Below, piece by piece: positions 1-64,000 of a DNA stretch of 64,000 bases. Below the pieces are notes generated by a model. The model was given only the letters and a program-made list of their open reading frames with translations. It was not told the DNA's origin and did no database searches. A program made the translations under genes and the position numbers. The stretch comes from Chloracidobacterium validum (GTDB taxonomy: Bacteria > Acidobacteriota > Blastocatellia > Chloracidobacteriales > Chloracidobacteriaceae), in the NCBI RefSeq assembly GCF_018304825.1, contig NZ_CP072649.1, positions 186,001-250,000 of the forward strand, given 5' to 3'. Each line of letters opens with the position of its first letter. The first letter of the stretch is position 1.

Positions 1-1
1 A

Positions 2-445
2 GACACCTTCGACGAAATTTACGCGCGGCATGTCATCGAGCATGTCGCGTCGGTGCCCGATTTTCTGTCCGAACTCCACCGGATTGCCGCGCCGGGGGCG
101 CGGCTCCACATCGTGACCCCGCATTACTCGTCGCTTGGTTCCTGGAGTGACCCCACCCATCGGTGGCACTTCAGCACCTACAGCTTCGACTACTTTGCCG
201 CTGACCATCCAGCCGCGCACTACGCCGGCGGTGGCTTTCGGATTCACCGCGTCGAGGTGACATTCCTGCGGCTCTGGCGGCTCCTTGGCGTGGCGTGCCT
301 GGTCAATGCCATCAATCGGCATCCGCGCTGGCGGATATTTCGTAAAGTCTGGGAAGAGTACCTGAGTTTTGTCATTCGCGCCCGCGACATCCAGGTGACG
401 CTCGAAGCCGTCAAAGCTGGACGCGGCCTGGAAGATACGCTGTAG
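2..445 (+). CDS. class I SAM-dependent methyltransferase, C-terminal part
   Basis: The frame is open from base 2, so the gene begins left of the window; a GTG at 53 is internal and not a credible start. The visible residues open with DTFDEIYARHVIEHV, which matches the acidic loop and following His-Glu-His segment (motif III-IV region) of methyltransferase type 11/23 enzymes. The rest is the C-terminal lobe with TPHYSS and a Trp-rich stretch that usually forms the acceptor pocket. The S-adenosylmethionine glycine loop would be upstream. The substrate cannot be read from this fragment; glycan or quinone-ring methylation are both possible. A 164-bp gap separates it from the next gene. Confidence 0.7.
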   Translation, partial: DTFDEIYARHVIEHVASVPDFLSELHRIAAPGARLHIVTPHYSSLGSWSDPTHRWHFSTYSFDYFAADHPAAHYAGGGFRIHRVEVTFLRLWRLLGVACLVNAINRHPRWRIFRKVWEEYLSFVIRARDIQVTLEAVKAGRGLEDTL

Positions 446-609
446 TTTGGCCGCCTTTTCCAGTCCTGGCTTGCGTCACGACGGCTGAACCGTATAGCCT
501 GCGAGTGGTGTAACGGGTCGGCCCGATGGGCCGGGAAGTCCCAGGTGGCGCGCGCCAGAGGCCGGGCGCTCGCCGATCAAGCGGAAGGTAGTTTGCAAAG
601 GTAACCGGT

Positions 610-1920
610 ATGAAGCTTTGGCAGTTTTTGGGGGCCTGGTGGGTTGGTTTGACGCTCCTGACCGGCATGGCAATCGCGCAGGAAACGTCACTGCCACCGG
701 CGCCACCCCGCGACCTGGTATTTCCAAAACTTGACCTGCCCGGCGATGAGCCACCACCGGAGTGGGTGCGTGGCCTGACGGAACGGGCTGAAAACTACTT
801 CGTCCTGGGCGCGCGGGCCTTTGACGCGAATCGCTCAGAATCAGCGCGGGAATACTTCAATCTGGCCGTGGATGTCCTGCTTGAATCCCAGACCGGCGCG
901 CGGGCGCATCCGGCGCTCAACGCCTATTACCGCCAGTTGATCGAGCGGATTCGTTACTACGATTTGCAAATGCAGCAGACCGAGGTGGGTTGGGGCGAGC
1001 AGCGCTTCACGCCTTCACCGCTTGACCTGCTGCGCGATGTGGTGGTCGCGGACGCCGACATTGCCGAGGTTGAAGTGCGCGGCGAGCTGGACTTCACCGC
1101 CGTTGCGGCAACGCCCGAAGTGCGGCGGTTTCTGGCCTACTTCACCCGCGGCGGCGGCCGCGCCACCATTGCCAATGGGTTGCGGCGCAGCGGCCGCTAC
1201 CTTGACATCGCGCGCCGAATCTTTGCTGAGGAAGGCGTCCCGCAGGACCTGGTCTGGCTGGCGCAGGCGGAATCCGGTTGGAGTCCGGGAGCGCTTTCGC
1301 CGGCGGCCGCCTACGGCATTTGGCAGTTCATTCCCTCGACGGGCGCGCGTTTCGGCCTGACGCAAAACGCCTGGATTGACGAGCGGGGGGGGATCGAGCA
1401 GCCGACCCGCGCGGCCGCCCGCTACCTCAAGTGGCTCAACCGGCGCTTCAATGGTGACTGGCTGCTGGCGATGGCGGCATACAACTGTGGGGAAGGAAAT
1501 GTTGAGCGAGCGTTGGCGCGCAGCCGCTACCAGGATTTTTGGTCGCTCCAGCGACAGGGCTTGCTCCCGCGCGAGACGCAAAACTACGTGCCCATCATTC
1601 TTTCGATGATCCTGATCGCCAAGCATCCCGAACTCTACGGCTTTCACAATATCCCACGTGAGGCCCCGCTCCGCTACGATGTCTTGCCGATCACGGCTGC
1701 TGTGGACCTGCGCGCCGTGGCCTCTCAAGCCGGTGTGACGCCGGAAGTCCTGCGCAGCTATAACCCGGAACTACTTACCTACACCGTCCCGGCGAACTAC
1801 CGCCTGCGCGTGCCGCCAGGGCTGCGGTCAGGCGTGCAGACGGCGCTCGTGGCGCTACAGGCCACGCCACAGTCGAAGGGAACCGTCCAAACCCGCCTGG
1901 CCCGCCGGAAGCGTCCCTAG
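610..1920 (+). CDS. membrane-bound lytic murein transglycosylase, MltD-like
   Basis: 436 aa. A hydrophobic N-terminus ending at AIAQE looks like a Sec signal peptide, so it should act in the periplasm. Residues about 205-330 form an SLT (lysozyme-like) domain: AQAESGWSP gives the catalytic Glu near residue 221, followed by GIWQFIPSTGARFGL and the AYNCGEGNV motif typical of family 1 transglycosylases. The last 90 residues (VDLRAVASQAGVTPEVLRSYNPEL is the core) resemble one LysM peptidoglycan-binding unit. The enzyme should cleave the MurNAc-GlcNAc bond to give 1,6-anhydro ends during wall turnover. The ATG at 610 follows AAAGG. The gene 10 bp downstream may be co-transcribed. Confidence 0.88.
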   Translation: MKLWQFLGAWWVGLTLLTGMAIAQETSLPPAPPRDLVFPKLDLPGDEPPPEWVRGLTERAENYFVLGARAFDANRSESAREYFNLAVDVLLESQTGARAHPALNAYYRQLIERIRYYDLQMQQTEVGWGEQRFTPSPLDLLRDVVVADADIAEVEVRGELDFTAVAATPEVRRFLAYFTRGGGRATIANGLRRSGRYLDIARRIFAEEGVPQDLVWLAQAESGWSPGALSPAAAYGIWQFIPSTGARFGLTQNAWIDERGGIEQPTRAAARYLKWLNRRFNGDWLLAMAAYNCGEGNVERALARSRYQDFWSLQRQGLLPRETQNYVPIILSMILIAKHPELYGFHNIPREAPLRYDVLPITAAVDLRAVASQAGVTPEVLRSYNPELLTYTVPANYRLRVPPGLRSGVQTALVALQATPQSKGTVQTRLARRKRP

Positions 1921-1930
1921 CCCGGTCTCG

Positions 1931-3043
1931 ATGACGTGGCTCATCCCCGATGTTTTTCCAGCGTCCCTTCCACCCGGAGCTGGGGCCTGGGTGGGCCTGG
2001 TGACAGCGGATGGCCGGCTGCAAAGTCGGACCATTGGGCTGCCGGATGCTTCCCAAGTTCGGTTTCAGCTAGGTTCCATCGCCAAGCTCGTGACTGCGCT
2101 GACGGTGGACGTTCTGCGGTGCCAGGGCCAGTTGACGCTCGCCGACCGCATCCTTCCGTCCGGCCCGGTCACGCTCCGCCACTTGCTAACCCACACGGCC
2201 GGACTCCCGGATACCCTCCAGTCGGGGAGCTTGGACGTTGCGCCGTCCGTGGACGCTTGCCTTTTCCCGCCAGACCGGGTGTTTTCCTATACCAACCTTG
2301 GTTTTGCCCTCCTTGGCGCGTGGCTTGAGCAGCAGACCGGTGAACCGTTGGCCGACCTAGTTTGGCGTCTCGTTTTTGCGCCGTATGGCATGTCTCAGGC
2401 CCGCTTTGATCGAAGTCCATGGGCCGCGGCCGGGGGACTGACGGCAACGGGACAGGACGTTGCCCAGTTGCTCGGCGGTCTCCTGCGGTCGCCAGCCCAG
2501 CTCGCGGCGCTTCTGGCAACGACGGTCAACGTGCCAAGCCGTCCCGGACTCGCGGCCGGGCTGGGTTGTTTTCGGCGCCAGCGCGGGGAGGTGCGACTGG
2601 TTGAGCATGAAGGGTTCATTGACGACAGCGCAGGCGTGGTGTGTCTCGTGCCGGAACAAGGCTGGGGCTATGCCGTCCTGACCAAAAGCTGGCCGCATCG
2701 GCTGCGCCACACGCTCGACCGGCTCGAAGCCGCCTGGTTTGGTCAACGCCCGGCCACGGAAACCAGGCTGACGCGCCTGCCGCGCGAGGACCACGAACGC
2801 TACGTTGGTGAGTACGTCAACGGCCCGCGGCGGCTGCGGATCGCGAGTCGGGGCGACACGCTCTACCTGGAGCGCCAGGGGACGGCGTTGCCGCTGGTGC
2901 GGGCGGCACCGGACCGCCTGGCCGTGGCCGTGCCGCTACCAAACAAGCCTTCCGATGTGACCGTGCTGCTGGATGACGATGGGCGCGCTTTTGGCCTGTA
3001 TCCGTTTGGTTCGCTGCGCGCCCTGGGGCGGTTACTCGGTTGA
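1931..3043 (+). CDS. beta-lactamase-related serine hydrolase (class C / esterase-like)
   Basis: 370 aa of the Beta-lactamase (PF00144) fold. The nucleophile motif S-x-x-K is seen as GSIAKL near residue 48, and the Y-x-N motif as SYTNLGF near residue 120. HLLTHTAGLPD is the usual strand after the nucleophile. No clear signal peptide is present, which argues for a cytoplasmic esterase or D-amino peptidase-like role rather than a periplasmic beta-lactamase. It starts 10 bp after the lytic transglycosylase, so both may be one transcript. Its 3' end overlaps the convergent sufU gene by 12 bp. The substrate is unknown. Confidence 0.8.
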   Translation: MTWLIPDVFPASLPPGAGAWVGLVTADGRLQSRTIGLPDASQVRFQLGSIAKLVTALTVDVLRCQGQLTLADRILPSGPVTLRHLLTHTAGLPDTLQSGSLDVAPSVDACLFPPDRVFSYTNLGFALLGAWLEQQTGEPLADLVWRLVFAPYGMSQARFDRSPWAAAGGLTATGQDVAQLLGGLLRSPAQLAALLATTVNVPSRPGLAAGLGCFRRQRGEVRLVEHEGFIDDSAGVVCLVPEQGWGYAVLTKSWPHRLRHTLDRLEAAWFGQRPATETRLTRLPREDHERYVGEYVNGPRRLRIASRGDTLYLERQGTALPLVRAAPDRLAVAVPLPNKPSDVTVLLDDDGRAFGLYPFGSLRALGRLLG

Positions 3044-3481
3044 CGCCGCCGACTGGTGGTTGAGCGCGTTGTGCAGGGCATGCCAGGGCAGGCTGGCGCA
3101 TTTGACGCGCACCGGATAGTGGCTGACGTTTTCAAACATGGTCAGCTTGCCAAGGTGATGCGCTTCGCGCTGCGGATCGAGTTCGCCTTTGACCAGCCGG
3201 TGAAACTCATCGAAAAGTTGTTCGGCTTCCGCCCGTTTTTTTCCTTTCAGACTGGTCGTCATCATCGAGGCCGACGCCATGCAGATGGCGCACCCGCTGC
3301 CTTGAAAGGCGACATCTTCGAGCGTGTCATCCGCGCCAACATTGACGTAAACCGTCACCCGGTCGCCGCACAGTGGGTTTGCTCCTTCGCATAAGTAGTG
3401 CGCATTCTCGATGGGCCGGAAATTCTTCGGATGCTTGCTCAGATAGATGATCTGTTCGCCGTAGAGACTGGTGTTGCTCAT
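3032..3481 (-). CDS. sufU: Fe-S cluster assembly protein SufU
   Basis: 149 aa starting at MSNTSLYGEQ; a longer in-frame reading overlaps sufS and was discarded. SufU-type cysteines are present: LCGD (Cys38 with Asp40), SGCAIC (Cys64) and VKCASLPW (Cys128). In Bacillus these residues bind zinc and accept sulfur from SufS, so this protein is probably a sulfurtransferase partner rather than a classic NifU scaffold. It is the last gene of the suf operon, 16 bp after sufS. Its 3' end overlaps the convergent serine hydrolase gene by 12 bp, leaving little room for a separate terminator. Confidence 0.9.
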   Translation of the reverse strand: MSNTSLYGEQIIYLSKHPKNFRPIENAHYLCEGANPLCGDRVTVYVNVGADDTLEDVAFQGSGCAICMASASMMTTSLKGKKRAEAEQLFDEFHRLVKGELDPQREAHHLGKLTMFENVSHYPVRVKCASLPWHALHNALNHQSAASTE

Positions 3482-3497
3482 GGTTCGTTGGGTTGTC

Positions 3498-4747
<1,250 letters not shown>

Positions 4748-4751
<4 letters not shown>

Positions 4752-6109
4752 TGGGCAAGACCTCCGTGGGGCGGCTGGGATGGTTCAACCCGTGCCGCAA
4801 GGGCGCCATCGAGCCGAACCTTGAGCGAGGGGACGGGAAGTTTTTCACTGACTTCACGGGCAAACCCAAACATCAGGAGCCGCCGGGCCTCAGCCGGGGT
4901 CAATCCGCGGCTGAGTAGGTAAAATAGTTCATCTTGATTGAGTTGCCCGACCGTGGCGCCGTGTCCGCACTTGACATCATCGGCAAAAATTTCAAGCTGT
5001 GGCTTGGTGTCAGCGCGCGCCGTGGTGGAGAGCAACAGGTTCTTGTTGGTCGTCACCGCGTTGGTGCGCTGCGCCCCCTGGCGAACGAGCACCCGCCCGT
5101 CAAAGACGCCGTGGGCCTGGCCGTCAAACACGCCTTTGTAGAGAACCTCGCTTACACAGTCTGGCACCGCGTGGTCAACGACAATGTGCGTATCGGCCAG
5201 TTGGCGGCCGGCAATGGCCTGTAGGCCGTAGAGTCGGCACTCCCCGCCTTCATCGGTGAAGGTGGCGTAAATATCCTGCCGGGAAAGAATGCCGCCCAGG
5301 GCATGGGCGTGGCTGCTGAAGGCCGCGCCGCGTCCGATGGTCGCCCGCAGTGCTGCCACGTGGTAAGCCTGCGATCCTTCGGTCTGAAGCTTGATATGGG
5401 TCAGGTTCGCGCCCTGCCCAAGGTGAACATCCGTCACGGCGTTGGTCAGGTAGGGGTGTTCCCCGAACCGGCCTTCCTCGTCACACAGCACGGTGTGGAG
5501 TTCGACCACCGTAGCGATGGCAGCTTCGTCGAGTTCAATCAGGACGCGCGGGTGCGTCATGGCGTAGCCGCGGGTCGGGGCCGTGACGAAAAACAGGCCA
5601 ATCGGTGGCGCAACGGCTTTGCCCCGCGGGATGCGAACCAGGACGCCTTCACGCGAAAAGGCTATGTTCAGAGCGCGGAAAGGCGAATCTTCCACCGGTG
5701 CAAAGGAAGCCGTGGCATCCACCGGCTTGACCTCAATGCCGCCTGGCAGCGCGCTGACATCGGAGAGCGCCGGTTGAAAGCAGCCATTGACGAACACCAG
5801 CCGCGCCGCGGCTGATTCCTCGAAGAAAGGGATCGCCTGCCGTAAGGTGACGACCTCCAGTCCCTCCGCCGTCGCCAAGTGAAAGGCTTGTTTGGTCAGC
5901 GGGGCCAGGTTGGTATAGCGCCAGGCTTCCTCCTTGACGGTTGGGATACCCAGCCGCTCGAAGGCGGCAAAGGCTTCCGTCTGGAGGTCGCGGTCTGGTG
6001 ACTGCTCGCGCTGTGGGGCGAGGGCGGCAAAGGCCGCCGCAAACGGATTGGGCGCGGTGTGGTTTGGCTGGCCCGCTGACCGGGCGGTTTCTGCTTTCAT
6101 GACCGTCAC
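4748..6109 (-). CDS. sufD: Fe-S cluster scaffold subunit SufD
   Basis: 453 aa. SufBD core fold: the C-terminal third has [19 protein letters not shown] and [18 protein letters not shown], the family hallmark that includes the conserved His (SufD) and Asp/Glu pair at the SufB-SufD interface. The N-terminal 100 residues ([12 protein letters not shown]) are the helical SufD cap. SufD joins SufB and SufC in the SufBC2D scaffold that builds clusters with ATP hydrolysis and also helps iron entry. Both ends overlap the neighbours by 4 nt (sufC upstream, sufS downstream), which fits equimolar production. Confidence 0.94.
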
Positions 6110-6879
6110 GCTCCCACGCCGGCGGCCTTGGCTTCGACTTCTTCCCGAATCCAGTCATAGCCGCGCTGTTCGAGTTCGAGGGCCAAGTCCTTGCCGCCCG
6201 ACTTGACGATGCGCCCGTTGAGCAGCACGTGGACGAAGTCCGGCTGGATGTAGTCAAGCAGCCGCTGATAGTGCGTCACGAGCAGAATGGCATTGTCAGC
6301 GGTGTGGAGCCGGTTGACGCCGTTCGCCACGATGCGCAGGGCGTCAATGTCCAGCCCGGAGTCGGTTTCGTCGAGCACGGCCAGTTTTGGTTCGAGAATT
6401 GCCATTTGGAGAATTTCGTTGCGCTTTTTTTCGCCGCCCGAAAAGCCCTCGTTGACCGAGCGGTCAATGAAGGATTTATCCATTTCGACAATTTTGATTT
6501 TTTCCTGGAGCAGGTCGTCGAACTCGAGCGGGTCAAGTTCTTCCTCGCCACGATGCTTGCGGAGTTGGTTATAGGCCGCGCGCAAAAACGTCGCGTTGCT
6601 GACGCCGGGAATCTCAATCGGGTACTGAAATGCCAGGAACACGCCTTCCCGCGCCCGCTCGTCGGGTTCAAGCTCAAGCAGATTCTTGCCAAAGTAGGTG
6701 ACTTCGCCCTGCGTAACGGTGTAATCGGGATGACCGGCCAGAACTTTGGACAGGGTGCTTTTGCCTGAGCCGTTTGGTCCCATGATGGCGTGAATCTCGC
6801 CGGCGTTGACCGTGAGGTTGACGCCCCGTAGGATGGGGCGGTCTTCGATGACCGCATGGAGGTTTTTGATTTCCAGCAT
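6106..6879 (-). CDS. sufC: Fe-S cluster assembly ATPase SufC
   Basis: 257 aa ABC-type ATPase. Walker A is GPNGSGKST (residues 34-42), the SufC-type signature is [13 protein letters not shown], and Walker B/D-loop is [12 protein letters not shown]. The run of [17 protein letters not shown] is characteristic of SufC rather than transport ATPases. It supplies ATP-driven conformational change to the SufBC2D scaffold. It follows sufB by 66 bp and overlaps sufD by 4 nt. Confidence 0.96.
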
Positions 6880-6945
6880 GGTGGGTTCCTTATCGTTTTC
6901 TGAATGACTGGGACTTGGTCCGGGTCGGGTGAGCGAAGCCGGGGC

Positions 6946-8382
6946 TTATCCGACTGAGTTCTCCAGCTTCATGCCGAGGAGGCGCTGGGCTTCGACGGCG
7001 AACTCCATCGGCAGCTCGCGGATGACTTCCTTGCAAAAGCCGCTGATGATCATCGAAATGGCGTCTTCCTGCGGAATGCCGCGCTGCATGAAGTAAAACA
7101 CCTGTTCCTCGCTGATTTTTGAAGTCGTGGCTTCGTGCTCGATGTTGGCCGTGTTGTTTTGGACTTCGATGTAGGGGAAGGTATTGGCGCCGCAGTCGTG
7201 CCCGATGAGCATGGAGTCGCACTGCGTGTAGTTGCGGGCATGCTCCGCGCTCGCCATGATCTTGACCAGTCCGCGGTAGCTGTTGTTGGACTTGCCGGCT
7301 GAGATACCCTTCGACACGATGCGCGACCGGGTATTTTTGCCGATGTGGATCATCTTCGTGCCGGTATCCGCCTGCTGCCGGTGGTTGGTCAGCGCCACGG
7401 AGTAGAACTCGCCAACCGAGTTGTCGCCGATGAGTACGCAGCTTGGGTACTTCCAGGTGATGGCCGAGCCGGTTTCGACCTGTGTCCAGGAAATCTTCGA
7501 GTTGCGTCCCAGGCATTTGCCGCGCTTGGTGACGAAGTTGTAGATGCCGCCGCGGCCTTCCTCATCGCCGGCGTACCAGTTCTGGACGGTCGAATACTTG
7601 ATGTCGGCGTCATCGAGCGCGATGAGTTCGACGACGGCCGCATGGAGCTGGTTTTTGTCGAACTTCGGCGCGGTGCAGCCTTCCAGGTAGGACACCGATG
7701 CGCCTTCCTCGCAAATGATGAGCGTGCGCTCAAACTGTCCTGATTCGGCGTTGTTGATGCGGAAGTAGCTCGACAGTTCCATGGGGCACCGGACACCCTT
7801 CGGCACGAAAACAAACGAGCCATCGCTGAAGACCGCCGAGTTGAGCGCCGCGAAGTAGTTGTCGGTAATCGGAACCACCGTGCCGAGGTACTTGCGCACG
7901 AGTTCCGGGTGCTCCTTCACGGCCTCGGAGAACGAACAGAAAATGACGCCATGCTCGCGCAGTTTTTCCTTGTAGGTCGTCGCCACCGAAACGCTGTCGA
8001 AGATGGCATCCACCGCGACATTGGCCAGGAGCTTTTGCTCATGCAGTGGAATACCAAGCTTCTCAAAGGTTTCGAGAAGCTCCGGGTCCACTTCGTCGAG
8101 GCTGTTGAGCTTTTTCTTTGGCTTGGGCGCGGAGTAGTAAATGATGTCTTGATAGTCAATCGGTGGGTACTTGACGTTTTGCCAGGTCGGTTCCGTCATC
8201 TTCAACCACTGCCGGTAAGCCTTGAGGCGGAACTCCAGCATGAAGTCGGGTTCTTCCTTCTTTGAAGAAATCAGGCGAATGGTGTCTTCATTCAAGCCAC
8301 GCGGGGCGACATCCGACTCGATGTCGGTTGTAAATCCATATTTGTATTCCTGCGTGGCAAGGGCGGTGGCAATGGCGCTCAT
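6946..8382 (-). CDS. sufB: Fe-S cluster scaffold subunit SufB
   Basis: 478 aa, standard SufB length. Strong family blocks include [46 protein letters not shown] and [14 protein letters not shown] near the C-terminus. The Cys in EGCTAP is the expected persulfide acceptor region. It is the first structural gene of the operon, starting 85 bp downstream of the Rrf2 regulator gene on the same strand, so co-transcription is likely. Confidence 0.96.
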
Positions 8383-8467
8383 GACTCGGGTTCCTTCCTA
8401 AACATATCGGTTGAGACGCATCAACATGACCCACGGCGGGGTGGCGGCGGTTGCTCGCGGCTCGACT

Positions 8468-8950
8468 TCACGCTGACATCGCGGCCGTTGTCGGTCGGGC
8501 GGTGCGCTGAAGTTGGAGCAAGCGTTCGCCGACTTCGCACTCATGGTGGATGAGTTGGGCCAGGGTAATCCGGCTGAGGACTTGTTTGACGGTCTCATTG
8601 AGAATCTGTAGCACGGGACGGATGCCACAATCGGCGTTGTGGACGCAGACTTCCTGAATACCGGAGAAGTTTTTACAGTGCTCTTCCAGGTCAGCGTTTT
8701 CAAAAACGCCGATGACTTCACTGACCGTAATTTGGGTGGCTGGGCGGGCGAGCATGTACCCACCTTTGATACCGCGCGCCGACTTGACGATACCGGCATT
8801 GCTCAACAGCCAGAGGATTTTCCCGGCGTTGGCCGTCGAGATGCCTTCACGCTCGCCAATTTGCTTGAGCGTCAAGCCTTGTCCATCGGCTTGGCGCGCA
8901 AGCTGGATGAGGCAGCGGAGACCATATTCTTCTTGCGCCGTGATTCGCAT
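8468..8950 (-). CDS. Rrf2-family Fe-S-sensing transcriptional regulator
   Basis: 160 aa. An N-terminal winged helix (YGLRCLIQLAR, then ISTANAGKILWLL and RGIKGGYMLARP, the wing) is typical Rrf2/IscR. Three cysteines follow at about residues 92, 102 and 108 (EEHCKNF, EVCVHNADC), close to the IscR arrangement that holds a [2Fe-2S] cluster. As the first gene before sufBCDSU it is most likely an autoregulator that senses Fe-S status and controls the suf operon (IscR- or SufR-like). Cluster binding is inferred from cysteine spacing only. Confidence 0.88.
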   Translation of the reverse strand: MRITAQEEYGLRCLIQLARQADGQGLTLKQIGEREGISTANAGKILWLLSNAGIVKSARGIKGGYMLARPATQITVSEVIGVFENADLEEHCKNFSGIQEVCVHNADCGIRPVLQILNETVKQVLSRITLAQLIHHECEVGERLLQLQRTARPTTAAMSA

Positions 8951-9099
8951 CGGTGTGAAACTTACATCCTCGCTAGCGGGGCGCCCCCGGCTAAAATTCC
9001 ATTGGTCTTACCTTACTGAATACTTTACTTTTTCGTCAACAATGTCTGCCTGGCTGCCGCCGAAGCCCGGCGGACTGGTTTGCGGGTGTGTGATCCAAC
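8951..9099. promoter_or_regulatory. divergent control region between rrf2-suf operon and XRE-cupin gene
   Basis: 149 bp separates two diverging regulator genes. The part 9001-9043 is clearly richer in A+T than the surroundings. On the minus strand a TTGACG lies at 9034-9039, a plausible -35 for the suf operon; the -10 candidate 18 bp on (TAAGGT) is poor. The same stretch has loosely repeated CTTAC/CTTTAC half-sites that could bind the Rrf2 regulator. This is a location call, not a mapped promoter. Confidence 0.35.
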
Positions 9100-9702
9100 G
9101 TGAAGCCGAAGTCTAAAGCCGTTGAACCTGAAGCACTTGAGCTGAAGCGGCGGGTGGGTGAGAACCTGGAGTTGCTACGCCGCCAGCGTGGGTTGAGTCT
9201 TGAGCGCCTGGCGGCGCGGGCGGGGGTGAGTCGGGCCATGCTCGGACAGATTGAAGCTGGCGACAGCGCCCCCACGATAGCCGTGCTCTGGAAGGTCGCC
9301 CGTGGATTGGGCGTTCGGTTTGCCGACTTGCTTGGCGATGAGCCGGGGCAGTCCGTTGTGGTGTTGCCCCAGGCGGCGGCCAAGGTGTTGCGTTCCCAGG
9401 ACGGGCGGTTTGAGAGCCGCGCCTTGTTTCCGTTTGATCGGGAGCGGCGGGCGGAGTTTTACGAGCTGCGGTTGAAGGTGGGCTGCATCGAGGCGGCGGA
9501 GCCGCATGCCGAAGGCACGTACGAAAACTTGGTGGTGCAGAACGGATGTCTGTTGCTGACGGTTGGTGACGGGTCGCCCATTGAGTTACTGGCTGGCGAT
9601 GCGGTCTATTTTCGGGCTGACGTACCGCACACCTATGCCAACCCAGGCAATACCGAGACGCTAATCTACTTGGTCATGACCTATGCCAGTCCACGCTTGT
9701 AG
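9100..9702 (+). CDS. XRE-family transcriptional regulator with C-terminal cupin
   Basis: 200 aa beginning with GTG. Residues about 15-75 form a Cro/C1-type helix-turn-helix (ELLRRQRGLSLERLAARAGV, then SRAMLGQIEAG). Residues about 110-195 form a cupin barrel with EPHAEGTYENLVV and AGDAVYFRADVPHTYAN, the usual small-molecule pocket of the SutR/PuuR type. Such proteins are mostly local repressors of metabolic or stress genes. The ligand is unknown. It stands alone, diverging from the suf regulator. Confidence 0.85.
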   Translation: MKPKSKAVEPEALELKRRVGENLELLRRQRGLSLERLAARAGVSRAMLGQIEAGDSAPTIAVLWKVARGLGVRFADLLGDEPGQSVVVLPQAAAKVLRSQDGRFESRALFPFDRERRAEFYELRLKVGCIEAAEPHAEGTYENLVVQNGCLLLTVGDGSPIELLAGDAVYFRADVPHTYANPGNTETLIYLVMTYASPRL

Positions 9703-9787
9703 TGGGCGGTCTTTCTTGTAGGGCGGCAGCGTCATAATTCTCAAGGCAGGGTCTAACTCTTAACCAGCCCTTTTTTCTCAATCAGCA

Positions 9788-9822
9788 CTTTTTCCGCTTG
9801 AAAAAAGCGGCTCTGTTGAAGC
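9788..9822 (-). repeat. inverted, diverged copy of the CRISPR repeat (anti-repeat)
   Basis: On the plus strand this 35-nt stretch reads CTTTTTCCGCTTGAAAAAAG and ends TGTTGAAGC. That is the reverse complement of the array repeat as it appears on the plus strand. It differs by one missing A in the A-run and three substitutions near the 3' side, i.e. 32 of 36 positions by hand alignment. It is therefore opposite in orientation to all 84 array repeats. In a minus-strand precursor RNA it would be complementary to the repeats. It may be a relic of an inverted array or a functional anti-repeat. Confidence 0.75.
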
Positions 9823-10072
9823 CTCGCACCGTCGTCATCGAAGTTGGTGAACGTCGTTGAAGGCTATGGTTCTTTATCTTGCGAAGCGGTTTGTCGGGAG
9901 CAGCGGAAAGCCCTGCCCTTCGCGTCGGGTGGGCCTGCGTGTTTGAGACTTGGCCTGAGGTAGTCAGTGAATAGTTATCTGTGTTGCGCTTTCAGTTACC
10001 GGCATTCCTGTCTAGTGTCCAGGGCTAGGTATGGGGTGAGAACTACAAACTGTAATCAACCTAACAAGCAAT

Positions 10073-10116
10073 GCCTCAACGGAACTGCGAAGTCACTTTT
10101 TTCAGGCGGAAAAAAG
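10073..10116 (-). repeat. degenerate terminal CRISPR repeat
   Basis: The stretch begins GCCTCAACGG and ends GGCGGAAAAAAG, matching both ends of the array repeat but with extra bases and changes in the middle. It is followed by a 34-nt spacer-like segment (10117-10150) before the first recognisable repeat. This is what decay at the leader-distal end is expected to look like. Confidence 0.6.
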
Positions 10117-10150
10117 AACACTGCTCACTGAAGACTGAACACTACTCACC

Positions 10151-13100
10151 GCTTCAATGGAAGCCGCTTTCTTTCAAGTGGAAAAAGCTCTCTCTGCTCA
10201 CTCCTCGCCTCTATCTCTTCCCAGCTTCAATGGAGCCGCTTTCTTTCAAGTGGAAAAAGCTCTCTCTGCTCACTCCTCGCCTCTATCTCTTCCCAGCTTC
10301 AATGGAGCCGCTTTCTTTCAAGTGGAAAAAGCTCTCTCTGCTCACTCCTCGCCTCTATCTCTTCCCAGCTTCAATGGGGCCGCTTTTTTTCAAGCGGAAA
10401 AAGGTGGCCGCGCCGGACGGCTCGGTAGTGAGTCTGCCCGCGCTTCAATGGGGCCGCTTTTTTTCAAGCGGAAAAAGCTGGCGCTCGTACACGGCGGTGG
10501 AGCGGATAGAGCGAGCTTCAATGGGGCCGCTTTTTTTCAAGCGGAAAAAGCTGCTGCCGCGCGGCGTCAAACACCGCGTCAACCTCGCTTCAATGGGGCC
10601 GCTTTTTTTCAAGCGGAAAAAGGCGTCACCTACCGGCGCGTGGGTTGGTCACGCGCACGCTTCAATGGGGCCGCTTTTTTTCAAGCGGAAAAAGGTGGCC
10701 GCGCCGGACGGCTCGGTAGTGAGTCTGCCCGCGCTTCAATGGGGCCGCTTTTTTTCAAGCGGAAAAAGCACAGTCTGGCGGCGGATGGGGCGTTGAGATT
10801 CGCTGCTTCAATGGGGCCGCTTTTTTTCAAGCGGAAAAAGGCGTTCAATCACGGCGCGGTGGGCGTCGCGGCTGAGGCTTCAATGGGGCCGCTTTTTTTC
10901 AAGCGGAAAAAGCCACACCTCGCACGCGCCGACCAGGTCGCCCAGCCGGGCTTCAATGGGGCCGCTTTTTTTCAAGCGGAAAAAGGTGAGTGTGGTCATT
11001 TTTTGCCTCCTGTAGTGAATTTGCTTCAATGGGGCCGCTTTTTTTCAAGCGGAAAAAGACCCATGCATCGGGCACTTCGGGAATGTCCACGACACGCTTC
11101 AATGGGGCCGCTTTTTTTCAAGCGGAAAAAGAGAGACAGCCGCGGGTAGCTGCTCATTTTGTTTTCCGCTTCAATGGGGCCGCTTTTTTTCAAGCGGAAA
11201 AAGCTTCATGAGCGTGGACACTCAGGTGAGATCAGAGCGCTTCAATGGGGCCGCTTTTTTTCAAGCGAAAAAAGCTGGGTCCGCTTCCCGGCTTGGGACT
11301 TGAGTGCCGAAAGCTTCAATGGGGCCGCTTTTTTTCAAGCGGAAAAAGTTGATTGGGTTTCAACTCAAGCGGCTCGACTGAAAGCTTCAATGGGGCCGCT
11401 TTTTTTCAAGCGGAAAAAGCGGCGCCCGCCAGGCGAAACGCTTCGCCGACGTCCCGCTTCAATGGGGCCGCTTTTTTTCAAGCGGAAAAAGTGCTATATT
11501 CAAAGCAGAATGAATGAGAAAAAAAGGCTTCAATGGGGCCGCTTTTTTTCAAGCGGAAAAAGCCTGAAGGTCGGGGCTGGGGGCAAGGATGTCCTGCTGC
11601 TTCAATGGGGCCGCTTTTTTTCAAGCGGAAAAAGCGCGCCCGCCTGCGCCAATCGTCGTCAGCGTACCGGGCTTCAATGGGGCCGCTTTTTTTCAAGCGG
11701 AAAAAGGCGACGGACTACCAGGTGGTGTGTTTTGCCGCGCCAGCTTCAATGGGGCCGCTTTTTTTCAAGCGGAAAAAGGTCTCCGCGGGCAACCCCAACC
11801 GATGGTGAATGAGGTGGCTTCAATGGGGCCGCTTTTTTTCAAGCGGAAAAAGCTCGTGGAGAACAATATCCCGTTCTTCGAGCTGCGTGGCTTCAATGGG
11901 GCCGCTTTTTTTCAAGCGGAAAAAGTGAGCGCCATCTGAGGTTTTGGGAGGTGGGCGACGGCTTCAATGGGGCCGCTTTTTTTCAAGCGGAAAAAGCCGG
12001 CTGTCTGATAGAGGCTGCGCGCGGCTGGGTTGCTTCAATGGGGCCGCTTTTTTTCAAGCGGAAAAAGCCAATCCAAAGCCGCCTGGGCGACCCAACCCGG
12101 CCCGGCTTCAATGGGGCCGCTTTTTTTCAAGCGGAAAAAGAAAAGCTGGCTTCCCATTGTTGCGCCAGCTCTGACCGGCTTCAATGGGGCCGCTTTTTTT
12201 CAAGCGGAAAAAGCATCCTCCGCCTCGAGGAACTCTATACCGGCAAGGGCTTCAATGGGGCCGCTTTTTTTCAAGCGGAAAAAGGCGCCCAGCTCACCCA
12301 GACCCTTACCGCCGACAAATCGCTTCAATGGGGCCGCTTTTTTTCAAGCGGAAAAAGCTTTTCCCGCTCAGCCTCCGGCGCCGGTGGACGCCAGCTTCAA
12401 TGGGGCCGCTTTTTTTCAAGCGGAAAAAGGTCGTTGCGGTAGCCATAGGGCGGCGGGGGCTGACCGCTTCAATGGGGCCGCTTTTTTTCAAGCGGAAAAA
12501 GGCCAACGTCGTCGTCGTCGCCGTCCAGGACCACCCACGCTTCAATGGGGCCGCTTTTTTTCAAGCGGAAAAAGCCGGAGCCCCCGCCGACTGGTTGAAA
12601 CTCCGATCAGCTTCAATGGGGCCGCTTTTTTTCAAGCGGAAAAAGCAGGCTTTGGATGACGGCTGGGAGCAGGGCGGTGGGCTTCAATGGGGCCGCTTTT
12701 TTTCAAGCGGAAAAAGAAGCTGGGTAGCAATTGGGGCGGCGCTGTCTGATTGCTTCAATGGGGCCGCTTTTTTTCAAGCGGAAAAAGTGCCTGGCTTGCC
12801 GGATGAGATGAAAAAACTTCCGGGCTTCAATGGGGCCGCTTTTTTTCAAGCGGAAAAAGCTTCATTCCAATCGCCGCCGGACATAACCTAGCATCTGCTT
12901 CAATGGGGCCGCTTTTTTTCAAGCGGAAAAAGACTTCACGAAGAAAAAATAACGCTTGACAACCTGCGGCTTCAATGGGGCCGCTTTTTTTCAAGCGGAA
13001 AAAGCACAAATGAGCAGTAAGCCGACCGCCGTCCCAATGACGCTTCAATGGGGCCGCTTTTTTTCAAGCGGAAAAAGCTCGCCTGGAAGATGCGTTTCAA

Positions 13101-16100
13101 AACGGGTCATTTGCTTCAATGGGGCCGCTTTTTTTCAAGCGGAAAAAGGGACACCTTCACCACAAACTGCAATAAACGCTCTTCCGCTTCAATGGGGCCG
13201 CTTTTTTTCAAGCGGAAAAAGATCGTAACCGCCGGCGCATAACGCTCCTGCCCAGTGTGGCTTCAATGGGGCCGCTTTTTTTCAAGCGGAAAAAGATTGG
13301 GATGACTGTATCGGACGGCCCAATCGTACCGGGCTTCAATGGGGCCGCTTTTTTTCAAGCGGAAAAAGTGACCCGTAAGGGGGGACCCCGCTACCATCCC
13401 ATGGGGGCTTCAATGGGGCCGCTTTTTTTCAAGCGGAAAAAGGGCGCGCAAATCAAACGTCAATACCAGTATCTGAAGCTTCAATGGGGCCGCTTTTTTT
13501 CAAGCGGAAAAAGCTAGTGGAGTGGACGCTGGGGATGCGCGACCTAATCGCTTCAATGGGGCCGCTTTTTTTCAAGCGGAAAAAGTAGCTTACCGTCGGC
13601 GATGAGCTCGTCAGGGGGGAGCTTCAATGGGGCCGCTTTTTTTCAAGCGGAAAAAGGCCAAGCGGCTCGGTAGGTAGAATATCAGCTTGAAGGGGCTTCA
13701 ATGGGGCCGCTTTTTTTCAAGCGGAAAAAGCCGGCAGGGGATCGTAACCCGCCGCCAGGTCATGGAAGCTTCAATGGGGCCGCTTTTTTTCAAGCGGAAA
13801 AAGGGCCTCAAGGACTTGAGCCAACTCATCAACAGCCCGCTTCAATGGGGCCGCTTTTTTTCAAGCGGAAAAAGCTGGATACGACGCCGCGCGCGTGGGC
13901 GAGCGGCACTGCTTCAATGGGGCCGCTTTTTTTCAAGCGGAAAAAGATGAGCGGCTGGCCAAGCAGGTTGGACTTTCATTTTTGCTTCAATGGGGCCGCT
14001 TTTTTTCAAGCGGAAAAAGCGCCCTCTGCCACCTCCTTGCCACGCATGAGAATTTTGCTTCAATGGGGCCGCTTTTTTTCAAGCGGAAAAAGCCGTCTGC
14101 CAGACACCGCCGCCAAGCGGAAGGCATGTGCTTCAATGGGGCCGCTTTTTTTCAAGCGGAAAAAGCTCACCTATGGCGGTGGTCTCACGGCGGCCAAGAC
14201 GGCTTCAATGGGGCCGCTTTTTTTCAAGCGGAAAAAGTTGATCTTTGGCAAGGGCTTTCACCAGCCCGGCCTGCTTCAATGGGGCCGCTTTTTTTCAAGC
14301 GGAAAAAGCCACCCCATCACCTGGCTTATAGTCGTCTGACTGGCGACGCTTCAATGGGGCCGCTTTTTTTCAAGCGGAAAAAGCCAGAAACATCCTCTCC
14401 GACGAAGCCATCACCAGGGCTTCAATGGGGCCGCTTTTTTTCAAGCGGAAAAAGCTTTCTGGCCTACTACACCCAGGATGAAGCACAGATCGCTTCAATG
14501 GGGCCGCTTTTTTTCAAGCGGAAAAAGTCGCCACCGATGGACACCGCCTGTCCATCATGGAGTAGCTTCAATGGGGCCGCTTTTTTTCAAGCGGAAAAAG
14601 GGGCGGCGCAGGTCCAGGCGCTTGCGGCCCACAAGGCGCTTCAATGGGGCCGCTTTTTTTCAAGCGGAAAAAGCCCCCAGTAGGGAATCCCGGCCAGGTG
14701 CTCATGGGCGCTTCAATGGGGCCGCTTTTTTTCAAGCGGAAAAAGCGAATGTGACGGTGCGGCGCCGGGAACGCATCACCTGGCTTCAATGGGGCCGCTT
14801 TTTTTCAAGCGGAAAAAGAAGCCGAGTGGTTGGTCATCAGCGTGTTTATCAGGAAGCTTCAATGGGGCCGCTTTTTTTCAAGCGGAAAAAGCTTGGCAAG
14901 GAAAAAAAAACGGAACAGTATAACAGAGCTTCAATGGGGCCGCTTTTTTTCAAGCGGAAAAAGACCTTTAGAGTAAATTGAATTGTGTAGTAATTATAAG
15001 CTTCAATGGGGCCGCTTTTTTTCAAGCGGAAAAAGGCGGATAGCACTTTCTGGCACCAGCACACTCACCAGCTTCAATGGGGCCGCTTTTTTTCAAGCGG
15101 AAAAAGCTCCTTAGCCGCAACGTTGAAACCCATACCCGTTTAGCTTCAATGGGGCCGCTTTTTTTCAAGCGGAAAAAGGTCTGGTGCCGACGCCGATTCG
15201 CCGTGACCTGACCGCTTCAATGGGGCCGCTTTTTTTCAAGCGGAAAAAGATGACAGAGGGGAGCCGGCCGCCGCCATCACCCCACTGCTTCAATGGGGCC
15301 GCTTTTTTTCAAGCGGAAAAAGCTTTCTGGACGCCATCGCGGACGGACCGGTGAAAATGCTTCAATGGGGCCGCTTTTTTTCAAGCGGAAAAAGCACCAG
15401 CCCCGGCACCGAGGCCAGCTCACTGCCAGAGCTTCAATGGGGCCGCTTTTTTTCAAGCGGAAAAAGGAAACTGATCCTGTCGGCGGCAACGTCGGAATAC
15501 GGTGCTTCAATGGGGCCGCTTTTTTTCAAGCGGAAAAAGCCAGTCACCGACCACCGGTAGGTCGCCAGCCTGACCGCTTCAATGGGGCCGCTTTTTTTCA
15601 AGCGGAAAAAGGACCAAGGGTGTCACGCTCCTCCATCCACAGCAACCGCTTCAATGGGGCCGCTTTTTTTCAAGCGGAAAAAGGGTTCCAGAGTCCGTAG
15701 CCAAGCGGCGTCCGTCTAAGCTTCAATGGGGCCGCTTTTTTTCAAGCGGAAAAAGCTCAGGCCGGGGAGCTGTCCCTGGTCGAGCTGCTCAAGGCTTCAA
15801 TGGGGCCGCTTTTTTTCAAGCGGAAAAAGTGGAATTGGCTAGCTCCAACTGACTCCGCCGAAAGACGCTTCAATGGGGCCGCTTTTTTTCAAGCGGAAAA
15901 AGTCGCCAAGGCGTTCCACCTGGTCAGCCCCCGCGCCGCTTCAATGGGGCCGCTTTTTTTCAAGCGGAAAAAGTTGCCAACCTCATCCAAACCATGGGCG
16001 TCCAACCCCGCTTCAATGGGGCCGCTTTTTTTCAAGCGGAAAAAGCCTCCAACCGCCGCAGAAGGCGATGGATGTAGCGATACGGCTTCAATGGGGCCGC

Positions 16101-16191
16101 TTTTTTTCAAGCGGAAAAAGAATAGGCCCGGTGGGCATGCGTCTCCAGGTAATTTGCTTCAATGGGGCCGCTTTTTTTCAAGCGGAAAAAG
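10151..16191 (-). CRISPR. type I-G CRISPR array, 84 repeats and 83 spacers
   Basis: I counted 84 copies of a 36-nt repeat that starts GCTTCAATGG and ends CAAGCGGAAAAAG on the plus strand, with a mean period of about 72.4 nt (spacers roughly 34-38 nt). Read on the minus strand the repeat ends ATTGAAGC, the usual 3' repeat end, and contains a CCGCTT/AAGCGG stem. Transcription is therefore minus, the same as the cas operon, with the leader at the high-coordinate end. The three most distal repeats (10151, 10224, 10296) carry shared substitutions (CTTTC, AAGTGG). The repeat at 11239 also has a changed 3' end (AAGCGAAAAAAG). Spacers 1-3 from the distal end are identical, and the spacers at 10404 and 10695 are identical. 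Confidence 0.98.
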
Positions 16192-16387
16192 TCCGTTCGC
16201 CCAACGTCCGTGTTTTCAAGTAGCTGCAGACCGTTTTGCGAGCGGTTGCAAAACCATGCCCAAAACAAGTCCGATACGTCAAGCCAGTTTTTGTAACAGG
16301 CTGATTCATAAAAGCTTCATGCCTGCGAGCGGCTCCCGGCAAAAGACGCATCACCCCACCGCTCGCACCCCTTCCAACCCCGAACCA
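16192..16387 (-). promoter_or_regulatory. CRISPR leader
   Basis: 196 bp between the newest repeat and the end of cas2, with no gene. Position, orientation of the repeats and intact repeats on this side identify it as the leader. It contains an inverted repeat GTTTTGC (16233-16239) and GCAAAAC (16248-16254) spaced by 8 nt, 42 bp from the first repeat. That could be an integration-complex or host-factor site. No confident promoter hexamers were found. Confidence 0.65.
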
Positions 16388-16684
16388 CTACACAACAACG
16401 GTGATCCGCTCGCTCGAGTTCGGTGCAAGTGGCTTGCCCAGCGCCTCAATACAAGCCTTGCCGCGCCCGTCCGCCGGGCCAATATCGACCACCATCACGC
16501 GGTCTTCACGCTGATTCATCACTTCCGTCAGAGCCATGATCATCAGCATTCGCTCACTCGGTGACAGATCACAGCAAAAAACCGAATACTGAACCGCATC
16601 GCCAAAGCCGCGCATAATACGGTACACCTGACGCCATCGCTTTTGATTGGCAATGTCATAGCAAACAACATAGCGGTTACGCAT
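16388..16684 (-). CDS. cas2: CRISPR-associated endoribonuclease-fold protein Cas2
   Basis: 98 aa, standard size. It opens with RNRYVVCYDIAN, the first beta strand with the conserved Asp of the ferredoxin-like Cas2 fold, followed by RWRQVYRIMRGFGDAVQYSVF, split here as RWRQVYRIMRGFG and DAVQYSVF. It dimerises between Cas1 dimers in the spacer-integration complex. The ATG follows AGAGGG. It lies 177 bp after the cas4-cas1 stop, the only sizeable gap in the cas operon, and directly precedes the leader. Confidence 0.95.
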   Translation of the reverse strand: MRNRYVVCYDIANQKRWRQVYRIMRGFGDAVQYSVFCCDLSPSERMLMIMALTEVMNQREDRVMVVDIGPADGRGKACIEALGKPLAPNSSERITVVV

Positions 16685-16861
16685 AAACCCTCTTTCCGAC
16701 TCGCCAAGTCTAGCCTTCCACGATGAGAAATCCGTGAAGTTGTTCTCTCGTTCGGGCTTGGCAGGTCCAACCGACCAAGACCTTTTCCAGCCTCCGCCGC
16801 CAACCCAACGACCTGCCGCGTCCTGTCTTCCATGCCTGAAAAAAAGCTGAGCTAAACCCCG

Positions 16862-18607
16862 TCAGCGCGTAACAAACGGAATGTAGCGTGGAATTTCCCC
16901 GGTAAGCGTTCGGGCCAAAAGCCGTGCCTGAATTTCAAATACCCGGCGATAACTCACTTGATAACCAAAGACCGGATGTGTCACCAGTTGGTCAAGCCGC
17001 CGCTCAAAAGCCTCAATGAACACCTTTCGCGCGCGTGGAAGAAGCGCCACAGCTTCACCCCGCTGGAGGAAGTCATCCGGGCCAATCTCGCCGTTGTTGA
17101 TAACGGTGATAACGACTGAGTCCGCCACCAAGGGACGAAACTCTTCCATCAAATCCAGCGCGAGCGCCGGGCGTCCATAACGTGGTTGATGATAAAAGCC
17201 AAGGTAGGGGTCAAACCCAACCCCCAACACGGCCACCACCATTTCCTTGACCAACAAACTGTAGCCAAATGAAAGCAGGGCGTTGATGGGGTCTTTGGGC
17301 GGACGACGGTTGCGGCCCGTGAAGTCAAATGGCGGCGCGTCATCCGGCGGCAACTTGAACATCGTCGAAAAATACCGGAAGTACTCGCGCGCGGCGCTGC
17401 CTTCCACCCCCAATAGCTCCGCCAAGCTGGTGCCCCGCTCGACGAGGTCGCGCAACGCCACCAACTGGGAAAGCGCTTCCGGGGGCAGGCGGCGTCCATT
17501 CCGCCGAAGCAGCAAACGGCTGTTGCGAATTTTTCCTCCAACCAACGCCTTGGCCAGCTTCAAGCAAAACGCTGGGTCCGCGGCAGCTTGAAACTGACGG
17601 CAGCGTAACTCGATGTTTTTGTGAGGCGGTGGAGCGGTCACCGCCTGAAGCCATCCACCGTAACTCAGGTGCAGAATGGGAATCTCCTGGCTGGCCAACG
17701 CGCGCAGCGCCTGGGCGGAAAGCTGAACGTTGCCAAAGATATTGAGCTGACTGACCTCAAACAAACGCACGGCGTCCACCGCTTGTCCCTTGTCGCGGAT
17801 CTCAAGCGTGGCACCCCTCAGCCCAAGTGTGTAACCTTGCCCCTGGACATACACCGCCTTGTTGTCGTCCCGTGCCGGAAACAAGCGCCGGATTTCACGC
17901 CGCGCAGGCGCTACGTCAGGCGCAACCGACCCCGCCTTGTCCGACCCATGAGCCGTCTCTGCCGTCGGTCGGCTACCAGTTACCTGCTGAACGTGGTTGA
18001 GCTCGTCCGGCAAACAAATGCCAACCAGTGAACAGCGCGGGCACTTGTTTGAGTTGACCAACGGCGGCGGCAAGCTGCCGGCTACCGCCAACGCGCGCGC
18101 GTCGGCCAAAAGCTGCTTCGTCCGCGTGACCAGCGCCGGTGTAAACTCAACCCGGACGCGCGTTTTGTCACCCACGTAATAAATGACGCCATAGTTGGAG
18201 ACGTAACCGTTGGCGCGCAGCAAGAGACCCTGCAAGCAAACCTGGATGCGTTCCGGTTCCCACGCTCCCTCCGGCAAGTCCGGCGCGCTGCCTTTTTTAT
18301 AGTCCACCGGCACAAGCTGCCCATCGTCACTTTCAAGCACGTCAATGACGGCAACCGCGCCGAGTTCTTCCGAACCAATTTCGACCGACCGCGCATGAAT
18401 CGCCACTTCAGCCGTGACGGCTTCAGCCCGAGGTACGCGCCCGGCTGCCTGGTCAACCCGGCGGTGAACGTAGCGCCCCTGAAGCACATCCAGGTTGGTT
18501 GCCCATTCGCGCTGAACATACTCCAGGTAAAATAGACGCGGGCAATAGACATATTCGTTGAGCATGCGCGCCGGGATGAGTTCAGGTGTCGTTGCCAAAG
18601 CATCCAT
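16862..18607 (-). CDS. cas4-cas1: Cas4-Cas1 fusion, spacer selection and integration
   Basis: 581 aa from the ATG at 18607, which sits 8 nt after a strong GGAGGT; an in-frame TTG 21 nt upstream is less likely. Residues about 10-210 are Cas4: YCPRLFYLEYVQ at the N-terminus and KCPRCSLVGICLPDE give the four Fe-S cysteines, with PVDYKKGS as the nuclease motif. A linker of about 50 residues follows. From about 250 the Cas1 integrase begins (YVQGQGYTLGLRG), with the helical domain containing AAREYFRYF, GFYHQPRYG and LALDLMEEFRP, which provide the metal-binding Glu, His and Glu. The fusion is diagnostic of type I-G (I-U) and links PAM trimming to integration. Confidence 0.95.
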   Translation of the reverse strand: MDALATTPELIPARMLNEYVYCPRLFYLEYVQREWATNLDVLQGRYVHRRVDQAAGRVPRAEAVTAEVAIHARSVEIGSEELGAVAVIDVLESDDGQLVPVDYKKGSAPDLPEGAWEPERIQVCLQGLLLRANGYVSNYGVIYYVGDKTRVRVEFTPALVTRTKQLLADARALAVAGSLPPPLVNSNKCPRCSLVGICLPDELNHVQQVTGSRPTAETAHGSDKAGSVAPDVAPARREIRRLFPARDDNKAVYVQGQGYTLGLRGATLEIRDKGQAVDAVRLFEVSQLNIFGNVQLSAQALRALASQEIPILHLSYGGWLQAVTAPPPHKNIELRCRQFQAAADPAFCLKLAKALVGGKIRNSRLLLRRNGRRLPPEALSQLVALRDLVERGTSLAELLGVEGSAAREYFRYFSTMFKLPPDDAPPFDFTGRNRRPPKDPINALLSFGYSLLVKEMVVAVLGVGFDPYLGFYHQPRYGRPALALDLMEEFRPLVADSVVITVINNGEIGPDDFLQRGEAVALLPRARKVFIEAFERRLDQLVTHPVFGYQVSYRRVFEIQARLLARTLTGEIPRYIPFVTR

Positions 18608-18637
18608 AGCCAGGACCTCCAAAACCAATCGGATGGC

Positions 18638-19546
18638 TCACACAACCTTGCGGGCCGGTGTGAAGTTGGGTGTTTTCTTGACCAGAATCCGTTGGACGCG
18701 GTAAGCCGCCACCACGCCCATCTGACGCAGCCGCCGTCGGTCAGCTTCGGCAATTGGGTCGTCCTGCAACGGCGCCAGAGCCAGTAACGACGGAATAAGG
18801 TCGGCCGGGACAAAGGGCGTCCAGATGGGCCACGTCCAGCGGGTTTCGTCCTTGCCGAAGCCGCTAAAGCCAAGCGTTTTGAGCGCGCCGCCAACGGGCC
18901 AGGTCGGAAACCACCCCAGCGCCTCTAGTGCCAGCCGATTCGCGCCGAGCATCCCACCCCGCTTGCGGCGATTGGGGTCCCCAGATGGCTTGTTCCATTG
19001 GTAGGCATGGCGGCGATCTTCCGACGGGTCAAGGTGCAGCGATTGATTCTCAAGTGGGTCGGCATAATCCCACGGCTTGAAAAGCGTTCGGCGCAGGTGG
19101 TCGCGCTGGGTGTTCTTCAAAATAGAAACGATGTTGCCAAGGTGATAATCCCGGCGCGTGGTTTGAAGTTGACTGGTCGCCTCGTCTGACGCGAGGTTGC
19201 TTCCAATCGCCGCCAGGAAATCCACTTCCTGCCGCTGAAACCGTGTCGCCGCACGGCGAACAGACACAAATTTTTCCTTCTGCGCTTCGTAGAGCTTCGC
19301 CGGATGGGCCGCCAGTGCCTTGACCAACGCGCGGTCAAGCCCATCAAGCAAGCCCTGTTGGTCAAGCACTGCCGAGCTGCGGAGCTTGGCAACCCACCCG
19401 CCATCGTCGGTTGTCCAGGCCAGTTCGATGTCGGACGTTTCTGCCTGATGGCGCAGCACGTTGACCAGCCCCAGCGCCGCCAGAAACCCAAGTGGCGTCA
19501 TGCCATCGAGTCCGCGTAAAACCAGCTCGCGCAATCCCTGCGTCAT
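18638..19546 (-). CDS. type I-G Cas8-like effector subunit (Csb3/Cas8u2 candidate)
   Basis: 302 aa. It lies where type I-U/I-G operons carry their Cas8-type gene, overlapping cas3 by 4 nt and ending 30 bp before cas4-cas1. The N-terminal LRGLDGMTPLGFLAALGLV block and the later GMLGANRLALEALGWFPTWP segment match my memory of the short I-U subunits named Csb3 or Cas8u2. It would take the large-subunit role in Cascade (PAM recognition, Cas3 recruitment). The family name is a context-weighted guess; no catalytic motif is expected. At 302 aa it is small for a Cas8. Confidence 0.65.
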   Translation of the reverse strand: MTQGLRELVLRGLDGMTPLGFLAALGLVNVLRHQAETSDIELAWTTDDGGWVAKLRSSAVLDQQGLLDGLDRALVKALAAHPAKLYEAQKEKFVSVRRAATRFQRQEVDFLAAIGSNLASDEATSQLQTTRRDYHLGNIVSILKNTQRDHLRRTLFKPWDYADPLENQSLHLDPSEDRRHAYQWNKPSGDPNRRKRGGMLGANRLALEALGWFPTWPVGGALKTLGFSGFGKDETRWTWPIWTPFVPADLIPSLLALAPLQDDPIAEADRRRLRQMGVVAAYRVQRILVKKTPNFTPARKVV

Positions 19547-22500
19547 GTGTCACCTCCGGTCGCATAGAACGTTTGTGGTTGGGAAGTCAGCCCGGCCTCT
19601 TCATCAGCGCTGGCCTGCTGGTCGGCCAAACGGAGCACCGCCTCCAAATAGGCCGCGCCCCACCAGCCATAGCGGCGTTGCATGCGCCAGAAGCGCGCAC
19701 CGATGCCTGAGTCCAGTCGGTGCGGCGCCCGGTCTGCCCGCTGCCGCCCCGTGAGCCGGACGGCATAGGTCTGGTCAAGTAGCGTGGCCGTGAAATCAAT
19801 ATCGGTCGCCTCCAAATCCACGACCACCGGCGCAAAGGGACGGCCGCGGCCATGGTGCGTCCCGACCAAGTACAGCACGAGGTCACGTTCTTCGGCGTTG
19901 AAGGGGAGCGCCGGCTGGGCCGCTTCCAGCATCGTCACCGACAGCATCTCATGCCGAAAGCCCGAAGGCAGACCAGCCCGCTCCCGTGCTTGCTGCCGTT
20001 CATAAGGTGTCAGCGGAAACCCGTCAGATTTAGCCAACAACCTCTGCGGGGAGGCATCCAGAAGCCAGACTTCAGTGCAATCGGCCCGGCGCAGCAACGC
20101 CTGAAACCGTTCATCCGCCTTGCCCCAGTCATGTCCTTCCGCTGCCGCTAACAGAACGTCTTGCCGAATCGTCAGAGGCAACGCCTGAATCGTCCGCCGG
20201 ATTTCCTCCCGGACATCCCGACTGTGGTCGGCCAGCGTCACCGGCTCGGCACAAGTGACGTAGGACCGTTCATCCTCACCCTCATCTATCAGCGGGGTTG
20301 CCCAGTCCACAGCCGCGCCCAACCGCTTGCGCGTCACCAAAACGTAGCCGCGCCGGTCAGGATAAGGTTCGCGCAGGAGTCCAAGCTCGGGAGTTGCCAA
20401 CCGGCGCAGGTTGTCTATCAACCGCGCAAACTGCTCGCGCTCGGAGTGTTGCTCAACCTCATCGGCAAGCTCGCGCAGGGCCGCACGCCAGTCATCCAGG
20501 TTGAGCGTTGCTTCGGGGTCGGCCATGTGCTCAAACAGCGCTTTCAGGGTTGGTGTCTCAAGGCGGCCGTCGAAAAGGGCCGGATGCAGTCGCACAACAG
20601 CCCGGTCGCGGGCCGGACGGGCCGCTTCCTCGGCAACATCGGGCAAGGCGCCCGGCGGCAGATGGCCCAGCGCTTCCCAACCACCGACTTCAACGGGCAA
20701 AACAACGGTGTCGCCCGGCTGTATGTCATCTACGGCAACAAGCCGGCGATGCTCCTCCAGTCCGCGCCAGAGCAAGCCACGCCGTTCCGGTAGAAGGCTT
20801 TTGGGCCGGTCGTCAGCCGCTTCGCCAACCCCCAACAGGTCGCTGACATCGTCCTTCTTCCGATCCTCTCCAGTCAGCCACCGCCGCAAGCGCGACATCG
20901 GGACGGTCATGCATTCGGCGGCCGTCGGCGGAAGCAAGCTCACGACTTCACCCCAAGCTTCGGGCGAAAAGGCGCTGAGATCGGCGCGCCAGCAAACTTG
21001 CGCATCCGGTTCACCGGGCTGCGAGCCGTGAAGAAAGAGCGCAACCTGCGGGTCAAGCGATGGCCGCGGACTGGTCTGAACCAGCACGTCGAGGTATGCC
21101 GGAAGCAACGCGGCCGCGTCACGTCGCGCTGACGGGCCCAGGCAAGCCGCCGGCAGCCGGCCGTTTGCTCCATGAGCCGCCAAGAGGCCGTCAAAAGCCT
21201 CAATGCCGAAATCCACAACATTGTTGACAGCAACCTGTTGCAGCCACGCCCACGTCTGACCGAGAGCCTCGCCGTAAATCGGATCAGCCTGCTTGGCTTC
21301 GAGCGATTTTTCATCCATGAGGATGACCGCCTGGGCCTGAATCGGGCGTCCGCGCCGGTTGAGACGCCCCATGCGCTGGCGGAGCGCGTCAAGCGCCGCG
21401 CACTCGGTGATGAGCACGTCAACGTCGTAGTCCGCGCCGACTTCAAGGCACTGGGTTGAAACCACGATGCTCAACTCGGCGCTGTGGTCGGGACGGTCGG
21501 ACCCAATGCGTGCGCTGAGTCGCGCCTGCTGGGCGTCGCGGTCAATCGGCCGCATCGCCCCAATGACGAGTTCCACGCTGGCGTTCGGGAATGCCTTGTG
21601 CAGCGCCTCGTGAACGGCCTTCGCCGTGGCTACGCGATTGACCATGACCCCAATGGCGCATCCACCTGGAGCACCCTCGCCAAAGAGCGGAAACTGCGCG
21701 TCCGGGCAAGCGCCGGTCCTGATCTGGTCGGCCAGTGTCTGAACCTCAGTGACGATGGCCTTCACGATGTCCGGCACGCGCACCAGTCGCGCCGGCTTGG
21801 TCGCCTTGAGTATCTGCTTCAGCCGCGGCGTAGCGCGGTCTTCCGAGTCGAGTTGAAAGCTCTGGGCAGCGCCTACCACTGGAGTGGCGGTCATCGAAAC
21901 CACCACCAGCGGCCGCACGCCGATGTCCCGTTCCGCCCACTGCGCTGGGTCAAGATAATCGCGGACAGCCTGCAAGGTTTGGAGAAACGGACGGCTGATG
22001 TGAGCTTCGTCGAGCAGTACGAGACTGTCATAGGCAGCCAGTCCAGCTTGAATCGGCGCCGCCCCGGCCGAGACACCGTAGCCGCGAAACAACAGCCGTG
22101 ACCCAAACTGGTCAACAGTCGTGCAGACGATGAGCGGTTGGGTCGCCGACCGCGCCCACCGGTTGTCACGGTACAGACCGCCGCGTAGTTCAAGCACGTC
22201 GAGCGGTGGCGCACTTTCCGGCCGCAGCGTTGAAATCGCGCGCAATGCAGCCGCCACCCTGGCCAGGGTTGGATAACGCTGTGGGGACTGTTCGGCCGCG
22301 AGAAGGCTTTGCGCCAAGCGCAGCGCGCGCCGGTAAGCCTCATCCACGATGACGCGCCGGTTGACGCAAAAAAAGAAGCGCCGTGGGGCGGTGCGCTTGT
22401 TCGGTTCACAGTCTGCTTGACAGGCCAGGGCAAACACCCCGATGTCGAGCGTTGCCGTCTTGCCGCTACCAGTCGGCAAATCAATAACCTCAGGCCAGTT

Positions 22501-22605
22501 CCCGGCCACGACTTGCGCTGCCAGCCGACGCTGCCAAGGGTAGGGAGCGGTCGCATGAACTTCACGGAAAAAAGCTTCAAAGTCATCTATCGTAACGCGC
22601 GTCAT
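19543..22605 (-). CDS. cas3: CRISPR helicase-nuclease Cas3 with C-terminal HD domain
   Basis: 1020 aa from the ATG at 22605 (MTRVTIDDFEAF), 4 nt after the csb2 stop; the longer frame upstream overlaps csb2 and was rejected. Helicase first: Walker A PTGSGKT at residues 44-50, DEAH at about 199-202, QRMGRLNRRGR as motif VI. The HD nuclease is at the C-terminus: LADHSRDVREEI and AAEGHDWGKADERF, with the His-Asp pair at about 825-826. Helicase-then-HD order is the type I-G arrangement, opposite to most Cas3. It unwinds and degrades target DNA after Cascade binding. Coupled with both neighbours by close spacing or overlap. Confidence 0.94.
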   Translation of the reverse strand: MTRVTIDDFEAFFREVHATAPYPWQRRLAAQVVAGNWPEVIDLPTGSGKTATLDIGVFALACQADCEPNKRTAPRRFFFCVNRRVIVDEAYRRALRLAQSLLAAEQSPQRYPTLARVAAALRAISTLRPESAPPLDVLELRGGLYRDNRWARSATQPLIVCTTVDQFGSRLLFRGYGVSAGAAPIQAGLAAYDSLVLLDEAHISRPFLQTLQAVRDYLDPAQWAERDIGVRPLVVVSMTATPVVGAAQSFQLDSEDRATPRLKQILKATKPARLVRVPDIVKAIVTEVQTLADQIRTGACPDAQFPLFGEGAPGGCAIGVMVNRVATAKAVHEALHKAFPNASVELVIGAMRPIDRDAQQARLSARIGSDRPDHSAELSIVVSTQCLEVGADYDVDVLITECAALDALRQRMGRLNRRGRPIQAQAVILMDEKSLEAKQADPIYGEALGQTWAWLQQVAVNNVVDFGIEAFDGLLAAHGANGRLPAACLGPSARRDAAALLPAYLDVLVQTSPRPSLDPQVALFLHGSQPGEPDAQVCWRADLSAFSPEAWGEVVSLLPPTAAECMTVPMSRLRRWLTGEDRKKDDVSDLLGVGEAADDRPKSLLPERRGLLWRGLEEHRRLVAVDDIQPGDTVVLPVEVGGWEALGHLPPGALPDVAEEAARPARDRAVVRLHPALFDGRLETPTLKALFEHMADPEATLNLDDWRAALRELADEVEQHSEREQFARLIDNLRRLATPELGLLREPYPDRRGYVLVTRKRLGAAVDWATPLIDEGEDERSYVTCAEPVTLADHSRDVREEIRRTIQALPLTIRQDVLLAAAEGHDWGKADERFQALLRRADCTEVWLLDASPQRLLAKSDGFPLTPYERQQARERAGLPSGFRHEMLSVTMLEAAQPALPFNAEERDLVLYLVGTHHGRGRPFAPVVVDLEATDIDFTATLLDQTYAVRLTGRQRADRAPHRLDSGIGARFWRMQRRYGWWGAAYLEAVLRLADQQASADEEAGLTSQPQTFYATGGDT

Positions 22606-22609
22606 AGAA

Positions 22610-24181
22610 CTAACTCCGTGGATGACGAGGCTTGAGCGGTTTGAACAGCCCGTAGCCAAAAAAGCGTCCGGCGCCGAGCAAGACGGGGCCGACAACTGGC
22701 TCGGCAAATTGCAGAAACACGTGAAGCTGGGGCTTGGGCGCCGTCGCGCCCTTGACCAGATAGGGCGGAAAGCCGCCACCGAACTTGGCCTGCGCCGGGC
22801 GCGGCAAGGTCTGTCCGCGCAGTGGACGTTCCTTGGCAACGGCGCGCGGCGCGCCCACATGCCAGCTCGTCGGGTCGAAATCAATCACGACCGGTTCCGG
22901 CAATCCGGCACGGCGACAGGCGGTAAACAGCAGTTGACCGACTTCGGCTTCCCAAGCGGCCCGCTCCAGTAACCGGTTGGCTTTGGGGAAGCGGTCAAGG
23001 ACGACCGGCGTCACGCTGGCCCAGCAGATCGCTCCCTCTGGAAAGGCCGTCCAGGTTTCCGGGCGGAGTGTGGCGCGGGTGTCATCCCAGGCACGCTTGC
23101 GGAGGACCCAAACGCCGAGCCGTCCGAGCTTGAGCTGGATGGCGGCCGGTTGTCCCCGCGCGTCGAGGATGGACGGGCGCAGGATGGCACCCCGTTTGGG
23201 ACGGGGGATGTCCGGCGGAAAGGCCAGCGCGACGCCGAGCAGCCGACCGTCGGCATGTTCGTAGCCGACAAAGGGCAGTGGCAGGAATGCCAGGTGTCCA
23301 CGCCCATCGGCCAGTGGTTGGCCGTCAGCCTCGTGACCGCTGAGCCACGCCGGAGGCGGTTGCTGCGGAGAGCCTCGCATCAAGGTCGCCCGCAGGGCTT
23401 GCGTCACCTGAAGCGCAGCTTCAACCGGCAGGCTAGGGCCATCGGTCTGGGCCAACACAAACAAGTCCTGATCAAAGGCCGTCGCCTTCAAGGCCGTCAT
23501 TGCCGCTCTGGGGTTATCCCGCTGCGGCCGATAGCCGGTTGCCAACCCGATGGTCGGATGGCGTCCCGCTGCAAAAGCTTCACGCAAGCGTTCCAGCGAA
23601 GAAGCCTCATGCAGCCGGCGCAGTTGATGGTCGGCCAACCAGTCCTCGGTGTCCGTTTCAGGCAACCAACACACAAAGCCGGCTTCAGGCGTGGGGGGCG
23701 CGTCAGCCACCCACATCTGGACAAGCGAAGCAGAATGTCCCAAGCGCGTGACCTTGGCACAAAGCTGCGCCAGCGCCGGCCGGTGGGCTTCTGCGCCGGG
23801 AGCGTCGGGCCAGTGCAGGTAACACGGCGCATCGCCGACCCATACGGTTGGGAAGGTGCGTGGTTGTTTGCTTCGGGTGAGGGGAGCCGATTGCAGTTGG
23901 CCCGTGCCTTCAGGCCGGTCATTGACTGGGACATAGACGGTCGTTGTGCGCCGCCGGCTGCCACCCGTTGCCGGCAACCAAAGCGCCGGGTCGGGAAGTG
24001 AAGCCAACCACACCAACGCCTCGCCTTCAGCCGGGTTCGCCCCGGTTTCAAAAAAGGTGGCCGCCAGCGCCAGCCAGACGCGCGCTGGATGCGGCGGCCA
24101 CTCAGGCGCGTTGCGCGTCGCCGGATCGGTGGCGCGCGCGTAGCCGGTCAGGTACCGCCAGGCAAGCGTCAACATTGTCAT
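22610..24181 (-). CDS. csb2: Csb2, Cas5-Cas6-type fusion subunit of type I-G Cascade
   Basis: 523 aa. The start MLTLAWRYLTGYARATDP and the following WPPHPARVWLALAATFFETG segment are characteristic of Csb2 (GSU0054-like). The N-terminal half is Cas5-like. The C-terminal half ends HVFLQFAEPVVGPVLLGAGRFFGYGLFKP, whose glycine-rich GAGRFFGYGLF part is the Cas6/RAMP G-loop. It should process pre-crRNA at the repeat stem and stay bound to the crRNA. It overlaps csb1 by 4 nt and is followed 4 nt later by cas3. Confidence 0.9.
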   Translation of the reverse strand: MTMLTLAWRYLTGYARATDPATRNAPEWPPHPARVWLALAATFFETGANPAEGEALVWLASLPDPALWLPATGGSRRRTTTVYVPVNDRPEGTGQLQSAPLTRSKQPRTFPTVWVGDAPCYLHWPDAPGAEAHRPALAQLCAKVTRLGHSASLVQMWVADAPPTPEAGFVCWLPETDTEDWLADHQLRRLHEASSLERLREAFAAGRHPTIGLATGYRPQRDNPRAAMTALKATAFDQDLFVLAQTDGPSLPVEAALQVTQALRATLMRGSPQQPPPAWLSGHEADGQPLADGRGHLAFLPLPFVGYEHADGRLLGVALAFPPDIPRPKRGAILRPSILDARGQPAAIQLKLGRLGVWVLRKRAWDDTRATLRPETWTAFPEGAICWASVTPVVLDRFPKANRLLERAAWEAEVGQLLFTACRRAGLPEPVVIDFDPTSWHVGAPRAVAKERPLRGQTLPRPAQAKFGGGFPPYLVKGATAPKPQLHVFLQFAEPVVGPVLLGAGRFFGYGLFKPLKPRHPRS

Positions 24182-25509
24182 TCGTCTCCTTCATTGGTCT
24201 TGCTTTTCGCCAAGTGTTGGCTCTTGACCACCAGCTTCACGAGGTCGTCGGACGGGGTGAGCCGGAGTGGTTGGTCAAGCCACGGAAGCCCAAGCTTCTT
24301 GGCCTCTGTGACGGCTGCGTTGAACAGGTCAACGGCTGCCTCGGCGCTCAGGGACAGGTCAGCCTCGATGTGGCCCGGCTTGCCGAGGATTTCCCAGCGC
24401 AGCGGTTCGGTTGGCCAGAGCAGGCAGCGGGAACGCAGGTCAAGACCGGCTTCGGCCGCGAGGACTGCCGCGCATAAGCCCAGGGCAGCCAAGACCGTCT
24501 GGGCCGCGGCGTCCACGTGGTCGTCGTGCCGGCCGTTGAGTGGAAAACGCAAACGCCGCAGCGCCGGCAGTGACAAGACAATGGTCTGCTCGGCAACCTC
24601 AATCGTGACGCCGCCACCGAGGTAAGCGCCGTCCCGATCGCGCTTGGAAATGGATGGCGTAACGTTGCCATGGTTGGCCTCCGACGGTCGCCCGTCTTCT
24701 CCGAGTTTTGCCGGGCCCTTTTCTTCCTTGCCGGTCTTTGACTTGTTCGTTTTGATGACGGCTTTTTCGGGGGTGAGCGTCCAGCCGAACGGGGCATCCT
24801 CCGGTGTTTTGTACAGCGGGCCGGCCTTGAGCTGGATGCCCAGCGGATCGATCCGGCTGCTGGTCTTGGCGCCCAGGACGGCATTGATCCCGATGATTTC
24901 GCTGACCAGAGCGCGCTCGACCTTGGCCCCCAGCCCGCCTTTCGGGCCGGTCGAATCCCACATGCCAAACAGCAGCGCCGTCGGGCACAGCTCAAACAGC
25001 GGCGTGGCGTTCCTTGCCGAAGCTTCCCGCAGGCGTTTTCCGTAGGTGGATTCGTGCTTGGGGTTGGCCGAGCGAAACGCCTTTTGGCTTCCGTTTTCGT
25101 CAACGAGGCTATCGCGCAAGATGGCATCCACGATGCGGTGCGGCGCTTGGAGCGAGGACACCTTGCCAATCGGCTCAATCAAACGCAGGTTTTCCGCCAA
25201 GTCGGTGCCCGGGAAATAGCGTGTAAAGTCCACTTCGATGATCGGCAGTGTCAGCCGATTACGATCAACCGCCTGTTGCAGGGCATCCTCCATGCGATTG
25301 GCCTGCGACTGGACGGAATCCAGAAGGACACACCGCACCGGGTTGGCATCGTTGGGCAGTCGCCGTTCCTCGATGGCGTAGAGTCCACCCTCGTAGGTTG
25401 GGGGAAACACTTTCGTTCCCCTTCCGCCGGCCGGCTGGAGTTCGAGCCGGCAGCGAAAAGCCGTTGCGTTTTGGACGACTTGTTGGAGTTTTTCGAGTGA
25501 CAGCGTCAT
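24178..25509 (-). CDS. csb1: Csb1, Cas7-type backbone subunit of type I-G Cascade
   Basis: 443 aa from the ATG at 25509, preceded by GAGGAG at 8 nt; the longer frame to 25545 lacks such a site. Family blocks of Csb1/GSU0053 include the N-terminal LEKLQQVVQNATAFRCRLEL, then CVLLDSVQSQANRMEDAL and FGMWDSTGPKGG. Several copies would form the helical backbone along the crRNA spacer. It is the first gene of the operon, so the cas promoter should lie in 25510-25965, among tandem repeats. Confidence 0.92.
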   Translation of the reverse strand: MTLSLEKLQQVVQNATAFRCRLELQPAGGRGTKVFPPTYEGGLYAIEERRLPNDANPVRCVLLDSVQSQANRMEDALQQAVDRNRLTLPIIEVDFTRYFPGTDLAENLRLIEPIGKVSSLQAPHRIVDAILRDSLVDENGSQKAFRSANPKHESTYGKRLREASARNATPLFELCPTALLFGMWDSTGPKGGLGAKVERALVSEIIGINAVLGAKTSSRIDPLGIQLKAGPLYKTPEDAPFGWTLTPEKAVIKTNKSKTGKEEKGPAKLGEDGRPSEANHGNVTPSISKRDRDGAYLGGGVTIEVAEQTIVLSLPALRRLRFPLNGRHDDHVDAAAQTVLAALGLCAAVLAAEAGLDLRSRCLLWPTEPLRWEILGKPGHIEADLSLSAEAAVDLFNAAVTEAKKLGLPWLDQPLRLTPSDDLVKLVVKSQHLAKSKTNEGDE

Positions 25510-25570
25510 GATGGTTACTCCTCGATGAAATTGGTTTCTTGCCAACCGACCGGGTGTGCGCAGGTAGTGG

Positions 25571-25857
25571 GCCGTGTCGGCATCGGTAGCAGACTACGCC
25601 ACTTCGGACGCCATTGCCGGGCTCGCAAGCTTGCGGCGGAAAGGAATGAATGTTCTGTCCGCCAGGGCCACGCCTACCGGTCATGTGTCACAGGCATTCC
25701 TGCCTGTGGCGTGCCGTGTCGGCATCAGTAGCAGGCTACGCCACTTCAGACGCCATTGCCGGGCTTGCAAGCTTGCGGCAGAAAGGAATGAATGTTCTGT
25801 CCGCCAGGGCCACGCCTACCGGTCATGTGTCACAGGCATTCCTGCCTGTGGCGTGCC
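25571..25857. repeat. tandem duplication, two copies with 142-bp period
   Basis: The segment starting GCCGTGTCGGCATC at 25571 is repeated from 25713 with only a few substitutions, ending around 25857. Each copy ends with the palindrome ACAGGCATTCCTGCCTGT (25690-25707 and 25832-25849). The whole intergenic stretch 25510-25965 has no convincing gene. It lies directly upstream of the cas operon, whose promoter must be nearby, perhaps in 25510-25570. Confidence 0.9.
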
Positions 25858-25965
25858 GAACCGCGCTTTGTGGCTTTCTAGGCGGTCAGGCGCAGTGCCG
25901 CTCAAGAGGCAGTTTTGATGCGTTGGTGGATGCCGGCCGCGGGATGACCAGCGAAGCCATCGCGT

Positions 25966-26448
25966 CTAGGGGCGTTCCAGCGCAGCGGCCGAAAGTGTCG
26001 TCGCGCTGACAAGCGTCCCGCGACAGCGCGGAGACCCACACCGGCAGGGATAATCGCGTCGCCAGGTTTCCAGGTCGCCGTCCGCGACTTGCAGGTGGTA
26101 GTCCATCGTCAGTTCCGCGCCCGGCTGGATGTCGGTGATGGCTTCGATGAAGATACGCCCATCGGCTTCCTGGACGCTTTCACAGTTTGGTTCGCAGGCG
26201 TGATTGATGTAGCGCGCGAGATTGCCAAAGCGCCCGCCATCCAAAAGTGTGTGCTCGTCAATCGTGAAAAGGAACGTGTGGGTCGTCTGCGCCAGCTTGC
26301 GCGCATACCGGCGATCAGCCTCTTCCCGGCTAATCCGCTCGCCTTTGTACTCGATGATGCGCGCGCGGGCCGGAATGCGCGTCAGCGCAAAGACACCCCA
26401 GCCATGAATGACTGACCGGCGCACTTCACAGAGGTGATGACGTTGCAT
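25966..26448 (-). CDS. SET-domain protein (protein lysine methyltransferase-like)
   Basis: 160 aa from the ATG at 26448 (MQRHHLCEVRRS); the frame is open further upstream but runs under the next gene. It is almost entirely a SET domain: GWGVFALTRIPARARIIEY, then GNLARYINHACEPNCES (the NH..C pseudoknot motif) and GAELTMDYH. A post-SET cysteine cluster YPCRCGSPRCRG follows and should bind zinc with the earlier Cys. Such bacterial proteins methylate lysines on proteins using S-adenosylmethionine. The target is unknown. Confidence 0.88.
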   Translation of the reverse strand: MQRHHLCEVRRSVIHGWGVFALTRIPARARIIEYKGERISREEADRRYARKLAQTTHTFLFTIDEHTLLDGGRFGNLARYINHACEPNCESVQEADGRIFIEAITDIQPGAELTMDYHLQVADGDLETWRRDYPCRCGSPRCRGTLVSATTLSAAALERP

Positions 26449-26503
26449 GGCGCGACCCAACCCAGGCCCGAAGTCGCTGGGGGTGACTGCTGTCCGCGGA
26501 CCC

Positions 26504-27178
26504 TCACGCCATCGGGACAGTCGAGGCCCCGCTTGGCTGCCAGCTAATCCGAAACCGACATTCTGGCGCGCCCTCGCGGCGACAACTGGTGACGGTAACG
26601 TCAGGATTGATGCCCCCACAGAGTTCGACGGCGCGGGTAAAGTAGCCAATGCCGGATTGGCAATACTGCGATGGCGGCGGCGTATCGTAAGCGAGGCAAA
26701 CCGTCCCAGAGCGACGCGGTCCAGTTCGACTTTCCGGCTCATAGCGCGCGCTGCCAAAGGTCTGGAATGTTGGCGACACAACGGCTGAAAGCTGGAGAAA
26801 GCCGTCCACGTCGCGGTGAACGAGGCTTTCGTATGTGCCGCCAATGTTGAGTTCAGCCGAGAATGCGCCTAACGCTTCGAGGATGTTGGGCGTCATCTCG
26901 CCAAGGGCCGATGCAATGGCCGCGTCAAGCCGAACGAGGAGTCCGAGTTCATACCATTCGCCAACGAAAACCGTTTTGGTGAGTGTTGCGCGGTCACTCT
27001 CCGGGAGGTCCTGCAAGATGCGCTTGAGCGTTGCGATGCCATGTTTCATCTGCACGTAGAGCAAGCGTGACTTGATGAGGCTGCCCTGAACTTTCCAGTG
27101 GGTGATCGTGGAAAGCTGGGCCGCCCGCTCATCATTCGTAATGGTGCGGCAGCAGATTGGGCGTGACATTGTATCCAT
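26504..27178 (-). CDS. TIGR02265/DUF2378-like protein, function unknown
   Basis: 224 aa from the ATG at 27178, which has GGAG at 7 nt. The middle part (GSLIKSRLLYVQMKHG, LKRILQDLPESDR, WYELGLLVRLDAAIA) resembles the TIGR02265 family known from myxobacteria. The C-terminal TSCRREGAPECRFRISW recalls the end of V4R-type small-ligand domains. No catalytic motif is visible. It precedes the SET gene by 55 bp on the same strand, so they may be co-expressed. A regulatory or ligand-sensing role is a guess. Confidence 0.55.
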   Translation of the reverse strand: MDTMSRPICCRTITNDERAAQLSTITHWKVQGSLIKSRLLYVQMKHGIATLKRILQDLPESDRATLTKTVFVGEWYELGLLVRLDAAIASALGEMTPNILEALGAFSAELNIGGTYESLVHRDVDGFLQLSAVVSPTFQTFGSARYEPESRTGPRRSGTVCLAYDTPPPSQYCQSGIGYFTRAVELCGGINPDVTVTSCRREGAPECRFRISWQPSGASTVPMA

Positions 27179-27285
27179 GGAAAAACTCCACTGATTCGGG
27201 GCGGCCGTTGGGCGCACTGCCTAAAGCTGCGGAACAGGGAAACCGGGGGCGCAGGCTGTTCCGGGTCGGCGCTTGGGCTAACGGT

Positions 27286-28647
27286 TCATAGACTTTCTCC
27301 CCAAGCATTGTCAAAGCGCGTGCAGGTCTTGATGAATGCCAAGTCAACGGTTCCGGTCGGACCATTGCGCTGCTTGGCAACGATGAGTTCCGCCCGCCCG
27401 GCATTGTCTTCGGTCGGGTTGTACATTTCTTCGCGGAAAATGAAGGCAACCACGTCGGCGTCTTGCTCGATGCTGCCGCTTTCGCGCAAGTCGGACAGGA
27501 GCGGGCGATGGTCGGCGCGTGTTTCAGAGGCGCGGCTCAGTTGTGAGAGCGCGATCAGCGGCACATCAAGCTCTTTGGCGAGGCCCTTGAGGTCGCGCGA
27601 AATTTGTGAAACCTCCGTCTGCCGATTCTCGGCGCGTCCGCGACCACGGACGAGCTGGAGATAGTCCACAATCAGCAGGTCTAACCGCTTGTGTTGGGCT
27701 TTGAGCCGCCGGGCCTTGGCGCGCATTTCCGCCACGGAGATGCCAGGCGTGTCGTCAATGAAAATCTGCGCGGTGGTCATGACTTCGAGGGCTTCGGCGA
27801 GCTTTTTCCATTCATCACGGTTGAGGTAGCCACTGCGCAGGCGTTGTGAATCCACGCGGCTCTGGGCGCAGAGCAGACGCATGACCAACGATTCCTTTGA
27901 CATTTCGAGCGAAAAAATGCCAACGCACTTGCCATCCTCAACGGCAGCATGTTGGGCAATGTTGAGACAAAAGGCCGTCTTGCCGGCCGACGGCCGCGCC
28001 GCAACGATGATGAGGTCGGACGACTGCAAGCCATTGGTCAACCGGTCGAAGTCGGTGAAGCCGGTTGCCAGTCCCGTCAGCCGTCCACTGTTTTCCTGAG
28101 CGGTTTCGACGCGGTGAAGCTGGGTTCGGGCGACGTCCGCAACCGGCACAAAGCCGCCACGAATACGGGCTTCTCCGACTTCAAAGATACGGCGTTCGAG
28201 TTCTTCGATGATGGTCTGGGCGTCTTTGTCTCCGCGCCGGCAGGCGTCAATGCCGTCCCGGCAAACTTCCAGCGCCTGCCGCAGCATGGACTTGTCTTTG
28301 ACCGTTCTGGCATAGGCTTCGAGGTTGGCCGGGTTGGCGTACCCGTCGAGCAGAGCCGACAGCGCCGTAACCCCGCCGACACTGTCGAGTTGGTCGCGCT
28401 GGCGCAGCCCGGTCGCCAGGGTGGTCGGGTCAATCGGCTGACCCTGCTCGAACAACACCCGCATGACATCAAAAATCTGCTGGTGACTCGGACGGAAGAA
28501 GTCCTCTGGCTTGAGCAGTTCGAGCGCCTCAGAACAGGCCCCGTTGTCGAGCAGAATGGATGCCAAAATACTGCGTTCCGCATCCAGGTCGTGTGGAAGC
28601 GGATAGTCTGAACCGGTGGAGTCATTCTTGCTCGAACGTGCGGGCAT
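27286..28647 (-). CDS. dnaB: replicative DNA helicase DnaB
   Basis: 453 aa from the ATG at 28647 (MPARSSKND), the usual DnaB size; the frame continues 60 codons upstream but that extension has no DnaB character. The N-terminal helical domain (PHDLDAERSILASILLD) binds primase. The RecA-like core has Walker A ARPSAGKTAF, LLIVDYLQL (Walker B) and QISRDLKGLAKEL. The end, QRNGPTGTVDLAFI, is the arginine-finger region. It unwinds the chromosomal fork as a hexamer. No intein is present. The ribosome-binding site is weak, so the start is uncertain. Confidence 0.93.
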   Translation of the reverse strand: MPARSSKNDSTGSDYPLPHDLDAERSILASILLDNGACSEALELLKPEDFFRPSHQQIFDVMRVLFEQGQPIDPTTLATGLRQRDQLDSVGGVTALSALLDGYANPANLEAYARTVKDKSMLRQALEVCRDGIDACRRGDKDAQTIIEELERRIFEVGEARIRGGFVPVADVARTQLHRVETAQENSGRLTGLATGFTDFDRLTNGLQSSDLIIVAARPSAGKTAFCLNIAQHAAVEDGKCVGIFSLEMSKESLVMRLLCAQSRVDSQRLRSGYLNRDEWKKLAEALEVMTTAQIFIDDTPGISVAEMRAKARRLKAQHKRLDLLIVDYLQLVRGRGRAENRQTEVSQISRDLKGLAKELDVPLIALSQLSRASETRADHRPLLSDLRESGSIEQDADVVAFIFREEMYNPTEDNAGRAELIVAKQRNGPTGTVDLAFIKTCTRFDNAWGESL

Positions 28648-29089
28648 GCGTGTGAGATACGGCGGACACTGAACGGTGCGCCAGGACAAAGGCCAGACAG
28701 CGTGCCCAGCCCGATTGGAACGTGGGTTTGCCCATCGCGCCGTAACCCTCGCTCGTTCAGGGACGGAGATGGCGGGCGCGGTTTTCCACCCAGCGAGCTG
28801 TCGCGGTTGCTCGATGCTCACCGTCAACCTAGAGTAGCCAACAAGCTAGAGTAGCCAACAAGAAACGTCAATCAGCCTTCAAGCGTCAGCCTTCAAGGTT
28901 GAACGCAAACCGGCCCCCGACCAGAGGCGGCCACGGCGCTCGGTTTGCCATTGGCCGCCTCAGATGGCGACGACTTCCAGCAAACATTGACCCAGTGCCG
29001 TCACATCCCTTATCCATGGTTGGCCAGCGATTCGTTCACGCTGGCGGCTGGGTACACCCCGCGATTCCTCGTCCCCACCGCAAAGACCT
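28648..29089. other. divergent intergenic region with a short tandem repeat
   Basis: 442 bp between dnaB and the plus-strand gene at 29090. It contains CTAGAGTAGCCAACAAG twice in tandem (28829-28845 and 28846-28862), then TCAGCCTTCAAG twice close by. No coding frame with a family signature is seen. It should hold the dnaB promoter. Confidence 0.5.
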
Positions 29090-29365
29090 ATGGCTCACCA
29101 TTGTCGTTACGATTTTCCCCCTGAGAAGTGCTTCGACATGGGGTGTGAGCACTTCTACACACAAGTCCAGGCGCGCTTTGAAACGGTGACGGACTTGCTT
29201 CTCCAACTACCGCCGGCCGAGGCTGAACTCCACGCTCAGCTAAGCCAGGAACTGGAGACCTGTTTGCGAATGATCCGTGATTTTCACATCGTGTTCCCGG
29301 AATGCAGCGTTTTGGATTGTCTCGCAAGTGGTTCTTCTGTGCCGCATCTCAGGGAAGGACACTGA
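29090..29365 (+). CDS. small conserved-looking hypothetical protein
   Basis: 91 aa. Four Cys plus an N-terminal His pair (MAHHCRYDF, KCFDMGCEHFY, ETCLRMI, FPECSVLDCL). The middle is a likely amphipathic helix (VQARFETVTDLLLQLPPAEAE is its core region, residues about 26-46). It ends 3 bp before the flavodoxin-like gene, so the two are probably translated together. I do not recognise the family; the Cys/His content could bind metal. Confidence 0.55.
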   Translation: MAHHCRYDFPPEKCFDMGCEHFYTQVQARFETVTDLLLQLPPAEAELHAQLSQELETCLRMIRDFHIVFPECSVLDCLASGSSVPHLREGH

Positions 29366-29368
29366 TTC

Positions 29369-29926
29369 ATGATTACAGTTGTGATTGTCTACCATAGTGG
29401 TTATGGCCACACCGCTGCCCAGGCTGAAGCGGTTCTCAAGGGCGTCCAAAGCGTGCCGGAGGTTTCGGCTCAACTCATTCGGGTCGAGGACATCGAAGCG
29501 CACTGGGCAACGCTGGATGGCGCGGACGCCATTGTGTTCGGCTCGCCGACGTACATGGGGAGCGTTTCTGGGCCGTTCAAGTCGTTCATGGACGCATCGT
29601 CGCGGCGCTGGCTCCAGCAGGCGTGGAAAGACAAGATTGCGGCGGGGTTCACCAACTCCGGCAGTCTCAGCGGCGACAAACTCAATACGCTCATTCAGTT
29701 GGCCGTATTCGCCGCGCAGCACGGCATGGTGTGGGTTGGGCAGGCGGAACTCCCCGGTGGGCGCGCTGACGAAGCCATCAACCGCATCGGGAGCATGCTG
29801 GGCGCGGCGGCGCAGTCCGACCACGGCAGCGGGCGTCCGGCGGAGGGCGACTTGGCTACGGCTGAAAAGTTTGGCGCTCGGGTGGCGCTGGCAGCCCACC
29901 GCTGGAAACGGGGCGCGCTGGCTTGA
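29369..29926 (+). CDS. flavodoxin-fold NAD(P)H:quinone oxidoreductase-like protein (WrbA type)
   Basis: 185 aa. The FMN phosphate loop is YHSGYGHTAAQA at the N-terminus. GSPTYMGSVSGPFKSFMD and GFTNSGSLSGDK are the other FMN-contacting loops of the WrbA/NADPH-dependent FMN reductase group. Likely two-electron quinone reduction in the cytoplasm, a protection against redox cycling. It follows the small Cys-rich gene and precedes a superoxide dismutase gene by 78 bp on the same strand, forming an apparent oxidative-stress group. The ATG follows GGAAGGA. Confidence 0.85.
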   Translation: MITVVIVYHSGYGHTAAQAEAVLKGVQSVPEVSAQLIRVEDIEAHWATLDGADAIVFGSPTYMGSVSGPFKSFMDASSRRWLQQAWKDKIAAGFTNSGSLSGDKLNTLIQLAVFAAQHGMVWVGQAELPGGRADEAINRIGSMLGAAAQSDHGSGRPAEGDLATAEKFGARVALAAHRWKRGALA

Positions 29927-30004
29927 CCGCGCGGGCTGGTTCGCATCAAGCAAGTCTCCCAAGCGCAGCCCGAGCGCTTGGCACGGGCGTAAGGAGCAAC
30001 AGGA

Positions 30005-30760
30005 ATGGTTGAATCTCGACGCAACTTTCTGAAGGCGACGGCGCTGACCACTGCTGGCATGACCGTGGGTGGCGTCTTTGACGGGCTGGCTTCCCCGGCG
30101 GATGACAAGCTGGTGAAAGCCAGTCGGCTAACCGACGCCGATGGGCAGTATGCCTTGCCACCGCTTCCTTATGACGACAAGGCGCTCGAGCCGGTGATTG
30201 ATGAAGCGACGGTGCGCTTGCATCATGACGTGCACCACAAAGCCTACGTGGATGGCGCAAACAAAGCGTTGAAGCAGCTTGCCACGGCCCGCGCCGAGGG
30301 GGACTTCAATCTGGTCAAGCACTGGTCGCGTGAGCTGGCCTTTCACGGCTCAGGGCACGTGCTGCACACGCTCTACTGGACGAGCTTGACGCCGACCGCC
30401 AGTGGCGAGCCAAAAGGCGACTTGGGCAAAGCCATTGCCCAGGACTTTGGCGACCTGGCCAAACTCAAGAACCATTTGACGAAGGCCACGGTGGCTGTCG
30501 AAGCGTCCGGCTGGGGCGTCCTGGCCTACAACGTGCTGGAGCGCCGCCTGATGGTGCTGCAAGTCGAAAAACATCAAGACCTGACGGTGTGGGGCGCAGT
30601 TCCACTGCTCGTGATTGATGTTTGGGAACATGCTTACTACTTGAAGTATCAGAGCAAGCGGGCCGATTACGTTGCGGCCATCTGGGATATTCTGGATTGG
30701 ACGGCGGCCGGGCTGCGGTTTGAAGCTGCCCGGACCGTCGCCCACGCTCAACCAGGCTAG
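30005..30760 (+). CDS. Fe/Mn superoxide dismutase with Tat signal
   Basis: 251 aa. SRRNFLKATALTTAGM is a twin-arginine signal peptide, so the enzyme should be folded with its metal in the cytoplasm and exported. Metal ligands are visible: HHDVHHKAYVDG region (two His), and DVWEHAYYLKY (Asp and His). GSGHVLHTLYWTSL and GWGVLAYN are other family blocks. It converts superoxide to hydrogen peroxide and oxygen. The ATG has AAGGAG upstream. Fe versus Mn use cannot be decided by eye. Confidence 0.92.
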   Translation: MVESRRNFLKATALTTAGMTVGGVFDGLASPADDKLVKASRLTDADGQYALPPLPYDDKALEPVIDEATVRLHHDVHHKAYVDGANKALKQLATARAEGDFNLVKHWSRELAFHGSGHVLHTLYWTSLTPTASGEPKGDLGKAIAQDFGDLAKLKNHLTKATVAVEASGWGVLAYNVLERRLMVLQVEKHQDLTVWGAVPLLVIDVWEHAYYLKYQSKRADYVAAIWDILDWTAAGLRFEAARTVAHAQPG

Positions 30761-30785
30761 CCGCGCCAGGTAGTGTCATCCGGCG

Positions 30786-31808
30786 TCATCGGGCGTCAAT
30801 CTTTTCGAGCGCGCCGCCAAACGCAAACTGCCGGACGGTCTCGCTCTGAAGGAAACGGTGTGGAAAGCCCAGCTCGATCGCGCTGGCCTCGGTCAGCCGG
30901 GCGAGGTGTTCGCTGCTCAGGCTGAAATCCAGGCAGGCCAGATTGTCCTTGAGTTGGGGGAGCGTGCGCGCGCCCAGAATCGGGATGATGGGCTGGGGGC
31001 GCTGGCGCAGCCAGTTGAGTGCCACCTGCGCCGGAGACCGCCCAATGTCTTCGGCAATCGTCATGACGAGTTGGGCTAGCTCGCGGTCGCGGTCCTTCGT
31101 GGCCTTGAGTCGCCCCGGCGGGGGATCACTTTCTTTCACTGTGTTGTACTTGCCGGTCAGCACCCCGCCGCCCAGCGGACTCCACGCCGTGACGCCAATC
31201 CCAAAGTGCGCCGCCATGGGAAGCAGGTCACGCTCCGGCGTTCGTTCGCGCAGCGAGTATTCAATTTGCAGGCCCACAAACGGCGTCCAACCGCGCAGCG
31301 TCGCCAACGTATTGGCGGAGGCCACAATCCAGGCCGGGGTGTCGGAAATCCCGGCGTACAGCAGCTTGCCCTGCCGCACCAAGTCGTCAAACCCACGCAT
31401 GACCTCTTCGATGGGCGTGGTGAAATCCCAGGCATGCAGCCACAACAAATCAATGTAGTCGGTCTGGAGACGCCGCAGGCTGGCTTCGACGGCCTGCATC
31501 AGGTTCTTGCGGTGATTGCCTGAAGCATTGACCTCCCCTCGCCCACTGGTGTCAAGGCTGTATTTCGTGGCAATGACCCAGCGGTCGCGGTCACCCTGGA
31601 TGAATTCGCCCAGAAACGTTTCACTTTCGCCCTTGGTGTAGAAATTGGCCGTGTCAATGAAGTTGCCACCGACTTCGGCATAGGCGTCGAACATGGCTCG
31701 ACTTTCCGCCTTGGAGGCCCCGGTTCCCCAGGCTTCGCCAAAGGTCATCGCGCCCAAGCAGAGTTCGGAAACGCGCAGTCCGCTTGCGCCAAGCAGTTTG
31801 TATCGCAT
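30786..31808 (-). CDS. aldo/keto reductase
   Basis: 340 aa, (beta/alpha)8 NADPH-dependent oxidoreductase. The tetrad is visible as DTANFYTKGESE (Asp, Tyr), ATKYS (Lys) and LLWLHAWD (His). RLSELCLGAMTFG-type start is seen as RVSELCLGAMTFGEAWGTG. The C-terminal NADPH loop region is IPILGARTLPQLKDNL. Closest in type to the YajO/general aldo-keto reductase group; the substrate is not predictable. It converges on the superoxide dismutase gene with 25 bp between stops. Confidence 0.9.
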   Translation of the reverse strand: MRYKLLGASGLRVSELCLGAMTFGEAWGTGASKAESRAMFDAYAEVGGNFIDTANFYTKGESETFLGEFIQGDRDRWVIATKYSLDTSGRGEVNASGNHRKNLMQAVEASLRRLQTDYIDLLWLHAWDFTTPIEEVMRGFDDLVRQGKLLYAGISDTPAWIVASANTLATLRGWTPFVGLQIEYSLRERTPERDLLPMAAHFGIGVTAWSPLGGGVLTGKYNTVKESDPPPGRLKATKDRDRELAQLVMTIAEDIGRSPAQVALNWLRQRPQPIIPILGARTLPQLKDNLACLDFSLSSEHLARLTEASAIELGFPHRFLQSETVRQFAFGGALEKIDAR

Positions 31809-32029
31809 GCTGAAAAGTCCTCGGTCTCAAACATTCGTTGCGCGCACACTTGGTAGTCCATGCGTCGTTTTGGCTTCATAGACGAAACCGGGCGCGTGAT
31901 GAAATGACGTTTTGCCGAAAAAGGCGGCCGGATAAACCCGCGTCACGTTGTAGATTCATTCATGAAACCTGTCTGCTTCGGCGCTGCATCTGCGGCGGTC
32001 ACGGCGGACCTTCCCCAGGGAGATGCCTT

Positions 32030-32974
32030 ATGCCTACCGATTATACTGTTCGTAAGGTTTTGATAGCGACTGATGGGTCGCCGGCGAGTTTTGCGGCGAT
32101 CTCGGACTTGGTTCACGCCGGTTTGCCGTCAGAAGGCGAAGCAGTCGTTCTTTCAGTGGCTGATCGCGTGCCGCTTTTCCCACCCCGGACGCCTGAAGAA
32201 ATCCTCTACTTGGAAGACGCGCGGTTGGCCGTGCCGCGCCACTGGGCGCGGAGCGCGGCCGACATTCTCCGGCGACGCTTCCCGCACTGGGTCGTGCGCG
32301 AGGAAACCCGCGCTGGCGCGCCGGCGCGGGAAATTCTCAACTTTGCTGACGAATGGTCGCCGGACTTGATCGTGCTCGGCTCGCATGGGCGTTCGACGCT
32401 GGGACGCCTGTTTTTCGGCAGCGTTTCACGCAAGGTCATGCTCGAAGCCAAATCCGCCGTGCGGATTGGCCGGCGCCTGGAGCGCCCCGACGATGCCCCG
32501 TTGCGAATCCTTGTGGGCTTGGATGAGACGCCGGCCTCCGAGGTCGTCATGGCCGCGCTTGCCGCGCGTCATTTCTCGCCCGATACGCAGGTCAAACTGA
32601 CGACGGCCACGGGTGTCTTCGAGTATTTCAGTAGCGATATTCTCGGCAGCAGCGTCGCGGTCGTGCCCTCGAATACCGTTGACGAGTTGCGCCGGGCCGC
32701 AGCCGAGACGGCCACGGCGGTACAGGAAAAGCTCCTCGCTGCGTATCCAGACCTGAAGGTTGAGCTGTCGCGTGAGGTGATTGAAGGCGATCCGAAGGGG
32801 GTCTTGCTGGACATTGCCGAGAAGTGGCCGGCTGACGCCATTTTGCTGGGCACACGTGACCTCTCCGGCGCGGAACGTTTCTTCATTGGAAGCGTCTCTT
32901 CGGCAATTGTGGCGCATGCGCCCTGTACGGTTGAAATCATTCGCCGGCGCGCAACGGAAGCCAGTGCCGATTGA
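32030..32974 (+). CDS. tandem UspA-domain universal stress protein
   Basis: 314 aa from the ATG at 32030, preceded by AGGGAG at 7 nt; the longer upstream frame is not credible. Two Usp domains: residues about 5-150 (KVLIATDGSPAS, then VLGSHGRSTLGRLFFGSVS with the ATP-binding glycine motif) and about 165-305 (RILVGLDETPASEV, then LLGTRDLSGAERFFIGSVS). The second domain has a changed ATP loop, so one domain may bind nucleotide and the other not. General stress role. A 220-bp divergent region separates it from the aldo/keto reductase gene. Confidence 0.9.
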   Translation: MPTDYTVRKVLIATDGSPASFAAISDLVHAGLPSEGEAVVLSVADRVPLFPPRTPEEILYLEDARLAVPRHWARSAADILRRRFPHWVVREETRAGAPAREILNFADEWSPDLIVLGSHGRSTLGRLFFGSVSRKVMLEAKSAVRIGRRLERPDDAPLRILVGLDETPASEVVMAALAARHFSPDTQVKLTTATGVFEYFSSDILGSSVAVVPSNTVDELRRAAAETATAVQEKLLAAYPDLKVELSREVIEGDPKGVLLDIAEKWPADAILLGTRDLSGAERFFIGSVSSAIVAHAPCTVEIIRRRATEASAD

Positions 32975-33161
32975 GCTGAACACGCGAGGCAAACATAAAG
33001 AGGCAACCAAAAAAAGAGGCGACCAAAATTAGCGCTCACCTGCACTAGGGGTTGTCAGCCTATGCAAGTTTCACGCATCATGCGCCAGCCCCCAGGCTCT
33101 TGCTGCGCTAGGTTTTCCGATGTCGAACCTGCGCGCGCGTTGAGCTGGAAGGAAGGAGAGT

Positions 33162-33713
33162 GTGAGCTTGATCATTGCGCAACGGAAAGTCCTCTTGCTC
33201 AATGCCTCATATGAACCGCTCGGTTTAGTCTCATTGCCACGCGCCCTGCGCATGGTGTGGCAGCGGACGGCCGAGGTCCTGGAAAAGGATGGCGACCGGG
33301 TTCTGCGAACCGTACGTTTTGCGTTCGCGTGCCCTTCGGTCGTGCGGTTGCATGAGTATGTCAACGTCCGCAAGCGGCGGCGCTCATCAGGTGGGTTGCG
33401 GACGAAAGTGCTCATCCGCGACCGGTATCGGTGTCAGTACTGTAACAAGCGCGGCACGGCGACTGACTTGACGCTTGACCACATCGTGCCACGGTCACGG
33501 GGCGGGCAGTCGGTGGCCGAAAATCTCTGCGCTTGCTGTCATGAGTGCAACCAGCGCAAGGGCGACCGGACGCCTGACGAGGCGCGCATGCCGTTGCTGT
33601 CGAACCCAGCCGCGCTCTGGCATGACCTGGATTTGACGGCGCTCCATCACGCGGCGGCATCGCGTCCAGAATGGCGGAAGTACCTTTACCTCGATGATGC
33701 GGCGGCGGCCTGA
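33162..33713 (+). CDS. HNH endonuclease family protein
   Basis: 183 aa. The N-terminal LLLNASYEPLGLVSLPRAL block is typical of the stand-alone HNH family found across many bacteria. The HNH core is RYRCQYCNKRG, TLDHIVPRSRGG (His-Asp-His), ENLCACCHECNQRKG, with two CxxC pairs for structural zinc. The start may be this ATG-less GTG/TTG-type codon region; MSLIIAQRKVLLLN is the first sensible segment. Probably an unspecialised DNA nuclease of unknown cellular role. No mobile-element hallmarks lie beside it. Confidence 0.85.
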   Translation: MSLIIAQRKVLLLNASYEPLGLVSLPRALRMVWQRTAEVLEKDGDRVLRTVRFAFACPSVVRLHEYVNVRKRRRSSGGLRTKVLIRDRYRCQYCNKRGTATDLTLDHIVPRSRGGQSVAENLCACCHECNQRKGDRTPDEARMPLLSNPAALWHDLDLTALHHAAASRPEWRKYLYLDDAAAA

Positions 33714-33776
33714 CGGCGCGCGTCGGACGTATCCGATGCGCGCCGTTTCGTTTGTGCCCATCTAACGGTGGTTGTC

Positions 33777-34781
33777 ATGGCGTTTTTGCGTTCGTTTGCC
33801 TGCCTTCCACGGCGGGTTTGTCTTGGCGTCGCTCTCATGACCTTATGGGGACCCACCGAGGGCTCCGTGGGGCTGGCGCAGTCGTCCGCGCCGGTAGTTG
33901 CCCCTGATGAGCGTCCCGCGCGCCGGACGGCAGAGCTGACCCGGCGTTTGCAGCGCCGGCTCGCCTCTTTCAAGGGCAAGGTATTCTGCTTTGCCAAAAA
34001 TCTCGACACCGGGGAAACCTTTGGCTACAACCCCGACGCCAAAGTGCGGACGGCCAGCACCATCAAGGTGCCCATCATGGTGGAGGTCTTTGCTCAGGTA
34101 GCGGAAGGCAAGCTGCAGTGGGATGAAAAGCTCACGGTCGTGCGCCGCCACGAGTATGAGGATGGCGGCATTCTGTTCGAGCTGACGCCGGGGATGCAAA
34201 TTACCGTCCGCGACGCCATGCGGCTGATGATCGTCGTGAGCGACAACATTGCCACGAACATCCTGCTGGACCGCATCACGACCGATGCCGTCAATGCACG
34301 GCTCGCCCAGATGGGCTTTGACGCCACGCGCTCACTGCGCAAAATCGCCGGTGGCGGTGAGAGCACCTTTCGGGAAAGCAATCTGGAAGAAAACAAGAAA
34401 TACGGCATTGGCGTTGCCACGTCGCGGGAGATGGTCAAGCTTCTGGAGGGGTTGGAGCGCGGGACGATTGTCAGCCCGGAAGCTTCGCGCGAAATGCTGG
34501 CCGTGATGAAACGCCAGCAATACCGGGACGGCATCGGTCGGCGGCTGCGTGGGGTCGAAGTCGCCAACAAGCCGGGCGCGCTCGACCATTTGCGCAGCGA
34601 CATCGGCATCGTTTATACGAAGCAGGGACGCATTGCCATGGCGATTACCGTCGAGGATATTCCCGTCGTGGACTACTGTAGCGAAGCCGAAGGCCACCTG
34701 CTCATTGCCGACATCGTTGACTTGCTGCTGGACGGACTGACGCCGGCCCGAACCACGCTGCGTCCCGCCACGCGCCAGTGA
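33777..34781 (+). CDS. class A beta-lactamase-like serine hydrolase, exported
   Basis: 334 aa from the ATG at 33777; an in-frame GTG lies 9 nt earlier. The N-terminus (FACLPRRVCLGVALMTLWG) is a likely signal peptide ending near LAQSS. Class A motifs: TASTIKVPIM (S-x-x-K), VVSDNIATN (SDN), ESNLEENKKYG in the omega-loop region, and NKPGAL where KTG is expected. The KTG to KPG change and weak Glu166 context suggest a carboxypeptidase-like or weak beta-lactamase rather than a resistance enzyme. Confidence 0.82.
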   Translation: MAFLRSFACLPRRVCLGVALMTLWGPTEGSVGLAQSSAPVVAPDERPARRTAELTRRLQRRLASFKGKVFCFAKNLDTGETFGYNPDAKVRTASTIKVPIMVEVFAQVAEGKLQWDEKLTVVRRHEYEDGGILFELTPGMQITVRDAMRLMIVVSDNIATNILLDRITTDAVNARLAQMGFDATRSLRKIAGGGESTFRESNLEENKKYGIGVATSREMVKLLEGLERGTIVSPEASREMLAVMKRQQYRDGIGRRLRGVEVANKPGALDHLRSDIGIVYTKQGRIAMAITVEDIPVVDYCSEAEGHLLIADIVDLLLDGLTPARTTLRPATRQ

Positions 34782-34815
34782 CATCTCATAACGTTTAGGA
34801 GTTTTTTCACCAACA

Positions 34816-35367
34816 ATGAACCTTGACTTCACCGTACGGCACTTCACGCTGACGCCGGCCATCAAGAAGTTTGCCCGTGAGCAAACCAAGAAGATTGCCA
34901 AGCTGCTCGATGATCGTGACCACATTCGCCTCCACCTGACCATGGCGATTGAAAAGCATCGGAATCTGGCGGAACTCGTCCTGACGATGGGCGAGCAAGT
35001 TCTGACCGGCAAGGCCACAACCGACGACATGTACCAGTCGATTACCCAGGCCACCGAAAAGCTGGCCCGCCAGGTCGGGAAACTCAAGGAAAAGGTCGAG
35101 ACGAAGCGCAAGACACGCGCCAGCGTCAAGACCGTGACGGCGGCTGCCGAAGACGCCCGTTCGGCGGCAGACGACTCGGCGGCCGATCCCAAAAAACCGC
35201 GCATCATCCAGACGCGGCGTTACGCCATCAAGCCCATGACGCCGGATGACGCCGTAACCAGCCTGTCACCCAAGGATCAGTTCGTGGTGTTTCGGAATGT
35301 CGAAACCGATCGCATCGGGGTGCTCTATCGCCGCCCGGATGGCAACTTTGGGCTGATCGAGCCCTGA
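34816..35367 (+). CDS. hpf: ribosome hibernation-promoting factor, long form
   Basis: 183 aa. Residues 1-100 are the HPF/YfiA ribosome-binding domain (MNLDFTVRHFTLTPAI, then KLLDDRDHIRLHLTM). A charged linker of about 35 residues follows. The C-terminal 55 residues (RRYAIKPMTPDDAV, DQFVVFRNVETDRIGVLYRR, DGNFGLIEP) form the dimerisation domain that joins two ribosomes into 100S particles. It starts 34 bp after the beta-lactamase-like gene. A strong hairpin follows the stop. Confidence 0.94.
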   Translation: MNLDFTVRHFTLTPAIKKFAREQTKKIAKLLDDRDHIRLHLTMAIEKHRNLAELVLTMGEQVLTGKATTDDMYQSITQATEKLARQVGKLKEKVETKRKTRASVKTVTAAAEDARSAADDSAADPKKPRIIQTRRYAIKPMTPDDAVTSLSPKDQFVVFRNVETDRIGVLYRRPDGNFGLIEP

Positions 35368-35376
35368 ACCACCAAG

Positions 35377-35403
35377 CCCGACGTGGATGGTCTCCACGTC
35401 GGG
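35377..35403. terminator. hairpin between convergent genes
   Basis: Perfect 11-bp stem: CCCGACGTGGA (35377-35387) and TCCACGTCGGG (35393-35403) with a 5-nt loop. It lies 10 bp after the hpf stop and 55 bp from the end of the converging gene. There is no T-run on either side, so termination would be Rho-assisted or weak. Confidence 0.6.
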
Positions 35404-35457
35404 CAGTGATGTCTGGAAGTTTTCGCCGATAGGAAGCTTCGGTTCGGCCGATGTCCA

Positions 35458-36969
35458 CTAGCGTGGCTGGGCGGAACTCGTGCGCAACAGGTTGCGCAGA
35501 TACAGCTCACAGACCGGTTGCTGGCGGAAGTTGGTCCCCAGCAGTTGGCGCAACCGCTGGATGGCTTCGTACCGTGAGATACCGGTGTTGGCCTCATAAC
35601 GTTGCCAAAAGTCCTCCCACCAGTCGGTCGGCTGCACCTTGACGCCATCATATTCGGTCACGCGCCCGGTTTCGCCGCCGGTGACGAGGCTGCCGGCGTA
35701 TTCAGCCTGGGCGTAAATCCGCTCGATTTGCGCCTTGATCGCGGCGATGTCGGCTTCTGTGGCGACCCCGTTTGACGTGGCTTTGTAAAACTGTACCGTC
35801 ACCCGCACCGGGAAGCGTTCGTCACGCTCGATGGCCAGGTTGTCAATCTCCGTGAACGGCCCTTCCAGGTCGCCGTGCCCGATGACGGCGTTCTCGATGT
35901 CACTCGCCCGATTTCTGGCGAAGCTTTCACTCTTCTTCGCCTCTAGCGCGGCCATTGGGGCTGGCGCGATCATCCGCCGGGGTTTCTGCTTGAGTGGCAC
36001 TTGGATGAGCAGCACCATGTTGAGGCCGGCGTCATCCCGTGCCTTGCCCGGCGCGGTGGGCGTGGGAGATGTCTTGTCGCCGCCCTTGGCCACGAAGTCG
36101 CTTTCGCGTTCACCGGTGAGGCTGGCCCGCTGCCCGTTGGCATTGAAAAACAGCCGCTGGCCCCATACGGCGCCGGTTTCAAAGGCGTCGCGCGTGTTGT
36201 CAATGATGGTGGCGCTCGTGCCTTCGCGGGTGGCGAGGATGGTCAATACGGCCGGGTCGCCTTTCATGGATTGGTAGTTGAACACAACCGGGTTGAACGT
36301 CGCCTTGCCGCTTTTCGGGATGGGGAGGAAACAGGCCTGGGCGCTGACGAGCACCTTGGTGTCGCGGGGGGCCAGTAAACTGTGCTTCTCGCCTTTCCAC
36401 GATGCCGGATTGGTCAGGTAGGAGCGCGGGTGCGCTAGGAAATCGTACAGTGAAACCCGCCGCAGCGGTTGCCCATGCTGATTGCCGACGAGCAACGTGA
36501 AGTCGCGGGGGTCGAGGTCACAGGTCAAGTCGCTGAAGTTTGGGTAACGGATGACCGGCATGCAGGTGACTTGAAATTGATTCGTGGCCGGATCGCGGAA
36601 CCCGACTTGAATCGTCATGTCGCTGATGTTGGGGCCGACGGCCGAACCTTTGTAGCGTCCGGTGTCCTCCCACGTGATGTTGAGGATATCGAGTCCGTAT
36701 TTCCTGGCCATGTCCTGGGCTGCCGAGTTGCTCACCATGCCGGCAGTTTCGGCGATGGCTCGTTGGTATTCGGCGGCTTCCTTGGGTGAAGGTTTTCGTT
36801 CCGGGCCGGGCGTGGGTTGGGTCGGTGGTTCGGGTGGTGCGGTCGTGGTCGGGTGGTCGGGCATGGTCGTGGCAGGGCTGATGGACGGTGTGTGGTGGCG
36901 GATGTAGCCGGCAACCGAAGCGGTGCCGATAACCAATCCGGCTAAACAGAGCGATAGGGTACGTGTCAT
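35458..36969 (-). CDS. exported hypothetical protein
   Basis: 503 aa from the ATG at 36969, preceded by GGAGGT; the frame reads 24 codons further upstream without a better start. The N-terminus (MTRTLSLCLAGLVIGTASVA) is a signal peptide or anchor. A Pro/Thr-rich linker of about 40 residues follows. The remainder is a mixed globular region without motifs I recognise (for example WEDTGRYKGSAVGPNISDMT and EYDGVKVQPTDWWEDFWQRYE, here only parts of longer stretches). Likely periplasmic or surface-exposed. No operon partner: the next gene diverges. Confidence 0.6.
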   Translation of the reverse strand: MTRTLSLCLAGLVIGTASVAGYIRHHTPSISPATTMPDHPTTTAPPEPPTQPTPGPERKPSPKEAAEYQRAIAETAGMVSNSAAQDMARKYGLDILNITWEDTGRYKGSAVGPNISDMTIQVGFRDPATNQFQVTCMPVIRYPNFSDLTCDLDPRDFTLLVGNQHGQPLRRVSLYDFLAHPRSYLTNPASWKGEKHSLLAPRDTKVLVSAQACFLPIPKSGKATFNPVVFNYQSMKGDPAVLTILATREGTSATIIDNTRDAFETGAVWGQRLFFNANGQRASLTGERESDFVAKGGDKTSPTPTAPGKARDDAGLNMVLLIQVPLKQKPRRMIAPAPMAALEAKKSESFARNRASDIENAVIGHGDLEGPFTEIDNLAIERDERFPVRVTVQFYKATSNGVATEADIAAIKAQIERIYAQAEYAGSLVTGGETGRVTEYDGVKVQPTDWWEDFWQRYEANTGISRYEAIQRLRQLLGTNFRQQPVCELYLRNLLRTSSAQPR

Positions 36970-37141
36970 GGGCAACCTCCGAAAGGGAGTTGTGATGTTC
37001 AGCTCCGTGGACGTGTCGCGTGACAAAAGGTTCCCGCTCACGAAAAATTGTTTTTGTCATCAGGGTCGGGCGCGGGGATGCCGACCCGGCACTGCCATTG
37101 CCGGTTGACGCGCCGGATGAGTTGAACGAGCATCCGCGCCG

Positions 37142-38032
37142 ATGCAGCAAGAACGACTCATCGGCATGGCCTGTATCATCACGGCGGCGGCGCTCTGGAG
37201 CTTGGGCGGCGTCGGCATCAAGTCGGCCCAGACGGATGCCCTGGCCATTGCGGGTTTTCGGAGTTTCTTTGCCCTGTTTGTGTTGGGTGCAGTGATACTC
37301 GGTCAGCTCCGGCACGATGTGGCGCAGCTCCGTGGGACGCTTCAGCGGCGCTATGTGTGGTGGGGCGGCCTGAGCTACGCCCTGACCATGCTTTCCTTCA
37401 CTTGGGCAAACAAATTGACAACTGCCGCCAATGCCATCTTGCTGCAATACACGGCGCCGGTGTTTGTGGCCCTGCTGGCGCGACCGTTGCTCGATGAGCC
37501 GATCACCCGCCGCGACCGCTGGGCGATTGGTGGCTGCTTCTTTGGGATGGCGTGGTTTTTCCTTGGCAAGCTCAGTCTTTCTGGTTTGCTCGGCAACCTT
37601 CTGGCGATTGCCGCCGGCGTTGGCTTTGCCGGTATTGCGGTGTGCCTGCGCGCCGATGCGCGGACGCAATCGCCGACCGGTGGCGCGCCGCCTTCCAGTC
37701 TGGTGCTGATTGCGCTGGGGAATGCGCTGGCCGCGTTGCTCTGCGCGCCGGCCATGGTCGCCGCTTGGCCAGCTTTGCCAGGGCCGACGCTGGGGCTGTT
37801 GGCCGGGTTGGGCATCTTGCAGATTGGGGTGGCCTATGTGTTTTTCGCCATGGGGGTAAGCCGTGTTTCGGCCCTGGAAAGCACCCTGCTGGCCATGCTG
37901 GAGCCGGTTCTCAACCCGATTTGGGTTGCCATGGCGACGGGCGAGCGGCCCGCGCCGACGGCGTTCATCGGTGGCGGCATCGTGATCGGCGTCATCATCT
38001 GGCGGCAGTTTGGAAAACAGGCGACGGCTTGA
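37142..38032 (+). CDS. EamA/DMT-family transporter
   Basis: 296 aa with about ten hydrophobic segments in two five-helix halves, each an EamA (DUF6) domain. The first half begins GMACIITAAALWSLGGVGIK; the second begins around GNLLAIAAGVGFAGIAVC. The end of each half carries the conserved pattern AMLEPVLNPIW / QYTAPVFVALLARPLL. Inner-membrane carrier for a metabolite, often amino acids or drugs; the direction and substrate are not predictable. Confidence 0.88.
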   Translation: MQQERLIGMACIITAAALWSLGGVGIKSAQTDALAIAGFRSFFALFVLGAVILGQLRHDVAQLRGTLQRRYVWWGGLSYALTMLSFTWANKLTTAANAILLQYTAPVFVALLARPLLDEPITRRDRWAIGGCFFGMAWFFLGKLSLSGLLGNLLAIAAGVGFAGIAVCLRADARTQSPTGGAPPSSLVLIALGNALAALLCAPAMVAAWPALPGPTLGLLAGLGILQIGVAYVFFAMGVSRVSALESTLLAMLEPVLNPIWVAMATGERPAPTAFIGGGIVIGVIIWRQFGKQATA

Positions 38033-38081
38033 CGCCCGGCAAGTGGGGCGTCGGTTGCCACGTCCTATCCGCTTGGCTGCC

Positions 38082-38663
38082 TCAGAACTCAATCCCGACT
38101 TGCGCCACCACCCGCCGGGTCGTGAAAGGGTGTTTGACCTCGCGCATTTCGGTCACAAGGTCGGCCATCTCGACGATGTCCGGCGGAGCGTCCCGTCCAG
38201 TAAGAATGACATGCATGTGCGCCGGACGGTTTCTAATGGTCTCGATCACCTCGTCGGTCGTGAGCCACCCGAAGGTAAAGGCGTAGGTGATTTCATCCAA
38301 CGCCACGATGTCGTACTCCGGTGACAGAAGCTTTTCCTTGCAGACTTCCCAGGCCTGCCGGGCAGTCTGGCGGTCCTGTTCCGGGTTGTTGGTGTCCCAG
38401 GTAAAGCCATTGCCCAGCGGCAAAATCTCGAAACCAAGCTTCGCGGCGCTTTGGATTTCGCCATAGATGCCGAAGCGCGGGTCTTCGGTCGTCTTGATGA
38501 ATTGCAGCATCACGACCTTGAAACCGTGGGCGACGGCGCGCATCAGCGTCCCCAGGGCAGCCGTGGTTTTTCCTTTGCCATTTCCGGTATTGACGATGAC
38601 GAGCGGCGTACGCTTGCGCCGGGCGGCGCGCGCCGCGGGCGTCGGTGGTGTGGATTCGGTCAT
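38082..38663 (-). CDS. cobO: cob(I)yrinic acid a,c-diamide adenosyltransferase
   Basis: 193 aa. The P-loop [15 protein letters not shown] is inverted in use, as in the CobA/CobO/BtuR family. [35 protein letters not shown] and the MREVKHPF ending are family signatures. It transfers the adenosyl group from ATP to cobalt(I) corrinoids in B12 synthesis or salvage. Its start overlaps the upstream thioesterase stop by 4 nt. Cobalamin matters here because anaerobic-type tetrapyrrole ring cyclases in phototrophs depend on it, although no such gene is in this window. Confidence 0.93.
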
Positions 38664-39073
38664 ACAGTTGGATGTTCCGGGGGAGCAGTTTCAGGAAAAA
38701 TCGGGGTCGGGCGGCCGTCGTCGTTCATGGCAACATAGATCACCTCGGCTTCCGTCACGCGCACGACGATGTTGGGTTCGCGCATCCGCTCAGCGTCCAC
38801 CGTGACCCGTACCGTGATGGACGTGCGCCCGGTTTTCTCGACCTGAGCGTAAAAGCTGACGGTGTCGCCCACGTAAACCGGCGCGACAAACACGACTTCG
38901 CGCATGGCGACCGTCACATAGCGGTGAACGGCAACCCGCCGCGCTTCAATCGCGCCCGCGAGGTCAATGTAACTCAGGATGACGCCGCCGAAAATCGTTC
39001 CAAGCGCATTGGTGTCGCGCGGCAGCATGGTTGTCCGAATTGCCGGTGTGAGCGTGGGAGGTACGTCAGTCAT
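38660..39073 (-). CDS. acyl-CoA thioesterase, hotdog fold
   Basis: 137 aa from the ATG at 39073; the frame extends 22 codons further. [21 protein letters not shown] is the YciA/acyl-CoA hydrolase signature with the catalytic Asp in the long helix, here only its core [12 protein letters not shown] is quoted as diagnostic. [20 protein letters not shown] is the second strand pair. It hydrolyses acyl-CoA thioesters. Co-transcribed with cobO through a 4-nt overlap; no functional link between the two is obvious. Confidence 0.88.
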
Positions 39074-39167
39074 GGGGAAGACGTTGCGTGACCAAATATG
39101 GGGAAGCCTGCCGCAAGCTAGGTCATGCGTTGAAACCACGTCAATGGTTCGTTAGGATGCGTACGCT

Positions 39168-40481
39168 ATGCGCGTTCTCCGTATGCTGCTGGTAATCTGG
39201 CTGGTCGGCGGCGGTTTGAGCCTATGGCTGCCGGCCTTTGGCCAAGACCAGTACTTGGCCGATCTAACGAGTCCTGACCGCCGAACTCGGCGGCGCGCGG
39301 CGGCGGCGCTGGGCGACCGGCGCTTGCAGGCGGCCGTCCCGGCACTCCTGGCTACCCTCAAAGACGATCTCGACGTGCAGGTGCGGGCTGAGGCAGCACT
39401 TGCGCTTGGAAAAATCAAAGACCCGACAACGCTTCCACCGTTGATGCAGGCGTTGCGCGAACCCGAAGCCGACGTGCGCCGGGCCGTCTTGCGGGCGCTG
39501 TTGTTGTTTTACATCGAGGAAGACATCGAGTTCGTGTTTGCGCGGCGGCGGGGCTTTGACCGATTCAATCCTTTTTTGGAAACCGACGAGCCGACAATGG
39601 TCCCGGTCGGAACGGTTGTTGCGCCGGAGGTTTTGCAGGCGATTGCCGACACGATGCGAGACGACGCAAGCCTGGAGAACCGACGTTCGGCCGTCCGGGC
39701 GCTGGGTGTGTTGCGTGGCGAAACCATGGTCTCGGCGATGGTCGAGGCGCTTGGTGACCCGGCGCTGCGTGATGACATCTTTCGGGTGTTAGCCAAGTTT
39801 GGGCGTTCAGAATATGGCTTGCACGTGCTGCCTTACCTGGATGACGGTGACGCCAACATCCGCCAGCGGGCCATTGAAACGGTTGGGCGGTTGCGGACTC
39901 GTGAAGCCGTCACGCCGTTGATGGCGCGGTATCGCGCCGCCCGACCGGGGCGCGATGAGAGCCAGCAGACGCAACTGTTGATCGCCCTGGCCCGGATTGG
40001 CGACTCGGCGAGCGAGTCTGTCTTTACTGAAAACTTGGCTCACCCAAGCGCGACACGTCGCCGCTTTGCCGCCGAGGGCCTCGGTCGCTGCGGAGCGGTG
40101 GCGCAAGCCGACCGGATTTCAAACGACCGCCTGACCGAAAAAAATGAATCGGTGCGGTTGGCGCAGGCGTTTGCGCTGTACCGGCTGGGACGGGTGGACT
40201 TCTTGCTGGAAGTGGTCAATCAGCTTGATTCGCTACGTCACGGCGAACAGGCTGAGTCATACCTGCATGCACTGGCCAAAACAGCCGACTTGCATCCCTA
40301 CCTGCGCCGCGCCGGGCCACGGGGAACGGAGCGGATGCTGCGCGCCCTGGGACAGGTCGGGACGCGCGATGACCTACCGGCGCTACAACCTCTGCTGCGT
40401 GACGGCGACCGGCGGATTGCCAACGCTGCCAACCGGGCCATCCGCCAGATCGAAGCGCGGGCCGGGGCGGCACGGGATTGA
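39168..40481 (+). CDS. exported HEAT-repeat protein
   Basis: 437 aa. The first 27 residues (LLVIWLVGGGLSLWLPAFGQ core) form a signal peptide. The mature part is a series of HEAT/PBS-lyase-like repeats, e.g. RRRAAAALGDRRLQAAVPAL, VRAEAALALGKIKDPTTLPP, and RRSAVRALGVLRGETMVSAM. These give a helical solenoid for protein binding in the periplasm. No catalytic residues are visible. Partners are unknown; the following gene converges on it. Confidence 0.85.
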   Translation: MRVLRMLLVIWLVGGGLSLWLPAFGQDQYLADLTSPDRRTRRRAAAALGDRRLQAAVPALLATLKDDLDVQVRAEAALALGKIKDPTTLPPLMQALREPEADVRRAVLRALLLFYIEEDIEFVFARRRGFDRFNPFLETDEPTMVPVGTVVAPEVLQAIADTMRDDASLENRRSAVRALGVLRGETMVSAMVEALGDPALRDDIFRVLAKFGRSEYGLHVLPYLDDGDANIRQRAIETVGRLRTREAVTPLMARYRAARPGRDESQQTQLLIALARIGDSASESVFTENLAHPSATRRRFAAEGLGRCGAVAQADRISNDRLTEKNESVRLAQAFALYRLGRVDFLLEVVNQLDSLRHGEQAESYLHALAKTADLHPYLRRAGPRGTERMLRALGQVGTRDDLPALQPLLRDGDRRIANAANRAIRQIEARAGAARD

Positions 40482-40539
40482 TGCGCCCCATACTGATGCA
40501 AAGCCAGGTCTTGCGCCGGCGTGACCTGGAAATTCTAGC

Positions 40540-42114
40540 TCAGGGAGCCGCCGTCGCGCCGCCAAGATCGGAAGGCGGCGGCAGGATCAGCTCGACACGC
40601 CGGTTGGCCAGCCGCCCGCGTGGCGTCGTGTTCGGCTGGCGCGGACTGGCATTGCCCATGGCGAACGCCTGGACGCGCTCGGTTGGAATCCCCCGCGCCG
40701 TCAGGTAGCCCAGCACGAGCTGGCCGCGTTCGCGGCAAAAGTCCTGGCGGTACTGTTCTGTCCCGGTGTTGTCCGTGTAAGACTCAATCCGTACGGCCGC
40801 TTCGGTCAGCCGCAGAAACTCCACCAATCGGTCGAGCTTGGCCATGGCCGCCGGCGCCAGCGCCATGGGCTGATTGGGGGCGCTGATGAAATCGCCATCT
40901 GGAAGCACGAGCACCGACCCCCGCGCTTCAAATCGGGCGTCCACGAAGAGGCGGGCCAACTCCTCCCGCAGTGCCTTGATGCGGGCTTCGCGGGTGGCTG
41001 CCTGTGCCCGATCGAGTTCGGCGCGAAGTCGGCGAATCTCCTCGCGCAAGCTCGCCGTGTTGGCATCCCCCTGGGTTTTATCCGCCACCGTGCGGTTGTA
41101 CTCATCCCGGAGGCGTTCCCGGTCGGCTTCGACTTCGCGGCGTAGTCGCCGTTCGTTTTCAAGCTGGGCCTGGAGTCCGGGAATCTGGTTGGCGCGATCC
41201 TGCAAGTCGGCGATGACATCGTCTTTTTCGGCCAGTTCCCGGCGACGACGCTCTGCCGCCAGGCGTCCGACGGCAATACGACGCGCCCGTTCAGCCAGAC
41301 GAATTGCGGTGTCGGCGGTCTCCGCCGCTTCGTCGCGGCGGCCGCGGCGGTACAGGTCTTCGGCCGCCGCGAAGGCATCCCCGGCCGCAGCCATCAACTG
41401 TGGCGCAACGGTGTCGCCTTCGTAGTAACGCGCAATATCCCGCGCCCGCTGCGCCTGCAACAACTCCGGTGGATAGCGCGGGTCGCGGCCGGCCGCCGGT
41501 GGTTCAGGACTCACAATCTTGTTTTCCACATCGGCGTCGCCGGAAAAGTCAATCTCGTTGTTGGCAATGAAGACTTGTCCGGCAGACACTTCGGCGTTGG
41601 CAGCCACGACCAGGCGCGACGGTGACGTGACCAAGTAGTGCGGCTCGGCGGTGACAATCAGGCTGAAGTTGCGGTGGCGGGTCGTCGTGCTGATTTCCGA
41701 ACCAAACCAGCCATCGAGCGTATCGCTTTGCCGCTTGCGATACTCGCCCAGATTGTCGCAAACCCCCTCCGGCGTGACGGCCCACATAACGTAGGTGGCT
41801 GCCATCGGCCCGACGGTCGCCGGGCGCGGCAGCCGCTTGAGCGTCAGGGAAATTTTCGTGATGCTGCTGCGTCGCTCAACGACGGCTTCGCCGCTCACGT
41901 TAGCCCCAAACCGCTGTGTCCCCACCATGGGGATGCGTACTTCCCGGTCAAACGGGTAGCGGATGGTCACCGTGCGAAAGGTGACATCGCTACGTGGCAC
42001 CGGGGGGGATTGCTGGGCCGCCGCCGGATGCCAGGCGGCCAGGGACAGTCCGCCGCTCAGGCACAGCCCACAAATCACATGGCGAATCATCGAAAGCGTC
42101 ATAACAGGCTTCAC
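40540..42114 (-). CDS. OmpA-family outer-membrane/peptidoglycan-binding protein
   Basis: 524 aa. Signal peptide at 1-35 (SGGLSLAAWHPAAAQ end). A beta-rich N-terminal region of about 200 residues follows. Residues about 250-390 are a long coiled coil (repeated E-R-R-R/A-E heptads, e.g. ENERRLRREVEADRERLRDE). The last 110 residues are an OmpA C-terminal domain: VRIESYTDNTGTEQYRQDF and RGRLANRRVELIL, containing the Asp and Arg that grip diaminopimelate. It should tether the outer membrane to the wall. It overlaps the upstream VWFA gene by 4 nt. Confidence 0.87.
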   Translation of the reverse strand: MKPVMTLSMIRHVICGLCLSGGLSLAAWHPAAAQQSPPVPRSDVTFRTVTIRYPFDREVRIPMVGTQRFGANVSGEAVVERRSSITKISLTLKRLPRPATVGPMAATYVMWAVTPEGVCDNLGEYRKRQSDTLDGWFGSEISTTTRHRNFSLIVTAEPHYLVTSPSRLVVAANAEVSAGQVFIANNEIDFSGDADVENKIVSPEPPAAGRDPRYPPELLQAQRARDIARYYEGDTVAPQLMAAAGDAFAAAEDLYRRGRRDEAAETADTAIRLAERARRIAVGRLAAERRRRELAEKDDVIADLQDRANQIPGLQAQLENERRLRREVEADRERLRDEYNRTVADKTQGDANTASLREEIRRLRAELDRAQAATREARIKALREELARLFVDARFEARGSVLVLPDGDFISAPNQPMALAPAAMAKLDRLVEFLRLTEAAVRIESYTDNTGTEQYRQDFCRERGQLVLGYLTARGIPTERVQAFAMGNASPRQPNTTPRGRLANRRVELILPPPSDLGGATAAP

Positions 42115-43121
42115 TCAGAGATGTATTCAGTTTGGGAAAAAACTTTCAGTCGCCGGTCACGTGGGCGCACTTCCACCGTGCGCCGTGCCGCCGCCGCCGG
42201 CCCGGTCGGGCGATAGACGGCAATATACTGGCCGCTGAGGTCATCTACGATGCGCTTGAAGCTGCGTTCTAGTTCGGTTTCGTCGCCGGGGAAAAACGCC
42301 TTGCCACCCGTCGCCGCGCAGAGTTGGTCGAGGGCGTCGCGGTCCACGTCGCCGAAGCGAAAGCGGTCGCCCATGCCTAACGCATACACGATGATGCCTC
42401 GCCGGCGGAGATTTGCCGCCACGCGCTCTGGTGGAAGCTGGCTGGCCGTGTCGCGTCCGTCGGTGAGCACGCAAATTGCCCGGCGAATGGCGCGGCGAGT
42501 GCCTCCGCTGCCGATGACGCGCCGCGCCGTCCGGCCTTCCAGCACCTCGCGGGCGGTAATGTCGAGCGCGTCATGGAGCGCCGTTCCCAGCCGTGGCGTG
42601 GCGTTGTCTTCATCGCGGAAGATTTGTTCGCGCTCGATCCGTCCCAGCGCGGTCTTGAGTGATTTCAGGTGGCTTGTCAGCCCGTTGGCTAGGTTGACTT
42701 CACCGCCAAAGGTCACCAGCGCGCCGTAATCTTTGCCGGGCCGGAAAAACGCATCGAAAAACACGTCCACGGCGCGCTTTTCCGCCGGGAGCAACGACGC
42801 CTGGCTGTCGCTGACATCAATCAGCACGGCCAGCATCAGCGGTAGGTCGTTGCTGGCGCGGAACAGGTCTATCGTCTGCGGTCGGCCATCTTCGTAAAGC
42901 TCGAAATCTTCAGCGCGGAGGCCCGAGACGAGCCGGCCGCGTTCGTCCACGACGCTAAAGACGACGCCCCGTGAATCGGCCACGATGGCAATCTCGTCAC
43001 CGGGATCGGACAGCGGGGGGGTGGCCGTACGGGGTCGCCCGCCATCCTGGGCCAAATTCGTCCAGGGGAGAGCCAGGAGCAGGGGGAGCGCCAAAGCAAA
43101 AACTAACGAGCGTCCAAGCAT
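42111..43121 (-). CDS. VWFA-related Acidobacterial-type exported protein
   Basis: 336 aa with a signal peptide (LGRSLVFALALPLLLALPW). SVVDERGRLVSGLRAEDFEL and YEDGRPQTIDLF are the leader block of the TIGR03436 'VWFA-related' family, which is strongly expanded in Acidobacteriota. The MIDAS motif is LIDVSDSQAS (D-x-S-x-S), near residue 95, with the later CVLTDGRDTAS segment. Probably a periplasmic or outer-membrane metal-dependent adhesion module. It begins 7 bp after the upstream hypothetical gene and overlaps the OmpA gene. Confidence 0.88.
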   Translation of the reverse strand: MLGRSLVFALALPLLLALPWTNLAQDGGRPRTATPPLSDPGDEIAIVADSRGVVFSVVDERGRLVSGLRAEDFELYEDGRPQTIDLFRASNDLPLMLAVLIDVSDSQASLLPAEKRAVDVFFDAFFRPGKDYGALVTFGGEVNLANGLTSHLKSLKTALGRIEREQIFRDEDNATPRLGTALHDALDITAREVLEGRTARRVIGSGGTRRAIRRAICVLTDGRDTASQLPPERVAANLRRRGIIVYALGMGDRFRFGDVDRDALDQLCAATGGKAFFPGDETELERSFKRIVDDLSGQYIAVYRPTGPAAAARRTVEVRPRDRRLKVFSQTEYISE

Positions 43122-43127
43122 ACAGGC

Positions 43128-43739
43128 TTACATGATGACGCGCAGGTGACTCCACCCGCCCGTCAGGAGGTCTTCTTCCGAAAGGCCGTCTTCAGGACTC
43201 CCCGGCATGACAAAAACGGCATCGGCCAGAATTGTCTCAGGATTGACATACAGGATGCCGTTGACCAGGGAACGCAGCGTTTCTCGCTGCCAGTAGCGAC
43301 GTTCGTCGGTGACGGCCTCACCGGGCGGGTATGGGACGCTCAGAAGCAGCAAAATGGTTGCCGCGACGTAGTCCTTGCGGTTCGAGAGCCGCCGCATCTG
43401 ATCCACGGCGTCCCCCACTTCCTCATCTTCGGTCGCCGATTCGGCCGCCAACTCGGCCGACCATTCCTCGAACATCCGCTGCCCCGCCTCGCCGCTGACA
43501 TATTCCCAGTAGGCGTGGGTCCAGTAGGGTTCTTGTTCGAGCAAGAGCGCGACGATGCGCTTGAGGTAACGCTGTTTGGCGGCTGCGTCTTGAAGATCGC
43601 CGTCGGGGTCCGCGACGACGGTAGCAAGCCGGCGTCGCAGCGTGTCTTCTCCAAAGGCGCGAATCACGAGCTGGACGCCAAAGAGGTAAACTTCCTCATC
43701 CTTGAGAAACAATCTGGCAAACCATGAACGCCGGGACAC
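43128..43739 (-). CDS. hypothetical protein, first gene of the VWFA-OmpA operon
   Basis: 203 aa if translation begins at the GTG at 43739, which has GAGG at 8 nt (start VSRRSWFARLFLKDEE); the frame is open 26 codons further upstream. It is helical and acidic, with a long charged segment (EEWSAELAAESATEDEEVGD). It has no signal peptide and no recognised domain. The tight 7-bp spacing to the VWFA gene suggests a shared job, perhaps regulation or assembly. Confidence 0.6.
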   Translation of the reverse strand: MSRRSWFARLFLKDEEVYLFGVQLVIRAFGEDTLRRRLATVVADPDGDLQDAAAKQRYLKRIVALLLEQEPYWTHAYWEYVSGEAGQRMFEEWSAELAAESATEDEEVGDAVDQMRRLSNRKDYVAATILLLLSVPYPPGEAVTDERRYWQRETLRSLVNGILYVNPETILADAVFVMPGSPEDGLSEEDLLTGGWSHLRVIM

Positions 43740-44096
43740 TGATTTTTCCTCGTCTGGTGGTGAATCAAAGCTAGGGCCATCACACCAACGCGCCGACGGC
43801 CAAACCGCATGTAGCATAGTTGGTACCGAAAAATCAGTGAAAGAATGGCGACGCCAGATGTGTCGGATATGTTTCGAGGCAAGCCCAGAAAGCAGCCGAA
43901 CGGCTTTCCAGCTAACACGGTGTTTACTTGCGGCGATGCGCGTAACTGATTTTCAAAAAAAGACTTGACTGGGCGCAACACGGGCTGGACGAACGCGATA
44001 ACTCAGTATGGAATGCCCTACGGCGGCTACCCGGCGTTTAGCCGTTATTGATTTTGCGCTTTTACGTTTGCTCCCGCGTTCTTTGAAAGGTCTGTT

Positions 44097-45923
44097 ATGT
44101 CACGTATTGGTAATCCCTTCGCGGCTTTGATTTCCCGCCTCCAACGGGCGCGGGTTGAAGATCAATCCATTGCGCCACGGGCGCGTACACAATCCGCTAC
44201 CCCGCAGCCGGTGGCGGATGAAACCACCAACCAGCGCCCGGCAGCTTTTCGTCCGGTTTCGCTCGATGCGGCGCACACCGCGCGGGTGGGATTCAACCAG
44301 GCCGACCGGCTGCGGGCGAATCTGTCGGCGATGTTTCGTCCGACTGCGGCCCCGGCTATGCCGGCAGCCGTGACGACGGCCGCCACAACGACTGCCGGCG
44401 CGACGCAAACGGTGACGGGTTCAGCCGCGCCTAACGCGGCCATCCGTGACTTTCAAGCGACCACCTCCTCCATTGCCATCAATGACGATCTGAAAACGAC
44501 CGGTGTTCGGGTGGATGTCAACATCGCCCACAGCTACGCCAGCGATTTGGTGGTCAAGCTGCGTTCGCCGGAAGGGCGCGAAGTGGTTTTGCGCAACCGG
44601 GAAGGTGGGCGCGGCACCGGCACGGTGAGCTTCACGGCCAACCCGGCCGACTTCAACGGGGTCTCGACGAAAGGCAACTGGACGCTCGTGGTTGAAGACC
44701 GCGCCGGTGGGGACATCGGCACGCTGCGCAACTGGTCGCTGGCGCTGACCGGAACCCGTCCGGCAACCGAGCCACCGCCGGTCAATGGCGGACGGACGGT
44801 GACGCAAACGGCGACGCCCAACGCGGCCATCCGCGACTTACAGACCACGACCTCCACCATTGCCATCCAGGACGATCTCAAGGCAACGAATGTGCGCGTG
44901 GATGTCAACATCGCCCACACCTACGCCAGCGATCTCGTCGTGAAGCTGCGCTCGCCGCAGGGACAGGAAGTCACCCTGCGCAACCGGGAAGGCGGGCGCG
45001 GCAACGGCACGGTGAGCTTTACAGCCAACCCATCCGATTTCAACGGTATTGACGCGAAGGGCGAATGGACGCTGATTGTCGAAGACCGCGAACGCGCCGA
45101 TGTCGGGACGCTCCGAAGCTGGTCGCTGTCGGTGACGGGAACGGAGCGGGCGCCTGTTCCACCTCGTCCGACCCCACCGCCGGACAACAGTCCGTTGCTT
45201 CTAGGCAATCCGTCGAATGCCACCACCGACGTTCGCAACGAAAACAACTACTTGGTTGTTCGTGACCAGTTTACGGCGTCCTACAGTCGGGCGGACGCCA
45301 AGCCGAACTGGGTTGCCTGGCATACCGATCAATCACATCTCGGACGCGAAGCGCGCGGCAAGTTTGATGAGAATAGTACCGATAACCAACTGCCCGAAGG
45401 TTGGCGACGTATCACGACCTTTGACTACACCGGCAGCGGCTACGACCGCGGCCACCACCTGCCGAGCGCCGACCGCACCGCTTCGCGCGAGGCCAACAAT
45501 GGGACGTTCCTGATGACGAACGTTATTCCCCAAGCCCCGGATAATAACCAGGGGCCATGGGAGCGGATGGAGCGGTATGTCCGCGACCAGATTCGCCAAA
45601 ACGACATGGAAGCCTATACCGTCATGGGCAGCTATGGCGAAATTGGACGAATCCCTGGACAAGGTGGCGACGCCAACATTGCCATTCCCGACCGGGTCTG
45701 GAAGGTGGTCATCCTGATCCCACGCGGCGACAACGACCTGGAACGTATCAACCGCGACACGCAGGTTATTGCCGTGGACATGCCCAATCGGCAGGGTATA
45801 AGGAACGAAAATTGGGAAAACTACCGCGTATCGGTTACTGACATCGAGCGCGCGACTGGCCACCAATTCTTCACGAACTTGCCGCCGGATGTGCAAGCGG
45901 CGCTCCGTGAGAAGGGAAGGTAG
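44097..45923 (+). CDS. DNA/RNA non-specific endonuclease with two P-domains
   Basis: 608 aa. After a low-complexity N-terminus (to about residue 100), two proprotein-convertase P (P/Homo B) domains lie in tandem at about 110-220 and 235-350. Both have the NVDVNIAHxYASDLVVKLRSP-type core (seen as VNIAHSYASDLVVKLRSP and VNIAHTYASDLVVKLRSP) and the GNWTLVVEDRAGGD / GEWTLIVEDRERAD strand. The last 230 residues are a NucA/EndoG nuclease: GSGYDRGHHLPSADRT is the DRGH catalytic motif, and MTNVIPQAPDNNQGPW holds the metal-binding Asn. No classical signal peptide is present. P-domains usually occur on secreted proteins, so export by another route is likely. Confidence 0.9.
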   Translation: MSRIGNPFAALISRLQRARVEDQSIAPRARTQSATPQPVADETTNQRPAAFRPVSLDAAHTARVGFNQADRLRANLSAMFRPTAAPAMPAAVTTAATTTAGATQTVTGSAAPNAAIRDFQATTSSIAINDDLKTTGVRVDVNIAHSYASDLVVKLRSPEGREVVLRNREGGRGTGTVSFTANPADFNGVSTKGNWTLVVEDRAGGDIGTLRNWSLALTGTRPATEPPPVNGGRTVTQTATPNAAIRDLQTTTSTIAIQDDLKATNVRVDVNIAHTYASDLVVKLRSPQGQEVTLRNREGGRGNGTVSFTANPSDFNGIDAKGEWTLIVEDRERADVGTLRSWSLSVTGTERAPVPPRPTPPPDNSPLLLGNPSNATTDVRNENNYLVVRDQFTASYSRADAKPNWVAWHTDQSHLGREARGKFDENSTDNQLPEGWRRITTFDYTGSGYDRGHHLPSADRTASREANNGTFLMTNVIPQAPDNNQGPWERMERYVRDQIRQNDMEAYTVMGSYGEIGRIPGQGGDANIAIPDRVWKVVILIPRGDNDLERINRDTQVIAVDMPNRQGIRNENWENYRVSVTDIERATGHQFFTNLPPDVQAALREKGR

Positions 45924-45944
45924 GCCACACAAATCAAGACACTT

Positions 45945-45981
45945 CAAGCCGCACCGTGGATTGCCTCCGCGGTGCGGCTTG
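45945..45981 (+). terminator. hairpin after the P-domain nuclease gene
   Basis: A perfect 12-bp stem, CAAGCCGCACCG (45945-45956) and CGGTGCGGCTTG (45970-45981), with a 13-nt loop, lies 21 bp after the stop. It is followed by GCACTTTTG, a short T-run. Good candidate for an intrinsic terminator. Confidence 0.7.
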
Positions 45982-45992
45982 GCACTTTTGAG

Positions 45993-46180
45993 GTGGAACA
46001 GACATTCCTGTCTGTTTTTGGTTCTTCGTGTAGGCGCGGGCAGAAATGCCTACGCCACATTCCAATAGCAAGTGGAACAGACATTCCTGTCTATTTTTGG
46101 TTCTTCGTATAGGCGCAGGCAGAAATGCCTACGCCACATTTCCAACAGCAGGTAGAACAGACATGCTTGTCTGTTTCTTC
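45993..46180. repeat. tandem palindromic repeats, about 80-bp period
   Basis: Two and a half copies start at 45993, 46072 and 46152 (GTGGAACAGACATTCCTGTC is the common start). Each holds the palindrome ACAGACATTCCTGTCTGT or a variant (45998-46015, 46077-46094, 46157-46174). The first two also hold a GTAGGC...GCCTAC hairpin with GCAGAAATGC inside. The family matches the palindrome in the 25.7-kb tandem duplication. The stretch 45924-46214 holds no gene. Confidence 0.85.
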
Positions 46181-46214
46181 GGTGTCACATCACGGACGGT
46201 TGCGCCGAAGTGCG

Positions 46215-46520
46215 CTACCAACTGGCTTTCTTGACGCCTGGAATTTCACCAAGTAGCGCCAGTTCACGAAACTTGATGCGCGACAACCCAAACTTGCGCA
46301 GATAACCACGCGGGCGGCCGGTCAGGGCACAGCGATTGCGAACGCGCACAGGCGATGAGTTGCGGGGGAGGTCCTGGAGCTTGTATTGCGCTGCCTCCCG
46401 TTCCTCGTAGGTTGAGTTTGGGTTGCGGATGATTTCCTTCAACTTGGCGCGCTTCTCGGCGTACTTGGCAACGAGGCGCTTGATCTTTTCAGCTTTTGCA
46501 ATCCGACTTTTCTTGGCCAT
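46215..46520 (-). CDS. rpsN: 30S ribosomal protein S14, zinc-independent form
   Basis: 101 aa, the long S14 form. It starts [17 protein letters not shown] and ends with the conserved [20 protein letters not shown] and [11 protein letters not shown]. The zinc-ribbon CxxC pairs of the short form are missing; only one Cys (RNRCALTG) remains, so this is the C-minus type. It lies outside any ribosomal operon, next to an L31 gene also of the zinc-free type, 79 bp downstream of it. Confidence 0.95.
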
Positions 46521-46599
46521 GGGTACTCTCGTTACGTCATCGGTCGCCGTCTGACCAGCCAGCCGTCTTGGACAGCCAACCCATCACCGGCGGTTGTGC

Positions 46600-46899
46600 T
46601 TATGATTTGGCTGCTGGTTTTGATTTCGTCGCCGGTTTGGTAGCCGACGTCTCGGCCTTTTTCCCGTAGCGCCGGTTGAAACGATCCACTCGTCCGGCGG
46701 TGTCCACAAACTTTTGCTTCCCGGTAAAGAACGGGTGCGATGCCGCGGAAATATCAAGCAGCACCAGCGGGTATTCCTGCCCGTCAATGGTGATAGTCTT
46801 GTTGGTTTTGACGGTCGAGCGGACAATGTAGTTCACATCGGCCGATTCGTCCCGGAACACAACCGTGCGATAGTTTTCGGGGTGGATGCCTTTTTTCAC
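46600..46899 (-). CDS. rpmE2: 50S ribosomal protein L31 type B, zinc-independent
   Basis: 99 aa. Starts MKKGIHPENYRTVVFRD and contains HPFFTGKQKFVDTAGRVDRF, the type B signature. No cysteine is present, unlike the zinc-binding type A. The C-terminus is a Lys/Ala-rich tail (about residues 82-99). It precedes rpsN on the same strand, and both probably share a transcript. Such pairs often replace zinc-binding copies under zinc limitation. Confidence 0.95.
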   Translation of the reverse strand: MKKGIHPENYRTVVFRDESADVNYIVRSTVKTNKTITIDGQEYPLVLLDISAASHPFFTGKQKFVDTAGRVDRFNRRYGKKAETSATKPATKSKPAAKS

Positions 46900-47004
46900 G
46901 GTTCACCTTCCTGCCAGACTAACCGCTACAACTTCAACTGGACGGCGCGTCTGGACTCGAACAAACTAGCCTTCGATGCGCAGGGCAAAGGCCAAAGCGA
47001 AACG

Positions 47005-47014
47005 GTAATGATAC
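47005..47014. promoter_or_regulatory. possible Zur/Fur-like half-palindrome upstream of rpmE2
   Basis: GTAATGATAC, a 10-nt partial palindrome, lies about 106 bp before the rpmE2 start and 86 bp before the SDR start. It resembles part of the Bacillus-type Zur box (GTAATnATTAC) with one base missing. Included because the downstream genes are zinc-independent ribosomal proteins; the match alone is weak. Confidence 0.2.
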
Positions 47015-47099
47015 ACTGAAGTCGTTGTCTTCGCCAAGCGTAAATTCGTCAAACTGCCGGGTGATTGGCTTGCGGCAGGGTGTGAACTGGAGCAGTACG

Positions 47100-47816
47100 A
47101 TGTCAATGCCACTGGATGATCGAGTCGTGGTTATTACCGGCGGCGCTGGCGGGTTGGGGCAATCCGTCACGCGCGCTTGTTTGTCGGCGGGCGCCAAGGT
47201 GGTTGTCGCGTATCGTGGTCAGCTTGAGCCATCGGGGTTGACGACCCGATTGGGCGCGGATAATGCGGAGCAGCTACAGTGGATCGCTGCCGATCTGACC
47301 GACGAAGCCAGCGTGACAGCGTTAGCGGAGAACACGCTGGCGCGGTATGGCCGGGTGGATGGCTGGCTCAATTTAGTCGGTGGCTATGCCGGCGGGGTTG
47401 CCGTGGCCGACTTGGCGCTGGCCGACTTTGAGGCAATGTTTACGCTCAACGTGCGAACGGCGTTTCTCGGCAGTCGGGCCGCGCTACGCGCCATGCTTCC
47501 GCGCCGGCAGGGCAGTATCGTCAATGTTTCATCGCTCGGCGCGCTGCGTGGGACGGCCGGTCATGCCGGCTATGCCCCATCCAAGGCAGCGGTTATCCGG
47601 CTCACCGAAACGCTGGCCGCCGAGGGGGCATCGGCGGGGATTCGCGCCAACGTCGTTTTGCCCGGCCTCATTGACACGCCGGCCAATCGCGCCGCGATGC
47701 CCGACGCGGATCGTTCCACCTGGGTATCGCCGGATGCCATCGCTGCCGTACTGGTTTTCTTGCTGTCTGATGCCGCGCGGGGCATCAGTGGGGCGAGTCT
47801 GCCGGTGGGCGGATAG
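47100..47816 (+). CDS. short-chain dehydrogenase/reductase
   Basis: 238 aa from the ATG at 47100 with GGAG at 8 nt; the upstream extension is not conserved in character. Rossmann glycine motif: VITGGAGGLGQ. Catalytic Ser in IVNVSSLGAL and the Y-x-x-x-K in GYAPSKAAV. NLVGGYAGG takes the NNAG position. Classical SDR that uses NAD(P)H on an unknown carbonyl or alcohol. It diverges from rpmE2-rpsN and converges with the SCP2-like gene (2 bp between stops). Confidence 0.9.
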   Translation: MSMPLDDRVVVITGGAGGLGQSVTRACLSAGAKVVVAYRGQLEPSGLTTRLGADNAEQLQWIAADLTDEASVTALAENTLARYGRVDGWLNLVGGYAGGVAVADLALADFEAMFTLNVRTAFLGSRAALRAMLPRRQGSIVNVSSLGALRGTAGHAGYAPSKAAVIRLTETLAAEGASAGIRANVVLPGLIDTPANRAAMPDADRSTWVSPDAIAAVLVFLLSDAARGISGASLPVGG

Positions 47817-47818
47817 GC

Positions 47819-48265
47819 TCAAGGTTCAGGGGCGAGGTCATATTCGACCGGAATCTCCGAGGCGATCAGATTCCAGACGTTGAATGACTTCATCATCGCC
47901 ATGATGAGACTCATGTTGCCTTCGATCTTGTAGTCCGGCGAGGACAGCGCCCGCTGAACGGTAATTTCGCCCCGATTGAGCCGCGCGGCTTTTTCAAACG
48001 TCGTGGTTGTGCGTGACACGTAGTTGGCGCTGAAGGGTTCTTCCCGGAGCGCCTGCCACGGGGTGGGATGGTCTTCGTACTTCCATTCAAGCGCCTTGCC
48101 TTGTTTGAACGTCCATTGGGTGCGGCGGTCTTTACCGTCTGGGCCGTCGTAGATGCGAAAGACAAACGTTCCGTTGAGCTTTTTGCCTTCTGCCAGAAAG
48201 CGCGGGTCGGTTTCCATCCGCCGCGCCATTTCGTCAAGCCATGCTTTGGAATAGAACTGGATCAT
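47819..48265 (-). CDS. SCP2 sterol-transfer-like protein
   Basis: 148 aa from the ATG at 48265, with AGGA upstream. KLNGTFVFRIYDGPDGKD, then WTFKQGKALEWKYED and YKIEGNMSLIMAMMKSFN, follow the order of an SCP2 lipid-binding fold: mixed sheet with a final hydrophobic helix and the IEGD-like turn. It would bind a hydrophobic ligand in the cytoplasm. Identification is by pattern only, without a signature motif. Confidence 0.55.
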   Translation of the reverse strand: MIQFYSKAWLDEMARRMETDPRFLAEGKKLNGTFVFRIYDGPDGKDRRTQWTFKQGKALEWKYEDHPTPWQALREEPFSANYVSRTTTTFEKAARLNRGEITVQRALSSPDYKIEGNMSLIMAMMKSFNVWNLIASEIPVEYDLAPEP

Positions 48266-48400
48266 GGTGGTTCCTAAGAAAGGGTGAGGTAGGAGATGAG
48301 GTCCGGGGGAAGCCGGTACACAGTTGTTCACCTCAGCCGCTCTGGTCAAGTCTATTCAAGGGAGCCGGTTTCTACCCGTGGCTTGGGTTGGCTGCTTGTT

Positions 48401-51561
<3,161 letters not shown>

Positions 51562-51574
51562 GGTTTGTCTTTTT

Positions 51575-51601
51575 GTCGGGGCGACGCCTGTGTCGCCCTA
51601 C
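51575..51601. repeat. REP palindrome, imperfect, beside the RAYT gene end
   Basis: GTCGGGGCGAC, a short loop and GTCGCCCTAC. It lies in the gap between RAYT and hsdR and shares the GGGGCGAC/GTCGCCC arms of the other four palindromes in this island. Confidence 0.65.
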
Positions 51602-51841
51602 GTGGGATTTTCCCGATCCAATTCCCATTGCATGGGGTTGCTGCCGATGTATTCTCGGATGCGGTTCAAGGACTCCTCATTGCGGATGATGTGTTCGTAA
51701 TAATTCCGCTGCCAAACCGGCAATCCTGGGGTGCCGCGACGGGTGTTGATGCGTTTGGCGGTAACGGATTTGAATTGGCCGATGATGGCGCCGATGGATC
51801 CTGGTTCCGGCCCAGGCGGTGTTGCATCCATCGTGTCGGTA

Positions 51842-51870
51842 GTAGGGGCGACCCGACGGGTCGCCCCTAC
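51842..51870. repeat. REP palindrome inside the RAYT gene
   Basis: Perfect arms GTAGGGGCGACCC (51842-51854) and GGGTCGCCCCTAC (51858-51870) around GAC. It encodes the VGATRRVAP segment of the transposase, in frame. Confidence 0.85.
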
Positions 51871-52122
51871 ATCATCCACAATTCGAATAATCCCATGCAC
51901 ATGATTGGGCATGACCACGAATTCATTTTCGTCCAGACGCACGTATGGGCGTAATGCGGTGGTCTTAAACCATTCCTCGCACACGATTTGACCGTATTCA
52001 TTCAACTGCATTTCCCCGCCCACCACTTCGCCAAACAAACACACCCGATCCCGCGCGACGATGGTGACAAAGTACGCGCCTGGCTGGGTGTAATCATACC
52101 CCTGTAGGCGAATGCTGCGTCG

Positions 52123-52150
52123 GTTGGGACGACCGGCCGGTCGCCCGTAC
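52123..52150. repeat. REP palindrome, imperfect, at the RAYT 5' end
   Basis: GTTGGGACGACC and GGTCGCCCGTAC form the arms of a 28-nt imperfect palindrome. It covers codons for GRPAGRPN near the RAYT N-terminus. Confidence 0.6.
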
Positions 52151-52160
52151 AGATCGTCCG

Positions 52161-52739
52161 TCATAGCCCGCGCTCCTGCAAAAATCGCTCCGCATCTTCC
52201 ACCCGCAGCTCGCCGGAAATGAGCTTCGGCAGCAATGCGTTGCGCAAGTCGGCAAGGGTGCGGGATTCGTGGATGCCGCCAACTATCCGTTCAACCAGCG
52301 GCTGAACCAGCTCGGTGAACGCTTTCGCTACTGGCTCCGGTGGCAACACAACCTCGTAGCGCGCCATCTCTGTCCAGCTTGTCCGCGGCATCTTCGTGCC
52401 TGTCGAGCCAGCGTTTGCGTACTCCACGAACGCAACGCTTGACACCTGGCCGAGAACAAACCCGAACCACTCTTTAGATCGAGGAGCTAACACAACTATG
52501 TCGGTAGAGCAGATGCCATCAATTGGCGCCACTCCGACTTTGTGGAAATAAGGCTTGTTGCCTCGTCCGTTCTGAAGCAGAACCGCATGCATCTCACGGA
52601 TCAGGCGGTTGGAAAGCGGGAAACTTTCGTTCAACCGTTGCATGCCGTGGTTCAACGCAGCAACGTAGTTGGACACTTCCGTCACATCATCTAACGGAAC
52701 GCCCGGCGCCTCCTCCAGTTCAAAGAGCAGTATTTGCAA
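52161..52739 (-). pseudogene. fic (middle) - hsdS (3' part) fusion remnant
   Basis: One open frame of 192 codons joins two genes. Codons from 52739 to about 52557 match a Fic N-terminal region (LLFELEEAPGVPLDD, SNYVAALNHGMQ, IREMHAVLLQNGRGN). From about 52556 onward it is the second target-recognition domain and C-terminal helix of HsdS: CSTDIVVLAP, GSTGTKMPRTSWTEMARY, and LLPKLISGELRVEDAERFL. The Fic catalytic HPFxxGNG region is absent, and the HsdS first half is absent. A TTG is the only start. It probably arose by deletion between fic and hsdS. Confidence 0.8.
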
Positions 52740-52784
52740 TCAAAGCTGTTTCAAAAAGAAATCTTTGTGCCTCTGACGGTAAAT

Positions 52785-53237
52785 CTATAAACCTATCTTC
52801 GTAATGTCCTCTGAAGACCCAGTGTTGTACACCGAGGATACAACGTCATATTGCAGGTCTATCGGTATATCAAAAGTCAGAAACCGCCTAACCTCATCTA
52901 GCGTTAGGCTTCGTCTTTTTCCAACGGTTGCAACATTCGCTCCCGTAACTCCCGTATCTGCCGACGATGTTCCTCCACGTCCGGCAACACCGACTCCACT
53001 ACCTCCTCCGCTTCCCGTCCCTCCAACAACTGTTGCAGAATTTTTCGTATAATTTCTGATTGTGACGGCATAAATCGCCTCCCGTAACTGATTCTCTACG
53101 TTGTCACTGAAGACTTGCACAATCTCACTTTGTAACTGCATTGCCTTCTCAAAGTCAATTAGAGAAGTACGCTTTATATTACCACCTGATTCTATTACAT
53201 ATTGCATAGAATCACGAACTAGCTCTTGTAATATCAT
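52785..53237 (-). CDS. 150-codon hypothetical frame inside the interrupted fic
   Basis: Starts ATG at 53237, overlapping the premature fic stop (ATGA), and fills almost all of the 0.5-kb segment that separates two fic fragments. N-terminal SLIDFEKAMQLQSEIVQVF and VENQLREAIYAVTIRN look like real helices. The middle is Gly/Ser/Thr-rich (VVGGTGSGGGSGVGVAGRGG). The end TLDEVRRFLTFDIPIDLQYD again looks protein-like. The segment is AT-richer than its surroundings. No family is recognised. A second frame overlaps its middle. Confidence 0.4.
   Translation of the reverse strand: MILQELVRDSMQYVIESGGNIKRTSLIDFEKAMQLQSEIVQVFSDNVENQLREAIYAVTIRNYTKNSATVVGGTGSGGGSGVGVAGRGGTSSADTGVTGANVATVGKRRSLTLDEVRRFLTFDIPIDLQYDVVSSVYNTGSSEDITKIGL
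52904..53071 (-). CDS. 55-codon Glu/Arg-rich frame overlapping the 150-codon frame
   Basis: ATG at 53071, stop at 52904. It reads MPSQSEIIRKILQQLLEG, then EAEEVVESVLPDVEEH and RRQIRELRERMLQPLEK, a credible acidic-basic helical or coiled-coil protein. It covers exactly the part where the longer frame becomes Gly-rich, so here this frame looks the more protein-like. Either it is the real gene and the long frame is its shadow, or both are used. GGGAGG lies about 8 nt upstream of the ATG. Confidence 0.45.
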   Translation of the reverse strand: MPSQSEIIRKILQQLLEGREAEEVVESVLPDVEEHRRQIRELRERMLQPLEKDEA

Positions 53238-53530
53238 TCCAATTGATCCAAGGTGGATTGCGTGCCTTCAATTTGCGAGGAAAGCACCGCCTCACGCCGC
53301 ACGTAGGCGTAGAGGAATAAATCGGGGTCGGGCAAGAGCAGGGTCACGCTGTCGAGCCGGCCCAGCGCCAAAGTCGCGCGTTCCAGCAAGCGCTGGCGCT
53401 GGTCGGTCATTTCCAGTGGTGGTTGGGGCGGCAGCGGATCCGGGAGGAACGCCCGAACGGTTTCCCCGCCGGTCACGGTAGTCTGATAGGGTCCAGTCAA
53501 GCCGCGCTTCACGAGATGACCTCTATTCAC
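53234..53530 (-). pseudogene. fic 5' fragment, copy B
   Basis: 98 codons matching a Fic-family N-terminus: GETVRAFLPDPLPPQPPLEM, RATLALGRLDSVTLLLPDP, and YVRREAVLSSQIEGTQSTLD. It stops at 53234 just after TLDQLE, where intact homologues continue LLLFE; that continuation is found 0.5 kb away at 52739. The catalytic motif is missing. It begins 65 nt after the hsdM stop. Confidence 0.75.
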
Positions 53531-53830
53531 CTTTCGTTAAATACCACCGCCAACTATTTAACGACATGGCAAATTCGTTTAATAAGTCAGGGTTTCAGTC
53601 GTATCCCAGCTCCTTCAGGTTTTTAGCAATGGCCGCATTGAGCCGTGCGGCTTCGGCTTGTTGTTCGCGCAGTTGCGCCACCAGGCGGACCATTTTTTCC
53701 TCGAACGGCTCGCCATCGTCTTCTTGGGCTTCGGCGCCGACGTAGCGGCCCGGGGTGAGCACGTGGCCGTGCTTGCGCACATCATCAATGGTGGCGGATT
53801 TGCAGAATCCGGGAATGTCGCGGTATTCCC

Positions 53831-53858
53831 GTAGGGGCGACCGGCCGGTCGCCCCTAC
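53831..53858. repeat. REP palindrome in hsdM (site 1)
   Basis: Perfect 28-nt palindrome built from arms GTAGGGGCGACCGG and CCGGTCGCCCCTAC. It reads in frame as VGATGRSPL in HsdM. Confidence 0.9.
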
Positions 53859-54007
53859 GGCATGCGTTGCCCCGACGGTTCCACGCCAGGCGTGGTACGT
53901 GTTGGCGATGCGGGCGATGTCATCATCGGTCAGTTCGCGGTGGGTGCGGTCCACCATACGGCCCATCTTGCGGGCATCAATGAAGAGGATTTCGCCACGC
54001 CGGTCGC

Positions 54008-54035
54008 GTAGGGACGGTCGGCCGACCGCCCCTAC
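54008..54035. repeat. REP palindrome in hsdM (site 2)
   Basis: Near-perfect 28-nt palindrome, arms GTAGGGACGGTCGG and CCGACCGCCCCTAC. It reads in frame as VGAVGRPSL in HsdM. Confidence 0.88.
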
Positions 54036-54328
54036 GCCGGATTTGTTTCTGGACAGGAACCACAGGCAGGCTGGTATTTGGGTGGAATAGAAGAGCTGGC
54101 CCGGCAGCGCCACCATGCAGTCCACGAGGTCGGCCTCGACGAGGTTTTTGCGGATTTCACCCTCGCCCGACCGGTTCGATGACACCGAGCCGTTCGCCAG
54201 CACGAAGTCGGCCACGCCTGCGGGTGCCAGGTGGTGCACCATGTGCTGCACCCAGGCGAAGTTGGCGTTGCCCACCGGCGGCGCGCCGTACTGCCAGCGC
54301 TTGTCCTCGCGCAGCCATTCGCCGCCTC

Positions 54329-54495
54329 AGCGCCAAGGTCGCGCGCTCCAGCAAGCGCTGGTGCTGGTCGGTCATTTCCAACGGTAGTTGGGGCGGCAGG
54401 GAATGCGGGAGAAATGCCCGAATGGTTTCTCCACCGCGCACGCTGGTCTGATAGCGTCCTGTCAAGCCGTGCTTCGTGAGATTACCTCTATTCAC
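54329..54495 (-). pseudogene. fic 5' fragment, copy A
   Basis: About 56 codons: TGRYQTSVRGGETIRAFLPH, PPQLPLEMTDQHQRLLE, RATLAL. It is nearly the same as copy B and ends abruptly at 54329, where hsdM sequence begins in another frame. It starts 79 nt after the hsdM-tail remnant at 54574. Confidence 0.75.
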
Positions 54496-54573
54496 TGCTT
54501 GTTAAATACTGACGCGCGCCATTGAGCAAAATGGTGGCTTCTGTTTAATAACGAGTTTAATAACGAGATAGTT

Positions 54574-54642
54574 TTAGCCAACCCCCAACTCCTCCAAGTT
54601 CTTGGCAAGCGCCGCATTGAGCCGCGCGGTTTCGGCGTGTTG
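54574..54642 (-). pseudogene. hsdM 3'-end remnant 2
   Basis: About 23 codons ending ETARLNAALAKNLEELGVG before a TAA at 54574. This matches the last residues of the hsdM fragment at 53595 ([19 protein letters not shown]). Upstream of 54642 the similarity stops. Confidence 0.7.
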
Positions 54643-54892
54643 TCTGGCGGGCCACGTCGCGAAATGCACGGGGCGTGCAAATAAATGCACGCGTGCATTC
54701 TTTTCCTGGCGCTGTGCATTGATGGTGTTCATTCGTGAATGACCACACGGTGCGCGGTCTGGTGCTGTAGCCACTTTGTAGGAATGCCTTAGTACATCTC
54801 TGCACCGCCTGGCCGCGTCGGGTTATTTGCACGCGTGCGATTATTTGCTTGTCAATCCATACCGTACGCCTTTCGTCGAACCTTCGATTCAG

Positions 54893-54994
54893 CCTAAGCG
54901 GCAACGGAATGAAGGCGCGATAGCCCGTGGACTGGTGGAGGTAGCGCCCTGCACGGCTGGCCTTGCTAGTAGTTGCGTTGTTCACGGCATGCAT
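54893..54994 (-). pseudogene. possible fic-like 5' fragment, copy C
   Basis: 34 codons including AGRYLHQSTGYRAFIPLPL, which resembles the opening of Fic proteins (the AF-[IL]-P-x-PL pattern also seen in copies A and B). Homology ends soon after. It starts 65 nt after the third hsdM tail, the same spacing as copy B. The region 54643-54892 holds nothing else I recognise, apart from two GCACGCGTGC palindromes. Confidence 0.45.
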
Positions 54995-55059
54995 CTCGCC
55001 GCTTGATAAACGTTGCGTTTATCTTAGCTACTGCTCGGCTCTATAAATCAACGCTGTGA

Positions 55060-55130
55060 TCAAAAAACCAGCTCCTCCAGATTCCTGGCAATCGCAGCAT
55101 CGAGCCGTGCGGCTTCGGCTTGTTGTTCGC
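55060..55130 (-). pseudogene. hsdM 3'-end remnant 3
   Basis: Reads [20 protein letters not shown] then VF and TGA at 55060, a third copy of the HsdM C-terminal tail. Sequence 55131-55408 beyond it holds no gene I can support. Confidence 0.7.
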
Positions 55131-55408
55131 TTTACCAAGACGGTGTCTTCGGGCGTCTAACGTCTAAACTCACCTGCCACCAGGAACCCCTCAGCACCGG
55201 CAAAAACCTATCCCAAGGCCAGGGCAGTGCCCTGTGATGTTGGGTCAATCATCATTCCCAGAAGCCTCGGGGTCCTCAGTGACCAGCCCGCCAGGGATTC
55301 CTTACCGCAAACGTCAGATGCCTTCCAGAACTGGCAACATGACGCACTAGTTCAGCCCCGCTCGCTAACTGCAAAGCGAGCGATGGGGGTGCCGGCTGAA
55401 ACGACCTG

Positions 55409-55744
55409 TCAGGGGCGTTCTTGCAGTTCTTTGAGAAGGGCACCGATTCCATCCGCCGCTTGATGGCTGATGTCCCTTCCAGGTTCCGGGCGATCATTCG
55501 TGACCAATGCAATACAGCGTTGCCTAATCGATTCAAGAAACGGATCGCCAATCGGATGGCCTAGAAACAAGTCAAAGGCATCATGGCAGCACGAATCCTC
55601 TGAAAGGACTTCTTCCAGAGCAATCTGAACATCCCGACGAGTAAAGCGCAAATGGGCCTTGTTAGTCCGCTGGTTAGACCAGAAGAAAAAGGTAAACGTT
55701 CCAACCACCACAAAGCCGATTAGATACCCCGTAGCCCTCATCAC
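55409..55744 (-). CDS. small membrane-anchored hypothetical protein
   Basis: 111 aa (110 if the second ATG is used). One hydrophobic segment at the N-terminus (GYLIGFVVVGTFTFFFW) followed by a basic stop-transfer region and a soluble tail with two adjacent Cys (EDSCCHDAFDLF). No family recognised. Lies between the RM island and the toxin-antitoxin pair, in accessory-type DNA. Confidence 0.5.
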   Translation of the reverse strand: MMRATGYLIGFVVVGTFTFFFWSNQRTNKAHLRFTRRDVQIALEEVLSEDSCCHDAFDLFLGHPIGDPFLESIRQRCIALVTNDRPEPGRDISHQAADGIGALLKELQERP

Positions 55745-55813
55745 TTAACGCCATGCGCATCACCTACGATGAGCCGAGTGTAGCGCGGCGAAGCCGTCCG
55801 CGAGGAGTGCAGG

Positions 55814-56173
55814 TTAGTCGCTGTTTTGTTTTTGAGACAACCAATTTGCCAAATTCTGCTGCACTCGCTTCAGACGCTCCGGTGAGATTTCACCGATCGC
55901 GCCAAGAAGTATTTCCCCAGAAACAACGGCTAAACGCCCGACCCGAATCACACTCGCAACTTTCAGCCCGCTTGGTTCAAAATCTTGATCACCATCTTTT
56001 ACAATCTCGTCGAACCCCGCAATGTATTGGCGTGTTTGCGAAGAAATCATGCAAATCAGCCAGTCATCATATTCCCCTGGAAGTTTTCCCAACAAAAGGG
56101 CGGGACGCAACTTGCTCTATTCAAGGTCAGTTTGCGGAAAACGAAAGAGAACGACTTGCCCCGCTTTTTTCAT
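55814..56173 (-). pseudogene. PemK/MazF-type toxin with internal amber stop
   Basis: Begins ATG at 56173 (MKKAGQVVLFRFPQTDLE), overlapping the antitoxin stop as ATGA. TAG at 56117-56119 stops the frame after 18 codons. The same frame resumes with SKLRPALLLGKLPGEYDDW, CMISSQT and further MazF/PemK-type strands down to 55814. In relatives the TDL..SKLRPALLL segment is continuous. One base change would restore it. The toxin ribonuclease is thus probably inactive. Confidence 0.78.
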
Positions 56174-56382
56174 GTAAAAGTAACCCTTATATCTGACACA
56201 CTGTACAAATCCTGCTCTTCCTCGATGTCTTGCATTGCCGCCGACAACGATAAAGAAGCCCAGTCCTGCTTTTCTTGCTGCTCGGCTTTCAGAATCAAAT
56301 ACTGAACAAAATTGAATAGTTCTTCCTGTAAGGAGGAGGGGAGTTTACGAGCATATTGGTATATTTTCTCGTCAAGTGTCAT
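56170..56382 (-). CDS. DUF2281-type antitoxin
   Basis: 70 aa: MTLDEKIYQYARKLPSSLQE, FVQYLILKAEQQEKQ, then AAMQDIEEEQDLYSVSDI. This is the DUF2281/VapB-like antitoxin pattern with a final DLYS-S-D-I segment. It is the first gene of a two-gene unit with the broken PemK-like toxin, overlapping it by 4 nt. The antitoxin could still repress its promoter. Confidence 0.8.
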   Translation of the reverse strand: MTLDEKIYQYARKLPSSLQEELFNFVQYLILKAEQQEKQDWASLSLSAAMQDIEEEQDLYSVSDIRVTFT

Positions 56383-56770
56383 GGCTTTACTCTATCACCT
56401 ATTATCATTCACTAATGCTACGCCACCTGTATTGATTTTACACCAATAGGCGGAGAGGTTTTGAGCTTACTTTGCAACGTTGCCCAACATAGATTAGGAG
56501 GAGAGCTATATCCACTGAGTCAAACGCTTCATTCGCTTCCACACCAGGCGTCGCCCCAACGACATAGGCCGCCCTGGAGCCTAAGCCTTTCCGACCCAAC
56601 TGGCAACCCAGGAGCAGGTCGCTGCCTTGACCTGGAATCCGGCGCTTGCTGTGTGGTTGTTTCCCTATCGCAATGTCCTCCATCGGGACGAGCTGGCCCA
56701 CTTGATTCGCTCAAAGGGTATCTTCAGACATCTTTTCCTCGCGCCTCGGCGCCGTGAGAGACAGCCGGCC
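56383..56770. other. gene-free stretch before the pigment region
   Basis: 388 bp without a frame I can support. In-frame codons upstream of the ATP-grasp start (from TTG 56627) lack family character. It probably holds promoters for the antitoxin gene (leftward) and the ATP-grasp gene (rightward). Confidence 0.4.
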
Positions 56771-57763
56771 ATGGTTGAAATTCCCGGCAACCCCCGCCTC
56801 TGGCACATCAACGTTGACTTCGAGGCCGAACTTGCCGCCTTCGTCCAGGGACGCCGCTACGTCCCGACCGGCGCCTTTGCCGCCCGCAATCAGATGGTCG
56901 CCTACAATGTGCTGCGCTACGTTGCGCGCGCCGGAGACGCCTTGCTCGTCCCCAGCGCGTGGCTTGCGCCGCTGGCTGCCGAAGCCACCCGCGCCGGTGT
57001 CGTCCTCGTCCCGCTGGAAAACCCCGGCAACCGGTCGGGCTACGAGTTCACGCCCTGGGGATGGACGCCACAGGCGTTGCGCGTGGGAGAACGCACCGGC
57101 GCGCGGTTGTCGCCGCCAGCGCTGGAGGTCGTGGCGCGGGTCAACTCAAAGGTGTACAGCCACCGGCTCGAAGCCGAGCTGGGGGTCGCGGACACCCGCG
57201 CCCGCCTGGTCACGACTGACACTGAACTCGCCGCGCAAGTGGCGCGGGCTTGTCCCCAGGCCCAGGACAAGTGGGTTGTCAAACACCCCTACGGCGTGGC
57301 CGCCCGCGAGCGCATACTAGGACGTGGGCCGTCCCTGTCCCCAGCGGCGGCTGCCTGGTGCCGCCGGCGGTTCGCCGACGGAGATACCCTGCTGTTCGAG
57401 CCGTGGCAGCCGGCCACGCGGGAATACGGCCTGTGCGGATTCATTCACCCTGACGGAAGCGTTGCGTTGCTCGGCGTCAGTCGCCCGGTGGCCAACGGCG
57501 CCGGCACGCTGGTGGGCTACGAACTGACGTCTGAACCGCCCCCGTCCGCGCTGTGGACGGTCGGGCGTCAGGTCGGCTCTCGGTTGGCCGCCGATGGCTA
57601 CCGCGGCCCCTGGGGCAGCGATGCCCTCGAACATGCCCACGGGTGGCGCTTGCTGCTCGAAATCAATGCCCGCTGGACAGTTGGATTTCTGGCGCTGGCC
57701 GCGCTGGCGCGGTCGCCGGAAGTCAGCCGCCGCTGGGTGCTCGAACCGCCACCAATTGGCTAA
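56771..57763 (+). CDS. ATP-grasp-like protein, unknown substrate
   Basis: 330 aa from the ATG at 56771; an upstream TTG at 56627 would add 48 residues of unconvincing sequence. Residues about 175-310 look like an ATP-grasp fold: DKWVVKHPYGVAARERI (ATP-binding Lys strand and loop), DTLLFEPWQPATREYGLCGF (Glu-rich acceptor strand), and LLLEINARWTVGFLALAAL (E-x-N-x-R metal site). The N-terminal 170 residues form a pre-grasp domain with PGNPRLWHINVDFEAEL. It would ligate an amine or carboxylate using ATP. It lies upstream of bchH on the same strand with 223 bp between. Confidence 0.65.
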   Translation: MVEIPGNPRLWHINVDFEAELAAFVQGRRYVPTGAFAARNQMVAYNVLRYVARAGDALLVPSAWLAPLAAEATRAGVVLVPLENPGNRSGYEFTPWGWTPQALRVGERTGARLSPPALEVVARVNSKVYSHRLEAELGVADTRARLVTTDTELAAQVARACPQAQDKWVVKHPYGVAARERILGRGPSLSPAAAAWCRRRFADGDTLLFEPWQPATREYGLCGFIHPDGSVALLGVSRPVANGAGTLVGYELTSEPPPSALWTVGRQVGSRLAADGYRGPWGSDALEHAHGWRLLLEINARWTVGFLALAALARSPEVSRRWVLEPPPIG

Positions 57764-57986
57764 ATTACCGTTCAGATGCGGCCGATTCCGGCAAAATACG
57801 GATGAACTGCAAAGAATTTTTTTGCGGCTCCGTAAATCGTTCTATAGCTTGGTTTCAGACTCACTTCCCCTCAGACCTTCCTCCCCCGCTTGAGCAACGG
57901 AAGGTGTGCGTCCCATCCGTGGGCTGCCTTCAGGCCAGTTCGATTGGCGATGGCCTGCCCTTGGAGTCACAAGAGCGTTTTCGGGT

Positions 57987-60900
57987 ATGAAGTTTCTTTT
58001 CATTGCACTCGATGGGCAAGCTGACCTCGCCCTGACTGTCGCAGCGACGCGGGTTCGTGAACGGCACGGCGTCGACTTACACGTCGCCTTTCACATCGCG
58101 GCAGAACTTGACCGCGCCGAAGCGGTTGAAAAGCTGCGGGCCGATGCCGCCGACGCCGACCTCGTCTTTGTCGTCCACCAGTTCGACGACGAAAAGATTG
58201 CCCTCATTCGGGAACTTCTCCACCGCCACGCCGCCCGCTACCAAGCGGTCATTTGTGTGATGTGCGCCCCGTCGCTCATCCGGGAGACGCGCCTCGGCCG
58301 GTTCGTCCTGGCCAAGAAAGACGAAGGAGAAACGCCGTGGTACTCGCCGCTGCGCATGATCCGCGCCGTGAAGGATTCCTTCAAAAAGGCTGACGACCCG
58401 GATGCCGAACCCAAAGCCGCCCAACCACCCGGGCGGACGATGCTCACCATGCTCAAAAACGCCGGGAAGATTATGAAGTACATCCCCGGCACGGCGCAGG
58501 ACATTCACGCCTACATGATGAGCATTCAGTATTGGCTCAACGCCTCGGCCGACAACCTGGAGCAATTTCTCCTCTTTCTGCTCACGCGCTACACCGACGC
58601 CTACCGCGGTCGGTTCAACCCGAAAGCCCCCGTTGAATACCCAGATGTGGGGCTATTTCACCCACGCGAAGGGCGGATTGTTGAGTCGCTCAAGGAACTC
58701 CGCGCCCATACGCCCTGGCACGCCAACGCTCCGACGATTGGCGTCTTGATGCTGCGGTCATACCTGTTGTCCGGCAATCGCGCCCACTACGCAGCGGTGA
58801 TCGAGTCGCTCGAAGCGCGGGGAGCCAATGTCATCCCAGCCTATGCCTTCGGGCTGGACGGGCGTCCGGCCGTGGAAAAATACTTCCTTGACCGCGGTCG
58901 GCCGGTGGTGGATGCGGTGCTGTCCCTGACCGGATTTTCCCTGGTGGGTGGGCCGGCCTACAACGACGCCCAGGCAGCGGAGCGCCTGTTGAAGCAGCTC
59001 GATGTGCCGTATGTCTGCGCGCCGTCACTGGAGTTTCAGACCATTGAAGAGTGGCTGGCCGATACCCAGGGCCTCAACCGCCTCCAGGCAACCTTGATGG
59101 TTTCCATCCCGGAACTGGACGGCACAACCGACCAAATCGTGTTTGCCGGTAAATCGGGTAACTCGCGGCTGCTCGAACCCATTCCCGACCGGGTCGAACG
59201 CCTTGTTGGAAGAGTCCTGGCCCGCGCCCGGCTTCGTCGCCGGCCGGCGGCCAAGCGGCGGGTCGCCATCGTGCTGTTCAACTTCCCGCCCAGTCAGGGG
59301 AATGTCGGCACGGCGGCTTACCTCGATGTCTGGACGAGCCTGCACCGGCTGCTTGGGAAAATGCGGCAAGCGGGCTATCACATCGAAGATGTCCCGGCGA
59401 CGGTTGATGAACTCCGTGACAGCATCGTGCAGGGCAACGCCCTCCAGTATGGCCAGCCGGCCAACGTCTGCGATTTGCTTCCCCGCCGTGAATACGAGCG
59501 ACTGGTGACGACCTACCGTGAAATTGAACGCGAGTGGGGCCCGTCGCCCGGCGACAAAAACGTCTATGGCGGTGACTTCGCCATCATGGGACGGGTGTTT
59601 GGAAACGTCGGGGTATTCGTCCAGCCGAGCTTCGGCTTCGAGGACGACCCCATGCGGCTGCTGTTTTCGCAGGACGCCACGCCAAACCATGGCTTTACGG
59701 CTTTCTATGCCTATCTCAACCACGCTTGGGGCGCGGATGCCTTGCTCCACTTTGGAACGCATGGCGCCACGGAGTTCATGCCCGGCAAGCAGGTCGGGTT
59801 GAGCCACCGCTGCTGGAGCGACCGACTGATTGGCGACCTGCCAAACATCTATGCCTACTGTGCCAACAATCCCTCCGAAGGCCTCATTGCCAAACGGCGC
59901 GGCTACGCCACCCTCGTCAGTTATCTGAGTCCGCCAATTGAAGCCGCCGGTCTCTACAAAGACTTCGTGACGCTCAAGGAAACCATGGACGGTTTCCGCA
60001 ATGAACCAACCCGCCGCGAGGCGTACGTGCCGGCCATCGTTGAAAAAGCCAAGGGGCTGAACCTGCTCGACCACGACTTCCGCGATGAAGAGCTGACGAC
60101 CGAGCGTTTTCAGAAGCTCTACACCGACCTGCTCGAACTCGAATACAGCCTGATTCCGACCGGGCTGCATACGATGGACGACGGCCTCGATGAGCAAGAA
60201 CTGTTGGGCATGCTGCAAGTCGTGGCAGATTTCCCGGTCGCCGAGCGCCGCCTGCCCAGCCTGACCAAGACTGTCCTCGCGCACTGGGCCGAAACAACCA
60301 GACCGCCCGGCGTGGTTGGCGCCGGCGATGCGCTGGCGGCCTTTTCACATACGGTCGAACTCGAACGCCAGGCCCGGCGCTTCATCGGCGAAGCCATCGC
60401 CGAAATGCACGCGCGGCGTTCGGCCAAAGCCGGGGCTAGCTTGTTGAGCAAGCTTTGTCGCGCCAAACGTGGGCTGTTTGATGCGCACTTCGAGTTTTTG
60501 TTTGATCTCCACGAAAAGCTCCGCACCAATGCCGAGCTGGATGCCATTTTGCGGGCGCTGGATGGGCGCTACATCGAACCCGTCGCTGGAGGTGATGTCG
60601 TGCGCGATCCAAGCATCCTGCCCACCGGCCGCAACCTGCATGCCATTGACCCCTATCGCATGCCGACCTACGCCGCCGCGCGCGAGGCCCAGGCGGCCGT
60701 TCGGCAACTACTGGACCGCTATGCGCGGGAGCATGGCGGGACGTTGCCGCGGAGTGTGGCGCTCGTCCTGTGGGGAACGGACAACCTGAAAAGTGGCGGC
60801 GTGGGCGTGGCGCAGGCCCTGTGGTTGCTTGGCGCGCGGGCGACCGCCGACGAAATGGGGCGCATCGCCAACGTCGAACTCATTCCGCTGGCGGAACTCG

Positions 60901-61814
60901 GTCGGCCGCGCATTGATGTCGTCCTGACGCTGTCCGGCATCTTCCGGGACGTGCTGCCCCAGCAGATGCGGCTGCTTGACCGCGCCGTGCGGTTGGTTGC
61001 CCAGGCGGATGAGCCGCTGGAGCAAAACTTCGTTCGCGCGCACGTTCAGGAAATGCTGGGGCAGGGCGTTGCTTTCGAGGATGCCGTCCGCCGGATTTTC
61101 TCGAATGCCGCCGGGAGCTACGGCGCCAACGTCAATCACCTGGTGGATTCCGCCACCTGGGAAAATGATAGCGAAATTGCGCAAACGTTTTTGTCGCGCA
61201 AAGGCTTTGCCTATGACCAGAACGGGCAGTTCGTCGAGGCGCGGGCCGATTACGAGCGCGTGCTGGGTGGGGTCACGCTGGCGTTCCAGAACGTGGACTC
61301 GACCGAGATGAACATCACCGATATTGACCACTATTACGAGTACTTGGGCGGCGTCACCAGCGCGGTCAAGCACCTGCGGGGCGACGCTGCCACCCCGGCC
61401 GTCATGTTGGCGGATGCCACCGGCGCCGAAGCCAAGGTGCGGAGTTTAGAGGAAACCGTCCGGCTCGAATCGCGCACGAAGTTGCTCAATCCGAAGTGGT
61501 ACGAGGCCATGCTGGAAAACGGCTACGCCGGTGTCAGTCAGATTGAGCGACAAGTTTCAAACACCTTTGGCTGGAGCGCGACCTGTCGCGCCGTGGATGA
61601 TTGGGTGTATGACGGCGTGGCGCAGACCTACGTGCTGGACGAGGCCATGCGCGCCCGACTTCAGCGCCTCAATCCGAGCAGCCTGTCGAAATTGACGCGC
61701 CGGTTGCTCGAAGCCAACGGACGGGGCTTGTGGAAGACAGATGAGGCGACGCTGGAACAGTTGCGTGAGGCCTACGCCCAGATGGAAGACGCCTTGGAAA
61801 ACGTGGCTTCGTAA
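57987..61814 (+). CDS. bchH: magnesium chelatase subunit H
   Basis: 1275 aa from the ATG at 57987; the frame is open 27 codons earlier without a better start. CobN/Mg-chelatase family: PSLIRETRLGRFVLAKKD-type N-terminal block (part quoted as LGRFVLAKKDEGETPW), LLHFGTHGATEFMPGKQVGL (the diagnostic HxTHG-x-xE-x-xPGK), and ALVLWGTDNLKSGGVGVAQAL. Length and motif order fit BchH/ChlH rather than CobN. It binds protoporphyrin IX and, with the BchI-BchD AAA+ complex, inserts Mg2+, the first step specific to (bacterio)chlorophyll. BchI and BchD are not in the window. Followed by hemA after 64 bp. Confidence 0.94.
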   Translation: MKFLFIALDGQADLALTVAATRVRERHGVDLHVAFHIAAELDRAEAVEKLRADAADADLVFVVHQFDDEKIALIRELLHRHAARYQAVICVMCAPSLIRETRLGRFVLAKKDEGETPWYSPLRMIRAVKDSFKKADDPDAEPKAAQPPGRTMLTMLKNAGKIMKYIPGTAQDIHAYMMSIQYWLNASADNLEQFLLFLLTRYTDAYRGRFNPKAPVEYPDVGLFHPREGRIVESLKELRAHTPWHANAPTIGVLMLRSYLLSGNRAHYAAVIESLEARGANVIPAYAFGLDGRPAVEKYFLDRGRPVVDAVLSLTGFSLVGGPAYNDAQAAERLLKQLDVPYVCAPSLEFQTIEEWLADTQGLNRLQATLMVSIPELDGTTDQIVFAGKSGNSRLLEPIPDRVERLVGRVLARARLRRRPAAKRRVAIVLFNFPPSQGNVGTAAYLDVWTSLHRLLGKMRQAGYHIEDVPATVDELRDSIVQGNALQYGQPANVCDLLPRREYERLVTTYREIEREWGPSPGDKNVYGGDFAIMGRVFGNVGVFVQPSFGFEDDPMRLLFSQDATPNHGFTAFYAYLNHAWGADALLHFGTHGATEFMPGKQVGLSHRCWSDRLIGDLPNIYAYCANNPSEGLIAKRRGYATLVSYLSPPIEAAGLYKDFVTLKETMDGFRNEPTRREAYVPAIVEKAKGLNLLDHDFRDEELTTERFQKLYTDLLELEYSLIPTGLHTMDDGLDEQELLGMLQVVADFPVAERRLPSLTKTVLAHWAETTRPPGVVGAGDALAAFSHTVELERQARRFIGEAIAEMHARRSAKAGASLLSKLCRAKRGLFDAHFEFLFDLHEKLRTNAELDAILRALDGRYIEPVAGGDVVRDPSILPTGRNLHAIDPYRMPTYAAAREAQAAVRQLLDRYAREHGGTLPRSVALVLWGTDNLKSGGVGVAQALWLLGARATADEMGRIANVELIPLAELGRPRIDVVLTLSGIFRDVLPQQMRLLDRAVRLVAQADEPLEQNFVRAHVQEMLGQGVAFEDAVRRIFSNAAGSYGANVNHLVDSATWENDSEIAQTFLSRKGFAYDQNGQFVEARADYERVLGGVTLAFQNVDSTEMNITDIDHYYEYLGGVTSAVKHLRGDAATPAVMLADATGAEAKVRSLEETVRLESRTKLLNPKWYEAMLENGYAGVSQIERQVSNTFGWSATCRAVDDWVYDGVAQTYVLDEAMRARLQRLNPSSLSKLTRRLLEANGRGLWKTDEATLEQLREAYAQMEDALENVAS

Positions 61815-61878
61815 GACCTGTTGGCCGTAATCCCCGTTCGTCGGTTGACGAACCCAGAACCCGTTGGGACTGACCGTT

Positions 61879-63186
61879 ATGAAGTTTGTACTCGTCGGAC
61901 TCAATCACCATACCGCGCCGATTGCGGTGCGCGAACGGTTTGCTTTCAGCAAGCACTACCTACCGGAAGCGCTCAATCTGTTTGTGGATGGGCAGGACAT
62001 TGTTGAGGGGATGATTCTTTCGACCTGCAATCGGGTTGAACTGCTTGCCGTGACCCCGCACGAGAGTTCGCAGGGGGTAAGTTGCGTCAAGAAGTTTCTC
62101 AAGGCCATTCACCAGAAGTGTGACGGCTACGATGAGCATTTGTACTGCTACACCGATCAGGATGTCGTGCGCCATGTGTTTCGCGTGGCCGCGAGCCTCG
62201 ACTCGATGATCCTGGGCGAGCCGCAGATTCTCGGCCAAGTCAAGGAGGCCTATGCCACGGCGCAGGCCCTCAACAAGACCGGAACCCTGCTCAACAAACT
62301 CATGCACAGGGCCTTCAGTGTGGCCAAACGGGTTCGGACCGAGACAAAAATTGGCGCGAATGCGATTTCGGTTAGCTACGCGGCGGTTGAACTCGCCCGG
62401 CGCATCTTTACCAGCCTCGAAGGGCAAACGGTCATGCTGGTCGGCGCCGGAGAGATGGCCGAACTGGCGGCAACCCACCTGATGAGCGCCGGCGCCAGTC
62501 ACATCATCGTGGCCAGCCGGTCGTTCGACAAAGCCGTGCAGTTGGCAACCAAGTTCAATGGGTCGGCCGTGATTTTTGATCGGTTCCGGGAGCGGTTGCC
62601 GGAAGCCGATATTCTCATCTTTGCGACGGCCGCCCCGCACTTCGTCGTCCGGGTTGCCGATGTGGCCGCCGCCATGGAGCGGCGGCGGCACCGGCCGATG
62701 TTCATTATCGACATTTCCGTGCCACGTAACGTTGACCCGTCCATCAATGACCTGGAGCAAGTCTTTGTCTATGACGTGGATGATCTGCAAGCCGTGGTCG
62801 AAAACAACCTGCGTGAGCGCAAGCAGGAAGCTGAACGTGCCAACCGCCTGGTTGAGGAAGAACTGGCGGCATTTGTGGCCGAGTGGCGCATGATGGCGGC
62901 CGGACCCTTCATTGCCGCGCTCAATGCCCATCTGGCAGAAGTGGCTCAGTCGGAGTATGAGCGTCATCGCAAGCGGATTGAACGCTTGGGCGGCATGTCG
63001 CCGGAAGTCGAGCAGTATGTGCGCGAGGTCATCCTCACGTCAATTTTGCGGAAATTTGCGCACCCATTGATTGAAAACATCCGTGAATCGGCGGCGCAGG
63101 GCGAGCGAAGCCGGTTATGTGAGACGTTCGGGCTTGATGTGCGCGTCAATACACAAGTCCAGGTGCGCTGGATGCGTTCGGCTTGA
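61879..63186 (+). CDS. hemA: glutamyl-tRNA reductase
   Basis: 435 aa from the ATG at 61879. Catalytic Cys50 in LSTCNRVELLAVT. GEPQILGQVKEAY, then FSVAKRVRTETKIG and VGAGEMAELAATHL (NADPH-binding glycine loop), and IDISVPRNVDPSI are family blocks. The C-terminal dimerisation helices follow. It reduces glutamyl-tRNA to glutamate-1-semialdehyde, entering 5-aminolevulinate and all tetrapyrroles. Placement between bchH and bchL suggests pigment-linked expression, 64 bp after bchH and 85 bp before bchL. Confidence 0.96.
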   Translation: MKFVLVGLNHHTAPIAVRERFAFSKHYLPEALNLFVDGQDIVEGMILSTCNRVELLAVTPHESSQGVSCVKKFLKAIHQKCDGYDEHLYCYTDQDVVRHVFRVAASLDSMILGEPQILGQVKEAYATAQALNKTGTLLNKLMHRAFSVAKRVRTETKIGANAISVSYAAVELARRIFTSLEGQTVMLVGAGEMAELAATHLMSAGASHIIVASRSFDKAVQLATKFNGSAVIFDRFRERLPEADILIFATAAPHFVVRVADVAAAMERRRHRPMFIIDISVPRNVDPSINDLEQVFVYDVDDLQAVVENNLRERKQEAERANRLVEEELAAFVAEWRMMAAGPFIAALNAHLAEVAQSEYERHRKRIERLGGMSPEVEQYVREVILTSILRKFAHPLIENIRESAAQGERSRLCETFGLDVRVNTQVQVRWMRSA

Positions 63187-63271
63187 TCCGGTTGTGATGG
63201 AGGGTTGGAAGCGGCCCTTCGTCCCCTAGCGATTGATTTTACCATTCCAACCCCAGGTGAGGTGCTAACTC

Positions 63272-64000
63272 ATGATCGTTTCAATCTATGGTAAAGGCGG
63301 CATTGGCAAATCCACGACCTCCTCCAACATCGCTATCGCCATGGCCAAACGTGGCGCGCGCGTCCTGCAAGTCGGCTGCGATCCCAAGCACGATTCGACC
63401 TTTACGATCACCAAGCGAATGATTCCGACCCTCGTCGAAGTCCTTGAGGAATATGACTACCACCATGAGGAAATCGAGCCGGCGGATGTGATTTTCAAGG
63501 GGAAGATGGGCGTGGACGCGATGGAGTCGGGTGGCCCGGCGGCCGGCGCGGGATGCGGCGGCTATGTCACCGGCGAAGCCGTGAAGTTTTTGCGCGACCA
63601 CAAGCTGATGGATGAATACGACGTGGTGATTTTCGACGTGTTGGGCGATGTGGTCTGTGGCGGGTTTGCCACTCCGCTCAACCATTCAGATTTTGCCTGT
63701 GTCGTGACCGCCAATGATTTTGATTCGCTCTTCGCGGCCAATCGCATCTGCGCCGCCGTGATGGCCAAGACCAAAAATTATCCGATCTATATCGCCGGCC
63801 TCATTGTCAACCGCTGCCCGGATACCGATCACGTCGAACGGTTCTGTGACCGCACCGGGGCGCGGATTGTCGGCCACGTTCCCCAGATTGACGAAATCCG
63901 CCGGTCCCGGCTGGCCGGGGTTTCGATTTTCGAGATGAAACGGGTTGGTGGCATTGCCCTTGCCCAGGATCGGTACCTTGAAATCGCCGATTATCTGCTC
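63272..64000 (+). CDS. bchL: dark-operative protochlorophyllide reductase ATPase BchL, 3' end cut
   Basis: Open from ATG 63272, preceded by GAGGTG at 8 nt, to the window end: 243 codons without a stop. NifH-like: P-loop YGKGGIGKSTTSSN, QVGCDPKHDSTFT, the cluster-binding Cys in GAGCGGYVTGEA and VVCGGFATPL, and switch region FDVLGDVVCGG. The DPKHDSTF and VTANDFDSLFAANRI segments favour BchL over NifH or BchX. As a dimer with a [4Fe-4S] cluster it passes electrons to BchNB for light-independent reduction of protochlorophyllide. About 20-30 C-terminal residues are missing. Confidence 0.94.
   Translation, partial: MIVSIYGKGGIGKSTTSSNIAIAMAKRGARVLQVGCDPKHDSTFTITKRMIPTLVEVLEEYDYHHEEIEPADVIFKGKMGVDAMESGGPAAGAGCGGYVTGEAVKFLRDHKLMDEYDVVIFDVLGDVVCGGFATPLNHSDFACVVTANDFDSLFAANRICAAVMAKTKNYPIYIAGLIVNRCPDTDHVERFCDRTGARIVGHVPQIDEIRRSRLAGVSIFEMKRVGGIALAQDRYLEIADYLL

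Follow-up and report, generated by a model that had tools for sequence, protein, structure and literature searches.

A solitary inverted repeat beyond the distal end of a type I-G CRISPR array in Chloracidobacterium validum, a probable relic of rearrangement

Beyond the distal end of a type I-G CRISPR array in Chloracidobacterium validum lies a single copy of the array repeat that points the opposite way, and the question raised by this locus is whether the copy serves the CRISPR system or is a leftover of past changes in the surrounding DNA. We analysed the copy within a window of 64,000 nucleotides (the whole stretch of DNA studied here, G000:C2:186001-250000, from a genome of 3.66 Mb on two contigs) and compared it with a genus collection that holds one genome per species, so that the congeners are other species with arrays at other places. 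In our reading the copy is probably a relic, that is, a flipped and decaying old terminal repeat that was stranded at a rearrangement joint and is now without a job, and we put the probability of this reading at roughly 0.7.

The locus combines csb1, csb2, cas3, cas8g, cas4-1 and cas2 with an array and thus belongs to type I-G (Table 1). With these six genes upstream of the array, the crRNA strand is the minus strand, as a sequence-only reading of this DNA had assumed. The sense consensus of the repeat is 36 nt long (CTTTTTCCGCTTGAAAAAAAGCGGCCCCATTGAAGC); 80 of the 84 repeats are identical to it and one carries a single change, while the last three differ by 3-4 edits. Between these degenerate distal repeats, three identical 36-nt spacers follow one another (10188-10367), and another spacer, of 38 nt, is also present twice (10404-10441 and 10695-10732). 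On the far side of the locus, about 12.5 kb (25546-38081) separate cas7 from the next conserved gene and are missing there in two congeners (G004 and G006). The same genome also holds a second csb2 homologue (G000:C1:2502710-2504191; L122, L123), with no CRISPR array of at least three repeats within 35 kb around it.

Table 1. Coordinates of the features at the array and its distal end, as positions in the window.
Feature	Position	Strand	Remark
HTH-cupin regulator gene	9100..9702	+	last conserved gene before the joint
trailer / synteny joint	9703..10072	.	GC 0.49-0.52 (HTH-cupin gene and cas genes: 0.62)
inverted ectopic CRISPR repeat	9788..9822	+	crRNA sense on +, inverted relative to the array; 4 edits from consensus
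85th repeat	~10073..10117	- (array sense)	badly degenerate, with an inserted stretch
type I-G CRISPR array, 84 repeats	10151..16191	-	repeats at up to 11 edits
three degenerate distal repeats	10151..10331	-	with the next repeat (10368), flank three identical spacers
leader	16192..16387	-	aligned with the leaders of five congeners
cas2	16388..16684	-	PADLOC Cas2g
cas4-cas1 fusion (cas4-1)	16862..18628	-	PADLOC Cas1g
cas8g	18638..19546	-	
cas3g (cas3)	19543..22884	-	
csb2, cas5-6 fusion	22610..24181	-	Cas56g
csb1 / cas7g	24178..25545	-	

An edit-distance scan of the window confirmed the arrangement that the sequence-only reading had described, with 84 repeats in one orientation and one copy in the other. 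The copy, 35 nt on the + strand (CTTTTTCCGCTTGAAAAAAGCGGCTCTGTTGAAGC), differs from the consensus by three substitutions and the loss of one A from the loop, and alignment with the consensus agrees with the earlier reading that both stem arms (CCGCTT and AAGCGG) are intact. Its distance of about 330 nt past the distal end also stands when counted to the 84th repeat (328 bases); the degenerate 85th repeat, 14 edits from the copy, lies in between. Apart from the copy, the window outside the array contains no repeat match of fewer than 12 edits in either orientation, and in six base-shuffled versions of the first 10 kb the best matches were at 11-14 edits. Searched at up to 3 mismatches, the copy occurs once in the 3.66-Mb genome, and the consensus finds 83 of the 84 array repeats and nothing besides. 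With no other match below 12 edits outside the array in the window and no second stray copy at up to 3 mismatches in the genome, a chance origin is excluded; the copy derives from the local repeat and, lying outside the array, is an ectopic degenerate repeat. Like the degenerate terminal and ectopic repeats known as trailer relics, it is mutated, solitary and situated at the end of a trailer; it differs from them in being inverted and in lying 328 nt from the array.

The substitutions of the copy carry some information on its history. Where 81 of the 84 array repeats read CCC, the copy reads CTC, and since this T is also present in the three distal repeats and in the repeats of three congeners (G001, G004 and G005), the copy probably predates the present consensus. 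Its edit distance is 4 from that consensus, from two of the distal repeats and from the repeat of G004, and 5 from the third distal repeat. The copy also shares a core, CTGTTGAA, with the last degenerate repeat of G001, but this has little weight as a sign of age because the last repeat of G005 is without it. Further, there are substitutions in the 3' part, which is well kept, and two of the changes affect CCATTGAAGC, a part mostly well kept among the surveyed repeats.

Five of the six other genomes of the genus have csb2 and arrays with related repeats, and the sixth (G002, 85% complete) gave neither csb2 nor a match to the array end. For each of the five array-bearing congeners, the stretches fetched around the arrays contained no full inverted copy at up to 10 edits. 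The sequence-only reading had named absence or free drift of the site in close relatives as what would refute its functional proposal, and absence is what we found beside the arrays of five of five array-bearing congeners, which are other species; like a relic, the copy is not conserved between these relatives. For a wider view, 72 presumed I-G arrays were gathered by simple repeat criteria. After removal of 31 with a distal flank below 150 nt and of four duplicates, 37 were kept, including two pairs that share one contig each (L088, L115), one array with a doubtful repeat (L165) and the window itself (L136); L001-L029, L125, L126 and L143-L158 had been left out beforehand. A full inverted copy is present in the distal flank of one of the 37 arrays, that of the window. 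Its inverted-match score is 27, followed by 14 for G076, 13 for G005 and 12 for two arrays, and the control with a reversed, uncomplemented pattern reached scores of up to 13. The match in G076 is half of a 14-bp, terminator-like hairpin. A separate survey of 1500-nt flanks at up to 11 edits, with 58 array rows of which those of L031 are artefacts of a cut-off 23-nt consensus, likewise found an inverted copy in the window alone. In the literature, none of the titles and abstract beginnings among the matches listed, which covered few subscription journals, describes a type I trailer that carries an inverted repeat.

The DNA around the copy points to a rearrangement. The HTH-cupin gene is present in all seven genus genomes, and the alignments of the congeners with this region end at its stop codon (9700-9703 in five of six, 9648 in the sixth). 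Taken alone this is a weak sign of a joint, which ordinary intergenic drift would match, and synteny speaks more strongly. In G001, the DNA some 1.5 kb beyond the HTH-cupin gene maps to G000:C2:435560-440854, 240 kb away, and the DNA near the distal array end of G006 maps to G000:C2:408963-414906. On the other side, DNA that in G004 and G006 lies beyond the cas genes corresponds to 38082-40484 of the window, past the 12.5 kb of extra DNA, and the G006 sequence next after this match maps back to about G000:C2:424,700. Additionally, a search of the seven genus genomes with 9823-10072 gave no homologue beyond chance level (best other E 0.05). Without such a homologue, and with its two neighbours apart in congeners, the trailer is one of the joints of a rearrangement, and the array block has moved relative to its neighbours. 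When the distal flanks were compared, those of G001, G004 and G005 matched one another, and those of G003, G006 and the window matched none. The order of events at the array block is not simple.

In the relic reading, the DNA at the distal array end would have been rearranged in such a way that the old terminal repeat was flipped and stranded, after which the inverted repeat would drift without function. The flip may have been the same kind of event as the joining of the array to the HTH-cupin gene, and any RNA made from the copy would presumably be without importance. The copy is repeat-derived and solitary, it is without a full counterpart beside congener arrays, and its neighbours are apart in congeners. 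Every test able to show constraint on it gave a negative or neutral result. The sequence-only reading had named a relic as the plain alternative, and with no full copy in the stretches fetched around congener arrays, no homologue of the trailer in the genus beyond chance level and substitutions in the 3' part this alternative fits best. The functional role that it had proposed did not find support, given the absence of a full copy beside the arrays of all five congeners and the substitutions in the well-kept 3' part. Against the relic reading stand the facts that no oppositely oriented array or leader relic was found beside the copy and that the old sites give background-level matches only, at 11 edits. 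In addition, the 85th repeat has decayed further than the copy, a possible hint that the copy is under constraint or arrived later. If the relic reading is true, the distal array end is a place of chromosome breakage and rejoining, and the copy is a warning that not every repeat copy close to a CRISPR array is an RNA gene.

Other origins were tried and rejected. That the copy is the remainder of an inverted second array is unlikely, as no leader-like sequence lies beside it (the best BLAST match to the window leader is 12 nt, E 0.057) and no further repeat in its orientation rises above shuffles in 9823-10072 or 9703-9787; a weak match in array sense at 9767-9781 has a score of 10, which was reached by 3 of 200 shuffles. 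For off-target spacer integration, a direct repeat of the 36-nt flanks was looked for without success (score 3, which all 200 of 200 shuffles also reached), and no exact flanking duplication of 3-9 nt was found. The trailer has no match to phage DNA that would speak for a phage origin. A search for an older ectopic repeat in the stretches fetched from congeners around their HTH-cupin gene gave background-level matches of 10-11 edits only. Finally, a gene fragment was rejected, since the short genus matches to parts of 9823-10072 all have E values of at least 0.05, and of nine such matching loci compared only two pairs are mutually related.

The copy is unusual, and functions as a crRNA-like RNA, a terminator or an anti-repeat RNA are possible but unsupported. 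In the first of these, a + strand RNA resembling CreA, CreR or Racr would present a hairpin that Csb2 binds and cuts, or that titrates Csb2, and the cut would leave an 8-nt handle, GUUGAAGC, with a guide from 9823 on. CreR is an ectopic repeat with a crRNA-like role, and the copy resembles CreA and CreR as a solitary repeat outside the array and near the cas genes with its hairpin kept; with the Racr solitary phage repeat units it has in common a solitary repeat with an intact stem. The handle of the copy is one base off AUUGAAGC, and two surveyed I-G repeats (L054 and L098) end in GTTGAAGC. Ectopic repeats with such roles are reported (PMC9458426; PMC8501985; PMC10651486), and in one I-G system that has been studied Csb2 by itself is reported to cut the repeat, 4 nt 3' of the hairpin, and to leave an 8-nt handle (PMC9638904). 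However, the copy differs from CreA and CreR in that there is no second repeat above shuffles in 9823-10072, no sigma-70-like site in 9400-10500 (0.3 expected by chance) and no target match better than chance. In the cas promoter region, the leader, the trailer and the cas operon, the guide matches no better than shuffled guides do, and a PAM-flanked partial match at a promoter, as in CreA/CreR, was not found with TTN, the I-G PAM reported for another species (PMC9638904). Genome-wide, sites with a TTN-flanked seed gave 0 exact and 26 one-mismatch matches, against 35 in the reversed control. The difference from Racr is that no sign of a mobile element was found: no phage DNA is similar to the trailer, and the 21-base core of the copy, a pattern that fits the copy and not the consensus with its longer loop, has no exact match in viral contigs. 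A crRNA-like role is unlikely.

Likewise improbable, in our assessment, is that the copy acts on the array strand as a terminator of the trailer, ending the pre-crRNA some 330 nt beyond the array. On this strand it reads GGCUUCAACAGAGCC GC UUUUUU, which is intrinsic-terminator-like, and it is the sole terminator-like minus-strand site in the scan from the array end to 9400. Trailers can carry such sites, as in an I-G array of G076 (L171) the last repeat is followed at a distance of about 50 nt by a strong hairpin and a T-run. However, the T6 at the copy goes with a hairpin of only -4.6 kcal/mol, compared with -18.5 kcal/mol in G076, and has a competitor in the stem CCGCUU/AAGCGG. The presumed ancestral form of the copy, which we constructed, folds at -6.2 kcal/mol, so that the substitutions would have weakened the terminator-like hairpin. 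Folds of the copy with short flanks do not exceed shuffles in stability (z -0.24 and -1.13). The scan of 9400-10500 on both strands gave 12 sites, against 2.0 in shuffles, and half of the 12 are antisense array repeats. The T-run at the copy arises because the antisense of the repeat holds a run of T. Throughout the array (10151-16191), the antisense of each consensus repeat on the + strand forms a weak hairpin (-2.1 kcal/mol) just ahead of T7, so that anti-array transcription would encounter a terminator-like site at almost all repeats. The site in G076 (L171 10790-10840; -18.5 kcal/mol and a T-run) is itself likely the pre-crRNA terminator of an I-G array.

Less probable still is an anti-repeat RNA, in which base-pairing between the trailer portion of the pre-crRNA and the last repeats would shield or regulate those repeats. 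The complementarity on which the sequence-only reading built this idea holds if the pre-crRNA runs through, and the fold of the trailer RNA that it had suggested came out as expected: in the minimum-energy fold of 9703-10187, calculated without a shuffle control, the copy pairs with the 84th repeat. The duplex of the copy with the consensus repeat reaches -45.7 kcal/mol. However, such pairing is unspecific, as any inverted copy would do likewise, and the mismatches weaken the duplex from the -65.5 kcal/mol of a perfect one. Two of the changes lie in the mostly well-kept CCATTGAAGC, and no full copy was found beside the arrays of the five congeners or in 36 of the 37 surveyed arrays. The copy resembles the anti-repeat of the type II tracrRNA insofar as, once transcribed, it would show complementarity to the repeats. 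A tracrRNA-type anti-repeat, however, serves crRNA maturation in systems that lack a Cas6-type enzyme, and this type I-G locus has csb2, a Cas5-6 fusion, whose product is reported to cut the repeat by itself in one I-G system (PMC9638904).

A related inverted piece is found in one congener. In G005, local alignment revealed an exact 13-nt inverted stub, GCTTCAATGGAGC, 9 nt beyond the terminal repeat, and thus a second array end in the genus has collected an inverted piece. What sets it apart from the controls of the 37-array survey is not its score but its position beside the terminal repeat. Stub and terminal repeat form a near-perfect, strong hairpin (L031 9100-9165, minus strand; z -4.45 against shuffles of a 106-nt stretch). 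The flank of G001 is about 90% identical to that of the stub, and its bases no longer form the hairpin. Beside the stub and the window copy five of six bases agree and none beyond, which is too little to prove a common origin. The stub is the sole result that keeps a functional reading open, as inverted pieces could be kept for a reason; that the copy and the stub are a kept cap for very long arrays, folding back on the terminal repeat of the pre-crRNA to end or shield the transcript, is nevertheless highly unlikely. To our knowledge, the ending of transcripts from very long type I arrays is poorly known, and a cap or a terminator, if true, would show how it comes about.

One more change at a congener array concerns the array as a whole. 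On a contig of G004 (G004:C29; L037 10605-11563), where the array runs off the contig and its distal end is outside view, we found a second copy of the cas2 end, leader and array that is 87% identical over 784 aligned positions; arrays of this genus thus do get duplicated.
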